Positions 1-64,000 of a DNA stretch of 64,000 nucleotides are shown here, one piece after another. The notes beneath the pieces are model-generated. The model did no database searches. It was not told the origin of the DNA and worked only from the letters and a program-made list of their open reading frames with translations. The stretch is from Comamonadaceae bacterium (GTDB taxonomy: Bacteria > Pseudomonadota > Gammaproteobacteria > Burkholderiales > Burkholderiaceae_C). The position numbers and the translations under genes were made by a program. The stretch is from positions 1 through 64,000 of the forward strand of contig JAAFIW010000008.1 of the NCBI GenBank assembly GCA_013297875.1, read 5' to 3'. Each line of letters opens with the position of its first letter. The stretch's first letter is position 1.

Positions 1-1317
1 TCGCTGGCCGGCTGCGGCGGCGGCGGCGGCGACTCGGCCACTGCCAACGCGCCCACGCCGTCACCCGCACCCGCACCCGCACCCGCACCCGCACCCGCAC
101 CAGCACCAGCACCAGCACCAGCACCGCTACCGGCTCCAGCTCCAGCTCCCATTGCTTCGGGCACTTTAGAAAGGCTGGCGGGGAGCTTGGTGCCGGTTGC
201 GATACAACCGGCTACCACGCCGGTTTTTCCGATTGATGGTGTCGGGGGCCAAAGCCAGATTCCGGTCATCGTTGCGATGGTGTCGGATTCGCAAGGAAAT
301 TTGTTTATTGCACACAGTGATCGGGTTCGAAAGATTTCACCTCAGGGCGCTGTGACCACCTTGGCAGGTGGAGACAATGTTTCGCTAGAAGGCCCATTTA
401 ATGATGGACTTGGTACTGCAGCCCGTTTTGGCGCGATACGCGGTATTGCAGTCGATACAAAGGGCACAATTTATGTTTCCGATCACGCGACTGCCGCTAT
501 TCGTAAAATAGACACCAATGGGCTCGTGCAAACCGTGGCGGGTGGATCAGATAAACGAGGCTATGCGGATGGAGTTCTTGCAGACGCAAAATTTACTTCA
601 CCCTCGGCCATGACAATTGATAGCAGCGGCAATATATATGTGATTGATGCTTTGGCTGATCCCTTCAATGCATGTTTTTCAAGTACAGACCAGGCTATCC
701 GCAAGATCACACCAACAGGTTCGGTTAGCACCGTTTATCGATTTGTTTCAAACTATCTATTTGTTTCAAACCCAGAAAAGGATCCTTATGGCATTAAATC
801 ACTCAAGGCAATTGCGGTAGATCGCGCTGGTAATCTATTCATCGCATCGGTAGACAGTGCCTTTGTGTTTGTTGGTCTGTGCCCCCCATCGCGGCCTCTA
901 GCTTCTTATATTATTAAAATCGGGGTTGATGGGTCGGTTGGCACATGGGCTGGTGTTTCATCGCCTTGGGCCTCTTCACTCAACGTAACAGGTGCCCTCG
1001 ATGGCCCACGGCTTGATGCAAGATTTCACTCCCTGACCAGTATGTCCATCGATGCCGACAACAATATCTACGTCGCCGATACTGGAAATTCTGCCATTCG
1101 CCGTGTTTCTGCCAGCGGAATCGTCAGCACGGTGGCGGGGCAACTGCCCGCCACGGCGGGCACCCCGTCTACCGCCACACTGACCTTGGGGCCCTTGCCT
1201 GGCGTGTTGCCCTATCCTGATGCGGTGGCCGTTGGCGTGCAGCCCACGATTTACATCAGCGCAGGCGAATTTTCCTTTTCCCCTGGCCGGTTGGTGCTGA
1301 AGGCGCAGCCTCGGTGA
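1..1317 (+). CDS. NHL-repeat (beta-propeller) lipoprotein, 5' end outside window
   Basis: The frame is open from the first base, so the true start lies upstream. The first residues read SLAGC followed by a Gly run, a lipobox, so the mature protein is probably lipid-anchored at that Cys. A Pro-Ala linker encoded by tandem CCCGCA/CCAGCA hexamers (about 61-150) joins it to a domain with repeated NHL-type blades (GIAVDTKGTIYVSD, MTIDSSGNIYVID, MSIDADNNIYVADTGN, each followed by IRK or IRR). NHL propellers bind proteins or ligands; the target is unknown. The propeller part is visibly more AT-rich (27 G/C in 541-600) than the linker and the last 200 bases, suggesting a mosaic gene. Confidence 0.8.
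   Translation, partial: SLAGCGGGGGDSATANAPTPSPAPAPAPAPAPAPAPAPAPAPLPAPAPAPIASGTLERLAGSLVPVAIQPATTPVFPIDGVGGQSQIPVIVAMVSDSQGNLFIAHSDRVRKISPQGAVTTLAGGDNVSLEGPFNDGLGTAARFGAIRGIAVDTKGTIYVSDHATAAIRKIDTNGLVQTVAGGSDKRGYADGVLADAKFTSPSAMTIDSSGNIYVIDALADPFNACFSSTDQAIRKITPTGSVSTVYRFVSNYLFVSNPEKDPYGIKSLKAIAVDRAGNLFIASVDSAFVFVGLCPPSRPLASYIIKIGVDGSVGTWAGVSSPWASSLNVTGALDGPRLDARFHSLTSMSIDADNNIYVADTGNSAIRRVSASGIVSTVAGQLPATAGTPSTATLTLGPLPGVLPYPDAVAVGVQPTIYISAGEFSFSPGRLVLKAQPR
58..150. repeat. Pro-Ala coding hexanucleotide tract
   Basis: Tandem CCCGCA units change to CCAGCA and then to less regular CCGGCTCCAGCT-type units. All encode the Pro-Ala linker of the lipoprotein. Slippage here would change linker length in steps of two residues without a frameshift. 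Confidence 0.85.
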
Positions 1318-1340
1318 GGGGTCGGATCATCTTTGAGCAG

Positions 1341-1356
1341 TGACGAATTTTCGTCA
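1341..1356. terminator. Hairpin between convergent genes
   Basis: TGACGAA-TT-TTCGTCA is a perfect 7-bp stem between the convergent lipoprotein and CBS-protein genes. There is no T-run on the plus strand, so a terminator role is only a suggestion. Confidence 0.35.
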
Positions 1357-1366
1357 GAATTCAGCC

Positions 1367-1828
1367 CTACCCCCGCGCATCCTCACCATCATCCCCACCC
1401 GGCCAGTCGCGGATGTAGGCTTTGAGCATCTTGTTTTCAAAGTTCTGGCTGTCCACCACGGTCTTGGCCACGTCGTAAAAGCTGATCACGCCCATCAGCA
1501 TTTTCTGGCTCATCACCGGCATGTAGCGGGCGTGGCGCTCCAGCATCATGCGGCGCACCTCGTCCAGTTCGGTTTCGGGGGTGCAGGTCAGGGGGTGGTC
1601 GTCCATGGCGCTGCGGATCAGGGTGGTGCCCACGCCGCCGCCGTTTTTCACAATCGCCACAATGACCTCGCGAAAGGTCAGCATGCCGGTCAGCTCGCCG
1701 TGGTCCATCACCACCAATGAGCCAATGTCTTTCTCGGCCATGATGTCCACCGCATGCGCCAGCGGCTGGTCGGGGGTGACGGTGTACAGCGTGTTGCCTT
1801 TGACGCGCAGGATGTCGCTGACTTTCAT
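1367..1828 (-). CDS. CBS-domain pair protein
   Basis: 153 residues made almost wholly of two CBS motifs: the first around residues 10-60 (VTPDQPLAHAVDIMAEKDIGSL, GELTGMLTFREV) and the second around 78-130 (LDEVRRMMLERHARYMPV, MGVISFYDVAK). CBS pairs bind adenine nucleotides and regulate a partner; there is no fused catalytic domain, so it is a stand-alone sensor of unknown target. ATG start at 1828 with GGAG about 6 bases upstream. It is divergent from metY (about 90 bp between starts), so a shared promoter region is possible. Confidence 0.85.
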   Translation of the reverse strand: MKVSDILRVKGNTLYTVTPDQPLAHAVDIMAEKDIGSLVVMDHGELTGMLTFREVIVAIVKNGGGVGTTLIRSAMDDHPLTCTPETELDEVRRMMLERHARYMPVMSQKMLMGVISFYDVAKTVVDSQNFENKMLKAYIRDWPGGDDGEDARG

Positions 1829-1919
1829 GGGGGTCTCCAGTGGCTAAGGTGCAAATGAATATAGCCCACAATGTTTGAGAAATCACCCCTGATTACCTTG
1901 AGATACTGGAGAGACCCTT

Positions 1920-3224
1920 ATGCCCGGCTACGCTGACCCCGGTTTTGACACCCTGGCCCTGCACGCAGGCGCTGCGCCCGACGCCACCGGCGCGCGCGCT
2001 GTGCCCATTCACCTGACCACCTCGTTTGTTTTTGAGTCCAGCGACCATGCGGCAGCGCTGTTCAACCTGGAGAGGGCAGGCCATGTCTACAGCCGCATCA
2101 GCAACCCCACCAACGCCGTGCTGGAGCAGCGGGTGGCCGCGCTGGAAGACGGCATTGGCGCGATTGCCACGGCCAGCGGCCAGGCCGCGCTGCACCTGTG
2201 CATTGCCACGCTGATGGGCGCGGGCTCGCACATCGTGGCCTCTACCGCGCTGTATGGCGGCTCGCAAAACCTGCTGCACTACACCTTGCGCCGCTTTGGC
2301 ATTGAGACCACCTTTGTGCAGCCGCACGACATCGACGGCTGGCGCGCCGCCATTCGCCCCAACACCCGGCTGCTGTTTGGCGAAACCGTGGGCAACCCCG
2401 GGCTGGACGTGCTGGACATTCCCACCGTGAGCGCCATTGCGCACGAGGCGGGCCTGCCGCTGTTGGTAGACAGTACGCTGACCTCGCCGTGGTTGATGAA
2501 GCCGCTGGAGCATGGGGCCGACTTGGTCTACCACTCAGCCACCAAATTCTTGTCGGGCCACGGCACGGTGATTGGCGGCATCGTGGTCGACGGCGGCAGT
2601 TTTGACTGGGGCGGCCCGCAAGCCGCTGGCAAATTTGCGGGCTTGACTGAGCCTTACGATGGTTTTCACAACATGGTGTTTGCCGAAGAAAGCACGGTGG
2701 GTGCCTTCTTGCTGCGCGCCCGCCGCGAAGGCCTGCGCGACTTTGGGGCTTGCATGAGCCCGCACACCGCGTGGTTGATTTTGCAAGGCATTGAAACCCT
2801 GCCGCTGCGCATGGCCCGGCACATGAGTAATACGGCGCGCGTTGTGGAGTTTCTGGCCAGCCACGCGTTTGTGGGGCGTGTAGGCCACCCCATGCTGGAA
2901 TCGCACACCAGCCATGCGCTGGCGCAAAAGCTGCTGCCCAAGGGCGCGGGCAGCGTGTTCAGCTTTGACATCAAGGGCAACCGCGCGCAGGGCAAGGCTT
3001 TCATTGAAGCCTTGAAAGTGTTCAGCCACCTGGCCAACGTGGGCGACTGCCGCAGCCTGGTGATTCACCCGGCCAGCACCACCCACTTTCGCATGACCGA
3101 CGAGGCGCTGGCGGCGGGCGGCATCGGCCAGGGCACCATCCGGCTGTCGATCGGGCTGGAAGACCCGGATGATTTGATTGACGACTTGAAGCGGGCTTTG
3201 AGGGTTGCGGAAAAAGCGGTTTGA
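1920..3224 (+). CDS. metY: O-acetylhomoserine sulfhydrylase-type PLP enzyme
   Basis: 434 residues, full length for the Cys/Met metabolism PLP family. The opening FDTLALHAGA, the phosphate-binding region YSRISNPTN and ATASGQAA, and the Schiff-base lysine in HSATKFLSGHG are all present. These enzymes make homocysteine from an activated homoserine and sulfide. Length and the FLSGHGTVIGG segment fit MetY (O-acetylhomoserine) better than the shorter MetZ/MetB group, but the acyl donor cannot be fixed from sequence alone. Start ATG has GGAGAG 7 bases upstream. No riboswitch-like structure was recognised in the short leader. Confidence 0.85.
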   Translation: MPGYADPGFDTLALHAGAAPDATGARAVPIHLTTSFVFESSDHAAALFNLERAGHVYSRISNPTNAVLEQRVAALEDGIGAIATASGQAALHLCIATLMGAGSHIVASTALYGGSQNLLHYTLRRFGIETTFVQPHDIDGWRAAIRPNTRLLFGETVGNPGLDVLDIPTVSAIAHEAGLPLLVDSTLTSPWLMKPLEHGADLVYHSATKFLSGHGTVIGGIVVDGGSFDWGGPQAAGKFAGLTEPYDGFHNMVFAEESTVGAFLLRARREGLRDFGACMSPHTAWLILQGIETLPLRMARHMSNTARVVEFLASHAFVGRVGHPMLESHTSHALAQKLLPKGAGSVFSFDIKGNRAQGKAFIEALKVFSHLANVGDCRSLVIHPASTTHFRMTDEALAAGGIGQGTIRLSIGLEDPDDLIDDLKRALRVAEKAV

Positions 3225-3598
3225 GCGGTGTTTGGGGTTTTGAAGTTAAAACAGCCAACTGCCCATGTATTGATCCTAGAAACAGCAGTTGGACGCGCCC
3301 GAGTGGGCCGACATGGGGTGGGCTGGCAAGGCGCGACAACGACGCAGGCCCTTGCCTGCTAGGCGGAGCAACGCCGCTAGCGCACGCCAGGGCGGCTCAA
3401 TTGGGTGCGTAGCGTTGTCACCCAGCTGGTGAAGTCGCTCAACGCTACAAGCGCTTGATTTCATTGGAAAAAGTTACCGGGACGAGCGGTCAACTGCTGC
3501 TTCTAGGTTGATTGGTCGAGCAGCTATCAAAAGCGTAGTGATCAACGCCTTCAGCACCCCAGAGGCTGCTCCGCACACCAAACCTTTATCATTACTCT
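3225..3598. other. Intergenic region with nested inverted repeat
   Basis: No convincing gene. It contains a 9-bp inverted repeat (GTAGCGTTG 3409-3417, CAACGCTAC 3440-3448) enclosing a smaller TCACC/GGTGA hairpin. At about 3513-3535 there is a decayed piece resembling the dispersed TAGCTGCTTGAGCA element (gagcagctatcaaaagcg). The promoter of the next gene probably lies here. Confidence 0.5.
3409..3448. repeat. Inverted repeat, 9-bp perfect arms
   Basis: GTAGCGTTG and CAACGCTAC are exact reverse complements, with an inner hairpin TCACC-CAGCT-GGTGA between them. Function unknown; could be a structured RNA end or a remnant of a mobile element. Confidence 0.5.
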
Positions 3599-6500
3599 AT
3601 GTACTTGTTGATACACAAATTAGGCGGATGGGTTGTGGTGTGGGGTGTGCTGCTTGTCGCTTTGTTTGCAAGCCATCCCGCACAGGCCCAGTCGTGCTCG
3701 ATTCCCGGCCAGGCTGGTACTGACGCCATCGCAACCCAACCCAACACTTTTTTCCCGGGCACAGCCAGTCCGGGGGCTGGCAATTCGTCCATTGCGGTCG
3801 GGGCGGGCACTGGCTTGAGTCGCGACATTCAAGCCGGTGATTTGCTGCTGATCATTCAGATGCAGGGCGCTGATTTTGATGCCAGCGACACCAATGCCTA
3901 TGGCTCGGGCACGGGCGCTGCCGGTGTGACAAGCACCGTGGCTTTCGGCGCAGCGGGCTACGCCGGGGGTATCAATGGCAGCAACTTTATCGCTGGCACC
4001 TACGAATGGGCGGTGGCGACCAATGCGGTTGGCTTTGCCGCCGGCGGCACGATCAATTTGAGCCGTGGGCTTTCCAACGGCTATTTCACCCGCGCCGGCA
4101 GCGCCACCACAGGCAAACAGGCCTTTCAGGTGATTCGGGTGCCGCAATACGCCAACGCCACGGTGACAGCCGGGCTCACCGTGCAAGCCTGGAACGGCGG
4201 CACGGGCGGTGTGTTGGCCATCGATGCAGCGGGTGATATCAACCTGAACGGCCAAACCATTGACGGCAACGGCCGGGGCTTTCGCGGAGCGGGTGGCGTG
4301 AATGTCACCCCGCAGTGCATCGCCACGCCCGACCCGATTGGTTGCCTGGAATTTCGAGGTTTGCTTGCCGGTACGCGTGGCGGCTCCAAAGGCGAAGGCC
4401 TCGCCGGCACCCCTGGGCGCGTCTACGACGGTGACCCGGGCGGCACGGGCGGTGGAACCATTGGTACCGGTGCAGACGGCTATGTCAACGGTGACCTGAT
4501 GCGCGGCGCACCCGGCAATGCTGGCGGCGGTGGCAACCAGCACAACGCAGGCGGCGGCGGCGGTGCCAATGGCGGCGCGGGCGGCAACGGTGGCAACAGC
4601 TGGAACAACAGCCAGGTGACCTATGTGGGCACCCTGGTGGGTGGGTTTGGTGGCTCGCCCTCGCAAAACGCAGCGGCCCGCTGGGTCATGGGCGGCGGCG
4701 GTGGCGCAGCCGATCTGGGTGGCAACGGCACCACAGCGCCGGATGGTTCAGGTGGGGCTGCTGGTGCCATGGTGATTTTGCGTGCCAGTCGCTTGGTGGG
4801 TGGCGGCACCATCAGTCTGAATGGTGTGCGGGGACAAAACAGCCGCGCCACCGATGGTGCAGGCGGCGGCGGCGCAGGGGGAACCTTGATCCTTGCGCTG
4901 GGCTCAGGTGGTGTCGCAGGTGGTGCCATCAACGCCAGCGCCAACGGCGGTGCTGGGGGAGCCTATACCCTGGTTACCGCCGAGCAGGACGGTAACGGTG
5001 GGGGCGGCGGTGGCGGTATGTTGGTGCACAACATTGTCAGCGGCAGCGTGAGTTTTGTAGCCAATGGGGGCGCTGCCATTGCTTCCAACAGCCAGGCCTG
5101 CCCGCCGGCCACACCGGGGGCCGATTGCGGCCAACGCTCCGGGTTGGGTAGCAGCGGCGCAGCCGGTTATGCCATCACCAGCCCAGGCGTGCAGGTGGGC
5201 TATGAATGCCTGCCCAACCTGACCGTGACCAAATCCACCACCACGCCGACAGTGACCGCCGCGACTGGGGCGACGGCGCAGTACGTCATTACCATCAGCA
5301 ACGCCGGTGGCGGTGCGCGCTTTGTGGACGTGGTCGATAACGCGCTGCCGCCGGGCTGGTCACGGGCGGCGGCAGCGCCCACCTACCAGTTCTCACCCCC
5401 GCAGCCGCTGGCGGCCGACCAGCTGTCCAGTGGGGCCGAGACGGTCAGCCTCACCACCTCGGCCACCTGGGCCGTGGGCGCAGCGCCGCTAGCGGCAGGG
5501 ATACCCACCGCAGGCAGCAATTCCCTGACCTGGAGTTCGTTTGCGCTGGCTCCTGTGAAGGCTGGCGTGCCCTCGGTGGTGACCATCACCTTTGTCGCCA
5601 GCATTCCCGATACGGCCACCGTGGGTACCTATCACAACCCGGCCGGTGTACGCTTTCTAGATCCCACCCGTGCGGCGGGCAGCACCCGCACGGTAGCCCC
5701 GTCCACCAACAACACCGCCAACCGTTCGGCCACCCCCTACAGCCCCAACACCACGTATATGAACTTTGCTGGCGCAGGCGGCACCCCCGTGGCGGGCACC
5801 CACTACAGCGGCCTGCAAGCTGGCCCCAGTACAGAAGACGTGCGCCTGTTGCCAGACTTCAGCATCACCAAAGCAGCTTCGGTGGCCACTGTCGCACCAG
5901 GCGTCACCTTCACCTACACCCTCACACCACGCAACAATGGCCGCCCGGTCTCGCCCATCACCTTTGCCATCGACCAGGCCACCGACCTTGCCACCGTTGC
6001 GGCGGTGGGCGCAGCGCTCGCGTCGTCGCCGCTCACCGTCACCGACTCATTGCCGACCGGTGTCACCACCACCGCTGCCTTCAATGGCGCGGGCTGGACT
6101 TGTTCTGGCACCAGCACCGTGGCATGCACCCTGCCCGACGCGCAGGCCTTCCAGATCGCCAGCGCCACCAACTACCCGGTGATCACTGCCACCGTTCGCA
6201 TCAGCGACTCGTGCCCCAGCAGCACCAAGACCAACGCCGTGTCCATTACCCTGCCTACGGCTGATACGGCACCGGGCAACAACAGCGCGACGGCGGTGGT
6301 CGCACCGTCGTGCCTCGACACCTCGCTCACGGTCACCAAAACCAACGGTGTGAATACGCTCACGGCTGGGGGAACCACCAGCTACACCATCACCGTGGCC
6401 AACCTGGGGCCCAGCAATGCACCGGGTACCACGGTGCTGGATCCACCGGCTTCCGGTCTTGCCTGTGGCACGCCCACGTGTGCAGCGACCGCGGGAGCCA

Positions 6501-6619
6501 GTTGCCCAGCGCCTTTGAACACCTTTCAAACCACCGGTGTCACCATCACACCCACGTTCAATGCGGGCTCCACCGTTACCTTTGTGTTGACCTGCAATGT
6601 GACGGCGACCGGGCAGTAG
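3599..6619 (+). CDS. Secreted glycine-rich protein with DUF11 repeats
   Basis: 1006 residues. A signal peptide (hydrophobic WVVVWGVLLVALFASHP then AQA-Q near residue 31) indicates export. Residues about 60-540 are very Gly/Asn-rich, with runs such as GGGGNQHNAGGGGGANGG. Three DUF11-type beta-sandwich repeats follow, starting near residues 540 (LTVTKSTTTPTVT), 754 (FSITKAASVATVAPG) and 908 (LTVTKTNGVNTLTAGG). DUF11 domains occur in bacterial surface proteins. No PEP-CTERM, LPXTG or autotransporter anchor is seen; the protein ends TCNVTATGQ just after the last repeat. No clear ribosome site precedes the ATG; the start is chosen because it gives a complete signal peptide. Confidence 0.75.
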   Translation: MYLLIHKLGGWVVVWGVLLVALFASHPAQAQSCSIPGQAGTDAIATQPNTFFPGTASPGAGNSSIAVGAGTGLSRDIQAGDLLLIIQMQGADFDASDTNAYGSGTGAAGVTSTVAFGAAGYAGGINGSNFIAGTYEWAVATNAVGFAAGGTINLSRGLSNGYFTRAGSATTGKQAFQVIRVPQYANATVTAGLTVQAWNGGTGGVLAIDAAGDINLNGQTIDGNGRGFRGAGGVNVTPQCIATPDPIGCLEFRGLLAGTRGGSKGEGLAGTPGRVYDGDPGGTGGGTIGTGADGYVNGDLMRGAPGNAGGGGNQHNAGGGGGANGGAGGNGGNSWNNSQVTYVGTLVGGFGGSPSQNAAARWVMGGGGGAADLGGNGTTAPDGSGGAAGAMVILRASRLVGGGTISLNGVRGQNSRATDGAGGGGAGGTLILALGSGGVAGGAINASANGGAGGAYTLVTAEQDGNGGGGGGGMLVHNIVSGSVSFVANGGAAIASNSQACPPATPGADCGQRSGLGSSGAAGYAITSPGVQVGYECLPNLTVTKSTTTPTVTAATGATAQYVITISNAGGGARFVDVVDNALPPGWSRAAAAPTYQFSPPQPLAADQLSSGAETVSLTTSATWAVGAAPLAAGIPTAGSNSLTWSSFALAPVKAGVPSVVTITFVASIPDTATVGTYHNPAGVRFLDPTRAAGSTRTVAPSTNNTANRSATPYSPNTTYMNFAGAGGTPVAGTHYSGLQAGPSTEDVRLLPDFSITKAASVATVAPGVTFTYTLTPRNNGRPVSPITFAIDQATDLATVAAVGAALASSPLTVTDSLPTGVTTTAAFNGAGWTCSGTSTVACTLPDAQAFQIASATNYPVITATVRISDSCPSSTKTNAVSITLPTADTAPGNNSATAVVAPSCLDTSLTVTKTNGVNTLTAGGTTSYTITVANLGPSNAPGTTVLDPPASGLACGTPTCAATAGASCPAPLNTFQTTGVTITPTFNAGSTVTFVLTCNVTATGQ

Positions 6620-6642
6620 CGTGTTTGAAGCGCACACTGCTC

Positions 6643-6705
6643 GCTATTGATTCAATAGCTGCTTGAGCAGTATTTGTATGGGCTGTCAGGCTATTTGTGC
6701 ACTTT
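6643..6705 (+). repeat. TAGCTGCTTGAGCA element, copy 1
   Basis: GCTATTGATTCAATAGC stem followed by TGCTTGAGCAGTATTTGTATGG and a tail ending GGCTATTTGTGC. Lies between the DUF11 gene and the convergent LysR gene. Confidence 0.85.
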
Positions 6706-6747
6706 TTCGGGGGCACATGTCGTTTGCCAGGCCTTATGCGCCAAGCC

Positions 6748-7677
6748 TCAGGCTTGCAGCTGCACATGCTCCACGAAGCGCCGGGCCACGGCCGACGGTG
6801 GCAGGTCCTTGCGCCACACCACCGACCATGACCGGCGCAGTGGAAACCCCGCCACGTCCAGCACAGCCAGTGCACTGTTGCCAGTGGGGGCAGGGCCTGC
6901 GGCCAGGCTGGACTGAACGGCCAGCGCCGACAGCACCGAGATACCCAGACCCGCCGCCACCGCGTGTTTGATGGCTTCATTGCTGCCCAGGCTCATCACC
7001 ACCTGCGGCGCAAAGCCGACCTTGCTGAAATGCTGTTCGGCCGCCATACGGGTGCCGCTGCCCGGCTCGCGCATCAGCCAGCGTTGCTTGGCCAGGCTGG
7101 CCAGCCGGGTGCGCTTGCCCGCCAGCGGGTGTCCGGCGGGCGCGACCACCACCAGCGGGTTTTGCCGGAACGGTACGCGCCACAAAGGCAGATCGTCGGG
7201 CGGCAGCATCATCACCGCCAGGTCATACACGCCGCCACGCAAACGCTCCACCACGCTGTTGCGGTTTTCAATGGCCAGCTCGATTTCCACGCCCGGGTGC
7301 GCCGCTGAAAACGGGCCAATCAACTCGGGCACAAAGTACTCGGCTGTGGTGACGGCGGCAATGCGCAGGCGCCCGCGCACCAGGCCATGGATTTCGGCCA
7401 TGCGCGACTCAAAGCGTTGCCAGCAGGCCAGCAACTCGGCAGCGGTTTGCTGCAAGGCCTCGCCCGACTGTGTGAGGCGGATCTGCCTTCCCGTGGTTTC
7501 AAACAGCGGCATGCCCACGGCTTGCGCCAGGTCGCGCAATTGCACGCTTACCGTGGGTTGGGTCACATGCAGCTCATGCGCGGCACGGGTGATTGACAGC
7601 AAACGTGCTGCCGCTTCAAAGGCTCGCAGCTGCTGGGGCGTGACGCGTTGCAGCGCGCGCAAAGCTTTGTCTGTCAT
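6748..7677 (-). CDS. LysR-family transcriptional regulator
   Basis: 309 residues. An N-terminal winged helix-turn-helix (LRAFEAAARLLSITRAAHEL then HVTQPTVSVQLRDLAQ, about residues 17-55) is followed by a periplasmic-binding-protein-like effector domain (from about residue 95). Length is typical of the family. It is divergent from the isocitrate dehydrogenase gene with 108 bp between starts, the usual arrangement for a LysR protein that controls its neighbour; that role is inferred. The N-terminal half resembles CbbR-type members, but no carbon-fixation gene is in the window, so no symbol is given. Confidence 0.88.
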   Translation of the reverse strand: MTDKALRALQRVTPQQLRAFEAAARLLSITRAAHELHVTQPTVSVQLRDLAQAVGMPLFETTGRQIRLTQSGEALQQTAAELLACWQRFESRMAEIHGLVRGRLRIAAVTTAEYFVPELIGPFSAAHPGVEIELAIENRNSVVERLRGGVYDLAVMMLPPDDLPLWRVPFRQNPLVVVAPAGHPLAGKRTRLASLAKQRWLMREPGSGTRMAAEQHFSKVGFAPQVVMSLGSNEAIKHAVAAGLGISVLSALAVQSSLAAGPAPTGNSALAVLDVAGFPLRRSWSVVWRKDLPPSAVARRFVEHVQLQA

Positions 7678-7700
7678 TTCTTTTCCATCGTATTTTGTCT

Positions 7701-7728
7701 ATGCTCAGCATGAAAACAAAGTATTTTC
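7701..7728. promoter_or_regulatory. Candidate LysR operator between lysR and icd
   Basis: Two dyads lie side by side: ATGCTCAGCAT (7701-7711) and GAAAA-N7-TTTTC (7712-7728). They sit midway between divergent starts, where LysR proteins normally bind T-N11-A dyads. The assignment is inference from position and symmetry. Confidence 0.4.
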
Positions 7729-7785
7729 TCAAATTTCAAATTCTTCCTACAGTCGGTGTTTTGCCACTTCAAACCCGCAGGATCT

Positions 7786-9261
7786 ATGAGCAACACCGAC
7801 AACACGCAGACCGAACGCACCCCGATTACCGTGGCCCATGGCGACGGCATTGGCCCTGAAATCATGGCCGTGACCCTGAAAATTCTGGAAGCTGCGGGTG
7901 CCCGCATCAACCCTGAGTTCATCGAGATTGGCGAGCAGGTCTACCGCTCGGGCAACACCGCCGGCATTGCGCCCAGCGCCTGGGCCAGCCTGCGCCGCAC
8001 CAAGGTGTTTTTGAAAGCGCCGGTCACCACACCCTCGGGCAGTGGCTTCAAAAGCCTGAACGTGACAGTGCGCAAAACCCTTGGGCTGTATGCCAACGTG
8101 CGCCCCTGTATCAGCTACGCGCCATTCGTCAGCACCCACCACCCCAAGATGGACGTGGTCATCGTGCGCGAAAACGAAGAAGACCTGTATGCCGGCATTG
8201 AGCACCGCCAGACCGACGAGGTGTTTCAGTGCCTGAAGCTGATCACCCGCCCGGGCTGCGAAAAAATTGTGCGCTACGCGTTTGAATACGCGCGCAGCCA
8301 TGGCCGCAAAAAAGTCACCTGCATGGTCAAAGACAACATCATGAAGATGACTGATGGTTTGTTCTACCAAGTGTTTCAGGAAATCAGCGTTCAGTACCCC
8401 GACATTCAGACCGAGCGTTACATCATCGACATCGGTGCCGCCCGCATTGCCACCCACCCCGAGCGCTTTGACGTGATCGTCACGCCCAATCTGTATGGCG
8501 ACATCATCAGCGACGTGGCCGCCGAAATCACTGGCAGCGTGGGCCTGGCGGGCAGCGCCAACATTGGTGAGCATGTGGCAATGTTTGAGGCCATTCACGG
8601 CAGCGCGCCCGACATTGCGGGCACTGGTCAAGCCAACCCCAGCGGCCTGCTGCTGGGCGCGGTCATGATGCTGGTTCACATTCGCCAGGCCAGCGTGGCC
8701 CAAGCCATTCACAACGCCTGGTTGCGCACCATTGAAGACGGTTTGCACACGGCTGATCTGAAAGGCGAGCGCACCCAGCGTGTGCTGAGCACCGACGCCT
8801 TTGGCCAGGCCGTGATAGACCGGCTGGGCCAGCTACCCCAGCACTTTGCTCCGGTGGCCTACAGCAACCCGGCCGCCGTAGCCCGTAACCCGCAGCCGCT
8901 GTACACCCGCCGGCCCGCTGCCAGGAAAGAGATGGTGGGCGTGGATGTGTTTGTGCACAGCGCCGACAGCAGCCCCGACTTTCTCGCAGGCCGCTTGAGC
9001 ACGCTGGCCACGCCTATGCTCAAGCTGCAAATGATCACCAACCGCGGCGTGAAGGTGTGGCCAGGCGGCTTTCCCGAGACCTTTTGCACCGACCACTGGC
9101 GCTGCCGCTTCTTGACGGTGGGGGCCAATCAGACCATTGCGCACAGTGACATCATTGACCTGCTGGCCCGCGTGACGCAGGGCGGGGTGGATGTGATCAA
9201 GACGGAGAACCTGTGCACCTTTGACGGCGAACAGGGGTTTGCGCTAGGGCAGGGGCAGTAA
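7786..9261 (+). CDS. icd: NADP-dependent isocitrate dehydrogenase, long Thermus-like type
   Basis: 491 residues from the ATG at 7786. Isocitrate/isopropylmalate dehydrogenase family signatures are present: AHGDGIGPEI near the N-terminus, VIVRENEEDLYAGIEHR, and the Asp metal ligands in NLYGDIISDVAAE, then the nucleotide loop HGSAPDIAGTGQANP. It converts isocitrate to 2-oxoglutarate in the TCA cycle. The C-terminal extension of about 140 residues beyond the catalytic core (from about 350) is as in the roughly 490-residue Thermus-type enzymes rather than the 416-residue E. coli type. An upstream in-frame GTG at 7756 was rejected because homologous similarity begins after the ATG. Confidence 0.87.
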   Translation: MSNTDNTQTERTPITVAHGDGIGPEIMAVTLKILEAAGARINPEFIEIGEQVYRSGNTAGIAPSAWASLRRTKVFLKAPVTTPSGSGFKSLNVTVRKTLGLYANVRPCISYAPFVSTHHPKMDVVIVRENEEDLYAGIEHRQTDEVFQCLKLITRPGCEKIVRYAFEYARSHGRKKVTCMVKDNIMKMTDGLFYQVFQEISVQYPDIQTERYIIDIGAARIATHPERFDVIVTPNLYGDIISDVAAEITGSVGLAGSANIGEHVAMFEAIHGSAPDIAGTGQANPSGLLLGAVMMLVHIRQASVAQAIHNAWLRTIEDGLHTADLKGERTQRVLSTDAFGQAVIDRLGQLPQHFAPVAYSNPAAVARNPQPLYTRRPAARKEMVGVDVFVHSADSSPDFLAGRLSTLATPMLKLQMITNRGVKVWPGGFPETFCTDHWRCRFLTVGANQTIAHSDIIDLLARVTQGGVDVIKTENLCTFDGEQGFALGQGQ

Positions 9262-9270
9262 GTAGCGCAG

Positions 9271-9828
9271 CTACGCGTACAGCCGCGATGTCTTGGGCAG
9301 ATGCGCCATTAAAAACTCCATCTGGTCGGCCAGGATGCGGCGGTTGCGCAGGATGAAGTCTTCCCACAGGCTGGGCACGTAGGGCGCGTAGAGCAGCGGC
9401 ATGCGGGCCTGCTCGGGTGTGCGGCTGCTTTTGCGGTGGTTGCAGGCGCGGCAGGATGTGACCACATTCATCCAGTGATCCTGCCCGTTTTGCGCGTAGG
9501 GAATGATGTGCTCGCGCGTCAGCTCTTCTTCGTGAAAATGGCCACCGCAGTAGGCGCACACATTGCGGTCGCGGGCAAACAGCTTGCTGTTGGTCAGCCC
9601 GGGGCGCAGGTCAAAGGGGTTGATGTTGGGCACGCCGCGTGTGCCGATGATGCTGCTGACGGTGATTTTGGATTGCTCGCCGGTCAGTGCGTTGTGCCCG
9701 CCGCGAAACACGGCCACCTCGCCGCCGACTTCCCAGCGCACCTCGCCTGCGGCGTAATGAATCACCGCTTGTTCCAGCGAAATCCACGATTGGGGCAAGC
9801 CCTGGGCCGACAACTTCAACACCTTCAC
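9271..9828 (-). CDS. HNH endonuclease domain protein
   Basis: 185 residues. The C-terminal half carries a zinc-ribbon HNH nuclease: CAYCGG, then LTREHIIPYAQNGQ (catalytic His), N-V-V-T, CRACNHRKSSRTPEQA. The N-terminal 70 residues look like a small all-beta region. Start is GTG at 9828, supported by a perfect AAGGAGG 6 bases upstream. It lies convergent to icd with only 9 bp between stops. Stand-alone HNH proteins of this type are widespread in Burkholderiales and are not obviously linked to defence; the target is unknown. Confidence 0.85.
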   Translation of the reverse strand: MKVLKLSAQGLPQSWISLEQAVIHYAAGEVRWEVGGEVAVFRGGHNALTGEQSKITVSSIIGTRGVPNINPFDLRPGLTNSKLFARDRNVCAYCGGHFHEEELTREHIIPYAQNGQDHWMNVVTSCRACNHRKSSRTPEQARMPLLYAPYVPSLWEDFILRNRRILADQMEFLMAHLPKTSRLYA

Positions 9829-9917
9829 AGCACGCCTCCTTCAAAGAAAAGGGACTACAGCAGAAAGACCGCAAGCTCAATGGCTTACCTGCGAGACAAT
9901 ATACCTTGTTTTGATGA

Positions 9918-9963
9918 CACTTTTAGCCTCTAGCGCTTGACCATATTGCTCAAGCTGCTATGA
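9918..9963 (-). repeat. TAGCTGCTTGAGCA element, variant copy 2
   Basis: Read on the minus strand: CATAGCAGCTTGAGCAATATGG, then a tail with GAGGCTAAAAGTG. One arm differs (GCAGC for GCTGC). Lies in the ribF leader. Confidence 0.6.
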
Positions 9964-9999
9964 AAACGATACCAGGAACCTTGTTCGCCGCCATCCGCC

Positions 10000-11010
10000 A
10001 TGCACATTTTTCGAGGCCTTGATTCCCCCCGACTGCCGCCCACCTGTGCGTTGACCATCGGTAATTTTGACGGCGTGCACCGGGGTCACCAGGCCATGCT
10101 GGCGCTGCTGAAAAACGAAGCCCAGCACCGCGGGGTACCCAGTTGCGTGATGACATTTGAGCCCCACCCGCGAGACTATTTCGCCGCCATCACGGGCAAG
10201 ACAGATTTCGCTCCCGCCCGCATTGCCACTCTGCGCGACAAGCTGACCGAGCTGGCCCGTTGCGGCATGGATCACTGTGTGGTGCTGCCTTTCAACGCGC
10301 GTCTGGCCGCGCAGCCAGCCGAGCAGTTCATTGAACAGGTGCTGTTGCGCGGCCTGGGCGTGCGATACGTGTTGGTCGGCGACGATTTTCGTTTTGGTGC
10401 GAAACGTGCCGGCGACTACGCCATGCTGGACGCAGCTGGCGACCAACGCGGTTTCGACGTGGCCCGCATGAACAGCTACGAAGTGCATAACCTGCGGGTT
10501 TCCAGCTCCGCCGTGCGCGAGGCCTTGCAGCAAGGCCGCTTGCAAGTCGCCGCCGCCTTACTGGGTCGCCCTTACAGCATCAGCGGCCACGTGGTGCATG
10601 GCCGCAAGCTGGGCCGCAGTTTGGGTGCGAGCGAGACAAGGCCAGCCGGGTTTCGAACTTTGAATCTGCGCTTTGCCCACTGGAAGCCCGCCGCCAGTGG
10701 CATTTTTCTGGTGCAGGTACATGGCTTGGGCGACCAGCCCGTGCCCGGTGTAGCCAACCTGGGCGTTCGGCCCTCGCTGGACGATTCTGATGTCAACGGT
10801 GGCCGCGTTTTGTTGGAAACCCATTGCCTGGACTGGCCTGCGGGCCTGGGGCCAGAAGGGGGCTACGGTAAACTCATTCGCGTGGAACTACTGCACAAAT
10901 TACACGACGAATTGGCCTACGACGGCCTGGATGCCTTGACCCAGGGCATCGCACGCGACTGCGACGAGGCACGGGCCTGGTTTGCAGGTTCCGGCGTTTC
11001 CCGAATTTGA
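10000..11010 (+). CDS. ribF: Bifunctional riboflavin kinase / FMN adenylyltransferase
   Basis: 336 residues. The N-terminal adenylyltransferase domain has TIGNFDGVHRGHQ and later SSSAVREAL; the C-terminal kinase domain begins near residue 188 (LGRPYSISGHVVHGRKLG). It makes FMN and FAD. In the kinase motif, where E. coli has GFPTAN, the sequence reads GRSLG then eight extra residues (ASETRPAG) then FRTLNLRF; Thr and Asn of the metal/ATP motif are kept. It stands just upstream of ileS, as in the conserved ribF-ileS-lspA order. Confidence 0.92.
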   Translation: MHIFRGLDSPRLPPTCALTIGNFDGVHRGHQAMLALLKNEAQHRGVPSCVMTFEPHPRDYFAAITGKTDFAPARIATLRDKLTELARCGMDHCVVLPFNARLAAQPAEQFIEQVLLRGLGVRYVLVGDDFRFGAKRAGDYAMLDAAGDQRGFDVARMNSYEVHNLRVSSSAVREALQQGRLQVAAALLGRPYSISGHVVHGRKLGRSLGASETRPAGFRTLNLRFAHWKPAASGIFLVQVHGLGDQPVPGVANLGVRPSLDDSDVNGGRVLLETHCLDWPAGLGPEGGYGKLIRVELLHKLHDELAYDGLDALTQGIARDCDEARAWFAGSGVSRI

Positions 11011-11124
11011 AGGGGCAGCAGGTCTTACGCCTGCGCCATGCCCCACCCCTTGCTGACACATACCCCGCTGGCCCCGTGTGCCTACCGGGGATCCAATCTT
11101 TCAAATTCCTTCAAAGTTCTGGCC

Positions 11125-14064
11125 ATGACCGAAAAATCCGATTACCGCGCCACCCTGAACCTGCCCGACACCCCTTTTCCCATGCGCGGCGACCTGCCCA
11201 AGCGCGAGCCGGGCTGGGTGAAGGAATGGGATGAAAAAGGCGTCTACAAAAAGCTGCGCGATGCGCGCCTGGGCAAACCCAAATTCATCCTGCACGACGG
11301 CCCGCCGTATGCCAATGGCCAACTGCACGTGGGCCATGCGGCCAACAAGATATTGAAAGACATGATCGTCAAGGCCCGCCAGCTCAAAGGGCTGGATGCG
11401 CAGTACATCCCCGGTTGGGATTGCCATGGCTTGCCGATTGAAAACGCCATCGAGAAGCTGTATGGACGCAAGCTCACGCGCGACGAAGTGCAAGCCAAAA
11501 GCCGCGCCTTTGCCACCGAGCAAATCGCCAAGCAAATGACCGACTTCAAGCGCCTGGGCGTGCTGGGCCAGTGGGACAAGCCCTACCGCACCATGGACTT
11601 TGCCACTGAGGCGCAGGAGCTGCGGGCGCTGAAGAAAGTGGTGGAGCGTGGGTTTGTTTATCGCGGGCTCAAGCCCACGTATTGGTGCTTTGACTGCGGC
11701 TCGTCGCTGGCTGAGTTTGAGATTGAATACGCGGATAAAAAGTCGCAGACGCTGGATGTGGGGTTTTTGTGTGCGGAGCCTTCGAGGCTGCTGGCGGCGT
11801 TTGGGCTCACAGAGCCCCCATCCCAGCCTTCCCCCGGGAGGGGAAGGAGCGATACCGATTCGGACTCCCTCCCCTTCCGGGGGAGGGCGGGGGTGGGGGC
11901 AAGTGCGGACACACTCATTTTTGCCGTCATCTGGACCACTACCGCCTGGACCATCCCCGCCAACCAGGCGCTGAACCTGAACCCTGAGTTGACCTACGCG
12001 CTGGTAGACACCCCACGCGGCTTGCTGATCCTGGCCGAAAGCCTGGTCGACAAATGCCTTGAGCGCTACCAACTCACCGGCCAGGTCATTGCCACATGCC
12101 TGGGTGACAAGCTGGGCCTGATCAAATTCAAGCACCCGCTGGCCCATGTTGACAAAGGCTACGACCGCTTCAGCCCCGTTTTCCTGGCCGACTACGCCAC
12201 CGCAGACGACGGCACCGGCATCGTGCACTCCTCGCCTGCTTACGGCGTGGAAGACTTCAACTCCTGCATCAAAAACGGCATCACCTACGACGAGGTGCTC
12301 AACCCCGTGCAAGGCAATGGCGTGTATGCGCCCGATCTGCCGCTGTTTGGCGGGCAGTTCATCTGGAAGGCCGCGCCGCTGGTCATCGACACCCTGCGCG
12401 AGGCCGGTCGCCTGTTTGCCACCCACAACATCGAGCACAGCTACCCGCATTGCTGGCGGCACAAAACGCCGGTGATCTACCGGGCGTCGGCCCAGTGGTT
12501 TATTCGGATGGACAGCGGAGAAGGTGTCTTTACGACTGAAAAGGCCCCGCACACCCTGCGTGAAACCGCGCTGGCCGCCATCGAATCCACCCAGTTCTAC
12601 CCCGAAAACGGCCGTGCCCGGCTGCGCGACATGATTGCGGGCCGGCCCGACTGGTGCATCAGCCGCCAGCGCAACTGGGGTGTGAACATTCCGTTTTTCA
12701 CCCACAAAGCCACCGGCGAGCTGCACCCGCGCACGCTAGAAATCATCGACCAGGCCGCCGCCATTGTGGAAAAAGGCGGCGTGGAGGCCTGGAGCCGTTT
12801 GACTGCCACCGATGTGCTGGGCGTAGAAGGAAACGACTACGACAAGAGCACCGACATTCTGGAAGTGTGGTTTGACTCCGGCACCACCCACTTCACCGTG
12901 CTCAAAGGCAGCCACGGCGAGCAGGATGCAGCGGGCCACTACCTACATGCCCACAACACCGGCCCCGAGGCTGACTTGTATCTAGAGGGCCACGACCAGC
13001 ACCGCGGCTGGTTCCACTCGTCGCTTTTGACCAGCGCTGCGATGAATGGCCGTGCGCCCTACAAAGGCCTGCTGACCCACGGTTTTACGGTAGATGGCCA
13101 GGGCCGCAAGATGAGCAAAAGCCTGGGCAATGTGGTGGCCCCGCAAGTGGTCAGCGACAAGATGGGCGCGGAAATTCTGCGCTTGTGGTGCGCCGCCACC
13201 GACTACTCGGGCGACCTGGCTATTGACGACAAAATCCTGGCCCGCGTGGTCGACACCTACCGCCGCATCCGCAACACACTCAAATTCCTCCTGGCCAATA
13301 TCAGCGACTTCAACTTTGAGGCCGACGCCGTGCCGCTGGCCGACATGCTGGAGATCGACCGCTACGCCGTGGCCCGGGCCGCGCAACTGCAAGCCGACAT
13401 CCTGGCCCACTTCGAGGTGTACGAGTTCCACCCCGTGGTCACCAAGCTGCAGCTGTATTGCAGCGAAGACCTGGGCGGCTTCTATCTGGACGTGCTCAAA
13501 GACCGCCTCTACACCACCGCCGCCAAAAGCCTGGCCCGGCGCAGCGCCCAAACCGCGCTGCACCAGATCACCCAAGCCATGCTGCGCTGGATGGCACCGT
13601 TTTTAAGCTTCACGGCAGAAGAAGCGTGGAAAGACTTTGGCAACTCCGACTCCATCTTCCTGGAAACCTATGCGCAGCTGCCGCCCGCCGATGCGGCCCT
13701 GATCGCCAAATACAGCCGCATCCGCGAGCTGCGCGACCTGGTGAACAAAGACATCGAAGCCCTGCGCGCGCAAGGCCAGGTTGGCTCATCGCTACAGGTC
13801 AACGTGGTCTTGGCTGTGCCCCCAGAAGACCACGCCTTGCTAGCCACATTAGGTGACGATTTGAAATTTGTGTTCATCATATCTGCTATCGAATTAGAAG
13901 CTGCTTCAGCAGTATATATAAGGGTGAAAGCCTCATCTGACCCCAAATGCGACCGCTGCTGGCACTACCGCCCCGACGTGGGCCACGACAGCGCCCACCC
14001 CACGATTTGCGGGCGCTGCACGAGCAATTTGTATGGGGCGGGGGAAGTGCGGACAATTGCGTGA
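11125..14064 (+). CDS. ileS: Isoleucyl-tRNA synthetase with two in-frame repeat insertions
   Basis: 979 residues from the ATG at 11125, chosen because [20 protein letters not shown] matches the usual IleS beginning; an earlier in-frame ATG at 11038 adds 29 unrelated residues. Class I motifs are present: HVGH within [14 protein letters not shown], and KMSKS within [12 protein letters not shown]; the C-terminal zinc site CDRCW with CGRC is intact. Charges tRNA-Ile and edits valine. Two segments are not IleS-like: about residues 231-260, encoded by a GC-rich REPIN (11814-11900), and about residues 921-936, encoded by a copy of the dispersed element (13885-13932). Both keep the frame. The enzyme is presumably essential and so must tolerate them. 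Confidence 0.95.
11814..11900. repeat. REPIN-like pair of GC-rich inverted repeats inside ileS
   Basis: Left arm 11814-11850 (GCCCCCATCCCAGCC, CCCCCGGGAGGGG) and right arm 11866-11900 (CCCTCCCCTTCCGGGGGAGG, GGGGGTGGGGGC) are reverse complements with a few mismatches around a 15-base spacer. They encode the non-conserved [13 protein letters not shown]...[10 protein letters not shown] stretch of IleS. Confidence 0.8.
13885..13932 (+). repeat. TAGCTGCTTGAGCA element copy 3, inside ileS
   Basis: GCTATCGAATTAGAAGCTGC then TTCAGCAGTATATATAAGGG and GTGAAAGCC follow the element consensus. It is translated in frame as [16 protein letters not shown] near the IleS C-terminus. Confidence 0.75.
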
Positions 14065-14086
14065 AACCTTACTCAGGAGTTGCGTC

Positions 14087-14332
14087 ATGACCATTGATGA
14101 ACTTGAAGCGCAGACTGCCGAAATTGCAGCGCCATTGCTGGCCTTGCCCTCTGCCCAGCGGCACGCGCTGATTGGCAAGCTGTGGGACAGCCTGGACGAA
14201 TCGGATGTTTCGCCGCCAATTTGGTTGCTACCCGAGTTGGAGCGACGGCGCGCGTATCTGGAGCAGCATCCAGAGTCGGCAGTGTCTTGGGAAGCGCTGC
14301 AAGCAGGTATCAAGAAAAGGCACGGCATTTGA
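14087..14332 (+). CDS. Addiction-module antitoxin (PF09720-like)
   Basis: 81 residues from the ATG at 14087, preceded by AGGAG 7 bases upstream; an earlier in-frame start inside ileS was rejected. The sequence (PSAQRHALIGKLWDSLDES, ERRRAYLEQHPESAVSWEAL) matches the short acidic antitoxins paired with ParE/RelE toxins, which bury the toxin with their C-terminal helix. The stop overlaps the toxin start by one base (TGATG), so the pair is translationally coupled. It sits between ileS and lspA, normally adjacent genes. Confidence 0.8.
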   Translation: MTIDELEAQTAEIAAPLLALPSAQRHALIGKLWDSLDESDVSPPIWLLPELERRRAYLEQHPESAVSWEALQAGIKKRHGI

Positions 14333-14631
14333 TGCGTGCCGTTCGATTTGAAGCACAAGCTGCTCGGGAATTTGAAGCTGCGGTCGACTGGTACGCGGAC
14401 ATTGACGGCAAACTGGCCACTGACCTGAACACCCACGCTTGGGAAGTGCTCAACCGAGCGGCACGAAACCCTTTGCAATTCAAAGTGGCTCTGGGTTCCT
14501 TCCGAAGAGTCAATCTGCTGCGTTTTCCGTATCAAATCTATTTCGACTTCAGTGACAGTCATCTAACGGTGTACTGCTTCTTTCACACTGCAAGAGACCC
14601 CGACCTCTGGCAGCGCCGTTTGTCCAATTGA
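14332..14631 (+). CDS. ParE/RelE-family toxin
   Basis: 99 residues beginning MRAVRFEAQAAREFEAAVDW. The alpha-alpha-beta fold pattern of the family is visible: an N-terminal helix with AREFEAAVDWY, the strand VNLLRFPYQIYFDF, and the C-terminal VYCFFHTARDPDLWQRR. It is likely either a gyrase poison (ParE) or a ribosome-dependent mRNase (RelE); sequence does not decide. Its ATG overlaps the antitoxin stop. lspA follows 15 bp downstream, so transcription of the module may feed lspA. Confidence 0.82.
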   Translation: MRAVRFEAQAAREFEAAVDWYADIDGKLATDLNTHAWEVLNRAARNPLQFKVALGSFRRVNLLRFPYQIYFDFSDSHLTVYCFFHTARDPDLWQRRLSN

Positions 14632-14646
14632 CTATCTTTAAATTCC

Positions 14647-15147
14647 ATGGCCACCCGAAAATTCTTCAACAAAACCACCAGCATCCTCCCCTGGCTGGGC
14701 CTGGCCCTCATCATCATCCTGGCTGACCAGTTCACCAAGACGCTGATCCTGGGCTACTACAAACTGGGCGACGCCACCTACGTCACCGAGTTTTTCAACG
14801 TGGTTCGGGTGCACAACCACGGCGCGGCGTTCTCGTTTTTGTCGAACGCCGGTGGCTGGCAGCGCTGGTTTTTCACCGGCATTGGCGTGGTGGCCGCCAT
14901 TTTCATCATCTGGATGCTGCGCGCCCATGCCGGCCAGCGCCTGTTTGCGTTTGCGCTCAGCTGCATTCTGGGCGGAGCGGTGGGCAATGTGGTCGATCGT
15001 TTGCTGCACGGCTACGTGGTGGACTTTCTGGACTTTCACCTGAGCGGCCGGCACTTTCCCGCCTTTAATGTGGCCGATGCAGCCATCACCATCGGCGCAG
15101 CCTGCTTGATACTGGATGAAATCCTGCGTGTCCGGCGCTCGCGTTAG
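14647..15147 (+). CDS. lspA: Lipoprotein signal peptidase (signal peptidase II)
   Basis: 166 residues with four transmembrane segments (about 13-28, 72-92, 97-113, 142-157). The two catalytic aspartates are visible: Asp117 in [10 protein letters not shown] and Asp144 in [11 protein letters not shown]. It cleaves prolipoproteins at the lipobox and would process the lipoproteins in this window, including both collagen-like proteins. It follows the toxin gene by 15 bp, in the ribF-ileS-[TA]-lspA block. Confidence 0.94.
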
Positions 15148-15157
15148 CCTTGTTTTC

Positions 15158-15214
15158 ACTATGAAAATGGTAGCTGCTTGAGCAGTATTCATATGGGCTG
15201 GTGCTACTTTTTGC
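15158..15214 (+). repeat. TAGCTGCTTGAGCA element, copy 4
   Basis: ACTATGAAAATGGTAGCTGC, TTGAGCAGTATTCATATGGG, tail CTGGTGCTACTTTTT. Between lspA and the restriction-modification gene. Confidence 0.85.
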
Positions 15215-15242
15215 TTGATTTCAACGTCCAACGCCATCCCAC

Positions 15243-18200
15243 ATGAGCCCTCAAACCTTCATCGACAAGTGGGGCCCCAAGGGCCCAGCGTTTGCCTTGA
15301 ATGAAGAGCAGGGCGCGCAAAGCCATTTTTTAGACCTGTGCGAGCTGCTGGATGTGCCCAAGCCTGGCAGCCAGGACGGCTACGTATTTGAAAAGAAGGC
15401 CCTCGTGCTCGGTGAGGCCAGGGGCTATGCCGACGTATTCAAGCGCGGCGCATTCGCTTGGGAAAACAAGGCCCCCGGCAAAAACCTCGATGCCGCGCTC
15501 AAGCAATTGCTCAACTACAGCAGCGCCCTGAGCAACCCGCCCTTGCTGGTGGTCTGCGACCGCCTGACGATTCGCGTGCAAAGCCAGTTCACCGGCCACC
15601 CGAGTGAAAAGTTCACCGTGCTGCTGGACGAGCTGCAGCAGCCCGACAAGCTGGCCCTGCTGCGCCGCATCTGGCTGGATCCAGAGAGCTTTCGCCCCAA
15701 AGTTACCAGCCGTGACATCACGGAAGAGGCGGCTAAGAGCTTTGCGACGCTGGCTGGGCAGCTGCGCAAATCAGGGCACGAGCCGCAGAAGGTGTCGCAC
15801 TTTTTGACGCAGTGTCTGTTTTGCTTTTTTGCAGAGGATGTGGGCCTCTTGCCGAATCGCCTGTTTGAAAAGATGATCAATGCCAAGCTGGATCTGCCGA
15901 GCAAGAGTGGGGCACTTCCCAGCGAAAAACTGGCTAATGGATTGAACTCTTTGTTCCACGCCATGAATACAGGCGACCTGTTTGGTGTTCATGATCTGGT
16001 GTGGTTTAACGGCGGCTTGTTCAAGAACATTGATGTTCCCAAGCTGGACATCATGAATGTCACCGAGCTGCGCAACGCTGCCGCCCTGAACTGGTCGGCC
16101 ATCGACGTGTCCATCTTCGGCACCCTGTTCGAGCGCGGCCTGGACCCCGGCAAACGCAGCCAGCTGGGCGCGCACTACACCGACCCGGCCACCATCATGC
16201 GCATCATCGAGCCCGTGTTACAGCGCCCGTTGCTACAAATATGGGAGCTGGTTGAGCAGGAAATACAAGGGCTGATGGCCAAAAGCAAGAAGAAAGACGA
16301 CGCGCAGTACAAAAAAGCCCGCGCCCGTTTCACCGACTGGCTGCTGCAACTGCAAAACTTTCGCGTGCTCGACCCGGCCTGCGGCAGCGGCAACTTTTTG
16401 TTCCTGGGCTTGAAGGCGCTGAAAGACATCGAGCACCAAAGCCACCTACAAGCCGCCGCCCTGGGCCTGGACCGCGAGGCTGATCTGGTCACCGGCCCGC
16501 ACAACATGCTGGGCATCGAGCTGAACGAATACGCCGCCGAACTGGCTCGCTTGACGGTGTGGATTGGCGAGCTTCAGTGGCGGCTGGCCAAAGGCTACGA
16601 ATTCAAAACCAATCCCGTGCTGGAGCCGCTGGACAACATTGAGTGTCGTGATGCGCTGCTTGAGTTTGTCTCTTCCCCGGATCGGCCCCCTCCCCTCCCG
16701 GGGGAGGGCGGGGGTGGGGGCTCCCCGCTCCCAAAAGCCATAGAAGCCACCTGGCCCCAAGCCAGCATCGTGATCGGGAATCCGCCGTTTGTGGGCGACA
16801 AGAAGATGCGTGCCGAGCTGGGCGACGACTACACGAACGCTCTGCGAAAGGTCTACAAAGGGCGAGTGCCCGGCGGTGCTGACCTGGTTTGCTATTGGTT
16901 TGAAAGAGCTCGCACCGCTATGGAAACCAATGAACTTGGCGCTGCCGGACTTGTTGCAACGAACTCCATTCGAGGAGGAAAAAACCGTACAGTTTTAGAC
17001 GCAATTTGCAAAATCACACGAATTTTCGAAGCATGGAGTGATGAGGGATGGGTGAACAAGGGGGCCGCAGTTAATGTTTCATTGATCGCATTCGGCAGTT
17101 CAGTCCAGCTCGCGCGACTGGACGGAAATGTGGTTAGTCGAATTCACACCGACCTGCGAGCAAATGATCAAGTTGGGAATGAAAGTGACATTGTGTCGGC
17201 GAGTGGTCTGCGCGAAAACAAAGGAGTTGCGCTTCAAGGACCTACGAAAGGAGGCAGTTTTGATATTGAAGGTGCTCTCGCTGCTCAATGGATTGTTAGT
17301 AGTGGGAATCCGAACAGAAAATCTAACGCGGATGTTCTTAAACCTTGGTTTAACGGTGACAGCATCGCTGGTCGGTGGTCTGGAAAGTGGATCATCGACT
17401 TTGCGGAGATGTCGGAAACCGAGGCTTGTTTGTATGAAAAGCCTTTTGAGCATGTCAATAGGTTGGTTAAGCCCGCCCGACGCAAACAGGGTATGCCATC
17501 CCGCAAAATTTTTTGGTGGCGATACAACGCGTCCGCTCCTAAAGTTCGCAGCGCCATTCTGAAAATGCACCGCTACCTCGTCACGCCCGAGGTTTCAAAA
17601 CACAGGATCTTCGCGTGGCTACCGCTTGGTACTGCACCGGATAAAAATCTGGTTGTTTTTTTAAAACTTGATGACTGTTTTTTCGGTGTTTTGCAGTCCC
17701 GGTTTCACGAGGTGTGGGCACTGCGTAAGGGAACTTCATTAGAGGATCGACCGCGATATACATCTTCCACAACGTTCAGAACCTTTCCCTTCCCTCCCGG
17801 CCTGACCCCCGCCGACACCGCCAGCCAGCAAACTGAATCGGTGCAGGAGAACCCTCTCCCGCACGTGCAGCCGAAGGCTTCGCCTTCAGGTGCCGGAGAG
17901 GGAGCAAGTCCCGCCCTCATCCCCGCAGGCCTGCCAGAACCCGTTCGCACCTCCGCCATCGCCATCGCCCAAGCCGCCCACCGCCTGAACGCGCTGCGCG
18001 AAAACTGGCTGAACCCACCCGAGTGGACGCAGCGCATTCCTGAGGTGATTCCTCTGGGCATGACCAGCAGCCCGTACCCAGACCGCATCGTGGCCACAGC
18101 AGGCCACGAAAAAGACCTGGCCGAGCGCACGCTGACCAAGCTGTACAACCAGCGCCCCGCCTGGCTGCACGCGGCGCACCAGGCGCTGGACCTGGCCGTG

Positions 18201-18302
18201 GCCGCGGCTTACGGCTGGGCCGACTACAGCGCGGAAATGCCGGACGAAGAAATTTTGAAGCGCCTGCTGGCGCTGAATCTGCAGCGGGCGGCGGCGCAGT
18301 GA
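15243..18302 (+). CDS. MmeI-type (Type IIL) restriction-modification enzyme
   Basis: 1019 residues combining nuclease and methyltransferase. The N-terminus carries the nuclease motif Asp64-X9-Glu74-Asn-Lys76 (GYADVFKRGAFAWENK), the same spacing as MmeI D-X9-EXK. The methyltransferase has a SAM motif DPACGSGNF (Asp377) and NPPF (Asn513), an N6-adenine type. A target-recognition region follows (about residues 545-840), then a C-terminal helical domain. The recognition part is AT-richer (23 G/C in 16981-17040 against 38 in 16321-16380), consistent with TRD exchange. Two repeats are translated in frame: a GC-rich REP at 16686-16721 ([15 protein letters not shown]) and a hairpin at 17852-17902. 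No separate specificity gene is needed in this class. No ribosome site is evident before the ATG. Confidence 0.82.
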   Translation: MSPQTFIDKWGPKGPAFALNEEQGAQSHFLDLCELLDVPKPGSQDGYVFEKKALVLGEARGYADVFKRGAFAWENKAPGKNLDAALKQLLNYSSALSNPPLLVVCDRLTIRVQSQFTGHPSEKFTVLLDELQQPDKLALLRRIWLDPESFRPKVTSRDITEEAAKSFATLAGQLRKSGHEPQKVSHFLTQCLFCFFAEDVGLLPNRLFEKMINAKLDLPSKSGALPSEKLANGLNSLFHAMNTGDLFGVHDLVWFNGGLFKNIDVPKLDIMNVTELRNAAALNWSAIDVSIFGTLFERGLDPGKRSQLGAHYTDPATIMRIIEPVLQRPLLQIWELVEQEIQGLMAKSKKKDDAQYKKARARFTDWLLQLQNFRVLDPACGSGNFLFLGLKALKDIEHQSHLQAAALGLDREADLVTGPHNMLGIELNEYAAELARLTVWIGELQWRLAKGYEFKTNPVLEPLDNIECRDALLEFVSSPDRPPPLPGEGGGGGSPLPKAIEATWPQASIVIGNPPFVGDKKMRAELGDDYTNALRKVYKGRVPGGADLVCYWFERARTAMETNELGAAGLVATNSIRGGKNRTVLDAICKITRIFEAWSDEGWVNKGAAVNVSLIAFGSSVQLARLDGNVVSRIHTDLRANDQVGNESDIVSASGLRENKGVALQGPTKGGSFDIEGALAAQWIVSSGNPNRKSNADVLKPWFNGDSIAGRWSGKWIIDFAEMSETEACLYEKPFEHVNRLVKPARRKQGMPSRKIFWWRYNASAPKVRSAILKMHRYLVTPEVSKHRIFAWLPLGTAPDKNLVVFLKLDDCFFGVLQSRFHEVWALRKGTSLEDRPRYTSSTTFRTFPFPPGLTPADTASQQTESVQENPLPHVQPKASPSGAGEGASPALIPAGLPEPVRTSAIAIAQAAHRLNALRENWLNPPEWTQRIPEVIPLGMTSSPYPDRIVATAGHEKDLAERTLTKLYNQRPAWLHAAHQALDLAVAAAYGWADYSAEMPDEEILKRLLALNLQRAAAQ
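16686..16721. repeat. GC-rich REP inside the restriction-modification gene
   Basis: CCCCCTCCCCTCCCGGGGGA followed by GGGCGGGGGTGGGGGC. Nearly identical to the right arm of the REPIN in ileS. Translated as Pro/Gly-rich residues between the SAM motif and NPPF. Confidence 0.8.
17852..17902. repeat. Hairpin repeat inside the restriction-modification gene
   Basis: Arms CCCTCTCCCGCAC (17852-17864) and GTGCCGGAGAGGG (17890-17902) pair with one mismatch; an inner GAAGGC/GCCTTC hairpin lies between. Translated in frame as part of a non-conserved Pro/Ser/Gly segment. Confidence 0.65.
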
Positions 18303-19111
18303 ACGCGCCCCATCACGCGGTGGATGCATCCATGGACTCCCACCCCATCGCCCCCGACATCCGCGCGCAAATCATGGACAAGCTCGCGGCAGTCGAGCGC
18401 GAGCATGGCGTGCGGGTGGTCTATGCCTGCGAGTCGGGCAGCCGGGGCTGGGGTTTTGCGTCGCCAGATTCGGACTACGACGTGCGCTTTATCTACGTTC
18501 GCCCGGTGCGCGAGTACCTGCGCATCTGGCCCATGCGCGACGTGATCGAAGAAGTGCCCGGCCCGGTGTTTGATGTGAATGGCTGGGACTTGCGCAAGGC
18601 TTTGCAGCTGCTGGCCAAGGGCAATGCAACGCTGGTGGAGTGGCTGTCGTCGCCCGTGGTCTACCGGGAAGATGCGGCGCTCGTGGCACGGCTACGCGCG
18701 GCGTCAGCCCAGGTTTACCAGCCGGTGCGCGGCTTTCACCACTACCTGCACATGGCGCGCGGCAACTACCGGGAGTATTTGCAAGGCGAGCAGGTGCGGG
18801 CCAAAAAATACCTGTATGTGCTGCGCCCCCTTCTGGCGGCGCAGTGGAGCCTGCGCATGCGCCAAGCACCCCCCATGCGCTTTGAATCGATGGTGGAAGC
18901 GATGGTGCAAGACCCGGCCGTATTGGCCGAGATTGCCGACTTGCTGCGCGAAAAGCGAGCGGTTGCCGAGAGCGATCTGATGCCCCGCAAACCGCACCTC
19001 AATGCGTTTATTGACGCATCTTTGGCCGCGCTGGCAAATGCTGCGCCAGTGTCTGAGCCGCCCGACTTGGTGGTGCTGGATGCGCTGCTGCAGGATGCGT
19101 TGCTGCCCTAA
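18299..19111 (+). CDS. RlaP-like predicted nucleotidyltransferase
   Basis: 270 residues. The polymerase-beta-like active site reads GSRGWGFASPDSDYDVRFIY: the GS-X-X-G helix and the D-X-D metal pair. Length and downstream helices (GFHHYLHMARGNYREYL, KKYLYVLRPLLAAQW) fit the RlaP family (PF10127), linked in some bacteria to RNA repair. The GTG at 18299 overlaps the stop of the restriction gene (GTGA), suggesting coupling; an in-frame ATG at 18332 also removes little. Substrate unknown. The overlap may mean co-expression with the restriction system, an inference only. Confidence 0.75.
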   Translation: MNAPHHAVDASMDSHPIAPDIRAQIMDKLAAVEREHGVRVVYACESGSRGWGFASPDSDYDVRFIYVRPVREYLRIWPMRDVIEEVPGPVFDVNGWDLRKALQLLAKGNATLVEWLSSPVVYREDAALVARLRAASAQVYQPVRGFHHYLHMARGNYREYLQGEQVRAKKYLYVLRPLLAAQWSLRMRQAPPMRFESMVEAMVQDPAVLAEIADLLREKRAVAESDLMPRKPHLNAFIDASLAALANAAPVSEPPDLVVLDALLQDALLP

Positions 19112-19199
19112 GGACGCTCTACATCACCCTTGACCTGACGGGGAGCCCAAGCGCAGTCGGCTATGGCGACCAATCGGTGTGACGGGTAGGGTGGCATTC

Positions 19200-19255
19200 G
19201 CTATGTTTTATATAGCTGTTTGAGCAGACAATCTATGGGCAACAAGCCATTTTCA
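19200..19255 (+). repeat. TAGCTGCTTGAGCA element, copy 5
   Basis: GCTATGTTTTATATAGCTGT then TTGAGCAGACAATCTATGGG and AACAAGCCATTTTC. Lies in the leader of the next gene. Confidence 0.75.
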
Positions 19256-19271
19256 CCATCAAATCAAAACC

Positions 19272-19757
19272 ATGACCCCATCAGAAGCAGACCCCATCAA
19301 AACCCAGGAGCCGCGCCGCTGGGTGGCCGATGGCTGGACGGCGCAGGTCATCAAAAACGAAGACGATGACGGCTGGGCGGTTGCGATGACACCGGATGGC
19401 CAGACCGAGCCCGCGCTGGTGGGCCCCTGGACCATGGGCCGCGACAAAAAGAACCCCAAGCCGCTGGACGGCCCGGCCTTCAGCACCCTGGTGAAAACCG
19501 CCAGCGAGTTTGTGCGGCGGCACGAGCAGCAACTGCATGCGTCGCTGCACCAGAGCATCACCGTCACGGCCAAGGGTCAGCGCGTCACCGTGAGCCTGGA
19601 CATCGTGCCTGACGACGAAAACCCCACAGCCACCTTGAGTGCGCACAACGAAGGCGGCGACCTGCTGGCCAGGCAGCGGGTGGCACCGTCGTTCAAGCTG
19701 AACCGCAGCAGCGCTGTGGCTTGGGCTGACGGTGGGTTTGCACGGCCTAAACCATGA
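19272..19757 (+). CDS. Hypothetical protein, 161 residues
   Basis: Not recognised. Soluble, no signal peptide or membrane segment. It is Trp/Asp-rich near the N-terminus (RRWVADGWTAQVIKNEDDDGWAVAM), with a central helix (LVKTASEFVRRHEQQLHASL) and a C-terminal beta-rich part (ITVTAKGQRVTVSLDIVPDDE). Codon use is like its neighbours, so it is probably a real gene. It converges on the hydrolase gene with 12 bp between stops. Confidence 0.6.
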   Translation: MTPSEADPIKTQEPRRWVADGWTAQVIKNEDDDGWAVAMTPDGQTEPALVGPWTMGRDKKNPKPLDGPAFSTLVKTASEFVRRHEQQLHASLHQSITVTAKGQRVTVSLDIVPDDENPTATLSAHNEGGDLLARQRVAPSFKLNRSSAVAWADGGFARPKP

Positions 19758-19769
19758 AGCTTGGCCGTT

Positions 19770-20753
19770 TCAGCTGCGCACAAACGCCAACACGGCCTGC
19801 ACGCAGCCCTCGTCGGCCAGGATGGCCAGATGCCCCAGTTGCTTGGCTTCGTGCAGGCCAATGGTCGGGCTTTGCGCGGCCATGCTGGCGCTGTGTTTGA
19901 AGGCGGTGATTTTGTCGGCCCTGTCGTGCACGATCAGCACCTGGGTGTGCGGGATTTGCTGGTACAGCGGGGCCAGCGCATCGGGCATGAAGTCGCTGAA
20001 TCTTTTGCCCGATGAACGCTCCAGCCCCTCTTGCAAAGCAGCGCGAACCTCATCGGACAGAAGGTGGGCTTTGGCCCACAGACCTGACAGCTTGAGGGTG
20101 TCGTAAAACGGGGCCAACAGCACCAGACGCTTGACCGCAATCTGGCGGTTGGCCACCGCCCAACTGGCAGCGGCCCCGCCCAGCGAATGGCCCACCAGCA
20201 CGTCAATTGGGCCTGACGCTTTTTGCACATGGGCGGCAACAGTGAGCAGGGTGGCCAGTGCCACCGGCAAGCCACTGATCTCGCCCTGGCTGCCGCCGTG
20301 AGCCAGGTGGTCAAACGCATGGACTTCATAGCCCGCTTGCAGCGCCTGTTCAATCAGCAGCGCAAAATTCAGCGCATAGCCCTCCCAGCCATGGCACAGC
20401 AGCATTCGCCCGCGCGACACGCCGGTGGCCGACCAGCGGTAGCACTGCACGTCCAGCCCGTCGTGCTGCACGGTGTAGCGCTGGGCGCGGTCCAGCAGGC
20501 TGCGCAGTGGCGGCTCCGCAGTACGCCACTGGGTGGTTTTCCAGCCAAAGTAGCGCTGCGTGTCTTCCCGCAAACGGGCCAGATCGGGCTTGCGGCGGGC
20601 CGACGCAGGTGGCGTGCAAAAGGCTTGCACCACCACAGCCTGCAACGGCGCAGGCCCTTGTTTGGCCGCCTGGTTGATGTGGCGGCGCACCTTCAGCACA
20701 GCGGCCGCAAAACGCAGCATGTCGCCGCCGGTGGGGTTGAGCATTTCCAGCAT
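19770..20753 (-). CDS. Alpha/beta hydrolase
   Basis: 327 residues. Alpha/beta-hydrolase features in order: oxyanion region LLCHGWEG (about residue 119), nucleophile elbow GHSLGG (about 190), acid HDRADKIT (about 275) and catalytic His in KQLGHLAIL (about 304). Substrate cannot be named. The gene is divergent from a MarR regulator across 79 bp containing a strong inverted repeat, so MarR control is likely. Other Met codons near the N-terminus leave the exact start open. Confidence 0.82.
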   Translation of the reverse strand: MLEMLNPTGGDMLRFAAAVLKVRRHINQAAKQGPAPLQAVVVQAFCTPPASARRKPDLARLREDTQRYFGWKTTQWRTAEPPLRSLLDRAQRYTVQHDGLDVQCYRWSATGVSRGRMLLCHGWEGYALNFALLIEQALQAGYEVHAFDHLAHGGSQGEISGLPVALATLLTVAAHVQKASGPIDVLVGHSLGGAAASWAVANRQIAVKRLVLLAPFYDTLKLSGLWAKAHLLSDEVRAALQEGLERSSGKRFSDFMPDALAPLYQQIPHTQVLIVHDRADKITAFKHSASMAAQSPTIGLHEAKQLGHLAILADEGCVQAVLAFVRS

Positions 20754-20777
20754 GGTGTGATCCGTGAAGTAGGTTTA

Positions 20778-20823
20778 AAATTGGTTCGTAATCACACCAT
20801 TATAGTTCATTAACGAACGAATT
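20778..20823. promoter_or_regulatory. Candidate MarR operator
   Basis: AATTGGTTCGTAAT (about 20779-20792) and ATTAACGAACGAATT (20809-20823) are inverted copies with a 16-base spacer, between the divergent hydrolase and marR genes and within 10 bases of the marR start. Binding by the neighbouring MarR is inferred. Confidence 0.55.
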
Positions 20824-20832
20824 ATCAACACC

Positions 20833-21306
20833 ATGCCTGTATCCAAAAAAACACACCCCTATGACGCTGCGCAGGGCCTGGGTGCGTGGTTGGCCGTGGT
20901 GCGCACCTACCAAAAGTGTGTCGAGGTGTTGACGGCCCGCATCAAGCCGCTGGGGCTGAAGCTGGCGCAGCACGACGTGTTGATGAGCCTGTTGCACACG
21001 ACTGAAAAAACCCAGCAGCAGCTGGCCGAAACCAGCTTTGTGACCAAGAGCCACATGAGCGCGGTGCTGGCTGACATGGAGCAACTGGGTTGGATCAGCC
21101 GCACCGGTAGCGCCAGCGACAAGCGCAGCAAATCCATCACCCTCACGCCCACTGGCCTGGCGCTGGCGCACCAGGCTTTTGCTGTGCAGGCTGAGGTGGT
21201 GCGCACCATGATGGCCCCGCTGACCCCTCAACAGATTGCCGATTTGCTGCACGTGTCACGCGAAGGCTATAGGGCGCTGAGCAGCAATGCCTTGGTCGAT
21301 GATTGA
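20833..21306 (+). CDS. MarR-family transcriptional regulator
   Basis: 157 residues with a winged helix: the recognition region TQQQLAETSFVTKSHMSAVLADMEQLGWI is followed by the wing RTGSASDKRSKSITLTPTG. MarR proteins are dimeric repressors released by small ligands. It is divergent from the hydrolase and just upstream of the formylglycine-enzyme-like gene (29 bp), so it may control both sides through the inverted repeat in front of it. The ligand is unknown. Confidence 0.87.
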   Translation: MPVSKKTHPYDAAQGLGAWLAVVRTYQKCVEVLTARIKPLGLKLAQHDVLMSLLHTTEKTQQQLAETSFVTKSHMSAVLADMEQLGWISRTGSASDKRSKSITLTPTGLALAHQAFAVQAEVVRTMMAPLTPQQIADLLHVSREGYRALSSNALVDD

Positions 21307-21335
21307 TCTGCCGCACAACCGCGAAAGGCACACCC

Positions 21336-22085
21336 ATGAGTTGGTTAAAAAACGCTGCCCTTGTTGTTCTGTGCACGTCGCTGACCGCTGCCCACAGCCA
21401 GACTGCCCCGCCGGTGCAGCCCATGCAGCCGATGGGCCGTTTCGAGATAGACCGCACCGAGGTCAGCATCGGCCAGTTTCAGCGCTTTGTAGACGCCACC
21501 CAAACCGTGACCGCCGCCGAGCGTGCAGGCGGTGGCAGCACCTATGAAGCCGGCTGGCAGCAGCGCCGCGGCTGGACCTGGCGCGCGCCATTTGGCCAGC
21601 CGGGCCATGCCAACGAGCCGGCGGTCCACATCAACTACCGGGAGGCGCAAGCCTTTTGCCAGTGGGCCGGCAAGCGCTTGCCCACCGACGCCGAATGGGG
21701 TGAGGCCGCCTACACCGAGCGCCGGGCCAAGCCACCGGCCGGCTTCGTGACGGGCCGCACCTATGCCTACCCCACCGGTGACAGCCCGCAAGGTGCCAAT
21801 TGCCTGGGCGATTGCGGCAGCGTGGCCACGGTGAGCAACGCCGTCACCAGCCGTGGCAAGGGCCATGCGATGGTGGGCAGCACGCGCATGGGCGTCAATG
21901 GTTTGTATGACATGGGCGGCAATGCCTGGGAATGGGTTGACAGCGGCCCGGGGGCCGACAAGCGCACGCGGGGTGGAAGTTGGTGGTACGGTGCCAGCGC
22001 CATGCAAGACAACCACCACCAAAGCAAGCCCGCCGACACCTCGGTGGTGTACATCGGTTTTCGCTGCGCCAAGGACACACCCTAA
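21336..22085 (+). CDS. Secreted formylglycine-generating-enzyme (SUMF1) family protein
   Basis: 249 residues from the ATG at 21336 (AAAGG upstream). The N-terminal MSWLKNAALVVLCTSLTAAHSQ is a signal peptide. SUMF1/FGE-sulfatase landmarks: FEIDRTEVSIGQFQRF, AVHINYREAQAFCQWAGKRLPTDAEWGEAAY, GLYDMGGNAWEW, RGGSWW and the terminal GFRCAKD. The family oxidises cysteine to formylglycine in sulfatases or serves other surface roles. No sulfatase gene is in the window, so the substrate is open. Probably co-transcribed with marR. Confidence 0.83.
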   Translation: MSWLKNAALVVLCTSLTAAHSQTAPPVQPMQPMGRFEIDRTEVSIGQFQRFVDATQTVTAAERAGGGSTYEAGWQQRRGWTWRAPFGQPGHANEPAVHINYREAQAFCQWAGKRLPTDAEWGEAAYTERRAKPPAGFVTGRTYAYPTGDSPQGANCLGDCGSVATVSNAVTSRGKGHAMVGSTRMGVNGLYDMGGNAWEWVDSGPGADKRTRGGSWWYGASAMQDNHHQSKPADTSVVYIGFRCAKDTP

Positions 22086-22091
22086 CGATCC

Positions 22092-23003
22092 TCAAGCCGG
22101 TGCCGCCGCCCCCACCTTGGCTGCATCGCGGGCCAGTGCTTCACGGGTGGCATTTTTGCGATACCAGACGGTGACGGCTGAGCTGGTCAGCACAATAAAC
22201 AGGCTGTAGAGCACGGGGATCAGCAGCACCTGCTGCTGCAATTCCCCCTTGAAGGTGAGCGTGACGATCAACACAGCCAGAGGGCCGTTTTGAATACCCG
22301 TCTCCAGGCTGATGGTGCGAGAACGGTTGTTGTCTTGCTTGAGCAGCCGCGCCAACCAGTAACCCAACAGCATGCCAAACAAACCGAGCCCGACGGCTGC
22401 AAAGAACACCGGCCACGGCGTGGACAGCAGCAGCTGGTAGTTGCGCGGCACCCATGACACGATCAGGAACAGGATCACGAAAATGCCCAGCATCGAACCA
22501 ATCAGTTCGATGGTGGCCCCCACATTCGGGTTGACCTTGCGCAGAACCATGCCCAGGATGGTGGGCACCAGCAGCACCACCAGCACCTGCGCCACGTTGG
22601 CCGCCGGAATGGCGAACTCACCGGTCACGCCTGCCAGCTTGCTGTAAAAGGCGATCAGCAGTGGCACGGCAGCAATGGCCACCAAGGTGGACACGCTGGT
22701 CATCATGATGGACAGGGCCAGCGCACCCTTGCTGAAATACGTAAAGATGTTGGAGGTGGTGCCGCCCGGCATGCAGCCCATCAGAATCAGGCCCACTGCC
22801 AGCGCGGGCGGCAAACCCAGCAGCACCGCCAGCAGATAGCCCAAAAACGGCATCACGCCATACTGGCACACGATGCCAACAATCACCCCCTTGGGTTTCT
22901 TGAAGGCAATCAGAAAGTCGCGAAACGTCAGCGACGCACCCATGCCCAACATGATGACCATCATCATCACGCCCAGCAGCTTGGTTTCAAGTTCGGTCAA
23001 CAT
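22092..23003 (-). CDS. Bile acid:sodium symporter (BASS) family transporter
   Basis: 303 residues, about nine to ten transmembrane helices. BASS signatures: GCMPGGTTSNIFTYFSKG (around residue 76) and SLETGIQNGPLA (around 231). The family co-transports organic anions with Na+; the substrate is not predictable. It starts 12 bp after fadD on the same strand with AAAGGA upstream, suggesting an operon for uptake and activation of an organic acid. Confidence 0.87.
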   Translation of the reverse strand: MLTELETKLLGVMMMVIMLGMGASLTFRDFLIAFKKPKGVIVGIVCQYGVMPFLGYLLAVLLGLPPALAVGLILMGCMPGGTTSNIFTYFSKGALALSIMMTSVSTLVAIAAVPLLIAFYSKLAGVTGEFAIPAANVAQVLVVLLVPTILGMVLRKVNPNVGATIELIGSMLGIFVILFLIVSWVPRNYQLLLSTPWPVFFAAVGLGLFGMLLGYWLARLLKQDNNRSRTISLETGIQNGPLAVLIVTLTFKGELQQQVLLIPVLYSLFIVLTSSAVTVWYRKNATREALARDAAKVGAAAPA

Positions 23004-23015
23004 GGGGGTAGTCCT

Positions 23016-24767
23016 TTATTTCTTGTTGAATTCGGCTTTGACTTCGACCTTCAAGTCCTTGCGAAGAATCTTGCCCACCGGTGACTTGGGTAGCTCGTCG
23101 CGAAACACGATGGACTTGGGAATCTTGTAGTCGGTCAGCAGGGTCTTGCAGTGGGCCAGCACCGCCTCTTTCGTCAGTTCACCTGCAAATTCGGGGTTCT
23201 TGACCACATAGGCGCGCACCGCCTCACCGGTCTTGGCATCGGGCACACCCACCACTGCCGCCTCCAGCACCGCGTCCATTTTGGCCAGCGCGTCTTCAAT
23301 TTCGTTGGGATACACGTTGAACCCGGAGACCAGCACCAGGTCTTTTTTGCGGTCCACGATCTTGAAGTAACCCTGCGTGTCCATCACGGCCACATCGCCG
23401 GTGTACAGCCAGCCATCCTTGAGCACGGCTGCTGTTTCATCGGGTCGTTGCCAGTAGCCCCGCATGGTTTGCGGGCCGCGCACGATCAGTTCACCCGGCT
23501 CTCCGGCCGCCACCGGTTCACCGGCGTCATTCACCAGGCGTACCTCGGTGCCGGGCACGGGAATGCCAATGCTGTCGGGCTTGGCCACGCCACTCAAGGG
23601 GTTGAAGGTCACCACCGGCGAGCATTCGGTCAGGCCAAAGCCTTCGGCAATGCGCGTGCCCGTGATCTGCTGCCAGCGCTGCGCCACGGCGTTGTGCAGG
23701 GCGGTTCCACCGGCGATGGCGGCTTTCAGATGCTTGGGCGGGAAGGCGGTGAACCATTCTTCGTTCATCAGGCCATTGAACAGGGTGTTCACGCCCGTGA
23801 TCCAGGTGATGGGGTAGTTTTCAATCGCGCGCTGCAGGTTTTGCACCGGGCGCGGGCTGGGGATCAAAACGTTGTGCCCGCCGATGTCCACAAAGCACAA
23901 CAGGTTGGCTGTGAACGCGAAGATGTGATACAGCGGCAGCGCGGTCAGCACGCATTCGTCTGCGCCCATGTGTGACTTGCCCATGGCCAGCACCTGATCC
24001 ACATTGGCCAGCATGTTGGCATGGGTGAGCATGGCACCCTTGCTCACGCCGGTGGTGCCACCGGTGTATTGCAGGGCCACGATGTCTTGTGCCGCAACGG
24101 CTTTCCACCAGCCAGCAACCTGCCCTGGTTTGTTGCCCGCCATTCCGGCTTGCAGCGCCTTGTTCAATCGCTCGATGGACTGCGGCAGCGTTGGAATCGG
24201 TGGCAGCACCTTGCTCCAGACCTTTTGCACACCGCGCACGATCAGGTTGGGCACGGCCGGGAACAGCTCGGACACGCCCGCCAGCACCACCCGCTCAATC
24301 GCGGTTTTGGGCAGCACCTCAGCCAGCTTGTCGGCAAACATGTCCACGATCACCAGCACCCGGGCACCCGAGTCTTTGAACTGATGCGCCATTTCGCTGG
24401 GGGTGTACAAGGGGTTGGTGTTGACCAGCACACAACCGGCCTTGAACACACCAAACGCCACCACCGGATAAGCCAACCCGTTGGGCAACTGCACCGCGAC
24501 CCGGTCACCGGCGTTCAGACCACAGACCTGGCGCAGATAGACGGCAAACGCATCTGACAACTGCCCGAGCTGCTGGTAGCTCAAGCTGCCGTTCATGCCA
24601 TTGGGCACCACGGCGGTAAAGGCCTTTTTGCTGCCATAGCGGGTGCAGGCCTGGTCGACCAGATGGGCCAGGTTTTGGTACCGGGGCGGCGGGAGTTGAG
24701 GTTCAATGGCCTTGCCGTAGGCAGATTGCCAGGGTTGGGCATCAAAGGTGGGCGCGTCAGCCATCAT
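23016..24767 (-). CDS. fadD: Long-chain fatty acid-CoA ligase
   Basis: 583 residues, full-length acyl-adenylate-forming enzyme. The P-loop-like motif LQYTGGTTGVSKGAM, the GFGLTECSPVV acyl-binding motif, YTGDVAVMDTQGYFKIVDRKKD, and the C-terminal catalytic Lys in KSPVGKILRKDLK are visible. It activates fatty acids with ATP and CoA. It heads a two-gene minus-strand operon with the BASS transporter. ATG codons at 24767 and 24764 are both possible. Confidence 0.88.
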   Translation of the reverse strand: MMADAPTFDAQPWQSAYGKAIEPQLPPPRYQNLAHLVDQACTRYGSKKAFTAVVPNGMNGSLSYQQLGQLSDAFAVYLRQVCGLNAGDRVAVQLPNGLAYPVVAFGVFKAGCVLVNTNPLYTPSEMAHQFKDSGARVLVIVDMFADKLAEVLPKTAIERVVLAGVSELFPAVPNLIVRGVQKVWSKVLPPIPTLPQSIERLNKALQAGMAGNKPGQVAGWWKAVAAQDIVALQYTGGTTGVSKGAMLTHANMLANVDQVLAMGKSHMGADECVLTALPLYHIFAFTANLLCFVDIGGHNVLIPSPRPVQNLQRAIENYPITWITGVNTLFNGLMNEEWFTAFPPKHLKAAIAGGTALHNAVAQRWQQITGTRIAEGFGLTECSPVVTFNPLSGVAKPDSIGIPVPGTEVRLVNDAGEPVAAGEPGELIVRGPQTMRGYWQRPDETAAVLKDGWLYTGDVAVMDTQGYFKIVDRKKDLVLVSGFNVYPNEIEDALAKMDAVLEAAVVGVPDAKTGEAVRAYVVKNPEFAGELTKEAVLAHCKTLLTDYKIPKSIVFRDELPKSPVGKILRKDLKVEVKAEFNKK

Positions 24768-25081
24768 GAAATTGTTTCCAGTGGTATTTCGGACGGCAAT
24801 TGTGTCCAGGCCACCTGCAATTGGCTAGATTTCAGGCCATCACCCTGACAAACTGTAAGACCTCTCCTCAGGGTTATCACCTGGTAGTTGGTGGAAAACA
24901 CCCTGCTGCAGCAAATGTTCCCGTGGCTTGGGTACGGACCGGACACAACCGCGCGGGCGGAGGTAGACCGCGGGCGGTACGAAGGTATCCGGTTTCGCGG
25001 GTCATGTTGTGGCCCGCGCGCACAGGCCCTGCACCGGTGCTACGATTTTTTTCCTATCTTTATTGATAAAAGGCCATTGCC
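24768..25081. other. Divergent intergenic region, 314 bp
   Basis: Between fadD and a plus-strand secreted-protein gene; no supported gene. It must hold both promoters. Visible structure: two direct GC-rich repeats, ACCGCGCGGGCGG and ACCGCGGGCGG (about 24949-24979), and a downstream GGCCCGCGCGC (about 25010-25022) that can pair with the first. Confidence 0.5.
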
Positions 25082-25813
25082 ATGAAGCTGCGTCGTCAAA
25101 TTGTTTTGTCGCCTCTGCTGGCCATGGCCAGCAACGCACTGGCCGCCACCGAAAGCGCCACTACCCAGCCGGCGGTGGTGCAGTTGAAGAACGACATCGT
25201 CAGGCTGGCGCAGTCGTATGCCGGACAAGGGGATCCTGATTTTTCAAAGCAGGCGTCGTTCCAGCCGTTGATTGACAGCTTGCTGGCGCTCCGGCCGCAG
25301 GCGCCCGTCAGCCAGCGCATTGCCACCATTGCAGGCCCCTGGCAGCAGATTTGGGGGCCTTACAACTACCGTGGCTCCGAGCGTACGGTCGATCCCGAAC
25401 TTGGTGTTAACGAGATTTACCAAGTGGTGCTCCCCAACGGCATCTACTACAACGTCACGCCGCTGTATGACCGGGGTGATCGCTCGCGCGAACGCATCGC
25501 GCTGTTGCGCGGCGAGTACAGGTTTGATGACACGCAGTCCAATGTGTTGTTGGTGCGTTTTGTTCGCTACCCCGGCCTGAGCAAAAGGCCGGCAGATGGA
25601 ACCCAACTGTTTGAGCTGCCGGGTTTACTGGAAAGAGGCGAGATCACCAGCGATATCAACGTCGTGCCCACCTGGATCGTGCGAATCTTATTTGGCGGCG
25701 GCGCTTTGAAAGAGGTCTACACCGATGCAGGTTTGCGCATTTTGTACGGAGCAAGTAGCAACAAATTCGACAAGCCTGCGCTCTACATCATGAACCGGGT
25801 GACCCAGGCTTGA
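25082..25813 (+). CDS. Secreted PAP/fibrillin-like protein
   Basis: 243 residues. A signal peptide ends ALA-A near residue 22. The rest resembles the PAP/fibrillin (plastid-lipid-associated) fold: a helix VQLKNDIVRLAQSY with a PLIDSLLAL segment, GPWQQIWGPY, a beta-barrel and the closing LRILYG...ALYIMNRV. In plants and cyanobacteria these proteins bind hydrophobic molecules; here export to the periplasm is inferred. The assignment rests on motif resemblance only. Confidence 0.55.
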   Translation: MKLRRQIVLSPLLAMASNALAATESATTQPAVVQLKNDIVRLAQSYAGQGDPDFSKQASFQPLIDSLLALRPQAPVSQRIATIAGPWQQIWGPYNYRGSERTVDPELGVNEIYQVVLPNGIYYNVTPLYDRGDRSRERIALLRGEYRFDDTQSNVLLVRFVRYPGLSKRPADGTQLFELPGLLERGEITSDINVVPTWIVRILFGGGALKEVYTDAGLRILYGASSNKFDKPALYIMNRVTQA

Positions 25814-25819
25814 GGCTTC

Positions 25820-25885
25820 TCAATACGTATTGCGCCCCGCCATCACCCCGCCATCCACATCCCACACCGCGCGGGTCACCCAGGT
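25820..25885 (-). pseudogene. 3' stump of a short-chain dehydrogenase gene
   Basis: Read on the minus strand this gives TWVTRAVWDVDGGVMAGRNTY and a stop. The W-D-V-D-G-G-V-M-A-G-R-N ending is the typical C-terminus of classical SDR oxidoreductases. The frame meets a TAA directly upstream, so only about 22 codons remain. A TetR-type operator (25908-25925) lies 23 bp upstream, suggesting the body of the gene was deleted and its promoter region left. Confidence 0.65.
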
Positions 25886-25907
25886 TTATGACGAAATCCT
25901 CTAATTG

Positions 25908-25925
25908 TACCTACTAGTTGGTAGA
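25908..25925. promoter_or_regulatory. TetR-type operator, orphan copy
   Basis: TACCTACTAGTTGGTAGA, near-palindromic around ACTAGT and identical at 17 of 18 bases to the site in front of the cupin gene. It lies upstream of the SDR stump and downstream of tetR. Confidence 0.7.
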
Positions 25926-25984
25926 TAAAGCGCATCAAAAAATGACCTCGAAAGGTCGCCAGATGCCAGCCTAAAAACGCGTTT

Positions 25985-26569
25985 TCAGGCCAGCAAATAC
26001 CCCATCAATCCTTGCGTCACGGTTTGCGGTCCGCTGTCACTGCGCAGGCCGCGCCCCACCATCATGGCGCCTTCCAGCGCGCACAAAAACAGCATCGCGC
26101 GGCGCTGGGCTTCGTCTCGCGCAAGAGGCTTTTTGCCGGTGTGGCCAGTCGAGATCACATGGGCCAGCCAGGCCAGGTTGCGGTTGAAGAAGGCTTGCAC
26201 TTCATCGCCCACGGGCGGCGGCAAGTCTTCGGCCTCGGTGCCCAGAATGCCGCAGACGCACAAGCGCCGGTCTTGCGCATAGGTTTGCTCAAACAAGGCG
26301 GCATAGGCCTGCAGCCGCGCAGGCCCACCGGTGTGGGTTTGTTCAATGCCGTCCAGTGCATCAAAAAACCGCTGCGCAAAACGTTGCGCCATGGTGGCCA
26401 CCAGCTGCGCCTTGGTGGCAAAGTGGTGGTGAATGCTGGGCTTTTTAATGCCCACCTGCCGGGCAATGTCGTCGTATGAAAAGCCGTTGTAGCCAAAGCG
26501 CTGCACCAGGCCTTCGGCGGCGTCCAGCACCTTTTCGGCGGCGGGGGTGATTTCGCTGAAGTGCTTCAT
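25985..26569 (-). CDS. TetR-family transcriptional repressor
   Basis: 194 residues from the ATG at 26569, which overlaps the cupin stop (ATGA); a longer in-frame start at 26614 is less likely. TetR helix-turn-helix: VLDAAEGLVQRFGYNGFSYDDIARQVGIKKPSIHHHFATKAQLV split over about residues 10-55. The C-terminal ligand domain is not diagnostic. It is co-transcribed with the two-cupin gene, and the two 18-bp sites in this neighbourhood are its likely operators. Confidence 0.87.
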   Translation of the reverse strand: MKHFSEITPAAEKVLDAAEGLVQRFGYNGFSYDDIARQVGIKKPSIHHHFATKAQLVATMAQRFAQRFFDALDGIEQTHTGGPARLQAYAALFEQTYAQDRRLCVCGILGTEAEDLPPPVGDEVQAFFNRNLAWLAHVISTGHTGKKPLARDEAQRRAMLFLCALEGAMMVGRGLRSDSGPQTVTQGLMGYLLA

Positions 26570-27243
26570 GCGGACGTGTCGGGCAAGTGCCCCGTTTTGA
26601 CAAAAATCGTGCAACCTTCGCGGCTGAAGGGTTGGTGCTGGCTCAAGTGCGGGCTGCGAATCCAGCTACCTTCCGGGTAGCGGCCATGCTCGTCTTCAAA
26701 CACGCCCTGCACGACGTAAATTTCTTCGCCGCCGTGGTGGCGGTGCGGATTGAAAAATGTCTGAGGTGCCCAGCGCACCAGGGCTGTGTGCTCCGTGCCA
26801 AAGGCTGACAAAGGCAAGACCTGCAAACCTGGCACCAAGCCTGGATGCCAGGTCGCCAAGCGGGTATCAATCACGGTGCGGCTGAGGTCATCGGCCTGCA
26901 GATGCCGCAGCTTCACAAACAGCGTGCAACCGGCTTCGGTGAACGGGGAATGCTGAGACTGTGGTGGGTTCTTGATGTAGGTGCCAGGGCCGTAGTGGCC
27001 ATGCTCGTCTGAGAGCACGCCCTCCAGCACCAAAATTTCTTCGCCCAGGCCGTGGGTGTGCGCGGGAAAGCGGGCACCAGGCGCGTAGCGCACCACGGAC
27101 GTTGCCCGCGCCACCTCGTCGCCAATGCGCTCGATCTGGCGGCGTGACACCCCCGGTGTAGGCGATGCTTGCCAGGGCAGGGATGTGGTGTTGACTACCG
27201 TGCGGTCGGAGAGATCAGCATTCAGCAGGGTGGGCGAATTCAT
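26566..27243 (-). CDS. Double-cupin protein (ChrR cupin-like)
   Basis: 225 residues with two cupin barrels. The first (about 50-105) has FPAHTHGLGEEILVLEG and the second (about 160-212) NPHRHHGGEEIYVVQG, each with the His-His/Glu/His metal set and a following Y-P-E/GPGTYIKNP turn. The layout resembles ChrR-type cupins, which bind metal and sense or process small molecules. It is translated just before tetR with a 4-base overlap. The TetR-type operator is 4 bases upstream of its ATG and would block expression when occupied. Confidence 0.83.
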   Translation of the reverse strand: MNSPTLLNADLSDRTVVNTTSLPWQASPTPGVSRRQIERIGDEVARATSVVRYAPGARFPAHTHGLGEEILVLEGVLSDEHGHYGPGTYIKNPPQSQHSPFTEAGCTLFVKLRHLQADDLSRTVIDTRLATWHPGLVPGLQVLPLSAFGTEHTALVRWAPQTFFNPHRHHGGEEIYVVQGVFEDEHGRYPEGSWIRSPHLSQHQPFSREGCTIFVKTGHLPDTSA

Positions 27244-27247
27244 AAAT

Positions 27248-27265
27248 TACCGACTAGTTGGTAGA
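27248..27265. promoter_or_regulatory. TetR-type operator of the cupin-tetR operon
   Basis: TACCGACTAGTTGGTAGA, nearly palindromic, directly in front of the cupin start. Matches the orphan site at 25908-25925 with one difference. Confidence 0.75.
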
Positions 27266-27322
27266 TTGAGTGAACGAATTCTGGCACAGTTTTGCCAACC
27301 CCGCCTTTGCCATACTTGCCCC

Positions 27323-28072
27323 ATGTCCAAACCCATGCAGCTTCAAGACATTCTCTACACCCAAGGCTTTGGCACCCGCCGCGTGTGCGCGGGCCTCATT
27401 CAACAGGGTTTTGTGGCGGTAGCCCATGAAACGATTGCTCAAGCAGCTACTGAATTTGTAGCAGACGGTTTGCAGTTCACGGTGCAAGGCGTGGACTGGC
27501 CGTACCACGAGAAGGCTTATGTGATGCTGCACAAGCCGATGGGCACCGAGTGCTCGCACAAGGCGTCCACCTGGCCCAGCATCTACACCCTGCTGCCCCC
27601 GCCGCTGCGCCAGCGGCCCCAAAAAGGCCCGGTGCAAGGCGTGCAGGCAGTGGGTCGGCTGGACCAGGACACCACCGGGCTGCTGCTGCTGACGGACGAC
27701 GGCAATTTCATCCACCGCATGAGCTCGCCGCGCCACCACGTGCCCAAGGTGTATGACGTGACTACCAAGCACCCGCTGGACGACGCCCAGGTGCAAAAGC
27801 TGCTGGCCGGTGTGGTGCTGGACGACGACCCCAAACCCGTGCGCGCCGCCGCCTGCGAGGCCGTGGCCGGGCACCATCTGCGGCTGACCTTGACCGATGG
27901 CAAATACCACCAGGTCAAGCGCATGCTGGCCGCGGTGGGCAACCGGGTGGAAGGGCTGCACCGCTCGCAAATTGGCGCACTGGCGCTGCCGACCGATCTG
28001 CTGCCGGGGCAATGGCGCTGGTTGAGCGCTGCCGATCTGGCGGCCTTGCAGGACAAAACCCTGCAGCCATAA
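27323..28072 (+). CDS. rsuA: 16S rRNA pseudouridine synthase RsuA type
   Basis: 249 residues from the ATG at 27323; the frame runs further upstream but without similarity. An S4 domain (LQDILYTQGFGTRRVCAGLI) is followed by the catalytic domain: VMLHKPMGTECS, the catalytic Asp in VGRLDQDTTGLLLLTDDG, SSPRHHVPKVYDV and DGKYHQVKRMLAAVGNRV. Closest to RsuA, which makes pseudouridine 516 in 16S rRNA. Residues 38-47 (IAQAATEFVA) are encoded by a copy of the dispersed element, in the S4 linker. Confidence 0.85.
   Translation: MSKPMQLQDILYTQGFGTRRVCAGLIQQGFVAVAHETIAQAATEFVADGLQFTVQGVDWPYHEKAYVMLHKPMGTECSHKASTWPSIYTLLPPPLRQRPQKGPVQGVQAVGRLDQDTTGLLLLTDDGNFIHRMSSPRHHVPKVYDVTTKHPLDDAQVQKLLAGVVLDDDPKPVRAAACEAVAGHHLRLTLTDGKYHQVKRMLAAVGNRVEGLHRSQIGALALPTDLLPGQWRWLSAADLAALQDKTLQP
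27433..27462 (-). repeat. TAGCTGCTTGAGCA element, partial copy inside rsuA
   Basis: Minus-strand reading GCTACAAATTCAGTAGCTGC then TTGAGCAATC. Only the stem and core are present. In frame with rsuA. Confidence 0.65.
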
Positions 28073-28081
28073 CCCGCCGAT

Positions 28082-29356
28082 CTACAACCCTTTCACCCAT
28101 TCCCCCAGCGCGGCAAACGCGGGCAGGCTGATCGGGTCATTCGCGGCGCTGGAGGCAATGGGGTGGGAGGCGAAGCGTGCGATCACCAGTTCGGCCTGGG
28201 GCGCGACGTACAGCCGCTGGCCGTGGATGCCGCGGGCTTCAAAAGCACCATGGGCGTTGTGTGTGACCCACCACATGTTGCGATACGAGTAACCGGGCAG
28301 CAGGGTGTAGCCGGCCTTGGCGAACCTGGCAGGGTCGGCACCGCGCCGGATGTCGGCCACCACGGCAGCTGGAATGATCTGATCGGCACCGCGCGCGCCG
28401 CCGCAGCGCATGAGTTCGCCAAAGCGGGCCAGGTCGCGCAGGGTGGCGCTCAGGCCACCGCCGCCGAAGGCCACGCCGATGGAATCGACACTGATCTGAG
28501 CGTCTTCCTCGCAGGCCAGGCGCTGCCAGATGCGCTCGCTGAGCATGTCGGCCAGGGCCTGGCCGGTCACGCGCTTCATGACCCAGCACAAGAGGTCGGT
28601 GTTGACGGTTTTGTAGGCAAAGGCCTGGCCGTGTTCGCCTTCTTTTTGCAGGGTTTGCAGAAACTCATAGAAGGTGCCGGGGCCGTTGTCACCCGCCTTG
28701 CGCGCCAGCAGGCCGCCAGCGCGGGCGTGGCTCCAGATCTGGGCCTGGGGGTCCGCGTACAGCTCGGAAAAGGCCACGCCAATCTGCATGTCCAGCACCT
28801 GGCGCAAGCTGGCGTCGGCATAGGCGGTGCGAGCCATTTCGGGCAGGTAAAAGGGCACGGTGCGGGTTTCATCCAGCACGTTTTCATGCAACAGCGTGGC
28901 CGCCAGCGTGGCGGCGTACGACTTGGTGATGGAAAAGCAGGCGTGGGAGCCATGGGGCTGCAAGGCACCGGCATAGCGCTCATAGACGCGTTGGCCGCGG
29001 TGCAGCACCACCATGCCGTCGGTGTAGGTGTCTGCCAGCGACGTGCTCCAGGTGCGGGGCTGGCCATTCATGTCGGTAAAGGGCAGGGCGTCAATGGCGG
29101 CTTGGGTGGCTGTGTTCACGCGACCCAGGTCACTGGGCGGCGCGCTGCCGCGCCACACGTTGGCGGTAGGCACCAGCTCCCGCATGTGCGACAGCGCCCA
29201 GCGGTTTTGCGGAAAGTTCAAAAACTGGTTGTCGGAAAAGCGGATGGTTTTGTCCTGTGGCGGTGGCGAGCCCTGCATCCAGCCCAGCGCCACGGGGTCT
29301 GAATCGTGGGCGTTCAGGTAGGTGTTGCCGTCGAAGGTGTTCAGATGGGGTGTCAT
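28082..29356 (-). CDS. Class C beta-lactamase-like serine hydrolase
   Basis: 424 residues from the ATG at 29356; a longer TTG start at 29389 lacks support. The SXXK nucleophile motif is SITK (CFSITKSYAATLAATLL) and a Tyr-X-X-Asn-like FAYKTVNTDLL follows; late HGQRLYVAPQAELV is the third-motif region. No signal peptide, so it is likely a cytoplasmic esterase or peptidase rather than a true lactamase. It converges on rsuA with 9 bp between stops. Confidence 0.83.
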   Translation of the reverse strand: MTPHLNTFDGNTYLNAHDSDPVALGWMQGSPPPQDKTIRFSDNQFLNFPQNRWALSHMRELVPTANVWRGSAPPSDLGRVNTATQAAIDALPFTDMNGQPRTWSTSLADTYTDGMVVLHRGQRVYERYAGALQPHGSHACFSITKSYAATLAATLLHENVLDETRTVPFYLPEMARTAYADASLRQVLDMQIGVAFSELYADPQAQIWSHARAGGLLARKAGDNGPGTFYEFLQTLQKEGEHGQAFAYKTVNTDLLCWVMKRVTGQALADMLSERIWQRLACEEDAQISVDSIGVAFGGGGLSATLRDLARFGELMRCGGARGADQIIPAAVVADIRRGADPARFAKAGYTLLPGYSYRNMWWVTHNAHGAFEARGIHGQRLYVAPQAELVIARFASHPIASSAANDPISLPAFAALGEWVKGL

Positions 29357-29391
29357 GGTTGGCCAGGTGTGTTGAGGGACGAATTTCAAGT

Positions 29392-29446
29392 AAAAATGGC
29401 TACCAGCCCTTATAAAATATGCTCAAGCAGCTATTTTATTGATAGC
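29392..29446 (-). repeat. TAGCTGCTTGAGCA element copy, supplying a stop codon
   Basis: Minus strand: GCTATCAATAAAATAGCTGC then TTGAGCATATTTTATAAGGG and CTGGTAGCCATTTT. The first 24 bases are the last codons (AINKIAA) and TGA stop of the radical SAM gene. Confidence 0.9.
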
Positions 29447-31354
29447 AATTGGGTGTGTGCTCCCTGCCAGAGCACGTTCCACAAAGTCAGGTGCCACCTT
29501 GGTTTTGGGCACGCGCACATCAAACCAGCTGCGCACGTTTTGCGTGAGGCCAATGCCGTGCATGTAGTTGTACAGCGCCTTGTTCAAGCCCTTGCCCAGC
29601 GCGTCGTGGTCAACGCCGGTCGGGTCGATGAAGGCGATGTCGTTTTTCGCAAAGTTGCCCGGCGGCAGCGGCACCAGGGTCACGCCATAGTCTTGCGGTG
29701 CTTTGCCCACCGGCGAGTGCACGGTGCAAGCAAACCGGTGAAAAAAGCCGCTTTGAATGCAGCCCGCAGCAAACAACTGGCGCACGTATTCCAGCGCGTC
29801 TACCGTGTCTTGCACTGTCTGCGTGGGAAAGCCGTACATCAGGTAGGCGTGCACCAAAATGCCCGCGTCTGAAAAGCCTTTGGTCACGCGGGCCACCTGT
29901 TCGACCGACACGCCTTTTTTCATCAGTTTGAGCAAGCGGTCAGACGCCACTTCCAGCCCGCCGCTGATGGCAATGCAGCCGCTGTCGGCCAGCTCCTGGC
30001 ACAAATCGGGTGTGAACGATTTTTCAAAGCGGATATTGCCCCACCAACTAATGGCCGTGCCACGCGCCTGCAGCTCGGCGGCCAGGGCTTTGAGCGCTTT
30101 GGGTGGGGCGGCTTCGTCGACAAAGTGAAAGCCGGTCTGGCCGGTCTCCAGCACGATGGCCTCGATGCGGTTGACCAGCTCTTGCGCGGTCGTGCCTTCG
30201 TAGCGGCTGATGTAGTCCAGGCTCACATCGCAAAAGCTGCATTTCTTCCAGTAGCAGCCATGGGCCACTGTGAGCTTGTTCCAGCGGCCATCGCTCCACA
30301 GGCGGTGCATGGGGTTGAGCATGTCCAGCAGGCTCAGGTATTTGTCCAGCGGCAGGCCGTCCCAGGTGGGCGTGCCCACATCGGAAAACGGCACGTCGGG
30401 CTCGGCCAGGTTGATGTATTTCACCTGGCCCTGGTCTCGCACAAACGTGCGCACCAGGCGCTGCGCGCCGCGCTGGCCTTGCACATGTTCCAGCAGCGCC
30501 AGCAAGGGGCGCTCGCCTGCGTCCAGCGTGACGAAATCAAAGTAGTCAAACACCCGGGGCTCGGCCAGCTCGCGCAGCTCGGTGTTCACATAGCCGCCGC
30601 CCAGCACGGTGGTGATGTGCGGGTGGTGCAATTTGATGGCCTGTGCGATGCGAAACGCCGCGTACACCGAGCCAGGAAAGGGCACTGAGAGCAGCACCAC
30701 GGTGGGCTGGTGCTGCGCCACGCTTTGCAGCGCGAGCGCCACCAGGGTTTGGTCCACCAACGTGAACGGCAGGGCCAGCGCGGTGGCCAGCGGCTCAAAC
30801 GTGGGCTGGCTGCCGGCCAGCGACTCGGCGTAGCGCACGAATTCAAAGCGCGGGTCAATCGCGTCTTTCAGCACATCGGCCAGGTCGTTCAAATACAAGG
30901 TGGCCAGGTGGCGAGCCTTGTCTTGCGCGCCCAGCGAGCCAAAAGCCCAGGCCAGCGGGTCGCCGCCGTCGTCATCCACATACACATCGAGCGACTCAAA
31001 GCGTGGGCCTTCGGGCAGAAAGCTGCGCGAGTTGATGCGGTGTGCCAGCGTGGAGTCTTTGCCTTGCAGGTAAGCGATGGTAGGGTTGATCGTGGCCTGG
31101 TAGCGGTCAAACTGCTCCGTGAACAAGGCCACGCGTGCGGTGGTTTGCGTGTGCTTTTCAATGTCGGCGCGTATCTGCCGCAGCCCCTCGGCACAAAACA
31201 GCTTGAGCACCAACGCCAGCGCCACATCTGCCTGCATCGCCTGCACACCGCGCGAACGCAGAAAACCTGTCAAGTAGGCGGTGGACGGGTAGGGCGTGTT
31301 CAGCTGTGTCATCGGCGGGATGAGCGAGAGAACGCGCAGGGTCGAAGAGGGCAT
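29423..31354 (-). CDS. B12-binding-domain radical SAM protein
   Basis: 643 residues. The N-terminal third looks like a cobalamin-binding Rossmann domain (VVLLSVPFPGSVYAAFRIAQ, TTVLGGGYVNTELRELA, around residues 220-275). The radical SAM cluster site is near residue 367: HGCYWKKCSFCDVSLDY, a CX4CX2C rather than the usual CX3CX2C. Glu-rich SAM-domain strands follow (GCIAISGGLEVASDRLL, LVHAYLMYGFPTQT). Reaction unknown; relatives with GCYWxxCxFCD modify peptides or other substrates. The last residues and stop come from the dispersed repeat, so the natural C-terminus may have been lost or replaced. Confidence 0.8.
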   Translation of the reverse strand: MPSSTLRVLSLIPPMTQLNTPYPSTAYLTGFLRSRGVQAMQADVALALVLKLFCAEGLRQIRADIEKHTQTTARVALFTEQFDRYQATINPTIAYLQGKDSTLAHRINSRSFLPEGPRFESLDVYVDDDGGDPLAWAFGSLGAQDKARHLATLYLNDLADVLKDAIDPRFEFVRYAESLAGSQPTFEPLATALALPFTLVDQTLVALALQSVAQHQPTVVLLSVPFPGSVYAAFRIAQAIKLHHPHITTVLGGGYVNTELRELAEPRVFDYFDFVTLDAGERPLLALLEHVQGQRGAQRLVRTFVRDQGQVKYINLAEPDVPFSDVGTPTWDGLPLDKYLSLLDMLNPMHRLWSDGRWNKLTVAHGCYWKKCSFCDVSLDYISRYEGTTAQELVNRIEAIVLETGQTGFHFVDEAAPPKALKALAAELQARGTAISWWGNIRFEKSFTPDLCQELADSGCIAISGGLEVASDRLLKLMKKGVSVEQVARVTKGFSDAGILVHAYLMYGFPTQTVQDTVDALEYVRQLFAAGCIQSGFFHRFACTVHSPVGKAPQDYGVTLVPLPPGNFAKNDIAFIDPTGVDHDALGKGLNKALYNYMHGIGLTQNVRSWFDVRVPKTKVAPDFVERALAGSTHPIAINKIAA

Positions 31355-31476
31355 TCGGCTGATTATCAGGCGGGGTGGCTGCTGTTACAAACTGCTGCTA
31401 ATGACAACTATTGAACTAGTTAAAGTTGCCTGGCGTTACGTGCAATCGACCCGGAACCTCCAACAGCGAGCCCACC

Positions 31477-34400
31477 ATGACAGCCATTCACTTTGAAAAA
31501 TCCAATCAACCTGCCTGGGTACTACGCACGCTGTCGGCGCTGGTGAGCCTGGTCTGTGCGGCCCCCGTGTGGGCACAGGACGCCGACATTTTGATGGTGG
31601 TGGGGCCCGGTGAGGTGCGAACCTCGGAGCCCAGTGCCTGGACGCCGGCCCGCGCGCCGCAAAAGCTGGTTTCAGGCAGCTTTGTGCGCACGGGGCCCGA
31701 CGCGCAAATGGCGCTGCTGCTGCGCGACCAGACGCAATTGCGCCTGAATCAAAACACCACGTTGCAAATCAGGTCGCTGCAAGCCGGCAGCGATTCCACG
31801 GTGCTCTCGCTCACGCAGGGCCGCTTGTGGGCACAAGTCAAACAACTGGCCACCGGCGTGGTTCGGGTGGCGTCCGCTGCGGTGCTGCCCAACCGGCTGC
31901 GCATCATCACGCCCACGGCGACCGTGGGCATTCGTGGAACCGACTGGGAGCTGGTGGTGGGTGACCAGGGCATCACCACGCTGACGGTGGTCAGCGGCGA
32001 AGTGGAGATGGCCAACGAATTTGGGCGTGTGTCAGTAGGTGCCAATGAGCAAGCCGTGGCTGAAGCCGGCAAGGCACCGGTGAAAAGCCTGCTGTCCAGC
32101 GCGCGCGACCGGGTGCAGTGGGTCACTGCTTACCGGCCCGCCCCTGCGCGCTGGCTACCCAGCCCGCCCGCGGCGCTGCAAGCCGCGGTGCGTGACATTG
32201 AAGCGGGCGCTTACGCCAAGGCGCTTGCTGCGCTGGAGTCCAACCGCTCCCAAGTGGCCGCCAGCCTGTTGCTGGCCGATGTCTACATCTACCTGGGTCG
32301 CACAGCTGACGCGGTCAATGTGCTGGCCCCGTTTTCGCAGGCAGGCCGTGGTGACCCGGCGGCCACCGCGCTACAAGGCCGCGCACTGCTGGTGGCCGGG
32401 CGATTGGACGAAGCCGCCAGTCTGCTGCAAGAAGGCCTGAAAACGCACCCCGCCGACCGGGAACTGGTGCTGGCCGTGGCTGACGTGGCGCGCGTGCAGG
32501 GCGACGCAGACCAGGCGCTGCGCTGGTTTTCACAAGTCACGCTGGCGCACCCCAAGAGCCACGAAGCCTGGTTTGGCGTGGGCCGAATTCAGGTGGACAA
32601 GGAAGACCTGTCCAAAGCCAAAGCCGCGCTGGACGAAGCCATTCGTCTGAGCCCCAATGAAGCGGGCTACCAGGGTGAGCGCGCCACCTTGTTGGCTTTG
32701 TCGGGCGATCTGAAGGCCGCACGCACCGCATTTGACGAGGCACTGAAGCAGCACCCCGACGACTACCTGGCCTGGACGGGCTTGGGCATCTTGCAGCTGA
32801 AAACCGGTGAGCCGCAGCAAGCGCTGGAATCGTTCCTCAAAGCCACCGTGCTGGAGCCCCGCTTTGCCCGCGCGCAGCTGTATGTGGGCGTGACCTACTA
32901 CCAGCTCGGTGATGCGCAGCGTGCGATTGAGGCGGTCAACCGCGCGGCGCAGCTGGATGAAAAAGACCCGCTGCCCTACTTGATGCTGGGCCTGATTCAC
33001 GGCGACGCGCAAGAGCTGGCGCTGGCCACCGAAGCGGCCCAACAGGCCCAGGTGCGCATGCCCTTTTTGAAATCAGCCAACCAGTTGCTCAACGACCAGA
33101 AAGGCAGCGCCAACGTGGGCACGGCACTGGCCAATCGCGGCATGGAGGAATGGGCGCAGTCGTATGCCACGGCTTCCTACAACCCGTATTGGGCGGGCAG
33201 TGCGTTTTTTCTGGCCGATCGCTACACCGACGGCTTCAACAAAAATTCGCAGCTGTACCGGGGCTTTTTGCTCGACCCGTTGTCGTTTGGCGCATCGAAC
33301 CGGTTGAGCTCGCTGGTGGCGGTGCCGGGGCATTACGGGAGTGTGGGCTTGGAGCGGCAGCGGGCCGATATTGACTACACGATTGGGCAGGTCACGGCCA
33401 ATGGCCTGTTCGCTACCAACGTGCCGATTGCCTATTCACTGACCGGTCAAAAGGCGTCGCTCAGCGCCAGAAATGGCCAATTGCGCGACAGCAATCTGGA
33501 CAACCTGACCGTGGGTTTGGGCATGAAGCCATCGTCTGATCTGGGTATTTTTTACTTTGGTTCGCGTATTGGCCTGGCAGCCAAATCGCCATTTGTGGCG
33601 TTAACGGGTGGGAGTCAGCCCGATAGCAGCATCAAGCTGAGCAACCCGCGCCATGACATCGGTTTGACCTATCGCTTCGCGCCGGACAACCAGATCATGC
33701 TTAAGTACGGTCAAGGCAGCCAGGCAACCACCAAAAAGGGAAAAACAGAAAGCCAGGAAATCACCGACCTGTTCGACGTCTTGGTTGTACTGGTCGACCC
33801 TGACGCGGTTCCGTTCAACCCCATCGGCGAGCTGGACTACCGCGCCCGAAACCGGGTCCGCGACTTTCAGTTCAACCACAGCCTGGCACTCAGCAGCCAA
33901 ACGCAGTTGAGCTGGGGTTTCGAGCAGGTGCAAGACCAGCAAACCATTGTGCTGGCCCAGTCGTTCCAAGGTGCTGCGGGCTCACCCCGTGCGACCCGCT
34001 TTGACCTGAGTGGCACGCGTGATTTGAAATACACCGGTTGGTATGTGTCTGGCCGCTCCAGCCCATCCGACAGCTTTTCCTGGCAGGCTGATCTGGCCCA
34101 TCAGTCGTTTCGTGGAAAGTCGGTGGTCGGGGCACTGATTGATGTGGGAGGTGGCATTGACGCGACCGAACAAGACAGCGTGACACCCGAGTCCATCAGA
34201 AGCCTCAGCCCCCGACTGGGCGTGCGCATTGCCACCGCGCAGGGCCAGCAACTCAAGCTGGTGTATCAGCGCTGGCGCCGCCCGCCCGGGGTAGCCACTT
34301 TGGCGCCCGTCGACACGCTGGGAATTCCTGTTGAAGACCGGCTGGTGACGGCGGGCGGCCTGCTGAGCAGGTTGCGCGCACAGTACGACTGGCAGCGAAA

Positions 34401-34977
34401 CGACAGTAGCTTTTACCGGTTTTTTGCCGAACAGCGGCAAGTGACCAATCTGCAAGATCGACTGGCGTCCATCAACGATTCACTGGAATTGCTGACCCTG
34501 GAGTCGGTGCGTCCGCGAGGGGCGGTGTTTGGCCAGGCGTTTGACGAACTGGAAGAAACGCCCAAATTTGGCAAAGGCAAGGTGTCGTCGATGGGTGTGG
34601 CGGGCAACTGGCTCCTGGCGTCCAGGCTGTCGCTCAGTGCTCGTTACCACTACGCCAACAGCCAGAACACGGGCGCAGATTTTCTGGGCTTGAAGATTCC
34701 CTACATTCCGCGCCACCTGGCCAATGCGCTGCTTTACTGGCAGCCAGCCAACCGCTGGCAGCTGATTGCCAGTGCCACGTACCGCTCGTCGCGCTTCATT
34801 GACGAAGCCAATCTGCAGCGGCTGGACGCGGGCTGGAACTACGGCGTTGCGGCGAACTGGGAGTCGGCCGACAAGAGGTTGAACCTGCAAGCCTTGTTGT
34901 CAAACGTGCGCGCCAACAAGCGGTCGTCGGCAGACCTGAAAACGGTTTTGTCGTTGACCGGCATTTACCGGTTTTGA
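31477..34977 (+). CDS. FecR-TPR-outer-membrane-barrel protein
   Basis: 1166 residues from the ATG at 31477; an earlier ATG at 31426 would spoil the signal peptide. Signal peptide to about residue 34 (VCAAPVWAQ). A FecR domain follows (about 55-200; ITPTATVGIRGTDWELVV), then eight or so TPR-like helical repeats (about 238-535; e.g. AKAALDEAIRLSPNEAGYQGER), then a long beta-rich region (about 550-1166) ending in IYRF, the terminal Phe typical of outer-membrane barrels. Probably an outer-membrane channel or secretion component with a periplasmic scaffold. Polysaccharide export systems use TPR-barrel proteins, so this is one option; no polysaccharide genes are adjacent. Confidence 0.72.
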   Translation: MTAIHFEKSNQPAWVLRTLSALVSLVCAAPVWAQDADILMVVGPGEVRTSEPSAWTPARAPQKLVSGSFVRTGPDAQMALLLRDQTQLRLNQNTTLQIRSLQAGSDSTVLSLTQGRLWAQVKQLATGVVRVASAAVLPNRLRIITPTATVGIRGTDWELVVGDQGITTLTVVSGEVEMANEFGRVSVGANEQAVAEAGKAPVKSLLSSARDRVQWVTAYRPAPARWLPSPPAALQAAVRDIEAGAYAKALAALESNRSQVAASLLLADVYIYLGRTADAVNVLAPFSQAGRGDPAATALQGRALLVAGRLDEAASLLQEGLKTHPADRELVLAVADVARVQGDADQALRWFSQVTLAHPKSHEAWFGVGRIQVDKEDLSKAKAALDEAIRLSPNEAGYQGERATLLALSGDLKAARTAFDEALKQHPDDYLAWTGLGILQLKTGEPQQALESFLKATVLEPRFARAQLYVGVTYYQLGDAQRAIEAVNRAAQLDEKDPLPYLMLGLIHGDAQELALATEAAQQAQVRMPFLKSANQLLNDQKGSANVGTALANRGMEEWAQSYATASYNPYWAGSAFFLADRYTDGFNKNSQLYRGFLLDPLSFGASNRLSSLVAVPGHYGSVGLERQRADIDYTIGQVTANGLFATNVPIAYSLTGQKASLSARNGQLRDSNLDNLTVGLGMKPSSDLGIFYFGSRIGLAAKSPFVALTGGSQPDSSIKLSNPRHDIGLTYRFAPDNQIMLKYGQGSQATTKKGKTESQEITDLFDVLVVLVDPDAVPFNPIGELDYRARNRVRDFQFNHSLALSSQTQLSWGFEQVQDQQTIVLAQSFQGAAGSPRATRFDLSGTRDLKYTGWYVSGRSSPSDSFSWQADLAHQSFRGKSVVGALIDVGGGIDATEQDSVTPESIRSLSPRLGVRIATAQGQQLKLVYQRWRRPPGVATLAPVDTLGIPVEDRLVTAGGLLSRLRAQYDWQRNDSSFYRFFAEQRQVTNLQDRLASINDSLELLTLESVRPRGAVFGQAFDELEETPKFGKGKVSSMGVAGNWLLASRLSLSARYHYANSQNTGADFLGLKIPYIPRHLANALLYWQPANRWQLIASATYRSSRFIDEANLQRLDAGWNYGVAANWESADKRLNLQALLSNVRANKRSSADLKTVLSLTGIYRF

Positions 34978-34995
34978 CCTTTTTAAGGTCAAAAC
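34971..34995. terminator. Hairpin overlapping the stop codon
   Basis: GTTTTGACCTT-TTT-AAGGTCAAAAC, an 11-bp perfect stem, overlaps the stop of the FecR-TPR-barrel gene and lies between convergent genes. The A/T-rich outer pairs could serve as a bidirectional terminator. Confidence 0.5.
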
Positions 34996-35044
34996 GGCCA
35001 TCAGCCCATTTAGATATTGCTCAAGCAGCTATTATTTTGGTAGC
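34991..35044 (-). repeat. TAGCTGCTTGAGCA element copy
   Basis: Minus strand: GCTACCAAAATAATAGCTGC, TTGAGCAATATCTAAATGGG, CTGATGGCCGTTTT. At the 3' ends of two convergent genes. Confidence 0.88.
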
Positions 35045-35068
35045 GATTGAAGCCAGATTCCCTGTTTT

Positions 35069-36781
35069 TCAAGTTGCAAACAATTTGCGATCGCGGGCTT
35101 TGACATGGCCCTGACGGTAGTAGGGCGCAAACCAGCTGCTCTGGCCGGCGACCGGAGGTTTGGCTAGCGTGATCAGCTTGTGCTGGGCGTCGCCTTCGGC
35201 CATCGCCAGGCGAAAGTGAAAGTGGTCAAACAGGCGCAGGGCCTCAATGGCGTAAGCGATGGCCACCTTGCGGTCTTCAATGCAGATCAGGTGATCGCCA
35301 TTGTCTTTTTCGCCGCCCGCAGCCATGTTGGACGAACCGGTGTACACGGTGGGGTGGGTGCCGTTGAAGTCTGTCACCACAAACTTGTGGTGAACCATGT
35401 TGGAGTGCCCAGTGGTGTTGCCATTCCATTCCGATTTGAAGGGTTCGGGGGCCTTGTTGCCCAGGCTGGCAAAGCTGAGCAGGCCGTCCGATCCGTCGGG
35501 TTTTTTCACGGTTAAACCGCTGCGGCGTTGCGCCACGCCATAGGAGAAAAGCGAGCGGTTGACCAGGCTGTCCAGCGCATCGCGCACCGGGCCGGATATC
35601 TGGTTCAAAAACACCACCGCGTACAACACCGAGCTTCGCGCGTCTTCAATGGCCTGAGCCACCGGCTCCAGCGACAGCGCGCTGTCGGCATGCGGAGAAA
35701 AGCAAAAAGAAAAACGTGAGCCCGGTTGATCGCGGCCAATCCACCAGTTCTGGCTCAGTTCGTTCTGGCGAAATCGGGTGGGGGCGTTCCAGTAGGCATC
35801 AAACACCTGGGCAAACAGGTCGGCCACGGTTTCGTCGGTAAACAACAGGGCGTTGTTGGCCTGGATGTACAGCCCGCGCAATGAAAAATTGGTGGAGCCC
35901 GCCAGTACCTTGACGGGCACACCGTTGCGTTTGACCAGCAGCACCTTGTTGTGCTGCTGGCGGGAAAAGTGCATGCGCTTGACTTGTGCGCCTGCAGCCA
36001 GCAGGCGCTGCGCGGAGATGGATTCCGCGCTGTCCGGTGCACCGTGCTCTGTCGGGCCATGGTCGTCGATGATGGCGCGCAGCCGAGGGCCCAGGGCCTC
36101 CAGGCGGGTCAGGATGTCGGGCTCCTTGCTTTCGTAAATCAGCGCTTCCAGTGTGAGTGTCGGGTCGTTTTTGACTTCGTCCAGTGTGGCCACAACCAGG
36201 CGGCGCGCCTCAAAGCCCAGCCATTCGTAGTTGGCCGCAAACGGGCTCATGTCATGCGCCAGGTTGGCAGCAGACGGTGCAGTGGGCGGTGGCAGGATAG
36301 CTGACTGGTTTTGAAACTTGCGGGCGTAGGCCTGCGACGACGCAAAGCCACGGGTAAAGCCCACATTGACAAACCCGTCCAGCGTGTCGGGTGCCAGACT
36401 GATGGCTTCTTCGACCCGGCGTCCGCTGACCAGCGCGCCATTGGCTTTCATGTATTGGGCCGTCACCCGGTAGCGGAAGTCGCCGCTGCGCAGCTCAGTT
36501 GGCACATGTAGCCAGCGAAACTTCTGAAACGGTGCTTCGCGCGACGAGTACGAGCTGGGCCGATCCGGCCCGTTGGGGTACTGAAAGTGCAGCCGGTTGT
36601 GCAGCGCCCCCCAGGTGTCGCTGCCGGGGTACTTCACTTCGACAGTGAAGCCCACAAAGTCATTTGTGGCGTCCGCCTTGTCCAGATCAAACGCCAGCAG
36701 GCTGGCTCCTTCTCCGCGGTACAGCTTCAGCGTCAGACCACCGGCGCTGTTTTTACGTTCAAAGTCAGTTGCCATGGCCAT
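35069..36781 (-). CDS. Phospholipase D-like protein
   Basis: 570 residues from the ATG at 36781, chosen for AGGAGA 5 bases upstream; a longer frame to 36856 lacks this. Two HKD regions: near residue 291 HNKVLLVKRNGVPVKVLAGSTNFS, and near residue 467 HHKFVVTD...YTGSSNMAAGG. The second is a full H-X-K-X4-D motif; the first has Lys where Asp is expected. The N-terminal 150 residues are beta-rich and unassigned. PLD-family proteins cleave phosphodiesters in lipids or nucleic acids; no signal peptide is seen. Confidence 0.8.
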   Translation of the reverse strand: MAMATDFERKNSAGGLTLKLYRGEGASLLAFDLDKADATNDFVGFTVEVKYPGSDTWGALHNRLHFQYPNGPDRPSSYSSREAPFQKFRWLHVPTELRSGDFRYRVTAQYMKANGALVSGRRVEEAISLAPDTLDGFVNVGFTRGFASSQAYARKFQNQSAILPPPTAPSAANLAHDMSPFAANYEWLGFEARRLVVATLDEVKNDPTLTLEALIYESKEPDILTRLEALGPRLRAIIDDHGPTEHGAPDSAESISAQRLLAAGAQVKRMHFSRQQHNKVLLVKRNGVPVKVLAGSTNFSLRGLYIQANNALLFTDETVADLFAQVFDAYWNAPTRFRQNELSQNWWIGRDQPGSRFSFCFSPHADSALSLEPVAQAIEDARSSVLYAVVFLNQISGPVRDALDSLVNRSLFSYGVAQRRSGLTVKKPDGSDGLLSFASLGNKAPEPFKSEWNGNTTGHSNMVHHKFVVTDFNGTHPTVYTGSSNMAAGGEKDNGDHLICIEDRKVAIAYAIEALRLFDHFHFRLAMAEGDAQHKLITLAKPPVAGQSSWFAPYYRQGHVKARDRKLFAT

Positions 36782-36945
36782 TTCTCCTGGTGTGTGGATG
36801 GGCAAGTCAGTCTGGGCACGAAGTAAGGCAATTGTGTGAACTTGCGTAGATTGCACGCTACGGTCTGGTAGGTGAAATCCACATCGTCCCTCGGATTTAC
36901 CGCACCCACAATTGCGAAACTAAACCTTACACGAGGAGACCACAC

Positions 36946-37437
36946 GTGAAAATCAAAAGTCAACGAGACTTTTTTGCCGGGCTGATGTTCAGCGCGGTGG
37001 GTACCGCGTTTGCCTGGGGTGCTGCCAGCAACTACGCCATTGGCAAGGGTGCCCGCATGGGGCCTGGCTACTTCCCGCTGGCCTTGGGCGTGCTGCTGAC
37101 GGTGCTGGGCCTGATCATTGTGTTCAAGGCACTGGTGGTGGAAACCGAAGACGGCGAGCCGGTGGGCGCGTTTGCCTGGAAACCAATTGTCTACGTGCTG
37201 GGGGCCAACCTGGCCTTTGGTGTGCTGCTGGGTGGTTTGCCCAAATTTGGCATTCCGGCGATGGGCTTGATTCTGGCCATTTACGCGCTGGTGTTTATTG
37301 CCAGCCTGGCCGCTGACCTTTTCCTTCCCAAACAGGTTTTTCTACTCGCCACAGCCCTGGCCATCGGCTGCTACCTGGCCTTCATCGTGCTGCTGAAATT
37401 GCAGATGCCGGTATGGCCCACTTTCATCACCGGTTAA
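36946..37437 (+). CDS. tctB: Tripartite tricarboxylate transporter small membrane subunit
   Basis: 163 residues with four transmembrane helices, starting at GTG with AGGAG 9 bases upstream. TctB-type features: the early FFAGLMFSAVGTAFAW and GPGYFPLALGVLLTVLGL. With TctA it forms the inner-membrane part of a Na+- or proton-driven carboxylate importer that depends on a periplasmic binding protein (TctC). tctA follows after 11 bp. No tctC gene is in the window. Confidence 0.88.
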   Translation: MKIKSQRDFFAGLMFSAVGTAFAWGAASNYAIGKGARMGPGYFPLALGVLLTVLGLIIVFKALVVETEDGEPVGAFAWKPIVYVLGANLAFGVLLGGLPKFGIPAMGLILAIYALVFIASLAADLFLPKQVFLLATALAIGCYLAFIVLLKLQMPVWPTFITG

Positions 37438-37448
37438 GGAGCATCTGA

Positions 37449-38960
37449 ATGGACTTGATTTCAAACCTGGCACTGGGTTTTGGCGTGGCCTTCACGCCCA
37501 TCAACCTGATGTATGCCTTCATTGGATGCGTGCTGGGCACCCTGATTGGTGTGTTGCCCGGCATTGGCCCGGTGGCCACGATTGCCATGCTGTTGCCAGC
37601 CACCTACGCACTGCCACCCGTGTCTGCCCTGATCATGCTGGCCGGTATTTACTACGGCGCGCAATACGGCGGCTCCACCACCGCCATTCTGGTCAACCTG
37701 CCCGGCGAGTCGTCCAGTGTGGTGACGGTGCTGGATGGCTACCAGATGGCCAGGCAGGGGCGAGCGGGGCCGGCGCTGGCGGCAGCGGGCATTGGCTCGT
37801 TTTTCGCCGGTACCGTGGGCACCTTGATCCTGGCCGCGTTTGCGCCGCCGCTGACCGAGCTGGCCTTCAAATTTGGCCCCTGGGAATACTTTTCGCTGAT
37901 GGTGCTGGGCCTGATTGGCGCGGTGGTGCTGGCCTCCGGCTCACTCGTCAAGGCGATTGCCATGATCTTGTTGGGTCTGCTGCTGGGCTTGGTGGGTACC
38001 GACGTGAACTCGGGCGTAGCCCGCTTCAGTTTTGACATTCCCGAGCTGACCGATGGCATTGGCTTTGTGGTGATTGCGATGGGCGTGTTTGGCTACGGCG
38101 AGATCATCACCAATCTGAGCAAACCCGAAGACGAGCGCGAGGTCTTCACGGCCAAAGTCAGCGGGCTGATGCCGACCAAGGAAGACTTCAAGCGCATGGT
38201 TCCAGCCGTTTTGCGCGGCACAGCTTTGGGCTCGGCGCTGGGTATCCTGCCCGGCGGTGGTGCCCTGCTGGCCGCATTTGCGGCTTACACCCTGGAGAAG
38301 AAAACCAAGCTGCAGCCCGGTGAAGTGCCTTTTGGCAAAGGCAATATCCGGGGCGTGGCCGCACCGGAAGCCGCCAACAATGCGGGCGCTCAGACCTCCT
38401 TCATTCCCTTGCTGACACTGGGCATTCCACCCAATGCGGTGATGGCCTTGATGGTGGGCGCGATGACCATTCACAACATCCAGCCTGGCCCGCAGGTGAT
38501 GACCAACAACCCCCAGCTGTTCTGGGGGCTGATTGCATCGATGTGGATTGGCAACCTGATGCTGGTGATCTTGAACCTGCCCTTGATCGGCATCTGGATC
38601 AAGCTGCTTTCCGTGCCCTACCGCCTGCTGTTTCCGTCCATCGTGTTGTTTTGCGCCATCGGCGTGTACTCCACCAACAACAACACCTTTGACATCTGGA
38701 TGGTGGCCATCTTTGGTTTCATTGGCTACTTGTTCACCAAGCTGGGTTGCGAGCCTGCGCCCTTGTTGCTCGGTTTTATTCTGGGGCCGATGATGGAGGA
38801 GCATCTGCGGCGAGCCCTGCTGCTGGCACGAGGCGACTGGAGCCAATTCGTCACCCGGCCGTTGTCGGCTGGCCTGCTCGCGGTGGCGGCCATTTTGATC
38901 GTGATCGTTTTGCTACCGGCAGTGAAGAACAAGCGGGAAGAGGCGTTCGTCGAAGACTGA
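37449..38960 (+). CDS. tctA: Tripartite tricarboxylate transporter large membrane subunit
   Basis: 503 residues, about eleven to twelve transmembrane segments. TctA signatures: CVLGTLIGVLPGIGPVATIAML, YYGAQYGGSTTAILVNLPGE near the start and ILPGGGALLAAFAAYTLE plus PEAANNAGAQTSFIPLLTLG in the middle. It is the translocation subunit for a carboxylate. Co-transcribed with tctB and closed by a strong terminator. The substrate depends on the missing binding protein. Confidence 0.92.
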   Translation: MDLISNLALGFGVAFTPINLMYAFIGCVLGTLIGVLPGIGPVATIAMLLPATYALPPVSALIMLAGIYYGAQYGGSTTAILVNLPGESSSVVTVLDGYQMARQGRAGPALAAAGIGSFFAGTVGTLILAAFAPPLTELAFKFGPWEYFSLMVLGLIGAVVLASGSLVKAIAMILLGLLLGLVGTDVNSGVARFSFDIPELTDGIGFVVIAMGVFGYGEIITNLSKPEDEREVFTAKVSGLMPTKEDFKRMVPAVLRGTALGSALGILPGGGALLAAFAAYTLEKKTKLQPGEVPFGKGNIRGVAAPEAANNAGAQTSFIPLLTLGIPPNAVMALMVGAMTIHNIQPGPQVMTNNPQLFWGLIASMWIGNLMLVILNLPLIGIWIKLLSVPYRLLFPSIVLFCAIGVYSTNNNTFDIWMVAIFGFIGYLFTKLGCEPAPLLLGFILGPMMEEHLRRALLLARGDWSQFVTRPLSAGLLAVAAILIVIVLLPAVKNKREEAFVED

Positions 38961-38985
38961 CGCCACGCTGAGAAACGCACCGCAC

Positions 38986-39016
38986 AAACGGCACCTTCGG
39001 GTGCCGTTTCGCTTTT
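38986..39016 (+). terminator. Rho-independent terminator after tctA
   Basis: AAACGGCACC-TTCG-GGTGCCGTTT, a 10-bp stem with a UUCG tetraloop, followed by CGCTTTT. A textbook intrinsic terminator 25 bp after the tctA stop. Confidence 0.88.
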
Positions 39017-39071
39017 GTCGGCATCGTTGTCTGTCACGTGCGAGACAATTGCGAACCTTACCTGACCCGCT

Positions 39072-40391
39072 ATGCCCACCCCTAACCCGATCACCCAACA
39101 CCCGCTGCGCGTAGCGCTGCACAACGAAGTTCACGCCCGCCCGCCCGAGGCCATGACGGCACCGCTGGTCATCTCCCATCTGGTGATGTTGTGCGATGCC
39201 CAAGAGCGCCAGGCCAGCCGTGCCCATGTGGCTGCGCTGCTGCGCGAGCGCCACCTGCCCTTGCCCGACGAGCACACCACCCACCTGCGCCTGGACGTGG
39301 GGCCGTTTCGCCTGCGCTGGGAAATGCACACGGAATTTGTCACCTGGAGCTTTTTGCGCACGGTGGACAGCGTGGACCACGATGGGCGTGAGCCCGTCAC
39401 GGCGGTGCAGGTTGTGCCGCAGGACTGGCTGGCTGCCCTGCCCGGCGCCTGCCTGGCCAGCGTGCACCTGTGGGCGGTTGCGCTGCAAGAGCCTGGCCTG
39501 GCCGATGAACCGGGCGACATGCCCAGCACCGTGCGCATGCGTCAATTACTACAGGAAGACACGCTGGTGGCCTCCAGCGTGGCCGATGGGCAAGGGCAGG
39601 TCTACACCGACTTTGCCATTGGGCCAGACGGTTTTTCGCGCATCGTGCTGATGACGGCTGGCCTGTCGCCACGCCGCCTGGGCCGCTTGGTGCAGCAGCT
39701 GCTGGAAATTGACACCTACCGCATGGCCGCCCTGCTGGGTTTGCCGGCGGCCCGTGAGGCCTCACAGGTACTGGCCTATGCCGAACGCGAGCTGGCCGAG
39801 CTGGCCGACGCCATCCGAAGCGCCAGCCGCAACGACGAGCCGCTATTGCTGGACCGATTAACCAAGCTGGCCGGCCAGGTGGAAAGCCAGTACGCCACCA
39901 CGCATGCCCGCTTTTCAGCCAGCGCCGCCTACTTTGAGCTGGTGGACAAACGCATTGGCGACATTGCCGAGGCACGCCTGCCCGGCCTGCAAACCTTTCG
40001 CGAATTCATGGACCGACGCCTGACGCCCGCCCGCAGCACCTGTGCCTGGGCCACGCGCCGGCAAGACGCGCTGTCGCAGCGCGTCTCGCGCATGAGCAAC
40101 CTGCTGCGCACCCGGGTGGAGATCGAGCAGCAGCAAAGCAGCCAGGCCCTGCTGGGCGCGATGAACCGTCGCCAGGGCTTGCAGCTGCAAATGCAGTCCA
40201 CGGTCGAGGGCCTGTCAGTGGCCGCCATCACTTACTACATCGTGGGCCTGGCCAGCTACGCGGCCAAGGGCCTGCAAGCGCTTGGCTGGCCGTTCAGCGC
40301 GGAAAGCACGGCGGCCGTGGCGATTCCCTTTGTGGCGGCTGCTGTGTGGTGGTCGCTGCGCAGCCTGCACCACCGGGTGCGCAATGCCTGA
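39072..40391 (+). CDS. DUF3422 family membrane-anchored protein
   Basis: 439 residues. The start (HPLRVALHNEVHARPPEAM) and overall pattern match the DUF3422 family (PF11902). A long soluble region with helices (MSNLLRTRVEIEQQQSSQALLGAMNRRQ, a likely coiled coil) ends in two transmembrane segments near the C-terminus (VAAITYYIVGLASYAAKGL and AVAIPFVAAAVWWSL). Function unknown. Its own transcription unit is suggested by the terminator just upstream; rlmI follows 24 bp downstream. Confidence 0.82.
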   Translation: MPTPNPITQHPLRVALHNEVHARPPEAMTAPLVISHLVMLCDAQERQASRAHVAALLRERHLPLPDEHTTHLRLDVGPFRLRWEMHTEFVTWSFLRTVDSVDHDGREPVTAVQVVPQDWLAALPGACLASVHLWAVALQEPGLADEPGDMPSTVRMRQLLQEDTLVASSVADGQGQVYTDFAIGPDGFSRIVLMTAGLSPRRLGRLVQQLLEIDTYRMAALLGLPAAREASQVLAYAERELAELADAIRSASRNDEPLLLDRLTKLAGQVESQYATTHARFSASAAYFELVDKRIGDIAEARLPGLQTFREFMDRRLTPARSTCAWATRRQDALSQRVSRMSNLLRTRVEIEQQQSSQALLGAMNRRQGLQLQMQSTVEGLSVAAITYYIVGLASYAAKGLQALGWPFSAESTAAVAIPFVAAAVWWSLRSLHHRVRNA

Positions 40392-40415
40392 GTTCACGCG
40401 CGACAATCAGCCCCC

Positions 40416-41600
40416 ATGAAAACCATCCGTTTGCGCGAAGGCAAAGAACGATCTTTGCTGCGCTTTCACCCCTGGATTTTTGAGTCGGCCATTGCGCGGG
40501 GCGGGGCCGATGCGGGCGAGACCGTGCGGGTGGAGTCGTATGCCGGGCAGTTTCTGGCCTGGGCGGCATTCAGCCCGGCCTCCAAAATCCGCGCCAGGGT
40601 CTGGAGCTTTGATGAAAAGCAGCGCATAGATGCTCCTTTTTTAATAGCTGCTCTAGCAGAATCTATCAGGGCGAGAAGCCGGTTTGACATCAAAAGTGAC
40701 GGTATGCGGCTGGTGCATGGCGAATCGGACGGCCTGCCTGGCTTGATTGTTGACCGCTACGGCGACACCCTGGTCGCGCAGTTTTCATCGGCCGGTGTGC
40801 AGCGCTTCAAGGACGTGCTGTGCGATGGCCTGCTGGCGCAAACCGGCCTGACCCAGTTGTATGAACGCTCAGACGCCAACAGCCGCGCGCTGGAAGGCCT
40901 GCCCGAGGCCACCGGCTGGATTCGCGGCAGCGGCCCCACCGAACTCACCCTGCGCGAGCACCAGTGGCAATTGGGTTTAAACATTGCGACCGGCCACAAA
41001 ACTGGTTTCTATTTAGACCAGCGCGACAGCCGCAAGAAATTTGCCGACACCTGCCAACGCCTGCAGTTCAGCCAGGTGCTCAATTGCTACTGCTATACGG
41101 GCGGCTTCACCGTGGCGGCTCTTTGGGGCGGTGCCGGGCACGTCACATCCATCGACTCATCGGCCCCCGCTTTGGCCCAGGCCCAGGCCAACGTGGCGCT
41201 CAATAGCTTCGATGCGGCGCGCACCACCTTCATGGATGCCGACGTAAACGCCTCGCTGCGTCATTTCATTGAGCAGGGCCGCAGCTTCGACGCCATCGTG
41301 CTCGACCCTCCCAAGCTGGCCCCCACCGTGGCCCACGCCGAGAAAGCCGCCCGCGCCTACAAAGACATCAACCGCCTGGCGCTCAAGCTGCTGACGCCCG
41401 GCGGCGTGCTGTTCACCTACTCGTGCTCGGGCGGCATCAGCGCCGACCTGTTCCACAAAATCGTCGCGTCTGCGGGGGCGGATGCGGGGGTCGACGGCTA
41501 CATCACCGAGCGCCTGGGCGGCGCACCCGACCACCCGATGACCTTGAATTTTCCGGAAGGGGAATACCTGAAGGGGCTGGTGGTCGTCAGGAAACTTTGA
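40416..41600 (+). CDS. rlmI: 23S rRNA (cytosine-C5) methyltransferase RlmI family
   Basis: 394 residues. An N-terminal PUA-like domain (LREGKERSLLRFHPWIFESAI) is followed by a linker and a SAM domain: GFYLDQRDSR, NCYCYTGGFTVAAL, the catalytic LDPPKL and SCSGG. RlmI makes m5C1962 in 23S rRNA. A copy of the dispersed element encodes PFLIAALAESIRA at about residues 74-86. The last 77 bases are duplicated further on at 45200-45272, marking the start of a tandem duplication. Confidence 0.87.
   Translation: MKTIRLREGKERSLLRFHPWIFESAIARGGADAGETVRVESYAGQFLAWAAFSPASKIRARVWSFDEKQRIDAPFLIAALAESIRARSRFDIKSDGMRLVHGESDGLPGLIVDRYGDTLVAQFSSAGVQRFKDVLCDGLLAQTGLTQLYERSDANSRALEGLPEATGWIRGSGPTELTLREHQWQLGLNIATGHKTGFYLDQRDSRKKFADTCQRLQFSQVLNCYCYTGGFTVAALWGGAGHVTSIDSSAPALAQAQANVALNSFDAARTTFMDADVNASLRHFIEQGRSFDAIVLDPPKLAPTVAHAEKAARAYKDINRLALKLLTPGGVLFTYSCSGGISADLFHKIVASAGADAGVDGYITERLGGAPDHPMTLNFPEGEYLKGLVVVRKL
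40632..40672 (+). repeat. TAGCTGCTTGAGCA element, diverged copy inside rlmI
   Basis: GCTCCTTTTTTAATAGCTGC then TCTAGCAGAATCTATCAGGG. Core with two changes; in frame with rlmI in the segment between its PUA and methyltransferase domains. Confidence 0.6.
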
Positions 41601-41809
41601 GCTGGCTATGGATTCGGCCCGATGAAGTTTGGAATTTCCGTTCGGACTGAGCGGGGTAAGAAGGAAACCCCGTTCAGGCTGGGCTGAGGAGCGCAAAAGC
41701 CAGTGGATCAGGGCACGTGCTTGTTTGAGCCGCAGGCGAGTTTGCACGTGACCCCACTGGGTTTGAGCACCGCAAGGTACCCGCAGCGAAGCGAAGGGGC
41801 CCAGACTGC

Positions 41810-41878
41810 GGGTCGCCTTTCTTTTGCTTGACTTTTCTTTGGCGAAGCAAAGAAAAGGCAGGCGCTGTCGGGCGACCC
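41810..41878. repeat. Nested hairpin element
   Basis: Outer arms GGGTCGCC (41810-41817) and GGCGACCC (41871-41878) enclose an inner perfect stem TTTTCTTTG (41833-41841) and CAAAGAAAA (41848-41856) with loop GCGAAG. Similar CTTTGGCGAAGCAAAG blocks are common intergenic repeats in Burkholderiales, from memory. Confidence 0.7.
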
Positions 41879-41891
41879 CCGACATCTACGA

Positions 41892-41920
41892 ATGCTACTG
41901 AATCAGTAGCTGCTGGTGCG
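41892..41920 (+). repeat. TAGCTGCTTGAGCA element, decayed copy
   Basis: ATGCTACTGAATCAGTAGCT then GCTGGTGCG: the stem is kept, the core is broken. Confidence 0.45.
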
Positions 41921-42243
41921 CTACCAGCATGCACACCTACCCGATTTGACTCAAAACCAGACTGCTGAGTAACTTCCACCAGGTCTTGGGCCCTTGGCAC
42001 TGGCGGGGATATCTGGCTGGGAGCGAACGGCTGACATCTCACGGAGCCGTGAGTTTTCAGAAAAAAACAGTGACTTTTGTCAGTTATCTGCCTAACATCG
42101 ATACATCGGCGCAATATTTTGTCGCTTTTTGCAACAATAGTTGGTTCGGGTGACGATCTAAGTCCGTTGATGCCATGCGAGCTTCGACCCCGTAGGTCGT
42201 TCAAGTGATGTTTTATTGGGTATTTCCGTCAGGAGTTCGTGTC

Positions 42244-44808
42244 ATGAAAAAAGTTCAGGCATCTAATTTGTTGAAGCTGTTGTTGGTTTCCGCTTCGGTG
42301 GGGCTTGCCTCGTGTGGCGGTGGCGGCGGTGGCGACGGCGTGCAGATCGTCGGCTCGGTGGGCCCTACCGGTTCGGTCGTCATCGGCAACGGCAGCCTGG
42401 AGCAGCCCAGCAGCGTGATCTTCAGCGGCACCACCCCGCCGCCCGATGCCATCGGTGCCAATGGCGACTACTACCTGAACTCTCTGACGGGCCAGCTGTT
42501 TGGCCCCAAAACCAACGGTGCCTGGCCTAGTGCCAGCATTTCCCTTGTCGGGCCAGCCGGCCCAGCCGGTCTGCCCGGAGTTGCCGGTGCCACAGGTGCG
42601 ACTGGAGCCACGGGCGCTACAGGTGCGACGGGTGCTACAGGTGCCACAGGCCCGGCAGGCCCACCGGGTGCCACGGGCGTAGCCGGTACCAGCTTGCTCA
42701 ATGGCTTGTCAACACCGACCAATGCCCTGGGCAAAGACGGTGACTTTTATTTGAATGTTTCAACCAACACCATCATCGGCCCTAAAGCACAAGGCGTCTG
42801 GCCGGCTACCGGCACTTCGGTGGTGGGTTCCGTTGGCCCGGCTGGCCCTCAGGGCAGCACGGGTGCCACAGGCGCTGCAGGTGCAACCGGCACCACAGGC
42901 GCTGTAGGCCCCACCGGCACCAGCCTGCTCAGCGGTGCGGGCACCGCCAGCAATGCCCTGGGCAATAACGGCGACTTTTACCTAAACACCACGACCAGCA
43001 GCCTGTTTGGCCCCAAAGCCGCAGGTGCCTGGCCGGTTGTGGGCGTTTCGTTGGTTGGACCCGTGGGCGCTCCTGGTGCTACCGGTGCAACAGGTGCTGC
43101 CGGGGCGGTGGGCGCAACGGGTGCTACAGGAGCTACCGGTGCAACAGGTGCCACCGGCGCTGTGGGCGCAACCGGTGCCGTAGGTGCAACCGGGGCTGTT
43201 GGTGCGGTCGGCCCAGCGGGTAGCAGCGTGCTCAATGGAATTGTCCCGCCCAACAATGCCCAAGGCAACAACGGCGACTTCTACATCAACACCGCCACCA
43301 GCACCTTGTTTGGCCCCAAAGCGGCTGGTGCCTGGCCGGGTGTGGGCGTGTCGTTGGTGGGTGCAACCGGCGCAACCGGTGCCACGGGGGCTACCGGGGC
43401 TGCGGGCCCAACGGGGGCTACGGGAGCCGCTGGTGCAACCGGGGCGGTGGGCGCGACGGGCCCTACAGGTGCAACTGGGGCTGTCGGTGCTACCGGGGCA
43501 ACGGGCGCTACGGGGGCCACTGGCGCGGCCGGCAACACCCTGCTCAGCGGCGCGGGTGTACCCAACAACGCCGTGGGTGCCAATGGAGATTTCTACATCA
43601 ACACCACCACCAGCAGCCTGTTTGGCCCCAAGGCGGCCGGTGCCTGGCCCGGCGTGGGTGTTTCCCTGGTGGGCCCTGCTGGCGCGACGGGAGCCACTGG
43701 CGCCGCAGGCCCAACCGGTGCCGTGGGCGCAACCGGCGCGACTGGGGCCACGGGCGCAGCAGGTGCGACAGGCCCCGCCGGGCCAACCGGCGCGACGGGT
43801 GCCACGGGTGCCACTGGTGCAACAGGTGCTACGGGCACCAGCGTGCTCACCGGTGCTGGCGCACCCGCCAATGCGCTGGGCAACAACGGTGATTTGTATT
43901 TCAACACCACCACCAGCACCTTGATCGGCCCGAAAGCCGCAGGCGTATGGCCAGGATCAGGCGTTTCACTGGTGGGTGCAACCGGCCCCGCAGGCCCTGC
44001 GGGCCCAACAGGTGCCACTGGGGCGACGGGTGCCACAGGCCCTGCCGGAGCCACGGGCCCCGCCGGGGCGACCGGACCTGCAGGTGCCACTGGCGCAACT
44101 GGCGCAGTAGGTGCCACGGGCGCAACCGGTACAAGTGGTGCTAATGGCACAAACGGTGTTGATGGCAAAACCGTTTTGTCGGGCACGACCAACCCCACAA
44201 GCGGTCAAGGTGCGAATGGCGACTTTTACATCAACACTGCCACCTCTACTCTCTTTGGTCCGAAAGCTGGGGGCGCATGGCCTGCGGGTGTCTCACTAGT
44301 CGGGACGGCTGGCGCTACTGGTGCAACCGGAGCTACAGGCGCAACTGGCGCAACTGGCGCTACGGGCGCTACGGGCGCGACCGGCCCTGCAGGCAGCGGT
44401 GGTACCGGATCGTCACCGACCACCATTCCCTTGAGCTATGGCGCACATGCGGCGACTAGTATTTACTTCAGCCCGGCTGGCAGCACCTCTCTACTCACAT
44501 TCGCTACGACTGCGACCACCGTGGTCCCTGCTAGTTGCACGCCAAGTCTGCGCATTTATAGTTACAACGGCTCAGCGGCAATCACGTTTCAGCTATATAC
44601 GGTCACGCCTTCTACCGCAACCATAAATTGGACTTTGGGCACGTCAATTGCGAGTTGCACCCCAAGTAGCGCTACTGGTGGCACGTCTTGCACCATGACA
44701 GCACCGGCTCAGGCTGCGGGAACGATCCTCACACTTGTCTCTACGAATGCTGGCACGCCGACCGCTGTGGGTGGTGGCGGCTTCTTGAAAACCTTCTCTT
44801 GCCAATGA
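42244..44808 (+). CDS. Collagen-like repeat lipoprotein A
   Basis: 854 residues from the ATG at 42244 (AGGAG upstream). A lipoprotein signal ends [10 protein letters not shown], so the Cys near residue 24 is lipidated. The body alternates seven copies of a module of about 45 residues ([30 protein letters not shown]) with Gly-X-Y stretches, mostly Gly-Ala-Thr. Gly-X-Y runs imply a collagen-like triple helix. A unique C-terminal head (about residues 724-854; [10 protein letters not shown]...FLKTFSCQ) carries several Cys. Probably a trimeric surface stalk with a binding head; the ligand is unknown. Its paralogue B has the same stalk but another head. Confidence 0.8.
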
Positions 44809-44840
44809 TGATTGCGCTCCCGTCATTTGGGCAACATATG

Positions 44841-44989
44841 CAACTACGAAAGACCTGGCCTCTCAGTCCTCGCGCCACGATCCCCGCCTGCGCGGCGATG
44901 ACGCGAAAAATGTTTTGATGGCTTTGGGTATGTCCGGTGTTGTTTACTATCAAATAAATAGCTGCTTGGGCAGGTATTACCTGGGCTAA
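44841..44989 (+). repeat. Shared 3' flank, copy 1
   Basis: About 148 bp nearly identical to 48801-48947: TGGCCTCTCAGTCCTCGCGC, CACGATCCCCGCCTG, TGTTTTGATGGCTTTGGGTA and the dispersed element. One copy follows each collagen-like gene. Confidence 0.85.
44946..44989 (+). repeat. TAGCTGCTTGAGCA element copy in flank 1
   Basis: ACTATCAAATAAATAGCTGC, TTGGGCAGGTATTACCTGGG. Core has one A-to-G change relative to the flank-2 copy. Confidence 0.85.
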
Positions 44990-44996
44990 GGGTCAG

Positions 44997-45040
44997 CAGG
45001 AGCCACGAGGGTCACAGGAGCCACGAGCAGGAGCCACGAG
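44997..45040 (+). repeat. Three direct 13-mer repeats
   Basis: CAGGAGCCACGAG at 44997-45009, 45015-45027 and 45028-45040, the first followed by GGTCA. Origin unknown. Confidence 0.8.
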
Positions 45041-45199
45041 GGTCAGGTCTGGTTGGAGATGCTATTTCGGTGACGTGCACGCCAACGGAACAGGTTGGGT
45101 CGCAAAACCCGACAGGCGCAATTGCGCTTTCATTCCAGTGCAACTAGCTAGCTAGGGAACCTCTGCAAAACCGATGGCCAGCCAGAACGAATGCAGATC

Positions 45200-45272
45200 G
45201 GGCGCACCCGATGACCTTGAATTTTCCGGAAGGGGAATAGTGGAAGGGTCTGGTCGTCATTCGAAAGTCGTA
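45200..45272 (+). pseudogene. Duplicated 3' fragment of rlmI
   Basis: Bases 45205-45239 are identical to 41532-41566 in rlmI, and the next 30 bases stay similar. The source codes for PMTLNFPEGEYLKGLVV; here the Tyr codon is a TAG stop (GGGGAATAG). There is no gene body upstream. Confidence 0.8.
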
Positions 45273-45296
45273 ATCCGGGTGAAGTCTCATCAGGGT

Positions 45297-45325
45297 TTCA
45301 GGAAAATTTCAGGAAAATTTCAGGA
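45297..45325 (+). repeat. 11-bp tandem repeat
   Basis: TTTCAGGAAAA repeated two and a half times. In the leader of the tail-collar gene. Confidence 0.75.
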
Positions 45326-45474
45326 CTTTTGCAAAGTAACAACTGACACTCTGTGACATTCAGGCGTAGCTGTGCTGTAGTTGGCAGGTTAGTAGGTGCC
45401 AAGTCACAGGGTCTGGGTCGGTTGACGCGCTGGCTGCGTTGGTTTTTCAAAATTACCTGTTCAAGGAGAACACG

Positions 45475-46032
45475 ATGAGCGATCCATTTGTCGGTGAAAT
45501 ACGCCTGGTTGGCTTCGGTTTTCAGCCCAAAGGTTGGGCCTTTTGCGATGGTCGCCTGCTGTCTATTCAGCAGAACGCGGCGCTGTTTTCGCTCCTGGGC
45601 ACGACCTATGGCGGCAATGGCACCACCACCTTTGCTTTGCCCGACTACCGCGGACGCAGCGCGGTGGGCATGGGCAATGGCCCGGGGCTGACCGGTGTTG
45701 TTCAGGGGGAGATGGCGGGTAGCCAGAGCGTCACGATCCTGCCCACGCAAATGCCTATGCATTCGCATGCGGCGACGGCAGCGCAGTCAGCGTCTACCGC
45801 AAACGCCAGCATTGCAAGCCCTCAGAACAATATTCCGGCGATCACTGTTAGCGAAGATGGGCGCACGCAGTTCTTTGGCTATGCACCCGTATCGTCTGCC
45901 GACGCAACTTTGGCGCCTGTTGCAGTCACCGTTCAGCCCGCTGGCGGCAGCCAGCCCCTGCCCATCCTCAACCCGTTCCTGGGCAGCAATTTCATCATTG
46001 CCCTGGAAGGCATTTTCCCGTCGCGCAATTGA
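45475..46032 (+). CDS. Tail-collar (microcystin-dependent protein-like) protein
   Basis: 185 residues from the ATG at 45475, with AAGGAG 6 bases upstream. It is a phage Tail Collar (PF07484) protein: FVGEIRLVGFGFQPKGWAFCDG, LLSIQQNAALFSLLGTTYGGNG, FALPDYRGRSAVGMG and the His-rich LPTQMPMHSHAAT. The C-terminal part (about 110-185) is beta-rich. Bacterial copies are often annotated as microcystin-dependent or tail proteins without a phage nearby, as here. It is between two collagen-like lipoproteins and closed by a strong terminator. Confidence 0.85.
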   Translation: MSDPFVGEIRLVGFGFQPKGWAFCDGRLLSIQQNAALFSLLGTTYGGNGTTTFALPDYRGRSAVGMGNGPGLTGVVQGEMAGSQSVTILPTQMPMHSHAATAAQSASTANASIASPQNNIPAITVSEDGRTQFFGYAPVSSADATLAPVAVTVQPAGGSQPLPILNPFLGSNFIIALEGIFPSRN

Positions 46033-46044
46033 TGTGCGGCAGGC

Positions 46045-46071
46045 GGCCCGTCCTTGATGACGGGCCATTTT
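46045..46071 (+). terminator. Rho-independent terminator after the tail-collar gene
   Basis: GGCCCGTC-CTTGAT-GACGGGCC followed by ATTTTG, 13 bp after the stop. Confidence 0.85.
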
Positions 46072-46143
46072 GCAGGGCTTAGCCCCTGCACAGGTCGTTC
46101 AGGTAGTCGTCCTTTGTTTGGTATTCACTGAGGGGTTTGTGTC

Positions 46144-48528
46144 ATGAAAAAAGTCCAGGCATCTAATTTGCTGAAGCTGTTGCTGGTGTCCGCCTCGGTG
46201 GGGCTTGCTTCGTGTGGCGGTGGCGGCGGTGGCGATGGCGTGCAAATCGTCGGCTCGGTGGGCCCTACCGGCTCGGTGGTCATCGGCAACGGCAGCCTGG
46301 AGCAGCCCAGCAGCGTGATCTTCAGCGGCACCACCCCGCCGCCCGATGCCATCGGTGCCAATGGCGACTACTACCTGAACTCTCTGACGGGCCAGCTGTT
46401 TGGCCCCAAAACCAACGGTGCCTGGCCTAGTGCCAGCATTTCCCTTGTCGGGCCAGCCGGCCCAGCCGGTCTGCCCGGAGTTGCCGGTGCCACAGGTGCG
46501 ACTGGAGCCACGGGCGCTACAGGTGCGACGGGTGCTACAGGTGCCACAGGCCCGGCAGGCCCACCGGGTGCCACGGGCGTAGCCGGTACCAGCTTGCTCA
46601 ATGGCTTGTCAACACCGACCAATGCCCTGGGCAAAGACGGTGACTTTTATTTGAATGTTTCAACCAACACCATCATCGGCCCTAAAGCACAAGGCGTCTG
46701 GCCGGCTACCGGCACTTCGGTGGTGGGTTCCGTTGGCCCGGCTGGCCCTCAGGGCAGCACGGGTGCCACAGGCGCTGCAGGTGCAACCGGCACCACAGGC
46801 GCTGTAGGCCCCACCGGCACCAGCCTGCTCAGCGGTGCGGGCACCGCCAGCAATGCCCTGGGCAATAACGGCGACTTTTACCTGAACACCACGACCAGCA
46901 GCCTGTTTGGCCCCAAAGCCGCAGGTGCCTGGCCTGTTGTGGGCGTTTCGTTGGTTGGGCCCGTGGGCGCTACCGGTGCTACCGGTGCAACAGGTGCTGC
47001 CGGAGCGGTGGGCGCAACGGGTGCTACAGGAGCTGCAGGTGCCACTGGCGCTGTGGGCGCAACCGGTGCCGTAGGTGCAACAGGGGCTGTTGGTGCGGTG
47101 GGCCCAGCGGGTAGCAGCGTGCTCAATGGAATTGTCGCGCCCAACAATGCCCAAGGCAACAACGGCGACTTCTACATCAACACCGCCACCAGCACCTTGT
47201 TTGGCCCCAAAGCGGCTGGTGCCTGGCCGGGTGTGGGCGTGTCGTTGGTGGGGGCGACCGGTGCAACCGGGGCCACGGGGGCAACCGGGGCTGCGGGCCC
47301 TACGGGGGCAGCGGGGGCTACGGGAGCCGCTGGTGCAACCGGGGCGGTGGGCGCGACGGGCCCTACAGGTGCAACTGGAGCTGTCGGTGCTACCGGGGCA
47401 ACGGGCGCTACGGGGGCCACTGGCGCGGCCGGCAACACCCTGCTCAGCGGCGCGGGTGTACCCAACAACGCTGTGGGTGCCAATGGAGATTTCTACATCA
47501 ACACCACCACCAGCAGCCTGTTTGGCCCCAAGGCGGCCGGTGCCTGGCCTGGCGTGGGTGTTTCCCTGGTGGGCCCTGCTGGCGCTACGGGAGCCACTGG
47601 CGCCGCAGGCCCAACCGGTGCCGTGGGCGCAACCGGCGCGGCCGGGGCCACGGGCGCAGCAGGTGCGACAGGCCCCGCCGGGCCAACCGGCGCGACGGGT
47701 GCCACTGGTTCGGCTGGTGCAACAGGTGCCACGGGCACCAGCGTGCTCACCGGTGCTGGCGCACCCGCCAATGCGTTGGGCAACAACGGTGATTTGTATT
47801 TCAACACCACCACCAGCACTTTGATCGGCCCTAAGGCCGTAGGCGTATGGCCAGGATCAGGCGTTTCACTGGTGGGTGCAACCGGCCCCGCAGGCCCTGC
47901 GGGCCCAACAGGTGCCACTGGGGCGACGGGTGCCACAGGCGCTACCGGAGCCACAGGCCCCGCCGGGGCGACCGGACCTGCAGGTGCCACTGGCGCAGCA
48001 GGTACACCGGGTACGCCAGGCGCAACTGGAGCAACAGGTCCCGTTGGCCCGGTAGGTCCCACGGGCGCAACTGGCGCAGTAGGTGCAACGGGCGCTACCG
48101 GTGCAACGGGTGCAACGGGTGCTTCTGGCGCGAACGGGCTGGTTTTTACTTCCCGATTCGTTCCGCCAATTGCGCCTTTGTCATCCTTTGCAACTGTCAG
48201 CGATTCAAACGTAGGAACAGGTTCTAACGGTAGCTACAACTTGGCCTCGACCACCGTTCCACTGGCGTGTACTTTCCGCGCTATCTACGTCAGTGGAACC
48301 GTAGTTGCCACTGGCGCCACGAATACGATAACCCTGACGATGATGAAAAACGGTGTCGCCACGTCAATGGCAGTCTCCATCACCGTTAGCACATTGAATG
48401 TGACAGTTTCCAACAACACCACGGCGAATCAATTTTCGGTGGTGGCCGGTGACACGGTGGCCTACCAGGTGACGCAGACCAACAGTGCGCCCAATGTGCC
48501 AATGAACGTCACGACGATTTGTAACTAA
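46144..48528 (+). CDS. Collagen-like repeat lipoprotein B
   Basis: 794 residues, a paralogue of lipoprotein A. The signal and lipobox (LASC) are the same. Six rather than seven of the 45-residue modules alternate with Gly-Ala-Thr/Gly-X-Y stretches. Bases 46279-46883 are identical to 42379-42983 in gene A (605 bp), so the stalks are recently duplicated or homogenised. From about residue 666 the protein has a different head ([20 protein letters not shown]...MNVTTICN). This looks like head exchange on a common stalk. A weaker GAGGGG replaces the AGGAG of copy A before the start. Confidence 0.8.
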
Positions 48529-48616
48529 ACCCGGTTTGTTCCCGTCAGGTTACTCAGTTGCAAAGCTGGTTTATCTGGGGTGACTTAATCATGTGCATAC
48601 ACCGCGTCTTGCCACC

Positions 48617-48743
48617 ATGCCCAGCATCTGCCTGAACATGATCATCAAGAACGAGGCACCGCTCAGTGACCGGTGCCTCGCTTCAGTCAAGCCTTGGATT
48701 GATCGCTGGTATTTGTGGACACGGACTCAACTGATGTGCTGTA
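48617..48743 (+). pseudogene. Truncated, frameshifted family 2 glycosyltransferase
   Basis: It begins MPSICLNMIIKNEAPL then DRCLASVKPWIDRW, the start of a GT2 enzyme. After this the frame is broken, but one base over it reads VFVDTDSTDVL and a stop, matching the DTGSTDGT metal motif. Loss of one G in the TGG-GTA context explains the shift. No further domain remains. Confidence 0.75.
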
Positions 48744-48767
48744 AGGCTGACGCAAACGCTCATTGCC

Positions 48768-48793
48768 GTCATTCCCACGAAGGCGGGAATCCA
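48768..48793 (+). repeat. CGTCATTCCC-type dispersed repeat
   Basis: CGTCATTCCCACGAAGGCGG then GAATCC, a repeat known from many proteobacterial genomes (from memory). Confidence 0.7.
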
Positions 48794-48800
48794 CTTCAGA

Positions 48801-48947
48801 GAACTACAAAAGCCCTTGCCTCTCAGTCCTCGCGCCACGATCCCCGCCTGCGGGGATGACGAGAAAAGTGTTTTGATGGCTTTGGGTACGTCCGGTGTTG
48901 TTTACTATCAAATAAATAGCTGCTTGAGCAGGTATTGCCTGGGCTAA
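48801..48947 (+). repeat. Shared 3' flank, copy 2
   Basis: Counterpart of 44841-44989, with scattered differences and a short length change in the GATCCCCGCCTGCGG segment. Confidence 0.85.
48904..48947 (+). repeat. TAGCTGCTTGAGCA element copy in flank 2
   Basis: ACTATCAAATAAATAGCTGC, TTGAGCAGGTATTGCCTGGG. Perfect core. Confidence 0.87.
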
Positions 48948-48974
48948 ATGCCTGTTTGCCTTGAAAATGACCAT

Positions 48975-48990
48975 ATTCTCGTTGGAGAAT
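48975..48990. promoter_or_regulatory. Inverted repeat upstream of the COG0523 GTPase gene
   Basis: ATTCTC-GTTG-GAGAAT, perfect arms, flanked by ACCAT and GGTTTT, 81 bases before the ATG. Could be a regulator site. It does not match the Zur consensus I know, so no regulator is named. Confidence 0.4.
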
Positions 48991-49070
48991 GGTTTTCGCC
49001 GCTACACTCCCGCGTCTTCAAAAATCCCGGCCCTGCCTGAAGGCCTGCACAAATTCAAGGTACTTTCTCC

Positions 49071-50153
49071 ATGTCGTCCGCTGCCCCATCGCTGATACCC
49101 GCCACCATCCTGACCGGCTTTCTGGGCTCAGGCAAAACCACGCTGCTCAAACGCGTGCTCAGCGAGGCGCATGGTCAGAAAATTGCGGTTATCGAAAACG
49201 AGTTTGGCGAAGAAAACATCGACAACGAGATTCTGGTGACCGATGCGAAAGAGCAGATCATTCAAATGAGCAATGGCTGCATTTGCTGCACCATCCGCGA
49301 AGACCTGCGCACCACCTTGAATGATCTGGCCGAAAAGCGCCGCAAAGGCGAGCTGGACTTTGACCGTGTGGTGATCGAAACCACCGGCCTGGCAGACCCC
49401 GGCCCGGTGGCACAGACCTTTTTCATGGACGAGCAGATTGCTGAAAGCTACCTGCTGGACGCGATCTTGACCCTGGTGGATGCCAAGCATGCGGTGACGC
49501 AACTCAATGACCGCCAGGAAGCGCGCCGCCAGATTGGTTTTGCCGATCAGATCTTCATCAGCAAAACCGATCTGGTGGCCCAAGACGAGACCGACGCCCT
49601 GATCCACCGCCTGAAGCACATGAACCCGCGTGCGCCGATGAAGGCCGTGCACTTTGGTGATGTGCAAATCAAGGAGGTGTTTGACCTGCGTGGCTTTAAC
49701 CTGAACGCCAAACTGGACATAGACCCTGATTTTCTGAAAGACGACAGCCACGCGCACGATCACCACGACCACGCCGGACATGATCACGCTGAAGGCGAGC
49801 ATTGCGACCACCCCTCGCACGCGCGAGAAGGCCACGGGCATCACCACCACCACGATGACGACGTGAAGAGTTTTGTGTTTCGCTCGCCGCGCGCGTTTGA
49901 TGCGGCCAAGCTGGAAGACTTTTTGGGTGCCATCGTGAACATTTACGGCCCGCGCATGCTGCGCTACAAAGGTGTGCTGAGCATGCAGGGCACCGAGCGC
50001 AAAGTCATTTTTCAGGGCGTGCACCAGTTGATGGGCAGCGATTTGGGCCCGGTCTGGCGTGCCGATGAGCCGCGCAACAGCAAGATGGTTTTTATCGGGA
50101 TTGACCTGCCGCAGGACATTTTTTTGCAAGGCCTTGAACAGTGCCTGGTTTGA
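49071..50153 (+). CDS. COG0523 (CobW/YjiA-type) GTPase, putative metal chaperone
   Basis: 360 residues. Walker A GFLGSGKTTLL, the metal-binding CXCC in GCICCTIR, a Glu-rich switch IENEFGEENID and the guanine-specificity motif SKTD are present. Between the GTPase and C-terminal domains (about residues 227-264) is a very His-rich stretch (HDHHDHAGHDH, HGHHHHHDDD), a likely zinc store. COG0523 proteins deliver metals such as zinc to target proteins. It lies before a DksA-family gene, a pairing seen in zinc-responsive loci. Confidence 0.87.
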   Translation: MSSAAPSLIPATILTGFLGSGKTTLLKRVLSEAHGQKIAVIENEFGEENIDNEILVTDAKEQIIQMSNGCICCTIREDLRTTLNDLAEKRRKGELDFDRVVIETTGLADPGPVAQTFFMDEQIAESYLLDAILTLVDAKHAVTQLNDRQEARRQIGFADQIFISKTDLVAQDETDALIHRLKHMNPRAPMKAVHFGDVQIKEVFDLRGFNLNAKLDIDPDFLKDDSHAHDHHDHAGHDHAEGEHCDHPSHAREGHGHHHHHDDDVKSFVFRSPRAFDAAKLEDFLGAIVNIYGPRMLRYKGVLSMQGTERKVIFQGVHQLMGSDLGPVWRADEPRNSKMVFIGIDLPQDIFLQGLEQCLV

Positions 50154-50436
50154 TGTAGGCTTGCGCCCGCTGAAAAACCAGCTTTGCTTGTAAATCTTAT
50201 TGATCTATCTGGATCCTAGTTTGATGTTTGCTTCATTTTTTCAACTCATGGGTTTTGCCCCTGCCAAGGCTGAAACCCCTGTGCGGGAAAACCCACAAAG
50301 CGGCGCAACAGAACGCCTGGGGCAGGGTATAAGCGCCAGTGGCGTTGCTATCGACACAAAGGCTCTGCAAGGGTCCAGATCCGCGCGATCCGTCGTCAGT
50401 GCAGCCGTTGACAAAGATCAAACCAGAGGGCGAGAC

Positions 50437-51513
50437 ATGAAAAAATCAGACAAGGCCAAAGCGCTCAAAACCCCGGAAAAAGTCCCTGGCAAGGCCGCGG
50501 GCAAGCTGCCCGGAAAGTCCAAAACCCAGGTGATGGATCCGCCGAAAAAAGCAGCCGCAGCCAAAGGCGGCAAACCTGCCAAGGTACCGGCTGCCAAAGC
50601 GCAGGTGCCGACGGTGCCCAAGACCGCCGAAAAACCAAAATTGAAAGAAAAATTGACACAAGCAATGGGCAAGCCGGTGGTGAAGTCTGCAGCAACCCAG
50701 GTGCCAGCAGTGAAACCTTCCGCCAAGCCAGTTGTCCCATCATCGGTATCCAAGCCGCTGAGCAAATCTGCCGCGCAAGCGGCACCCAAGTCGGCTGCAA
50801 AGCCTACCCATTCCCTAACGAATCAAAAATCTGTGACCGCTTCTCTTGCTCCTGAAAAAACCGCCGTGCCAGTCCAGCCCGCTGTGTCTTCCGCTTCTGA
50901 CTCTAACCAGGTGCCCACACGCATGGCACGGCCGTCGGCGCGACTGGCCCAGATCACGGTGCCGTCAATGGCCCAATCGGTTGCATCCACCGCAGCCAAA
51001 GCCAGCTATTCGCAGGTACCGCAGTCTGTTGTAGCGCCAGTGATGTATGCCGCAGCCAAGAAAGACCCCAAGCTGGCCAACAACTGGAAAACCAAGTCGG
51101 CAGAGCAATTGACAGACGAAGAAGTCTTGTCCATGCCCGACACTGAGTACATGAACGACAAGCAGATGGCGTTTTTCCGCCTGAAGCTGGTGGCGTTGAA
51201 GCTGGGCATTTTGAACAGTGCTGACCAAACCACCGAGCATTTGCGTGAAGACACCGTGATCGTGCCCGATCCGGCAGATCGCGCAACCATCGAAGAAGAG
51301 CATGCGCTGGAGTTGCGCACCCGTGACCGGGAGCGCAAGCTGCTGAAAAAAATCGAACAATCTATTGCCCGTATCGATGCCAACGACTATGGTTATTGCG
51401 ATGAAACCGGCGAGCCGATTGGCGTGGGCCGGTTAATGGCGCGGCCCACAGCCACCTTGTCGCTGGAGGCTCAGCAGCGCCGCGAACTCAAACAGAAAAT
51501 GTTTGGAGACTGA
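50437..51513 (+). CDS. dksA: DksA-family protein with long basic N-terminal tail
   Basis: 358 residues from the ATG at 50437 (GAGGGCGAG upstream); the frame extends upstream to 50200 without recognisable sequence. The first 230 residues are low-complexity Lys/Ala/Pro, histone-H1-like. The DksA domain is in the last 120: coiled coil (EEEHALELRTRDRERKLLKKIEQ) and IDANDYGYCDETGEPIGVGRL, then ARPTATLSLEAQQRRE. Of the four zinc-finger cysteines of E. coli DksA, only one remains (Cys, Thr, Ser, Ala), as in zinc-independent forms. It binds the RNA polymerase secondary channel with ppGpp in the stringent response. The tail may bind nucleic acid (inferred). Confidence 0.83.
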   Translation: MKKSDKAKALKTPEKVPGKAAGKLPGKSKTQVMDPPKKAAAAKGGKPAKVPAAKAQVPTVPKTAEKPKLKEKLTQAMGKPVVKSAATQVPAVKPSAKPVVPSSVSKPLSKSAAQAAPKSAAKPTHSLTNQKSVTASLAPEKTAVPVQPAVSSASDSNQVPTRMARPSARLAQITVPSMAQSVASTAAKASYSQVPQSVVAPVMYAAAKKDPKLANNWKTKSAEQLTDEEVLSMPDTEYMNDKQMAFFRLKLVALKLGILNSADQTTEHLREDTVIVPDPADRATIEEEHALELRTRDRERKLLKKIEQSIARIDANDYGYCDETGEPIGVGRLMARPTATLSLEAQQRRELKQKMFGD

Positions 51514-51618
51514 CACTTGACACAGCGCAGGGGCTTTGTGGTTTTAGGGCTTGCATGCGATTCATGCCAGTGGGGCTGGCTTTGCTGGCGTGGCTTCATT
51601 TCTGGCTTATAAAGACCT

Positions 51619-53457
51619 ATGTCCAAAGACGAAAACGCTGGCTTGTTGTCCAAGGTTGTGAAGTTTGTTCGCAACCCCACCACCAATTGGGGTGATCTGG
51701 ATCAGCAGGAAAGTGACCGCGAGAGCAGCTACAGCAAGCAGATGCTCAAGGAGATGATCGAGCGCAAGCGGCGCAACGATTTTGTCCGCAAGCGCGAGTT
51801 CGACATGCTGCGCAAAATGCGGCGCAGCGAAGTCATGGCCGGTCACGACCCGGGCGGGCGGCCTTCTTTTTTTCAGAGTTCCATGCCATCCAAACCCGAT
51901 GACCGGGCGATGACGCTGAAGAAAATTGACGAAATCGAAGCGCAGATGTCCATGCAGTGGTGGAAGACCAAGCAGGCCGACTCTGCGGTGCGTCCCAACG
52001 CCTTTAACCCCTCGATAGTAGACAGCAACATGCCCGGCGACTCCGCGCAGTCGCAACAGGACGCGCCCAGCAAGGTGGCCTACAACCCGACGGAGCCAGC
52101 ACCCTTGCGTGGATCTGATGGCCGCATGGCTGCGTCCCCGGCCGATCCCCGGCCCGGTGGTTTGCTGCCTGGTGCCTCCATGCCTGTGCAACCGATTCAA
52201 GAAGGACCAGTCGCACTGTCTGCAGCGGCCAAAGCCCGCGCCGAGGCACCCACACAACCGTCGGCGCTGACGCAGGCCAAGCGTTCGGCCATGAACAGCA
52301 ATCCGATTGCCAACCAGGAAGGTGCAACCACCGGATTTTCCAACTCCAAATTGTTTGCTATTGACGTGGACGAGATCGCCCACGACCCGGAACTGGAGGA
52401 GGCTGCCATTCGCTTTGCCAACGGCGACGACGAGGGCGCGGAGGCTGGTTTGCTGGAGGTGCTGGGGCCACAGGGAACGAGGCTCAGCCACGAAGAAACT
52501 TGGTTGACGCTGTTCGATCTGTACCGCGCCACTGGCAAGCAGGATCGCTATGAAAGCGCCGCCATTGATTTTGCAGATCGCTTTGGCCGCTCTGCACCCC
52601 AGTGGATATCGTTGCCCGATGCGGTGGGCCGCATGGCGGCCCCTGCATCTGCACAGGCCTCGGTGAACCCGGATTGGACTTGTCCGTCGCACATTGGCAG
52701 CCAGACGGTGGTCGCCCTCACGCTGGCCATGACCAAGGCCACGCCGCCTTGGCGTCTGAGTTGGGCCAAGCTCGCCACGATTGACGATGCAGCACTGGAG
52801 CCATTGACCCGGCTGTTCACCTCATGGGCCACGCAGCCGGTGCAGCTGCGTTTTATTGGGGCCGACAAGTTGGATCAGGTGCTCAAGGCAGCCACGCCGT
52901 CGGGTGACAAGGGCGTCAAGCCCGCTTGGTGGAATCTGCGTATGGAAGTGCTGCGCGTGATGCACCGGCCCGACGAGTTTGAACTGGTTGCACTCGACTA
53001 CTGCGTGACCTACGAGGTGTCACCTCCCTCGTGGGACAACTCGCGCTGCGAATACAAACCCTTGTTGTCGGACGGCACCTATGAAGCCGGGCACACCATC
53101 ATTGGTGACGCCTATCGCGACTCCTCAACTGGCGGGATGAGTGGCTATGTGGACAGCAAGGCGAATTCCTCGCACCGCATGTCTTCAGTGGAGTTGGCAG
53201 GGCAGATCATGGGCGATGCCACCGAAGCGCTGGAAACCCTGGATCAGCGCCTGCTGGGTGCTGATCTGATTGTGATTTCGTGCGCACGCCTGATCCGCAT
53301 TGACTTTTCTGCGGCTGGCAGCCTGCTCAACTGGGCTTCCGAGCGGCAGGCTGAAGGGCGTCTGGTGCAGTTTGTCGAGGTGCACCGGCTGGTCGGTGCC
53401 TTCTTCAATGTCATTGGCGTCAGTGAGCACGCCCGCGTATTGCATCGAAAAGACTGA
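51619..53457 (+). CDS. Large protein with C-terminal STAS-like domain
   Basis: 612 residues. The first 200 are charged then Pro/Ala/Gln-rich and probably disordered ([23 protein letters not shown] then [12 protein letters not shown]). The middle (about 230-390) contains helical segments with tetratricopeptide character ([24 protein letters not shown]). The C-terminus (about 525-612; [31 protein letters not shown]) resembles a STAS/anti-sigma-antagonist fold. Such genes occur between dksA and hslV in Burkholderiales, from memory. Exact role unknown; regulatory scaffold is a guess. Confidence 0.6.
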
Positions 53458-53524
53458 TGCGCGCCGTGGCGCAGCCTCTGGCAATGCGCCTCGATTTTTG
53501 CCCTCTCTACAGCTTCTTCTCCCT

Positions 53525-54070
53525 ATGGAAACCTTTCACGGCACCACTATCCTGAGCGTTCGACGCCAGACCGCACAAGGCTGGGACGTTGCCATTGGCG
53601 GCGACGGCCAGGTGACCTTGGGCAATATCGTTATCAAAGCCACGGCGCGCAAGGTACGCAAGCTGCACCACGACCGGGTGCTTGCGGGTTTTGCGGGCGC
53701 AACGGCCGATGCCTTTACCCTGTTTGAGCGCTTTGAGGCCAAGCTGGAAAAGCACCAGGGGCATTTGGTACGCGCGGCTATTGAGTTGACCAAGGACTGG
53801 CGCACCGACCGCGTGTTGCGCCGTCTGGAGGCCATGCTGGCCGTGGCCGACAAGGAGGCTTCGCTCATCATCACCGGTAACGGCGATGTGCTGGAGCCTG
53901 AGCAAGGCATTGTGTCAATCGGCTCCGGCGGAGCCTATGCGCAGGCCGCTGCCAAGGCCTTGCTGGACAACACCGATTTGCCCGCCAGCCAGATCGTCAA
54001 GAAGTCGCTTGAAATTGCCGGTGGGCTGTGCATTTACACCAATATGCAGCACACCATCGAAACGCTCTGA
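53525..54070 (+). CDS. hslV: HslV proteasome-like peptidase subunit
   Basis: 181 residues from the ATG at 53525. The catalytic N-terminal threonine of the mature enzyme follows a short propeptide ([14 protein letters not shown]). Family signatures: [34 protein letters not shown] and [16 protein letters not shown]. It forms a dodecamer with the HslU ATPase to degrade proteins. hslU, usually the next gene, is absent: lpxC starts 10 bp after the hslV stop. Confidence 0.94.
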
Positions 54071-54080
54071 GGCGCTCGTC

Positions 54081-55004
54081 ATGCTGCCGCAACACACCCT
54101 GAAATCCATCACCAAGGCGGTCGGTGTCGGGCTGCACAGCGGCCAGCGGGTAGAACTGACACTGCGCCCGGCTGCACCGGATACCGGCATTGTGTTTCGC
54201 CGGGTGGATCTGCCGGTGCCGGTGAGCATTCCGGTGTCAGCGCAGTCAGTCACAGACACGCGGCTGGCCTCCACCATCGCCACTGGCAGTGCCAAGGTGC
54301 ACACCGTTGAGCACCTGATGAGCGCCTGCGCCGGGCTGGGCATCGACAACCTGGTGGTCGACATCACGGCGGAAGAGGTGCCCATTCTGGACGGCTCGGC
54401 CGCCTCGTTTGTGTACCTGCTGCAAAGCGCTGGCATTGCCGCGCAAGCTGCGCCGCGCCAGTTCATCCGGGTGCTGCAAGCGGTCGAGGTGCGTCAGGGG
54501 CAGGGTGACCAGCTCAAGTGGGCGCGTGTGCTGCCCTACCACGGCTATAGCCTGAACTTTGAGATCGACTTTGACCACCCCGCTGTGGACTCCACGGGCC
54601 AGCGCGTGGCCTTTGACTGGGGCCGTGACTCCTACACGCGGGACATTGCCCGTGCCCGCACCTTCGGCTTCACCCGTGAGGTGGAGGCCATGCGGGCCAA
54701 TGGCCTGGCGCTGGGCGGCGGGCTGGACAACGCCATCGTGATGGACGACTACAAGGTGCTCAACGCCGATGGCTTGCGTTATGACGATGAATTCGTCAAA
54801 CACAAAATCCTCGATGCCATGGGCGATCTGTACCTGCTGGGCAAGCCCCTGCTGGCCGCCTACAGCGCGTTTCGCAGCGGCCATGCGTTGAACAACCAGT
54901 TGCTGCGGGCCCTGCTCAGCCAGACCGGTTGCTATGAATTGGTCAGCTTTGCCGATGCGGCCCACGCACCCGCAGGTTTTGCCCATTCGCCTGCGGCCTG
55001 GTAG
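54081..55004 (+). CDS. lpxC: UDP-3-O-acyl-N-acetylglucosamine deacetylase
   Basis: 307 residues from the ATG at 54081, 10 bp after hslV. The zinc-binding HTVEH (His74) and the catalytic-site HALNNQLL (His268) are visible, along with GVGLHSG near the start and FGF. It carries out the committed step of lipid A synthesis in the cytoplasm. In many proteobacteria lpxC follows ftsZ; here ftsZ is about 8 kb away on the other strand. A potential early ATG in another frame at 53886 was rejected. Confidence 0.95.
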
Positions 55005-55127
55005 CCCTGGTAGCTGTTTCCGAGTTAAGACACAATCCGTAGTATTTAGTTACTGGTGGCGACGCGCGTGTGCTGATGACCGGATTGACCGGGGGCACGC
55101 TGTTGCCCATTTTGCTTGTCTGCACCC

Positions 55128-55631
55128 ATGAGCACCTCCCCAGGCCAAACCGCCGCCCAAGCTGCTACTGATTTGTTGAGTGTCGATGCGATGTCTCCAT
55201 CGGTACCAGCGCTGCCCAATGCCCTGCGTTTGCGGCACAGCAAAAGGCTGGCGCTGCTGCCGCTTGAGCAAAACAGCACGGAGCGCGAGCAGGCGGCGAG
55301 TGCCTGGCAAGCCTCGCAGATTTCGCCGGAAGAGGCATTGCGCTACCGGCAGGAAATTGACAAGGCCGATCGCGGCCTGTTGATGGCGCGCAAGCAAAGC
55401 CTGGCCCATCGGGCCGAGGTGCAGCGCTTGCAGGCCGAGCTGGAGCAGTCTCGCCAGTTGAGCCTGACGGGTCCTATCGGTTTGGGTGCATTGGCAGCGG
55501 TCGGCGTTCTCGGCTGGTTGTACAAGCGGCGGCGCTTGCAGGAGTTGACAGCGCAAATCCGTGCCTTGCAGCAACAGACTCACACCGGCTCGACCCTGCC
55601 TTCGTTGCTGTCTGAAGATGTACCTGGCTAG
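55128..55631 (+). CDS. Hypothetical coiled-coil protein with one membrane segment
   Basis: 167 residues from the ATG at 55128 (a TTG at 55116 is also possible). No family recognised. Charged helical stretch (LRYRQEIDKADRGLLMARKQSLAHRAEVQRLQAELEQ) predicts a coiled coil around residues 80-125; a single transmembrane helix follows (LTGPIGLGALAAVGVLGWLY) and a basic KRRRL stop-transfer. The N-terminal 70 residues are Ala/Ser-rich. Orientation follows lpxC; spacing of 123 bp suggests a separate promoter. Confidence 0.6.
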   Translation: MSTSPGQTAAQAATDLLSVDAMSPSVPALPNALRLRHSKRLALLPLEQNSTEREQAASAWQASQISPEEALRYRQEIDKADRGLLMARKQSLAHRAEVQRLQAELEQSRQLSLTGPIGLGALAAVGVLGWLYKRRRLQELTAQIRALQQQTHTGSTLPSLLSEDVPG

Positions 55632-55660
55632 TGGATGGGTAGTTTTTAATCTTTAAAGCC

Positions 55661-55714
55661 AAATTGGCTTTACGCCCTTGTATTATTTGCTCAAGCAGCT
55701 TCGGTATTGATAGC
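55661..55714 (-). repeat. TAGCTGCTTGAGCA element copy
   Basis: Minus strand: GCTATCAATACCGAAGCTGC, TTGAGCAAATAATACAAGGG, CGTAAAGCCAATTT. Directly downstream of the PIN remnant's 3' end. Confidence 0.8.
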
Positions 55715-55716
55715 AT

Positions 55717-56085
55717 TTAAACCTGAAGCATCAAGTTCTCAAACGGCTTGCGGCTTTTGAAACGGTAGGTGCCGAAGTCGCGTTCATCGGTAGTGAGAAT
55801 GCGACCGTGGCCCAGGTGCTCGGCCAGCAGCACCAGCGATGCATCGGCCAAGTCCATGGGCAGTTTGCTGTAGCGCTTCATCAATGCAGGCATGGTTTTG
55901 GCCTCTGCAGGCGGGATGTCCCAGACCAGAATGTTGCCGTCCACCGCGTCCTGCAACAGGTCGATGGCTGCGGCGGGTGCCAGGCGTTTGGCCGGCAGGT
56001 AGGTGGCTTCTGTCAGCACCGGCCAGGTGGTGATCCAGCCCTCGCTGATGCTGTGCTGCCAGGCCATGGCGCTGCTGTGAATCAA
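55717..56085 (-). pseudogene. PIN-domain toxin, N-terminally truncated
   Basis: 122 residues from a TTG with no usual start. The body fits VapC-type PIN domains: HSSAMAWQHSISEGWITTWPVLTEATYL, the acidic set LPMDLADASLVLLAEHLG and the late TTDERDFGTYR. The first acidic residue of the active site, normally in VDTS/LDTN near the N-terminus, is missing along with about 20 residues; a stop precedes. No antitoxin is adjacent. Copies of the dispersed element lie on both sides in the same orientation. Confidence 0.65.
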
Positions 56086-56152
56086 ACCTCGGTGGAATCA
56101 AAATATGCGCTCGGTATCAAACCTCATTGGACAAGACTGCCAATTTTGGGTG

Positions 56153-56206
56153 TTTTTGGCCTACAGCCCATGTATTTATTGCTCAAGCAGCTATATATTT
56201 AATAGC
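56153..56206 (-). repeat. TAGCTGCTTGAGCA element copy
   Basis: Minus strand: GCTATTAAATATATAGCTGC, TTGAGCAATAAATACATGGG, CTGTAGGCCAAAAA. Upstream of the PIN remnant. Confidence 0.88.
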
Positions 56207-56306
56207 GAAACAGGGTGCAATTGCCCTTGACAAACGCCCCCCTAATACGCAGCTAAGGCACCCGCGGCACCATGTGAAGGCTTGAACGAACCCATGGAGC
56301 CCTTAC

Positions 56307-56450
56307 ATGCCCGCACTTGATCACCCCCTGGTATGGACTCTGGCCGCATTGACGGCTGTGCTTTTTTCCGTGAAGCTGGCCTACCACTGGCGCATGGCAC
56401 GGCGCACCGACCGGTGGGACAGAGGTTTGCCGGTGAATCGCTTTTTCTGA
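56307..56450 (+). CDS. Small single-pass membrane protein, 47 residues
   Basis: MPALDHPLVWTLAALTAVLF, then SVKLAYHW and a basic RMARRTDRWDRG tail. One transmembrane helix at about residues 8-26 followed by positive charge, so the C-terminus is probably cytoplasmic. It ends 22 bp before the response-regulator gene in the same direction, so it may be a member of that operon. No family was recognised. Confidence 0.6.
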   Translation: MPALDHPLVWTLAALTAVLFSVKLAYHWRMARRTDRWDRGLPVNRFF

Positions 56451-56472
56451 TCAATCGACACAAGGGCTAACC

Positions 56473-57207
56473 ATGCGAGTGCTACTGGTGGAAGACGACG
56501 ACATGATTGGCCGTAGCCTGGCGCAGGCGCTGGGTAATAACGGCTGGTCGGTCGACTGGGTGCGCGACGGCGAGCTGGCGCAGTCGGCGCTTGACGACGT
56601 GGCCAACGGAGCCGCGTCTGAAGGCGGCTACGCCTGTGTATTGCTGGATTTGGGCCTGCCCAAGCGCGACGGCACCGAGGTGTTGCGACGGGCGCGGGCG
56701 CAAAACAACCCCACGCCGATCTTGGTGCTCACCGCACGCGACGGGCTTGACGATCGCGTAGCCGGGCTGGATCTGGGGGCCGACGACTACCTGGTCAAAC
56801 CCTTTGAATTTCGCGAATTGCTGGCCCGCATGCGCGCCGTGGTACGCCGGCGTGACGGAAGCGCCCATTCCATCATTGGCAACGGCGGTGTGCAGCTGGA
56901 TTTGACCTCGCGCGAGGCGTTAATCAATGGCGAGCGCCATGCCCTGTCGGCTCGAGAATACGCGCTGATGCATGCGCTGCTGGAGCGCTCGGGTGCTATT
57001 TTGTCGCGTGACCAGTTGGAGTCCCGCATCTACGGATGGGGCGAAGAGGTCAGCTCCAATGCGGTGGACGTGCTTATTCACGGCATGCGCCGTAAATTTG
57101 GGGCCGACACCATTCGCAATGTGCGTGGCCTGGGCTGGCGCATTGCTGATTTGCCAGCGCCCGCGCAGCACCCATCATTGACAGCACCCATTCAAGCCGC
57201 TGCTTGA
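56473..57207 (+). CDS. OmpR-family response regulator
   Basis: 244 residues. Receiver domain with VEDDD, phospho-acceptor Asp59 in VLLDLGLP, and Lys in LVKPFEF; a winged helix DNA-binding domain follows (LSAREYALMHALLERSGAILSRDQLES, VLIHGMRRKFG). Closest type is QseB/PmrA. It works with the kinase whose ATG is 11 bp downstream. Regulon unknown. Confidence 0.9.
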   Translation: MRVLLVEDDDMIGRSLAQALGNNGWSVDWVRDGELAQSALDDVANGAASEGGYACVLLDLGLPKRDGTEVLRRARAQNNPTPILVLTARDGLDDRVAGLDLGADDYLVKPFEFRELLARMRAVVRRRDGSAHSIIGNGGVQLDLTSREALINGERHALSAREYALMHALLERSGAILSRDQLESRIYGWGEEVSSNAVDVLIHGMRRKFGADTIRNVRGLGWRIADLPAPAQHPSLTAPIQAAA

Positions 57208-57218
57208 GAGGAAAAAGT

Positions 57219-58652
57219 ATGCCCGTTCACGTTTTTTCAGCAGGCCCCACCTGCTCCTTGCGCAAGGCGCTACTGGTTTGGCTGTTGCCGGTGTTTTTGC
57301 TGGTGGGCGCTGGCTCGGCGGGCCTGTCGTACTGGACCTATAACCGCATGGTCAGCACCTTTATGGACAACCAGATGACAGTACTGGCCGAATCATTGGC
57401 GGCGCAAGACGAACCCTTGGCCCTGCAAATGCCCAGCGAAGAAAGGGTGCGCGAATGGGGTACCTACGTGGTTCAGGTGTATTCCCCTTCTGGCGGCTTG
57501 CAAGCCAGTTCGTGGCCGCAGCTGAGCGTGGGTTTGCAGGAGGTGGCGGGCTTTGCTGACGTGCAGGCTGTAGGTTCCAGCTGGCGGGTGTACACCGCGC
57601 CACCCGGCAACAGCAAAACCGGCCAGCGCGTGCAAGTGGTGCAAAGCGGCGAGTTTCGCAGCCACTTGGCGGCTAGCCGGGCCTGGGGGTCCGTTACTCC
57701 CTTGCTGATTCTGTTGCCGCTGTCCGCCTTTATTTTGTGGTGCGTGGCTGCAGTGGCCTCACGCGAGCTCAAAGACCTGACCAGCCAGGTGGCCGCGCAA
57801 GATGAGAACTCTATTAAAGAGCTATCGCTGACCCGCGTGCCAGCCGAAATTGCGCCGCTGGTGGTCGCTTTCAATAGCCTGCTGACCCGCTTGCGTGACG
57901 CCTTCACCAACCAGCGTCACTTTGTGCAAGACGCCGCGCATGAGCTGCGCACGCCGATGGCGGCTATCAGCCTGCAGTTGGAAAACATGCGCGGAGACGC
58001 ACCGTGCCAGGCCAGTACCGAACGCTTTGGTCAACTGGAAGCCGGCGTGCAGCGAGCGCAACGCTTGGTCGACCAAATGCTCAAGCTGTCGCGCCAGCAG
58101 GCCTTGGCTACCGACACCCAATCGGTTGCCGCCAACCTGCCCGACGTCACAGCCGCCGATGTGAACGTGAACGACCTGGTGCACCAAAGCATCAGCGGTT
58201 TGATTGTGCTGGCCGACCAGCGAAACATTGATTTGGGGGTCTGCGAAGCGTTGGCCCCCCAGGGCACAGCGACTCAGCGCGCCACAGTGCGCTGCCCACC
58301 AGCTGATTTGCGCAGCGCGCTGGACAACCTGATCGACAACGCCTTGCGCTACACCCCCGCGGGCGGCGTGGTGGATGTTCAGGTCAAAAACGAAGCCGGA
58401 CGCGTAGCCATTGAGGTCACCGACACCGGCCCTGGCATACCCCCTCACCTGATGGATCGGGTATTTGACCGCTTCTTTCGAGTCCCTGGTGGCGACCAGA
58501 CCGGCGGAGCGCAAAACAGCAACTCTATTGGCAGCGGTCTGGGCCTGGCCATTGCGCAAGCCGCCGCGCAACGTTGCGGCATGCGCATCGCCCTGCGCAA
58601 CCGCAGCGACAGGCCTGGTCTGGTAGCCCGGCTGGAGGCGCAAGCGGTCTGA
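57219..58652 (+). CDS. Sensor histidine kinase
   Basis: 477 residues from the ATG at 57219 with GAGAGG 7 bases upstream. Two transmembrane helices (about 18-40 and 163-185) enclose a periplasmic sensor of about 120 residues. The H-box is DAAHELRTP with His241; N, G1 and G2 boxes appear as DNLIDNALRYTP, DTGPGIPPHLMDRVFDRFFR and GSGLGLAIAQAAA. QseC/PmrB-like architecture. The stimulus is not known. Forms an operon with the response regulator and perhaps the 47-residue protein. Confidence 0.9.
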   Translation: MPVHVFSAGPTCSLRKALLVWLLPVFLLVGAGSAGLSYWTYNRMVSTFMDNQMTVLAESLAAQDEPLALQMPSEERVREWGTYVVQVYSPSGGLQASSWPQLSVGLQEVAGFADVQAVGSSWRVYTAPPGNSKTGQRVQVVQSGEFRSHLAASRAWGSVTPLLILLPLSAFILWCVAAVASRELKDLTSQVAAQDENSIKELSLTRVPAEIAPLVVAFNSLLTRLRDAFTNQRHFVQDAAHELRTPMAAISLQLENMRGDAPCQASTERFGQLEAGVQRAQRLVDQMLKLSRQQALATDTQSVAANLPDVTAADVNVNDLVHQSISGLIVLADQRNIDLGVCEALAPQGTATQRATVRCPPADLRSALDNLIDNALRYTPAGGVVDVQVKNEAGRVAIEVTDTGPGIPPHLMDRVFDRFFRVPGGDQTGGAQNSNSIGSGLGLAIAQAAAQRCGMRIALRNRSDRPGLVARLEAQAV

Positions 58653-58966
58653 CCCAGTTGCGGTGTAAATTGCTATGAATTCAATAGCTGTTTGAGCAAT
58701 TTTCATTTGGGCTGGTGGCACTTTTCGTCATAAAAAGAGCCGGTTTCGGCCGGTAAACGCATGTGACGTGACCGCTTCGCGCGCCGAATCCGTGAATTTT
58801 GCGAAGAACCGCAGCACCGAGCCAGCCAGCTCACGCGTGCACTCGATGAGCTCAAGCGCAATTGGGCCCAGGCTGCGTTCGCCAATGCCTCCAGGCCTTG
58901 AAAAAGGCTACAACGCCCCTACATCCGGATCGTTTTGTTTTTCTCAGAAGCCTTTTTCAAATCACT
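58653..58966. other. Intergenic region before htpG, 314 bp
   Basis: Contains a dispersed element copy (58672-58727). A short open stretch, about 58767-58901, reads RDRFARRIREFCEEPQHRAS then [16 protein letters not shown] in one frame without a start; possibly a gene remnant. The heat-shock promoter of htpG should lie here but I could not place it with confidence. Confidence 0.5.
58672..58727 (+). repeat. TAGCTGCTTGAGCA element copy
   Basis: GCTATGAATTCAATAGCTGT, TTGAGCAATTTTCATTTGGG, CTGGTGGCACTTTT. Follows the histidine kinase gene. Confidence 0.87.
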
Positions 58967-60943
58967 ATGACCCGCCAAACACTCTCCTTTCAAGCCGAAG
59001 TTGCCCAACTGCTGCACCTGGTCACCCACTCGCTGTATTCCAACAAAGAGATTTTTCTACGCGAGCTGATCTCCAACGCATCAGACGCCTGCGACAAGCT
59101 GCGTTTTGAGGCTTTGAACCAGAACGACTTGTATGAAAAGGCGCCCAATCTGGATGTACGGGTGAGCTTCGACAAAGACGCCAAAACCCTGACCATTGCC
59201 GACAACGGCATCGGGCTGTCGCAGCAGGAAGCCATTGACAACCTGGGCACGATCGCCAAGAGCGGCACCAAAGACTTTGTGAGCAAGCTGTCGGGCGACC
59301 AGAAAGCCGATGCCCAACTGATTGGCCAATTCGGCGTGGGCTTTTATTCCGGCTTCATCGTGGCCGACAAAATCACCGTCGAGTCGCGCCGTGCCGGCCT
59401 GCCGGCCAGCGAAGGTGTGCGCTGGGTCAGCGGTGGAGCCGGCGACTTTGAGGTAGAAACCATCGAGCGTGCGCAGCGCGGCACCGCCGTCATCTTGCAC
59501 TTGCGGGAAGACGCCGCCGACTACCTGAACGCCTGGAAGCTCAAGGGCATCATCAACAAATACTCCGACCACATCAGCCTGCCCATCCTGATGGAAAAGG
59601 AAGAGTGGAAAGACGGCGCGCCACTTCCAGGTACATCGGGTGATGAAAACGGCGGCACCGAGCCGGGTAGCATGGTGAAAACCGGCGAATGGGAAACCGT
59701 CAACCAGGCCAGCGCGCTTTGGACGCGGCCCAAAAAAGACATCACCGGCGAGCAGTACACCGAGTTCTACAAAGCCATCAGCCACGACTTTGAAGCACCG
59801 CTGACCTGGGCCCACAACCGCGTGGAAGGCAGCACCGAGTACACCCAGCTCTTGTTCATTCCCGGCAAAGCGCCGTTTGACCTGTGGAACCGCGAAAAGG
59901 CGGCGGGCATCAAGCTATATGTGAAGCGTGTGTTCATCATGGACGAGGCCGAGGCGCTGATGCCCACCTATTTGCGCTTTGTGAAGGGCGTGATCGACTC
60001 GGCCGACCTGCCGCTGAACGTGAGCCGCGAGCTGCTACAGGAAAGCCGCGACGTGAAAGCCATTCGCGACGGCTCGACCAAGCGCGTGCTGAGCATGCTG
60101 GAAGACCTGGCGCGGCATGACAAGCTGCCGCAAGCCAAAGAGGGAGAAGTCACCGATGTTTTGTCTGACGAAGACAAAGCCAAAGCCGGCCAATACAGCA
60201 AGTTTTACGCAGAGTTTGGCGCGGTGCTCAAGGAAGGCCTGGGCGAAGACTTTGCCAACCGCGAGCGCATCGCCAAGCTGCTGCGTTTTGCGTCCAGCCA
60301 GAGTGACGTGGTGGGCGTTTCATTGGCCGACTACAAAGCCCGCATGAAAGAAGGTCAGGAAGCGATTTATTACATCACCGCCGACACCCTGGCCGCCGCC
60401 AAAAACAGCCCGCAGCTGGAAGTCTTCAAGAAAAAAGGCATCGAGGTGCTGCTGATGACTGACCGCGTGGACGAGTGGGCCTTAAGCCACCTGCAAGACT
60501 TTGACGGCACGCCCCTGCAAAGCGTGGCCAAAGGCGCAGTCGACCTGGGCAAGCTGCAAGATGAAACCGAAAAGAAAGCCGCCGAAGAATCTGCGGAAGC
60601 CCTGAAGCCCTTGTTGGCCAAGCTGAAAGAAGCGCTGAAAGACAAAGTGGAAGACGTGCGCGTCACCACCCGCCTGGTCGACTCACCGGCCTGCCTGGTG
60701 GTGAAAGACTACGGCATGAGCATGCAAATGGCCCGCATGCTCAAACAAGCTGGACAGACCGCGCCCGACACCAAACCGGTGCTGGAAATCAATGCCGAAC
60801 ACCCGCTGATCAAAAAGCTCGAAGGCTCGGTGAATTTCCACGACCTGGCCCATATCGTGTTTGACCAGGCCCTGCTGGCCGAAGGCGGTCTGCCCAATGA
60901 CCCGGCCGCGTATGTGAAGCGGGTGAACGCGCTGCTGGTTTAG
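58967..60943 (+). CDS. htpG: Molecular chaperone HtpG (Hsp90)
   Basis: 658 residues from the ATG at 58967; the frame continues 35 codons upstream but family similarity starts at [20 protein letters not shown]. The GHKL ATPase shows [30 protein letters not shown] and [11 protein letters not shown]; middle-domain [10 protein letters not shown] with catalytic Arg and the C-terminal dimer domain are complete. Cytoplasmic Hsp90. Confidence 0.96.
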
Positions 60944-60958
60944 GCCAGAGTTCGGGTG

Positions 60959-61053
60959 CAAGGACGCAGAACTCGCAAAAACTACGCTGAACTCGCAGAA
61001 AAAGGGTGTTGTTCTGCTGCTTCTGCGTAAGCTCTGCGCTTTCTACGTCCTTC
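60959..61053. repeat. Long imperfect inverted repeat after htpG
   Basis: AAGGACGCAGAACTCGC (from about 60960) pairs imperfectly with GCTCTGCGCTTTCTACGTCC (61031-61050) followed by TTC. Internal copies of CTCGCAGAA/TTCTGCG add further pairing. Occupies nearly the whole gap between htpG and the oxidoreductase and could form a stable RNA hairpin. Confidence 0.6.
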
Positions 61054-61062
61054 TCCTGAACC

Positions 61063-62244
61063 ATGTCCCTCGAATTCGAACTCGCCATCACCGGGGCTGG
61101 CATTGTCGGCCTGGCCATGGCTTACACCGCGATTCAAAACGGCATTCCCGGTCACCACATTGCGGTGATCGACAAAGACCACCGCTGCGTGGGCGCGTCG
61201 ATTCGCAACTTTGGCTTCATCACCGTTAGTGGCCAGCGCGCAGGTGACACCTGGCGGCGTGCTCTGCACAGCCGCCATGTGTGGGAGAAAGTCGCACCAC
61301 AGGCGGGTATCCCCATTGTTCACCGTGGCCTGTGGTTGTTGGGGCGTCGTCCGCTCACCCAGCCGGTGTTGAAGGCGTTTTGTCAAACCGAAATGGGTGC
61401 GCAATGCGAACTGGTCAGCGCCGAAGAAGCCGCGCGCCGGGCACCCTGGCTGCGTACCGAAGGCGCTACCTGCGCGATGTACAGCCCGCATGAATTGCGG
61501 GTGGAGTCGCGCGAGGCTGTGCCACAACTGGCCCAGTGGTTGGCTCAAGCGCACGGCGTTCGGTTTCTGTGGGGGCAAGAGGTGCTGGGCATTGAGCATG
61601 GCGCTGGCCGTGCCACAGTTCGCACGGCGCAGCAAACAATTGACGCCCACCGCGTCATCCTGTGCCCAGGCACCGAGCTGAACGGCGTTGCCAAGCCCTA
61701 TCTGGACGCGTATTTCGCCCAGCACCCCCAGGGCAACACCGTGCATTTGACGCGCCTGCAAATGCTACGCGTCAAACCCGAAAAACCCAAGACGGTGGGG
61801 AGCGCCGTGATGGCTGACTTGAGCCTGGTGCGCTACCACGGCTATGCCGATCTACCGCAGGCCATCGCGCTGCGCGCGCAATTGAAACAGGAAGAAGCGC
61901 AAAGCCTGGCCGATGGCATTCACCTCATTGCCGTACAGAGCCGGGATGGCTCCTTGGTGGTCGGCGATTCACACCACTACGCGGCCACGCCCGAGCCCTT
62001 CGCGTCGGAGGTAGTGGACCAACTCATCCTGCGTCATCTGGACGACACCTTGAGGTTGGGCCCCCTGCGCATACAAGAGCGCTGGACAGGCGTGTACCCA
62101 ACCGGTGCCACTACATTTGATGGTCAAAGCACCGATTGCCTGACCCTGCAGCCAGACGAGCACACCCGCGTAGTGTTTGTTACCAGTGGCACAGGAGCGA
62201 GTACGGCGTTTGGTATTGCTGCGGATTTGTTCACAAATTGGTAA
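61063..62244 (+). CDS. FAD-dependent oxidoreductase (TIGR03364-like)
   Basis: 393 residues. The dinucleotide-binding GAGIVGLAMAY starts at residue 11, and GASIRNFGFITVSGQ is typical of the TIGR03364 group of DAO-like amine oxidases. A C-terminal GTGASTAFGIAADL closes the FAD site. Relatives act on amino-phosphonates or glycine-like substrates; no phosphonate gene is nearby, so the substrate stays open. Confidence 0.8.
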   Translation: MSLEFELAITGAGIVGLAMAYTAIQNGIPGHHIAVIDKDHRCVGASIRNFGFITVSGQRAGDTWRRALHSRHVWEKVAPQAGIPIVHRGLWLLGRRPLTQPVLKAFCQTEMGAQCELVSAEEAARRAPWLRTEGATCAMYSPHELRVESREAVPQLAQWLAQAHGVRFLWGQEVLGIEHGAGRATVRTAQQTIDAHRVILCPGTELNGVAKPYLDAYFAQHPQGNTVHLTRLQMLRVKPEKPKTVGSAVMADLSLVRYHGYADLPQAIALRAQLKQEEAQSLADGIHLIAVQSRDGSLVVGDSHHYAATPEPFASEVVDQLILRHLDDTLRLGPLRIQERWTGVYPTGATTFDGQSTDCLTLQPDEHTRVVFVTSGTGASTAFGIAADLFTNW

Positions 62245-62269
62245 TCCGGCATGCCTCTAACATAAGGGG

Positions 62270-62704
62270 ATGACCGTAACAAGACGCAAGCGGCTTCCAC
62301 GCAAGCCAGAAAAACCCAAAACGGTATCGGGCGCATTTAAAAAATTGATTCCGACCGCGTTGCTGCTGCTCATCATGGTGATGGTGGCCATGGAATTGGT
62401 GGGTTGCGCCACAGTGGGCATCGGGGTTCCGATTTTTCCGGGCGTGTCGGTCGGCGTGAGCGCAGGTCGCGGTGGTGTGAATGTAGGCGTGGGTGCAGGG
62501 GCTGGCCCTGTTTCGGTCGGCGTGGGTGTGAACACGGGCGGCCAAGTGTCTGCAGGGGCTGGTGTAGGTGTGGGCACTAGCATCGGCGGCACGCAAGTGG
62601 GTGTTGGTGTGGGTACCAGCACCGTGATTCACGACCCCAAGGGTTCAGACAAACCTTCAAAAACGGTCCCGCTCGAGTCCCCTGGCGAGCGTCAAGCGCC
62701 CTGA
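62270..62704 (+). CDS. Gly/Val-rich hypothetical membrane or lipoprotein
   Basis: 144 residues; AAGGGG just before the ATG. A strongly basic N-terminus (RRKRLPRKPEKPK) precedes a hydrophobic helix (TALLLLIMVMVAMELVGCA). The VGCA could act as a lipobox, though it follows an unusually long n-region. The remainder is a regular Gly-Val-rich repeat (VSVGVGVNTGG, VGVGTSIGGTQVGVGVG). No known family. Confidence 0.6.
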   Translation: MTVTRRKRLPRKPEKPKTVSGAFKKLIPTALLLLIMVMVAMELVGCATVGIGVPIFPGVSVGVSAGRGGVNVGVGAGAGPVSVGVGVNTGGQVSAGAGVGVGTSIGGTQVGVGVGTSTVIHDPKGSDKPSKTVPLESPGERQAP

Positions 62705-62743
62705 TGCGCGAACCAGCAACTTTTTTCCAAATTGCATCTGCTG

Positions 62744-62986
62744 CTATTCCAGATCCGGAACTTGGCCCACCGGTGGCGGGCCACCCATTTTTCCAGTGCG
62801 AAACACCACTTTCCCCGTGGGCACATGCACCACACGCACCTCGTAGCGCGTCGGATCCAGCACACCTTTGACTGCCAGCGCTATAGCCATGGCGCGGTCT
62901 CCATACAGCCGCACAAAAGCCGATGGAGGTAGCAAGCGCCCCATCAGTGGCTGGTTACTTTCAATTCGGTAGCACGCATTCGACAT
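62744..62986 (-). CDS. Hypothetical small protein, 80 residues
   Basis: Begins MSNACYRIESNQPLMGRLLP and contains FVRLYGDRAMAIALAVKGVLDPTRYEVRVVHVPTGKVVF. No membrane segment or known domain. A GAGGGG sequence about 10 bases upstream supports the start, and the composition looks coding. It is downstream of ftsZ on the same strand, but with a gap of over 360 bp. Confidence 0.55.
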   Translation of the reverse strand: MSNACYRIESNQPLMGRLLPPSAFVRLYGDRAMAIALAVKGVLDPTRYEVRVVHVPTGKVVFRTGKMGGPPPVGQVPDLE

Positions 62987-63350
62987 CGTGGCTGCCCCTC
63001 AAAACGATGCCAATATCGTAGAAGGGTGCCGCGACGAAGCTGTGACGGCGGTGCGACGTTTGTGTGACGGTTGCAGATCGCTTGGGCCGGCGCCGAATCA
63101 CACCTGGCCGAGCAGCTCGCGCAACCTGCCGAACGGCTGGCGTTGTCGTCGGGACCACCTCGCCTGCGCAAGCTGTCGCAGCGCGCGCACCCGCTATCGG
63201 GAGCACCTGAGCCGAATCATTGACGAAGCGGTATCAGGCACCAGTTTGAGTACACAGCCACCGGTCAAAGACATGGCTGCACCAGACAAGCCCACCTGTG
63301 TCTTGGTCGTCAAGCTGTGCACACGATGTCCTGCTCAAGCCTGACCCTGA
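62987..63350. other. Intergenic region downstream of ftsZ, 364 bp
   Basis: Several overlapping short frames on both strands, none with a recognisable product or ribosome site. Possibly remnants. I see no clear terminator for ftsZ. Confidence 0.45.
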
Positions 63351-64000
63351 TCAGTCGGCCTGCTTGCGCAGAAATGCCGGAATCTCAAAGTCATCCATGC
63401 CTCCGGAGGCCAGCGCGTCCACTTTCGCTGCGGCCTGTGTGCGGTTGGTGCGCCACACGCTGGGCACGGCCATGCCGCCATAGTCAGGCTGGTTGGACTG
63501 GCTGGCAGCACCGGGGCCTGCAATGGCGTTGTTCACCGTGGGTACGTGGAAGGGCACGTTGTCGGTACCGGTGCGCAGGGTGGTTTGCAGCACCTGCAGC
63601 GGTGGCGCGGTGCGGCGAATGCCCTGGCGCGAAAGACCCGTGGCCACCACGGTGACGCGCACCGCTTCACCCAAACCGTCGTCATAAGCCGTGCCGTAAA
63701 TCACGTGGGCGTCGGCCGAGGCGTAGGCACGAATGGTGTTCATCGCCAACTTGCTCTCGCTCAACTTCAACGAGCCTTTGGCCGCGCTGATCAGCACCAA
63801 CACACCCTTGGCACCCGAAAGGTCAATGCCTTCCAGCAACGGGCAGGCCACCGCCTGCTCAGCGGCAATGCGGGCTCGGTCAGGGCCTGCGGCCACTGCC
63901 GTGCCCATCATGGCCTTGCCCGGCTCGCCCATCACGGTGCGCACGTCTTCAAAGTCCACGTTCACATGGCCGGGCACATTGATGATTTCGGCAATGCCGC
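63351..64000 (-). CDS. ftsZ: Cell division protein FtsZ, 3' part
   Basis: The gene runs off the right edge; the last 215 codons or so are present. The C-terminal half of the tubulin-like domain (VNVDFEDVRTVMGEPGKAMMG, GPDRARIAAEQAVACPLLEGI, AKGSLKLSESKLAMNTIRAYA, VRVTVVATGL) is followed by a variable linker rich in Ala/Thr/Pro and the conserved tail DDFEIPAFLRKQAD, which binds FtsA and ZipA. FtsZ polymerises at mid-cell with GTP. It is read away from lpxC, which lies about 8 kb to the left on the other strand. Confidence 0.96.
   Translation of the reverse strand, partial: GIAEIINVPGHVNVDFEDVRTVMGEPGKAMMGTAVAAGPDRARIAAEQAVACPLLEGIDLSGAKGVLVLISAAKGSLKLSESKLAMNTIRAYASADAHVIYGTAYDDGLGEAVRVTVVATGLSRQGIRRTAPPLQVLQTTLRTGTDNVPFHVPTVNNAIAGPGAASQSNQPDYGGMAVPSVWRTNRTQAAAKVDALASGGMDDFEIPAFLRKQAD

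Follow-up and report, generated by a model that had tools for sequence, protein, structure and literature searches.

The window, i.e., the whole stretch of 64,000 nucleotides that was analysed (positions 1 to 64,000 of contig JAAFIW010000008.1, from the Comamonadaceae bacterium assembly GCA_013297875.1), carries on its minus strand a cupin-tetR unit, followed by a terminator-like hairpin, a second copy of the operator that precedes the cupin gene, and the last codons of an SDR gene (Table 1). The regulator has the TetR_N DNA-binding domain (PF00440, 45.6 bits vs a cut-off of 24), which places it in the TetR family, and its residues Cys104 and Cys106 were invariant in 40 of 40 aligned TetRs. 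Its best NCBIfam match was AcuR, at 44.1 bits vs a cut-off of 247, so that it does not belong to AcuR, and none of its 21 NCBIfam matches up to E 0.1 was a NemR model, in a library whose content for NemR is unconfirmed. The cupin scored 64.5 bits with the ChrR model TIGR02451 (cut-off 124.5), with model positions 109-190 of 216 as the best stretch, and is not a ChrR anti-sigma factor by this cut-off or by the N-terminal anti-sigma domain. Residues H62, H64, E68 or E69, and H98 of its first domain were kept in 19-20 of 20 cupins, and H167, H169, E173 and H203 of the second in 16-17 of 20, the window's cupin included in both cases; we take these residues to be the likely metal ligands. Convergent with the SDR stump, a plus-strand gene (25082-25813) encodes a 243-aa protein that had no match in Pfam (E ≤ 1) or NCBIfam (E ≤ 0.1); DNA similarity to this gene was detected in two genomes, G006 and G206.

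Table 1. Features of the cupin-tetR locus in the window (matrix scores are from a matrix trained on other loci)
Feature	Coordinates	Strand	Description
SDR stump	25820..25883	-	last 18 SDR codons (W243-N260), then TY and stop; invariant Gly246 changed to Arg
Remnant SDR leader	25884..25907	-	AGAGGA (25902-25897), 7 nt, ATA AAC (25889-25884) at the expected start codon
Operator 2	25908..25925	.	TACCTACTAGTTGGTAGA; near-perfect palindrome; very probably the orphaned operator of the lost SDR gene; matrix score 28.8
Terminator-like hairpin and T run	25944..25957	-	between tetR and operator 2; from consensus scan
TetR-family regulator P0001	25985..26569	-	194 aa, uninterrupted
Two-domain cupin P0002	26566..27243	-	225 aa; two stretches with Cupin_7 matches; resembles ChrR but has no anti-sigma part
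Operator 1	27248..27265	.	TACCGACTAGTTGGTAGA; palindrome TACCGACTAGTTGGTA before cupin-tetR, at the expected ribosome-binding-site position of the cupin; matrix score 28.7

The earlier note had claimed that the two 18-mers differ at a single base and that one of them fronts the cupin-tetR unit, and both claims were borne out when the sequence was checked. Operator 1 adjoins the cupin start (ATG at 27243, minus strand), and this palindrome, present and conserved before cupin-tetR, is a candidate autoregulatory operator. Operator 2 is located between tetR and the stump, as had been proposed, although the distance to the first SDR-homologous base is 24 nt and not 23. The tetranucleotide CTAG is about sevenfold rarer in the whole window than base frequencies predict (31 observed vs 227 expected), so that two exact CTAG palindromes are not a product of chance; in 100 shuffles, a mean of 0.03 matches per window was obtained at ≤3 mismatches. 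Throughout the 4.64-Mb assembly, exact matches to TACCNACTAGTNGGTA were confined to operators 1 and 2, which were also the sole places within ≤2 mismatches, and the same sequence read backwards, as a control, gave 10 matches per strand. Since 44 of 47 sites from relatives have ≤2 mismatches to TACCNACTAGTNGGTA, a genome search of this kind would detect most such sites. A third site near 24880 (CACCTGGTAGTTGGTG), before an acyl-CoA ligase gene, was operator-like by a loose pattern and was rejected, its matrix score being below 6 vs 15.9 for the weakest training site.

The operator motif in relatives that keep the SDR gene

The genome G044 has a TetR 57% identical to that of the window, in the order cupin-tetR-SDR on one strand, with a site before both units and with an intact SDR of 260 aa (C-terminal end WVTGAVWDVDGGVMAGRN). 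Named genomes were scanned with an alignment of three TetRs; the 54 loci obtained were pooled with the window and with the copies on pWW0 and NAH7, and the pool formed 43 groups at 95% TetR identity. Leaving the window aside, 42 non-redundant loci remained, and 27 of them had a full-length SDR within one gene of tetR (a list taken from the locus table by eye), in 21 cases downstream of tetR, as in the window, and in 6 upstream. The other 15 had no full-length SDR in this position; three of these 15 stop soon after tetR (L074, L101 and L106) and were left out of the SDR-loss count. The order cupin-tetR-SDR was observed in 7 of the 27 loci (L060, L061, L062, L078, L079, L085 and L093), the three genes occurred together in any order in 10, and a cupin of the window's type was not found nearby in 17. 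The search for tetR-cupin-SDR with the same operator, which the earlier note had recommended, was thus successful in G044 and in the loci that hold all three genes, and the finding that it had named as fatal to its proposal, a lack of any SDR close to this tetR in related genomes, is clearly not what the relatives show. The SDR type that was lost is a classical one, with N117, S145, Y160, K164, G14, G15, G18 and G20 invariant in 27 of 27 full-length relatives; the SDR matched no PDB entry at E 1e-38, a threshold so strict that this result is uninformative. More distant TetRs, at 31-38% identity (ten regions, L035-L044), come without a window-type SDR: the regions offered no more than 29-31% SDR matches (L039 and L044) and, in L043, a cupin at 42%. 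As a separate observation, the window-type SDR also occurs without this type of tetR in the fetched stretch of three genomes (G153, G278 and G291). In two of them (G291, locus L120, and G153, locus L123) it is divergent from a gene that is LysR-like by sequence reading, and its control seems to have been rewired, because no tetR of this type lies in the fetched 12-13 kb.

To score the operator, a weight matrix was built from 23 sites before cupin or tetR, none of them from the window or from SDR leaders; 18 of the 23 came from loci also among the 27 tested, but from a different promoter. As the sites were chosen with intact ACC and GGT, these six positions look invariant in the matrix. With SDR starts set by hand, 27 of 27 SDR leaders scored ≥15; among 173 control regions, taken from in front of other ORFs in these loci, none reached this score and one reached ≥10. 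In these relatives, one TetR would control two transcription units through a shared 16-bp palindrome: the first would hold cupin and/or tetR, and the second, in most cases immediately 3′ of tetR, would consist of a classical SDR gene under an operator of its own.

The SDR remnant in the window and its age

The stump had been read in the earlier note as the end of an SDR, and this identification held. Its reading (25882-25820, minus strand), WVTRAVWDVDGGVMAGRNTY-stop, with a TAA two codons 5′ of W, is 85% identical to residues 241-260 of the G044 SDR, and at the DNA level the SDR ends of four family genomes matched window positions 25829/25830-25883 at 89% (E 6e-13 to 2e-12), with the homology breaking off abruptly at 25883. 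Weaker DNA matches (78-87%) were observed in G028, G155, G221 and G235. The exact degenerate pattern of the tail was present in at least 6 of 399 family genomes, the window's genome included, which is a lower bound, as the tail of G155 was matched by BLAST and missed by the pattern. The TY before the stop is unremarkable, since the SDRs of relatives end in N, NT, NA, NAV, NVA, NSY, NKY and others; a Pfam search with the 21-aa stump peptide alone gave no match. Between operator 2 and the stump, AGAGGA is a Shine-Dalgarno-like sequence, and the ATA behind it would formerly have been the SDR start codon, judging from its place and from the ATG AAC or ATG AAT that opens the SDR in several relatives. 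The distance from the operator 20-mer to ATA is 16 nt, compared with 6-28 nt to the SDR start in the 27 relatives (starts set by hand); the tail does not share the reading frame of this ATA. In addition, a T run precedes the operator in most of the relatives' SDR leaders that were compared by eye, and the terminator-type consensus had 6 matches in 25700-27420 vs a shuffle mean of 2.6.

These features very probably represent an eroded TetR regulon, in which, as the earlier note had proposed, the body of an SDR gene formerly controlled via operator 2 has been deleted. About 720 bp, i.e., SDR codons ~3 to 242, would have gone, presumably in a single internal deletion, so that the terminator-like hairpin, the operator, the Shine-Dalgarno-like sequence and the last 18 codons would be left, and operator 2 would be a leftover now fronting no complete gene. 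The TetR would bind both putative sites and act as a repressor, and, because tetR and cupin are uninterrupted, cupin-tetR is probably still kept repressed by it as long as no ligand is bound.

The state of the last 20 SDR residues suggests that the loss is recent: 30 relatives share 13 of these residues without variation, and the stump still has 12 of the 13. One change in ~29 non-synonymous sites would put the neutral change accumulated after the loss at ~3% (Poisson range 0.1-19%), a rough figure derived from 60 bases. In the last 20 codons the median number of non-synonymous differences was 3 between the stump and its relatives and 2 among the relatives themselves, two stump codons at or past the break being included in this comparison. 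The SDR has eroded elsewhere too. In L086 (Oxalobacteraceae bacterium AB_14) a middle piece of the SDR and its last codons are all that is kept, the second operator and the 5′ half of the gene being gone, and in its sister L085 (pair support 99/90; both flanks 93-94% identical) the SDR is intact. In L075 the second operator persists at 5610, but an SDR behind it is missing, and in L070 and L071, of the Pseudomonas group, the SDR match reaches only residues 213 and 222, respectively. On the TetR tree, which has 40 rows (L101, L106 and L111, with TetR readings <150 aa, were dropped from the 43 groups), 12 rows are without an SDR, the window's genome (G000) included. The SDR label needed 9 changes on this tree vs a shuffled mean of 11.2, and 41 of 500 shuffles were as low; as this is little below the shuffles, the SDR comes and goes and its presence is weakly clustered. 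The G000 TetR fell in a group of ten, eight rows of which bear an SDR, in a placement that is not strongly supported (92/90). Its terminal branch is 0.75 long vs a median of 0.093, owing either to sparse sampling or to a higher rate of change once the SDR was lost.

The history of these loci bears on a different explanation for operator 2, in which it would be kept by selection, for titration of the TetR, for looping with operator 1, or for a short RNA facing gene 25082-25813. The near-perfect palindrome, which scored as high as operator 1, and the likewise retained operator of L075 are in its favour, but a recent loss accounts for an intact site without any selection, the second operator of L086 disappeared along with the SDR 5′ half, and the promoter scan of 25700-27420 found no sigma-70-type site; we consider selective maintenance unlikely. 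An assembly error, through which the contig would lack an SDR body that the organism does have, is very unlikely. The genome is indeed a draft of 46 contigs, but the ends of the remnant look decayed (Arg in place of a Gly246 that is invariant in 30 relatives, an ATA start and a tail out of frame), and the stump is the only trace of an SDR ortholog found in an assembly that is 99.99% complete: the G044 SDR as query gave 34 matches in the window's genome, the stump being the last one listed, and since the best non-stump match was 38% identical, no ortholog was found elsewhere in the assembly. That the tail was recombined in from elsewhere and an SDR was never at this position in the lineage, for which one might invoke the three genomes with an SDR and no tetR of this type in the fetched stretch, is barely credible, because operator, leader and tail match the order, orientation and spacing of the intact relatives. 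We retain the deletion of an SDR gene from the TetR regulon as the most probable account, and the scar itself is ordinary gene loss. The case is a clean one: an operator left behind pointed to a missing gene, and what it had predicted was confirmed in the relatives.

The wider gene set and known systems

The operator motif was also detected before other genes: a DJ-1/PfpI gene in L095 and L105 (one cluster; L095 was confirmed by Pfam), an amine-oxidase-like gene in L097 and a second SDR type in L111 (both by Pfam on cluster members). In L100 and L104 a high-scoring operator (2711) precedes a DJ-1/PfpI-like frame, an AhpD-like frame, a SLAC1/TehA-like gene and tetR; the DJ-1/PfpI and AhpD-like labels come from reading the translations, the latter from reading alone. 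Furthermore, an OsmC gene lies 3′ of the SDR in nine Pseudomonas loci and in pWW0. From gene content, the TetR ligand would be a reactive electrophile or carbonyl, and the module would detoxify electrophiles. We tentatively regard it as possible, though rather doubtful, that these loci make up an undescribed regulon, in which a Cys-bearing TetR acting at the palindrome TACCNACTAGTNGGTA through thiol-switch sensing would control cupin and SDR genes and, in other lineages, DJ-1/PfpI, AhpD-like, amine-oxidase-like and OsmC genes, as a partly mobile electrophile defence that would also be the Tn4653 cargo. The part of the open-access literature that was covered contained no description of an operator or cupin-TetR pair of this kind, and the portion of PMC6723655 that was seen held nothing on a cupin-TetR-SDR module. 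What is useful here is that an uncharacterised module, mobile in part, now has a well-defined operator and gene set open to testing, which bear on the unexplained Tn4653/Tn6603 cargo of pWW0 and on its related form on NAH7.

On plasmids, 89 records of the collection had a TetR match at E 1e-25 or better; among the best 30 of these 89, 28 were at ~57% identity and 2 at ~40%, the ~57% matches coming from Pseudomonas, two Aeromonas records and one Priestia record. Near-identical cupin-tetR-SDR units, most of them with OsmC, were observed in Pseudomonas and Thalassospira (L062-L070, L110 and L144), several adjoining Tn3-type transposase and resolvase-like genes (labels by reading), and these units appear to be recently spreading cargo. 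SDRs related to the lost one were found in 549 records of the plasmid collection, many from Klebsiella and Escherichia plasmids; the Klebsiella plasmid SDRs among the best 40 of the 549 rows were 63% identical.

The gene set resembles thiol/electrophile stress clusters such as Pantoea OVR-A, which, in the part of the source that was available, is a locus of the NemR/thiol-stress type with a TetR beside redox genes and with SDR-type, OsmC and alkylhydroperoxidase genes together (PMC5817063). On the side of the module, relatives have the operator before DJ-1/PfpI, with an AhpD-like frame behind it; in contrast, the portion of the OVR-A description covered includes no cupin unit of the window's kind (PMC5817063).

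The plasmid NAH7 (NC_007926) shares with the window the order cupin-TetR-SDR and the sites before cupin and SDR (2 mismatches each), and differs from it in that its SDR is annotated as intact and the next annotated gene encodes a short hypothetical protein. A further operator-like site in NAH7 (L145, 16512-16527, 2 mismatches) lies near a different TetR gene (16556-17140). The closest known system is the cargo orf41-43-44-45 of Tn4653/Tn6603 on the TOL plasmid pWW0, as given in the part of the source that was seen (PMC7765201), for which the pWW0 annotation lists a cupin, a TetR, an SDR and OsmC. Like the window, this cargo has a cupin, a TetR (57% identical) and an SDR in the same order, with sites before the cupin (1 mismatch) and before the SDR (2 mismatches). 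The window differs in that its contig is chromosome-sized and its SDR is a stump only; no ORF in 20000-32000 clustered with the OsmC, transposase or resolvase of the Pseudomonas loci, so that the cargo's cupin-TetR-SDR-OsmC order and its adjoining transposase and resolvase are both missing here. The window module is, in this comparison, a chromosomal relative of the cupin-TetR-SDR-OsmC cargo of Tn4653/Tn6603 (TOL plasmid pWW0).
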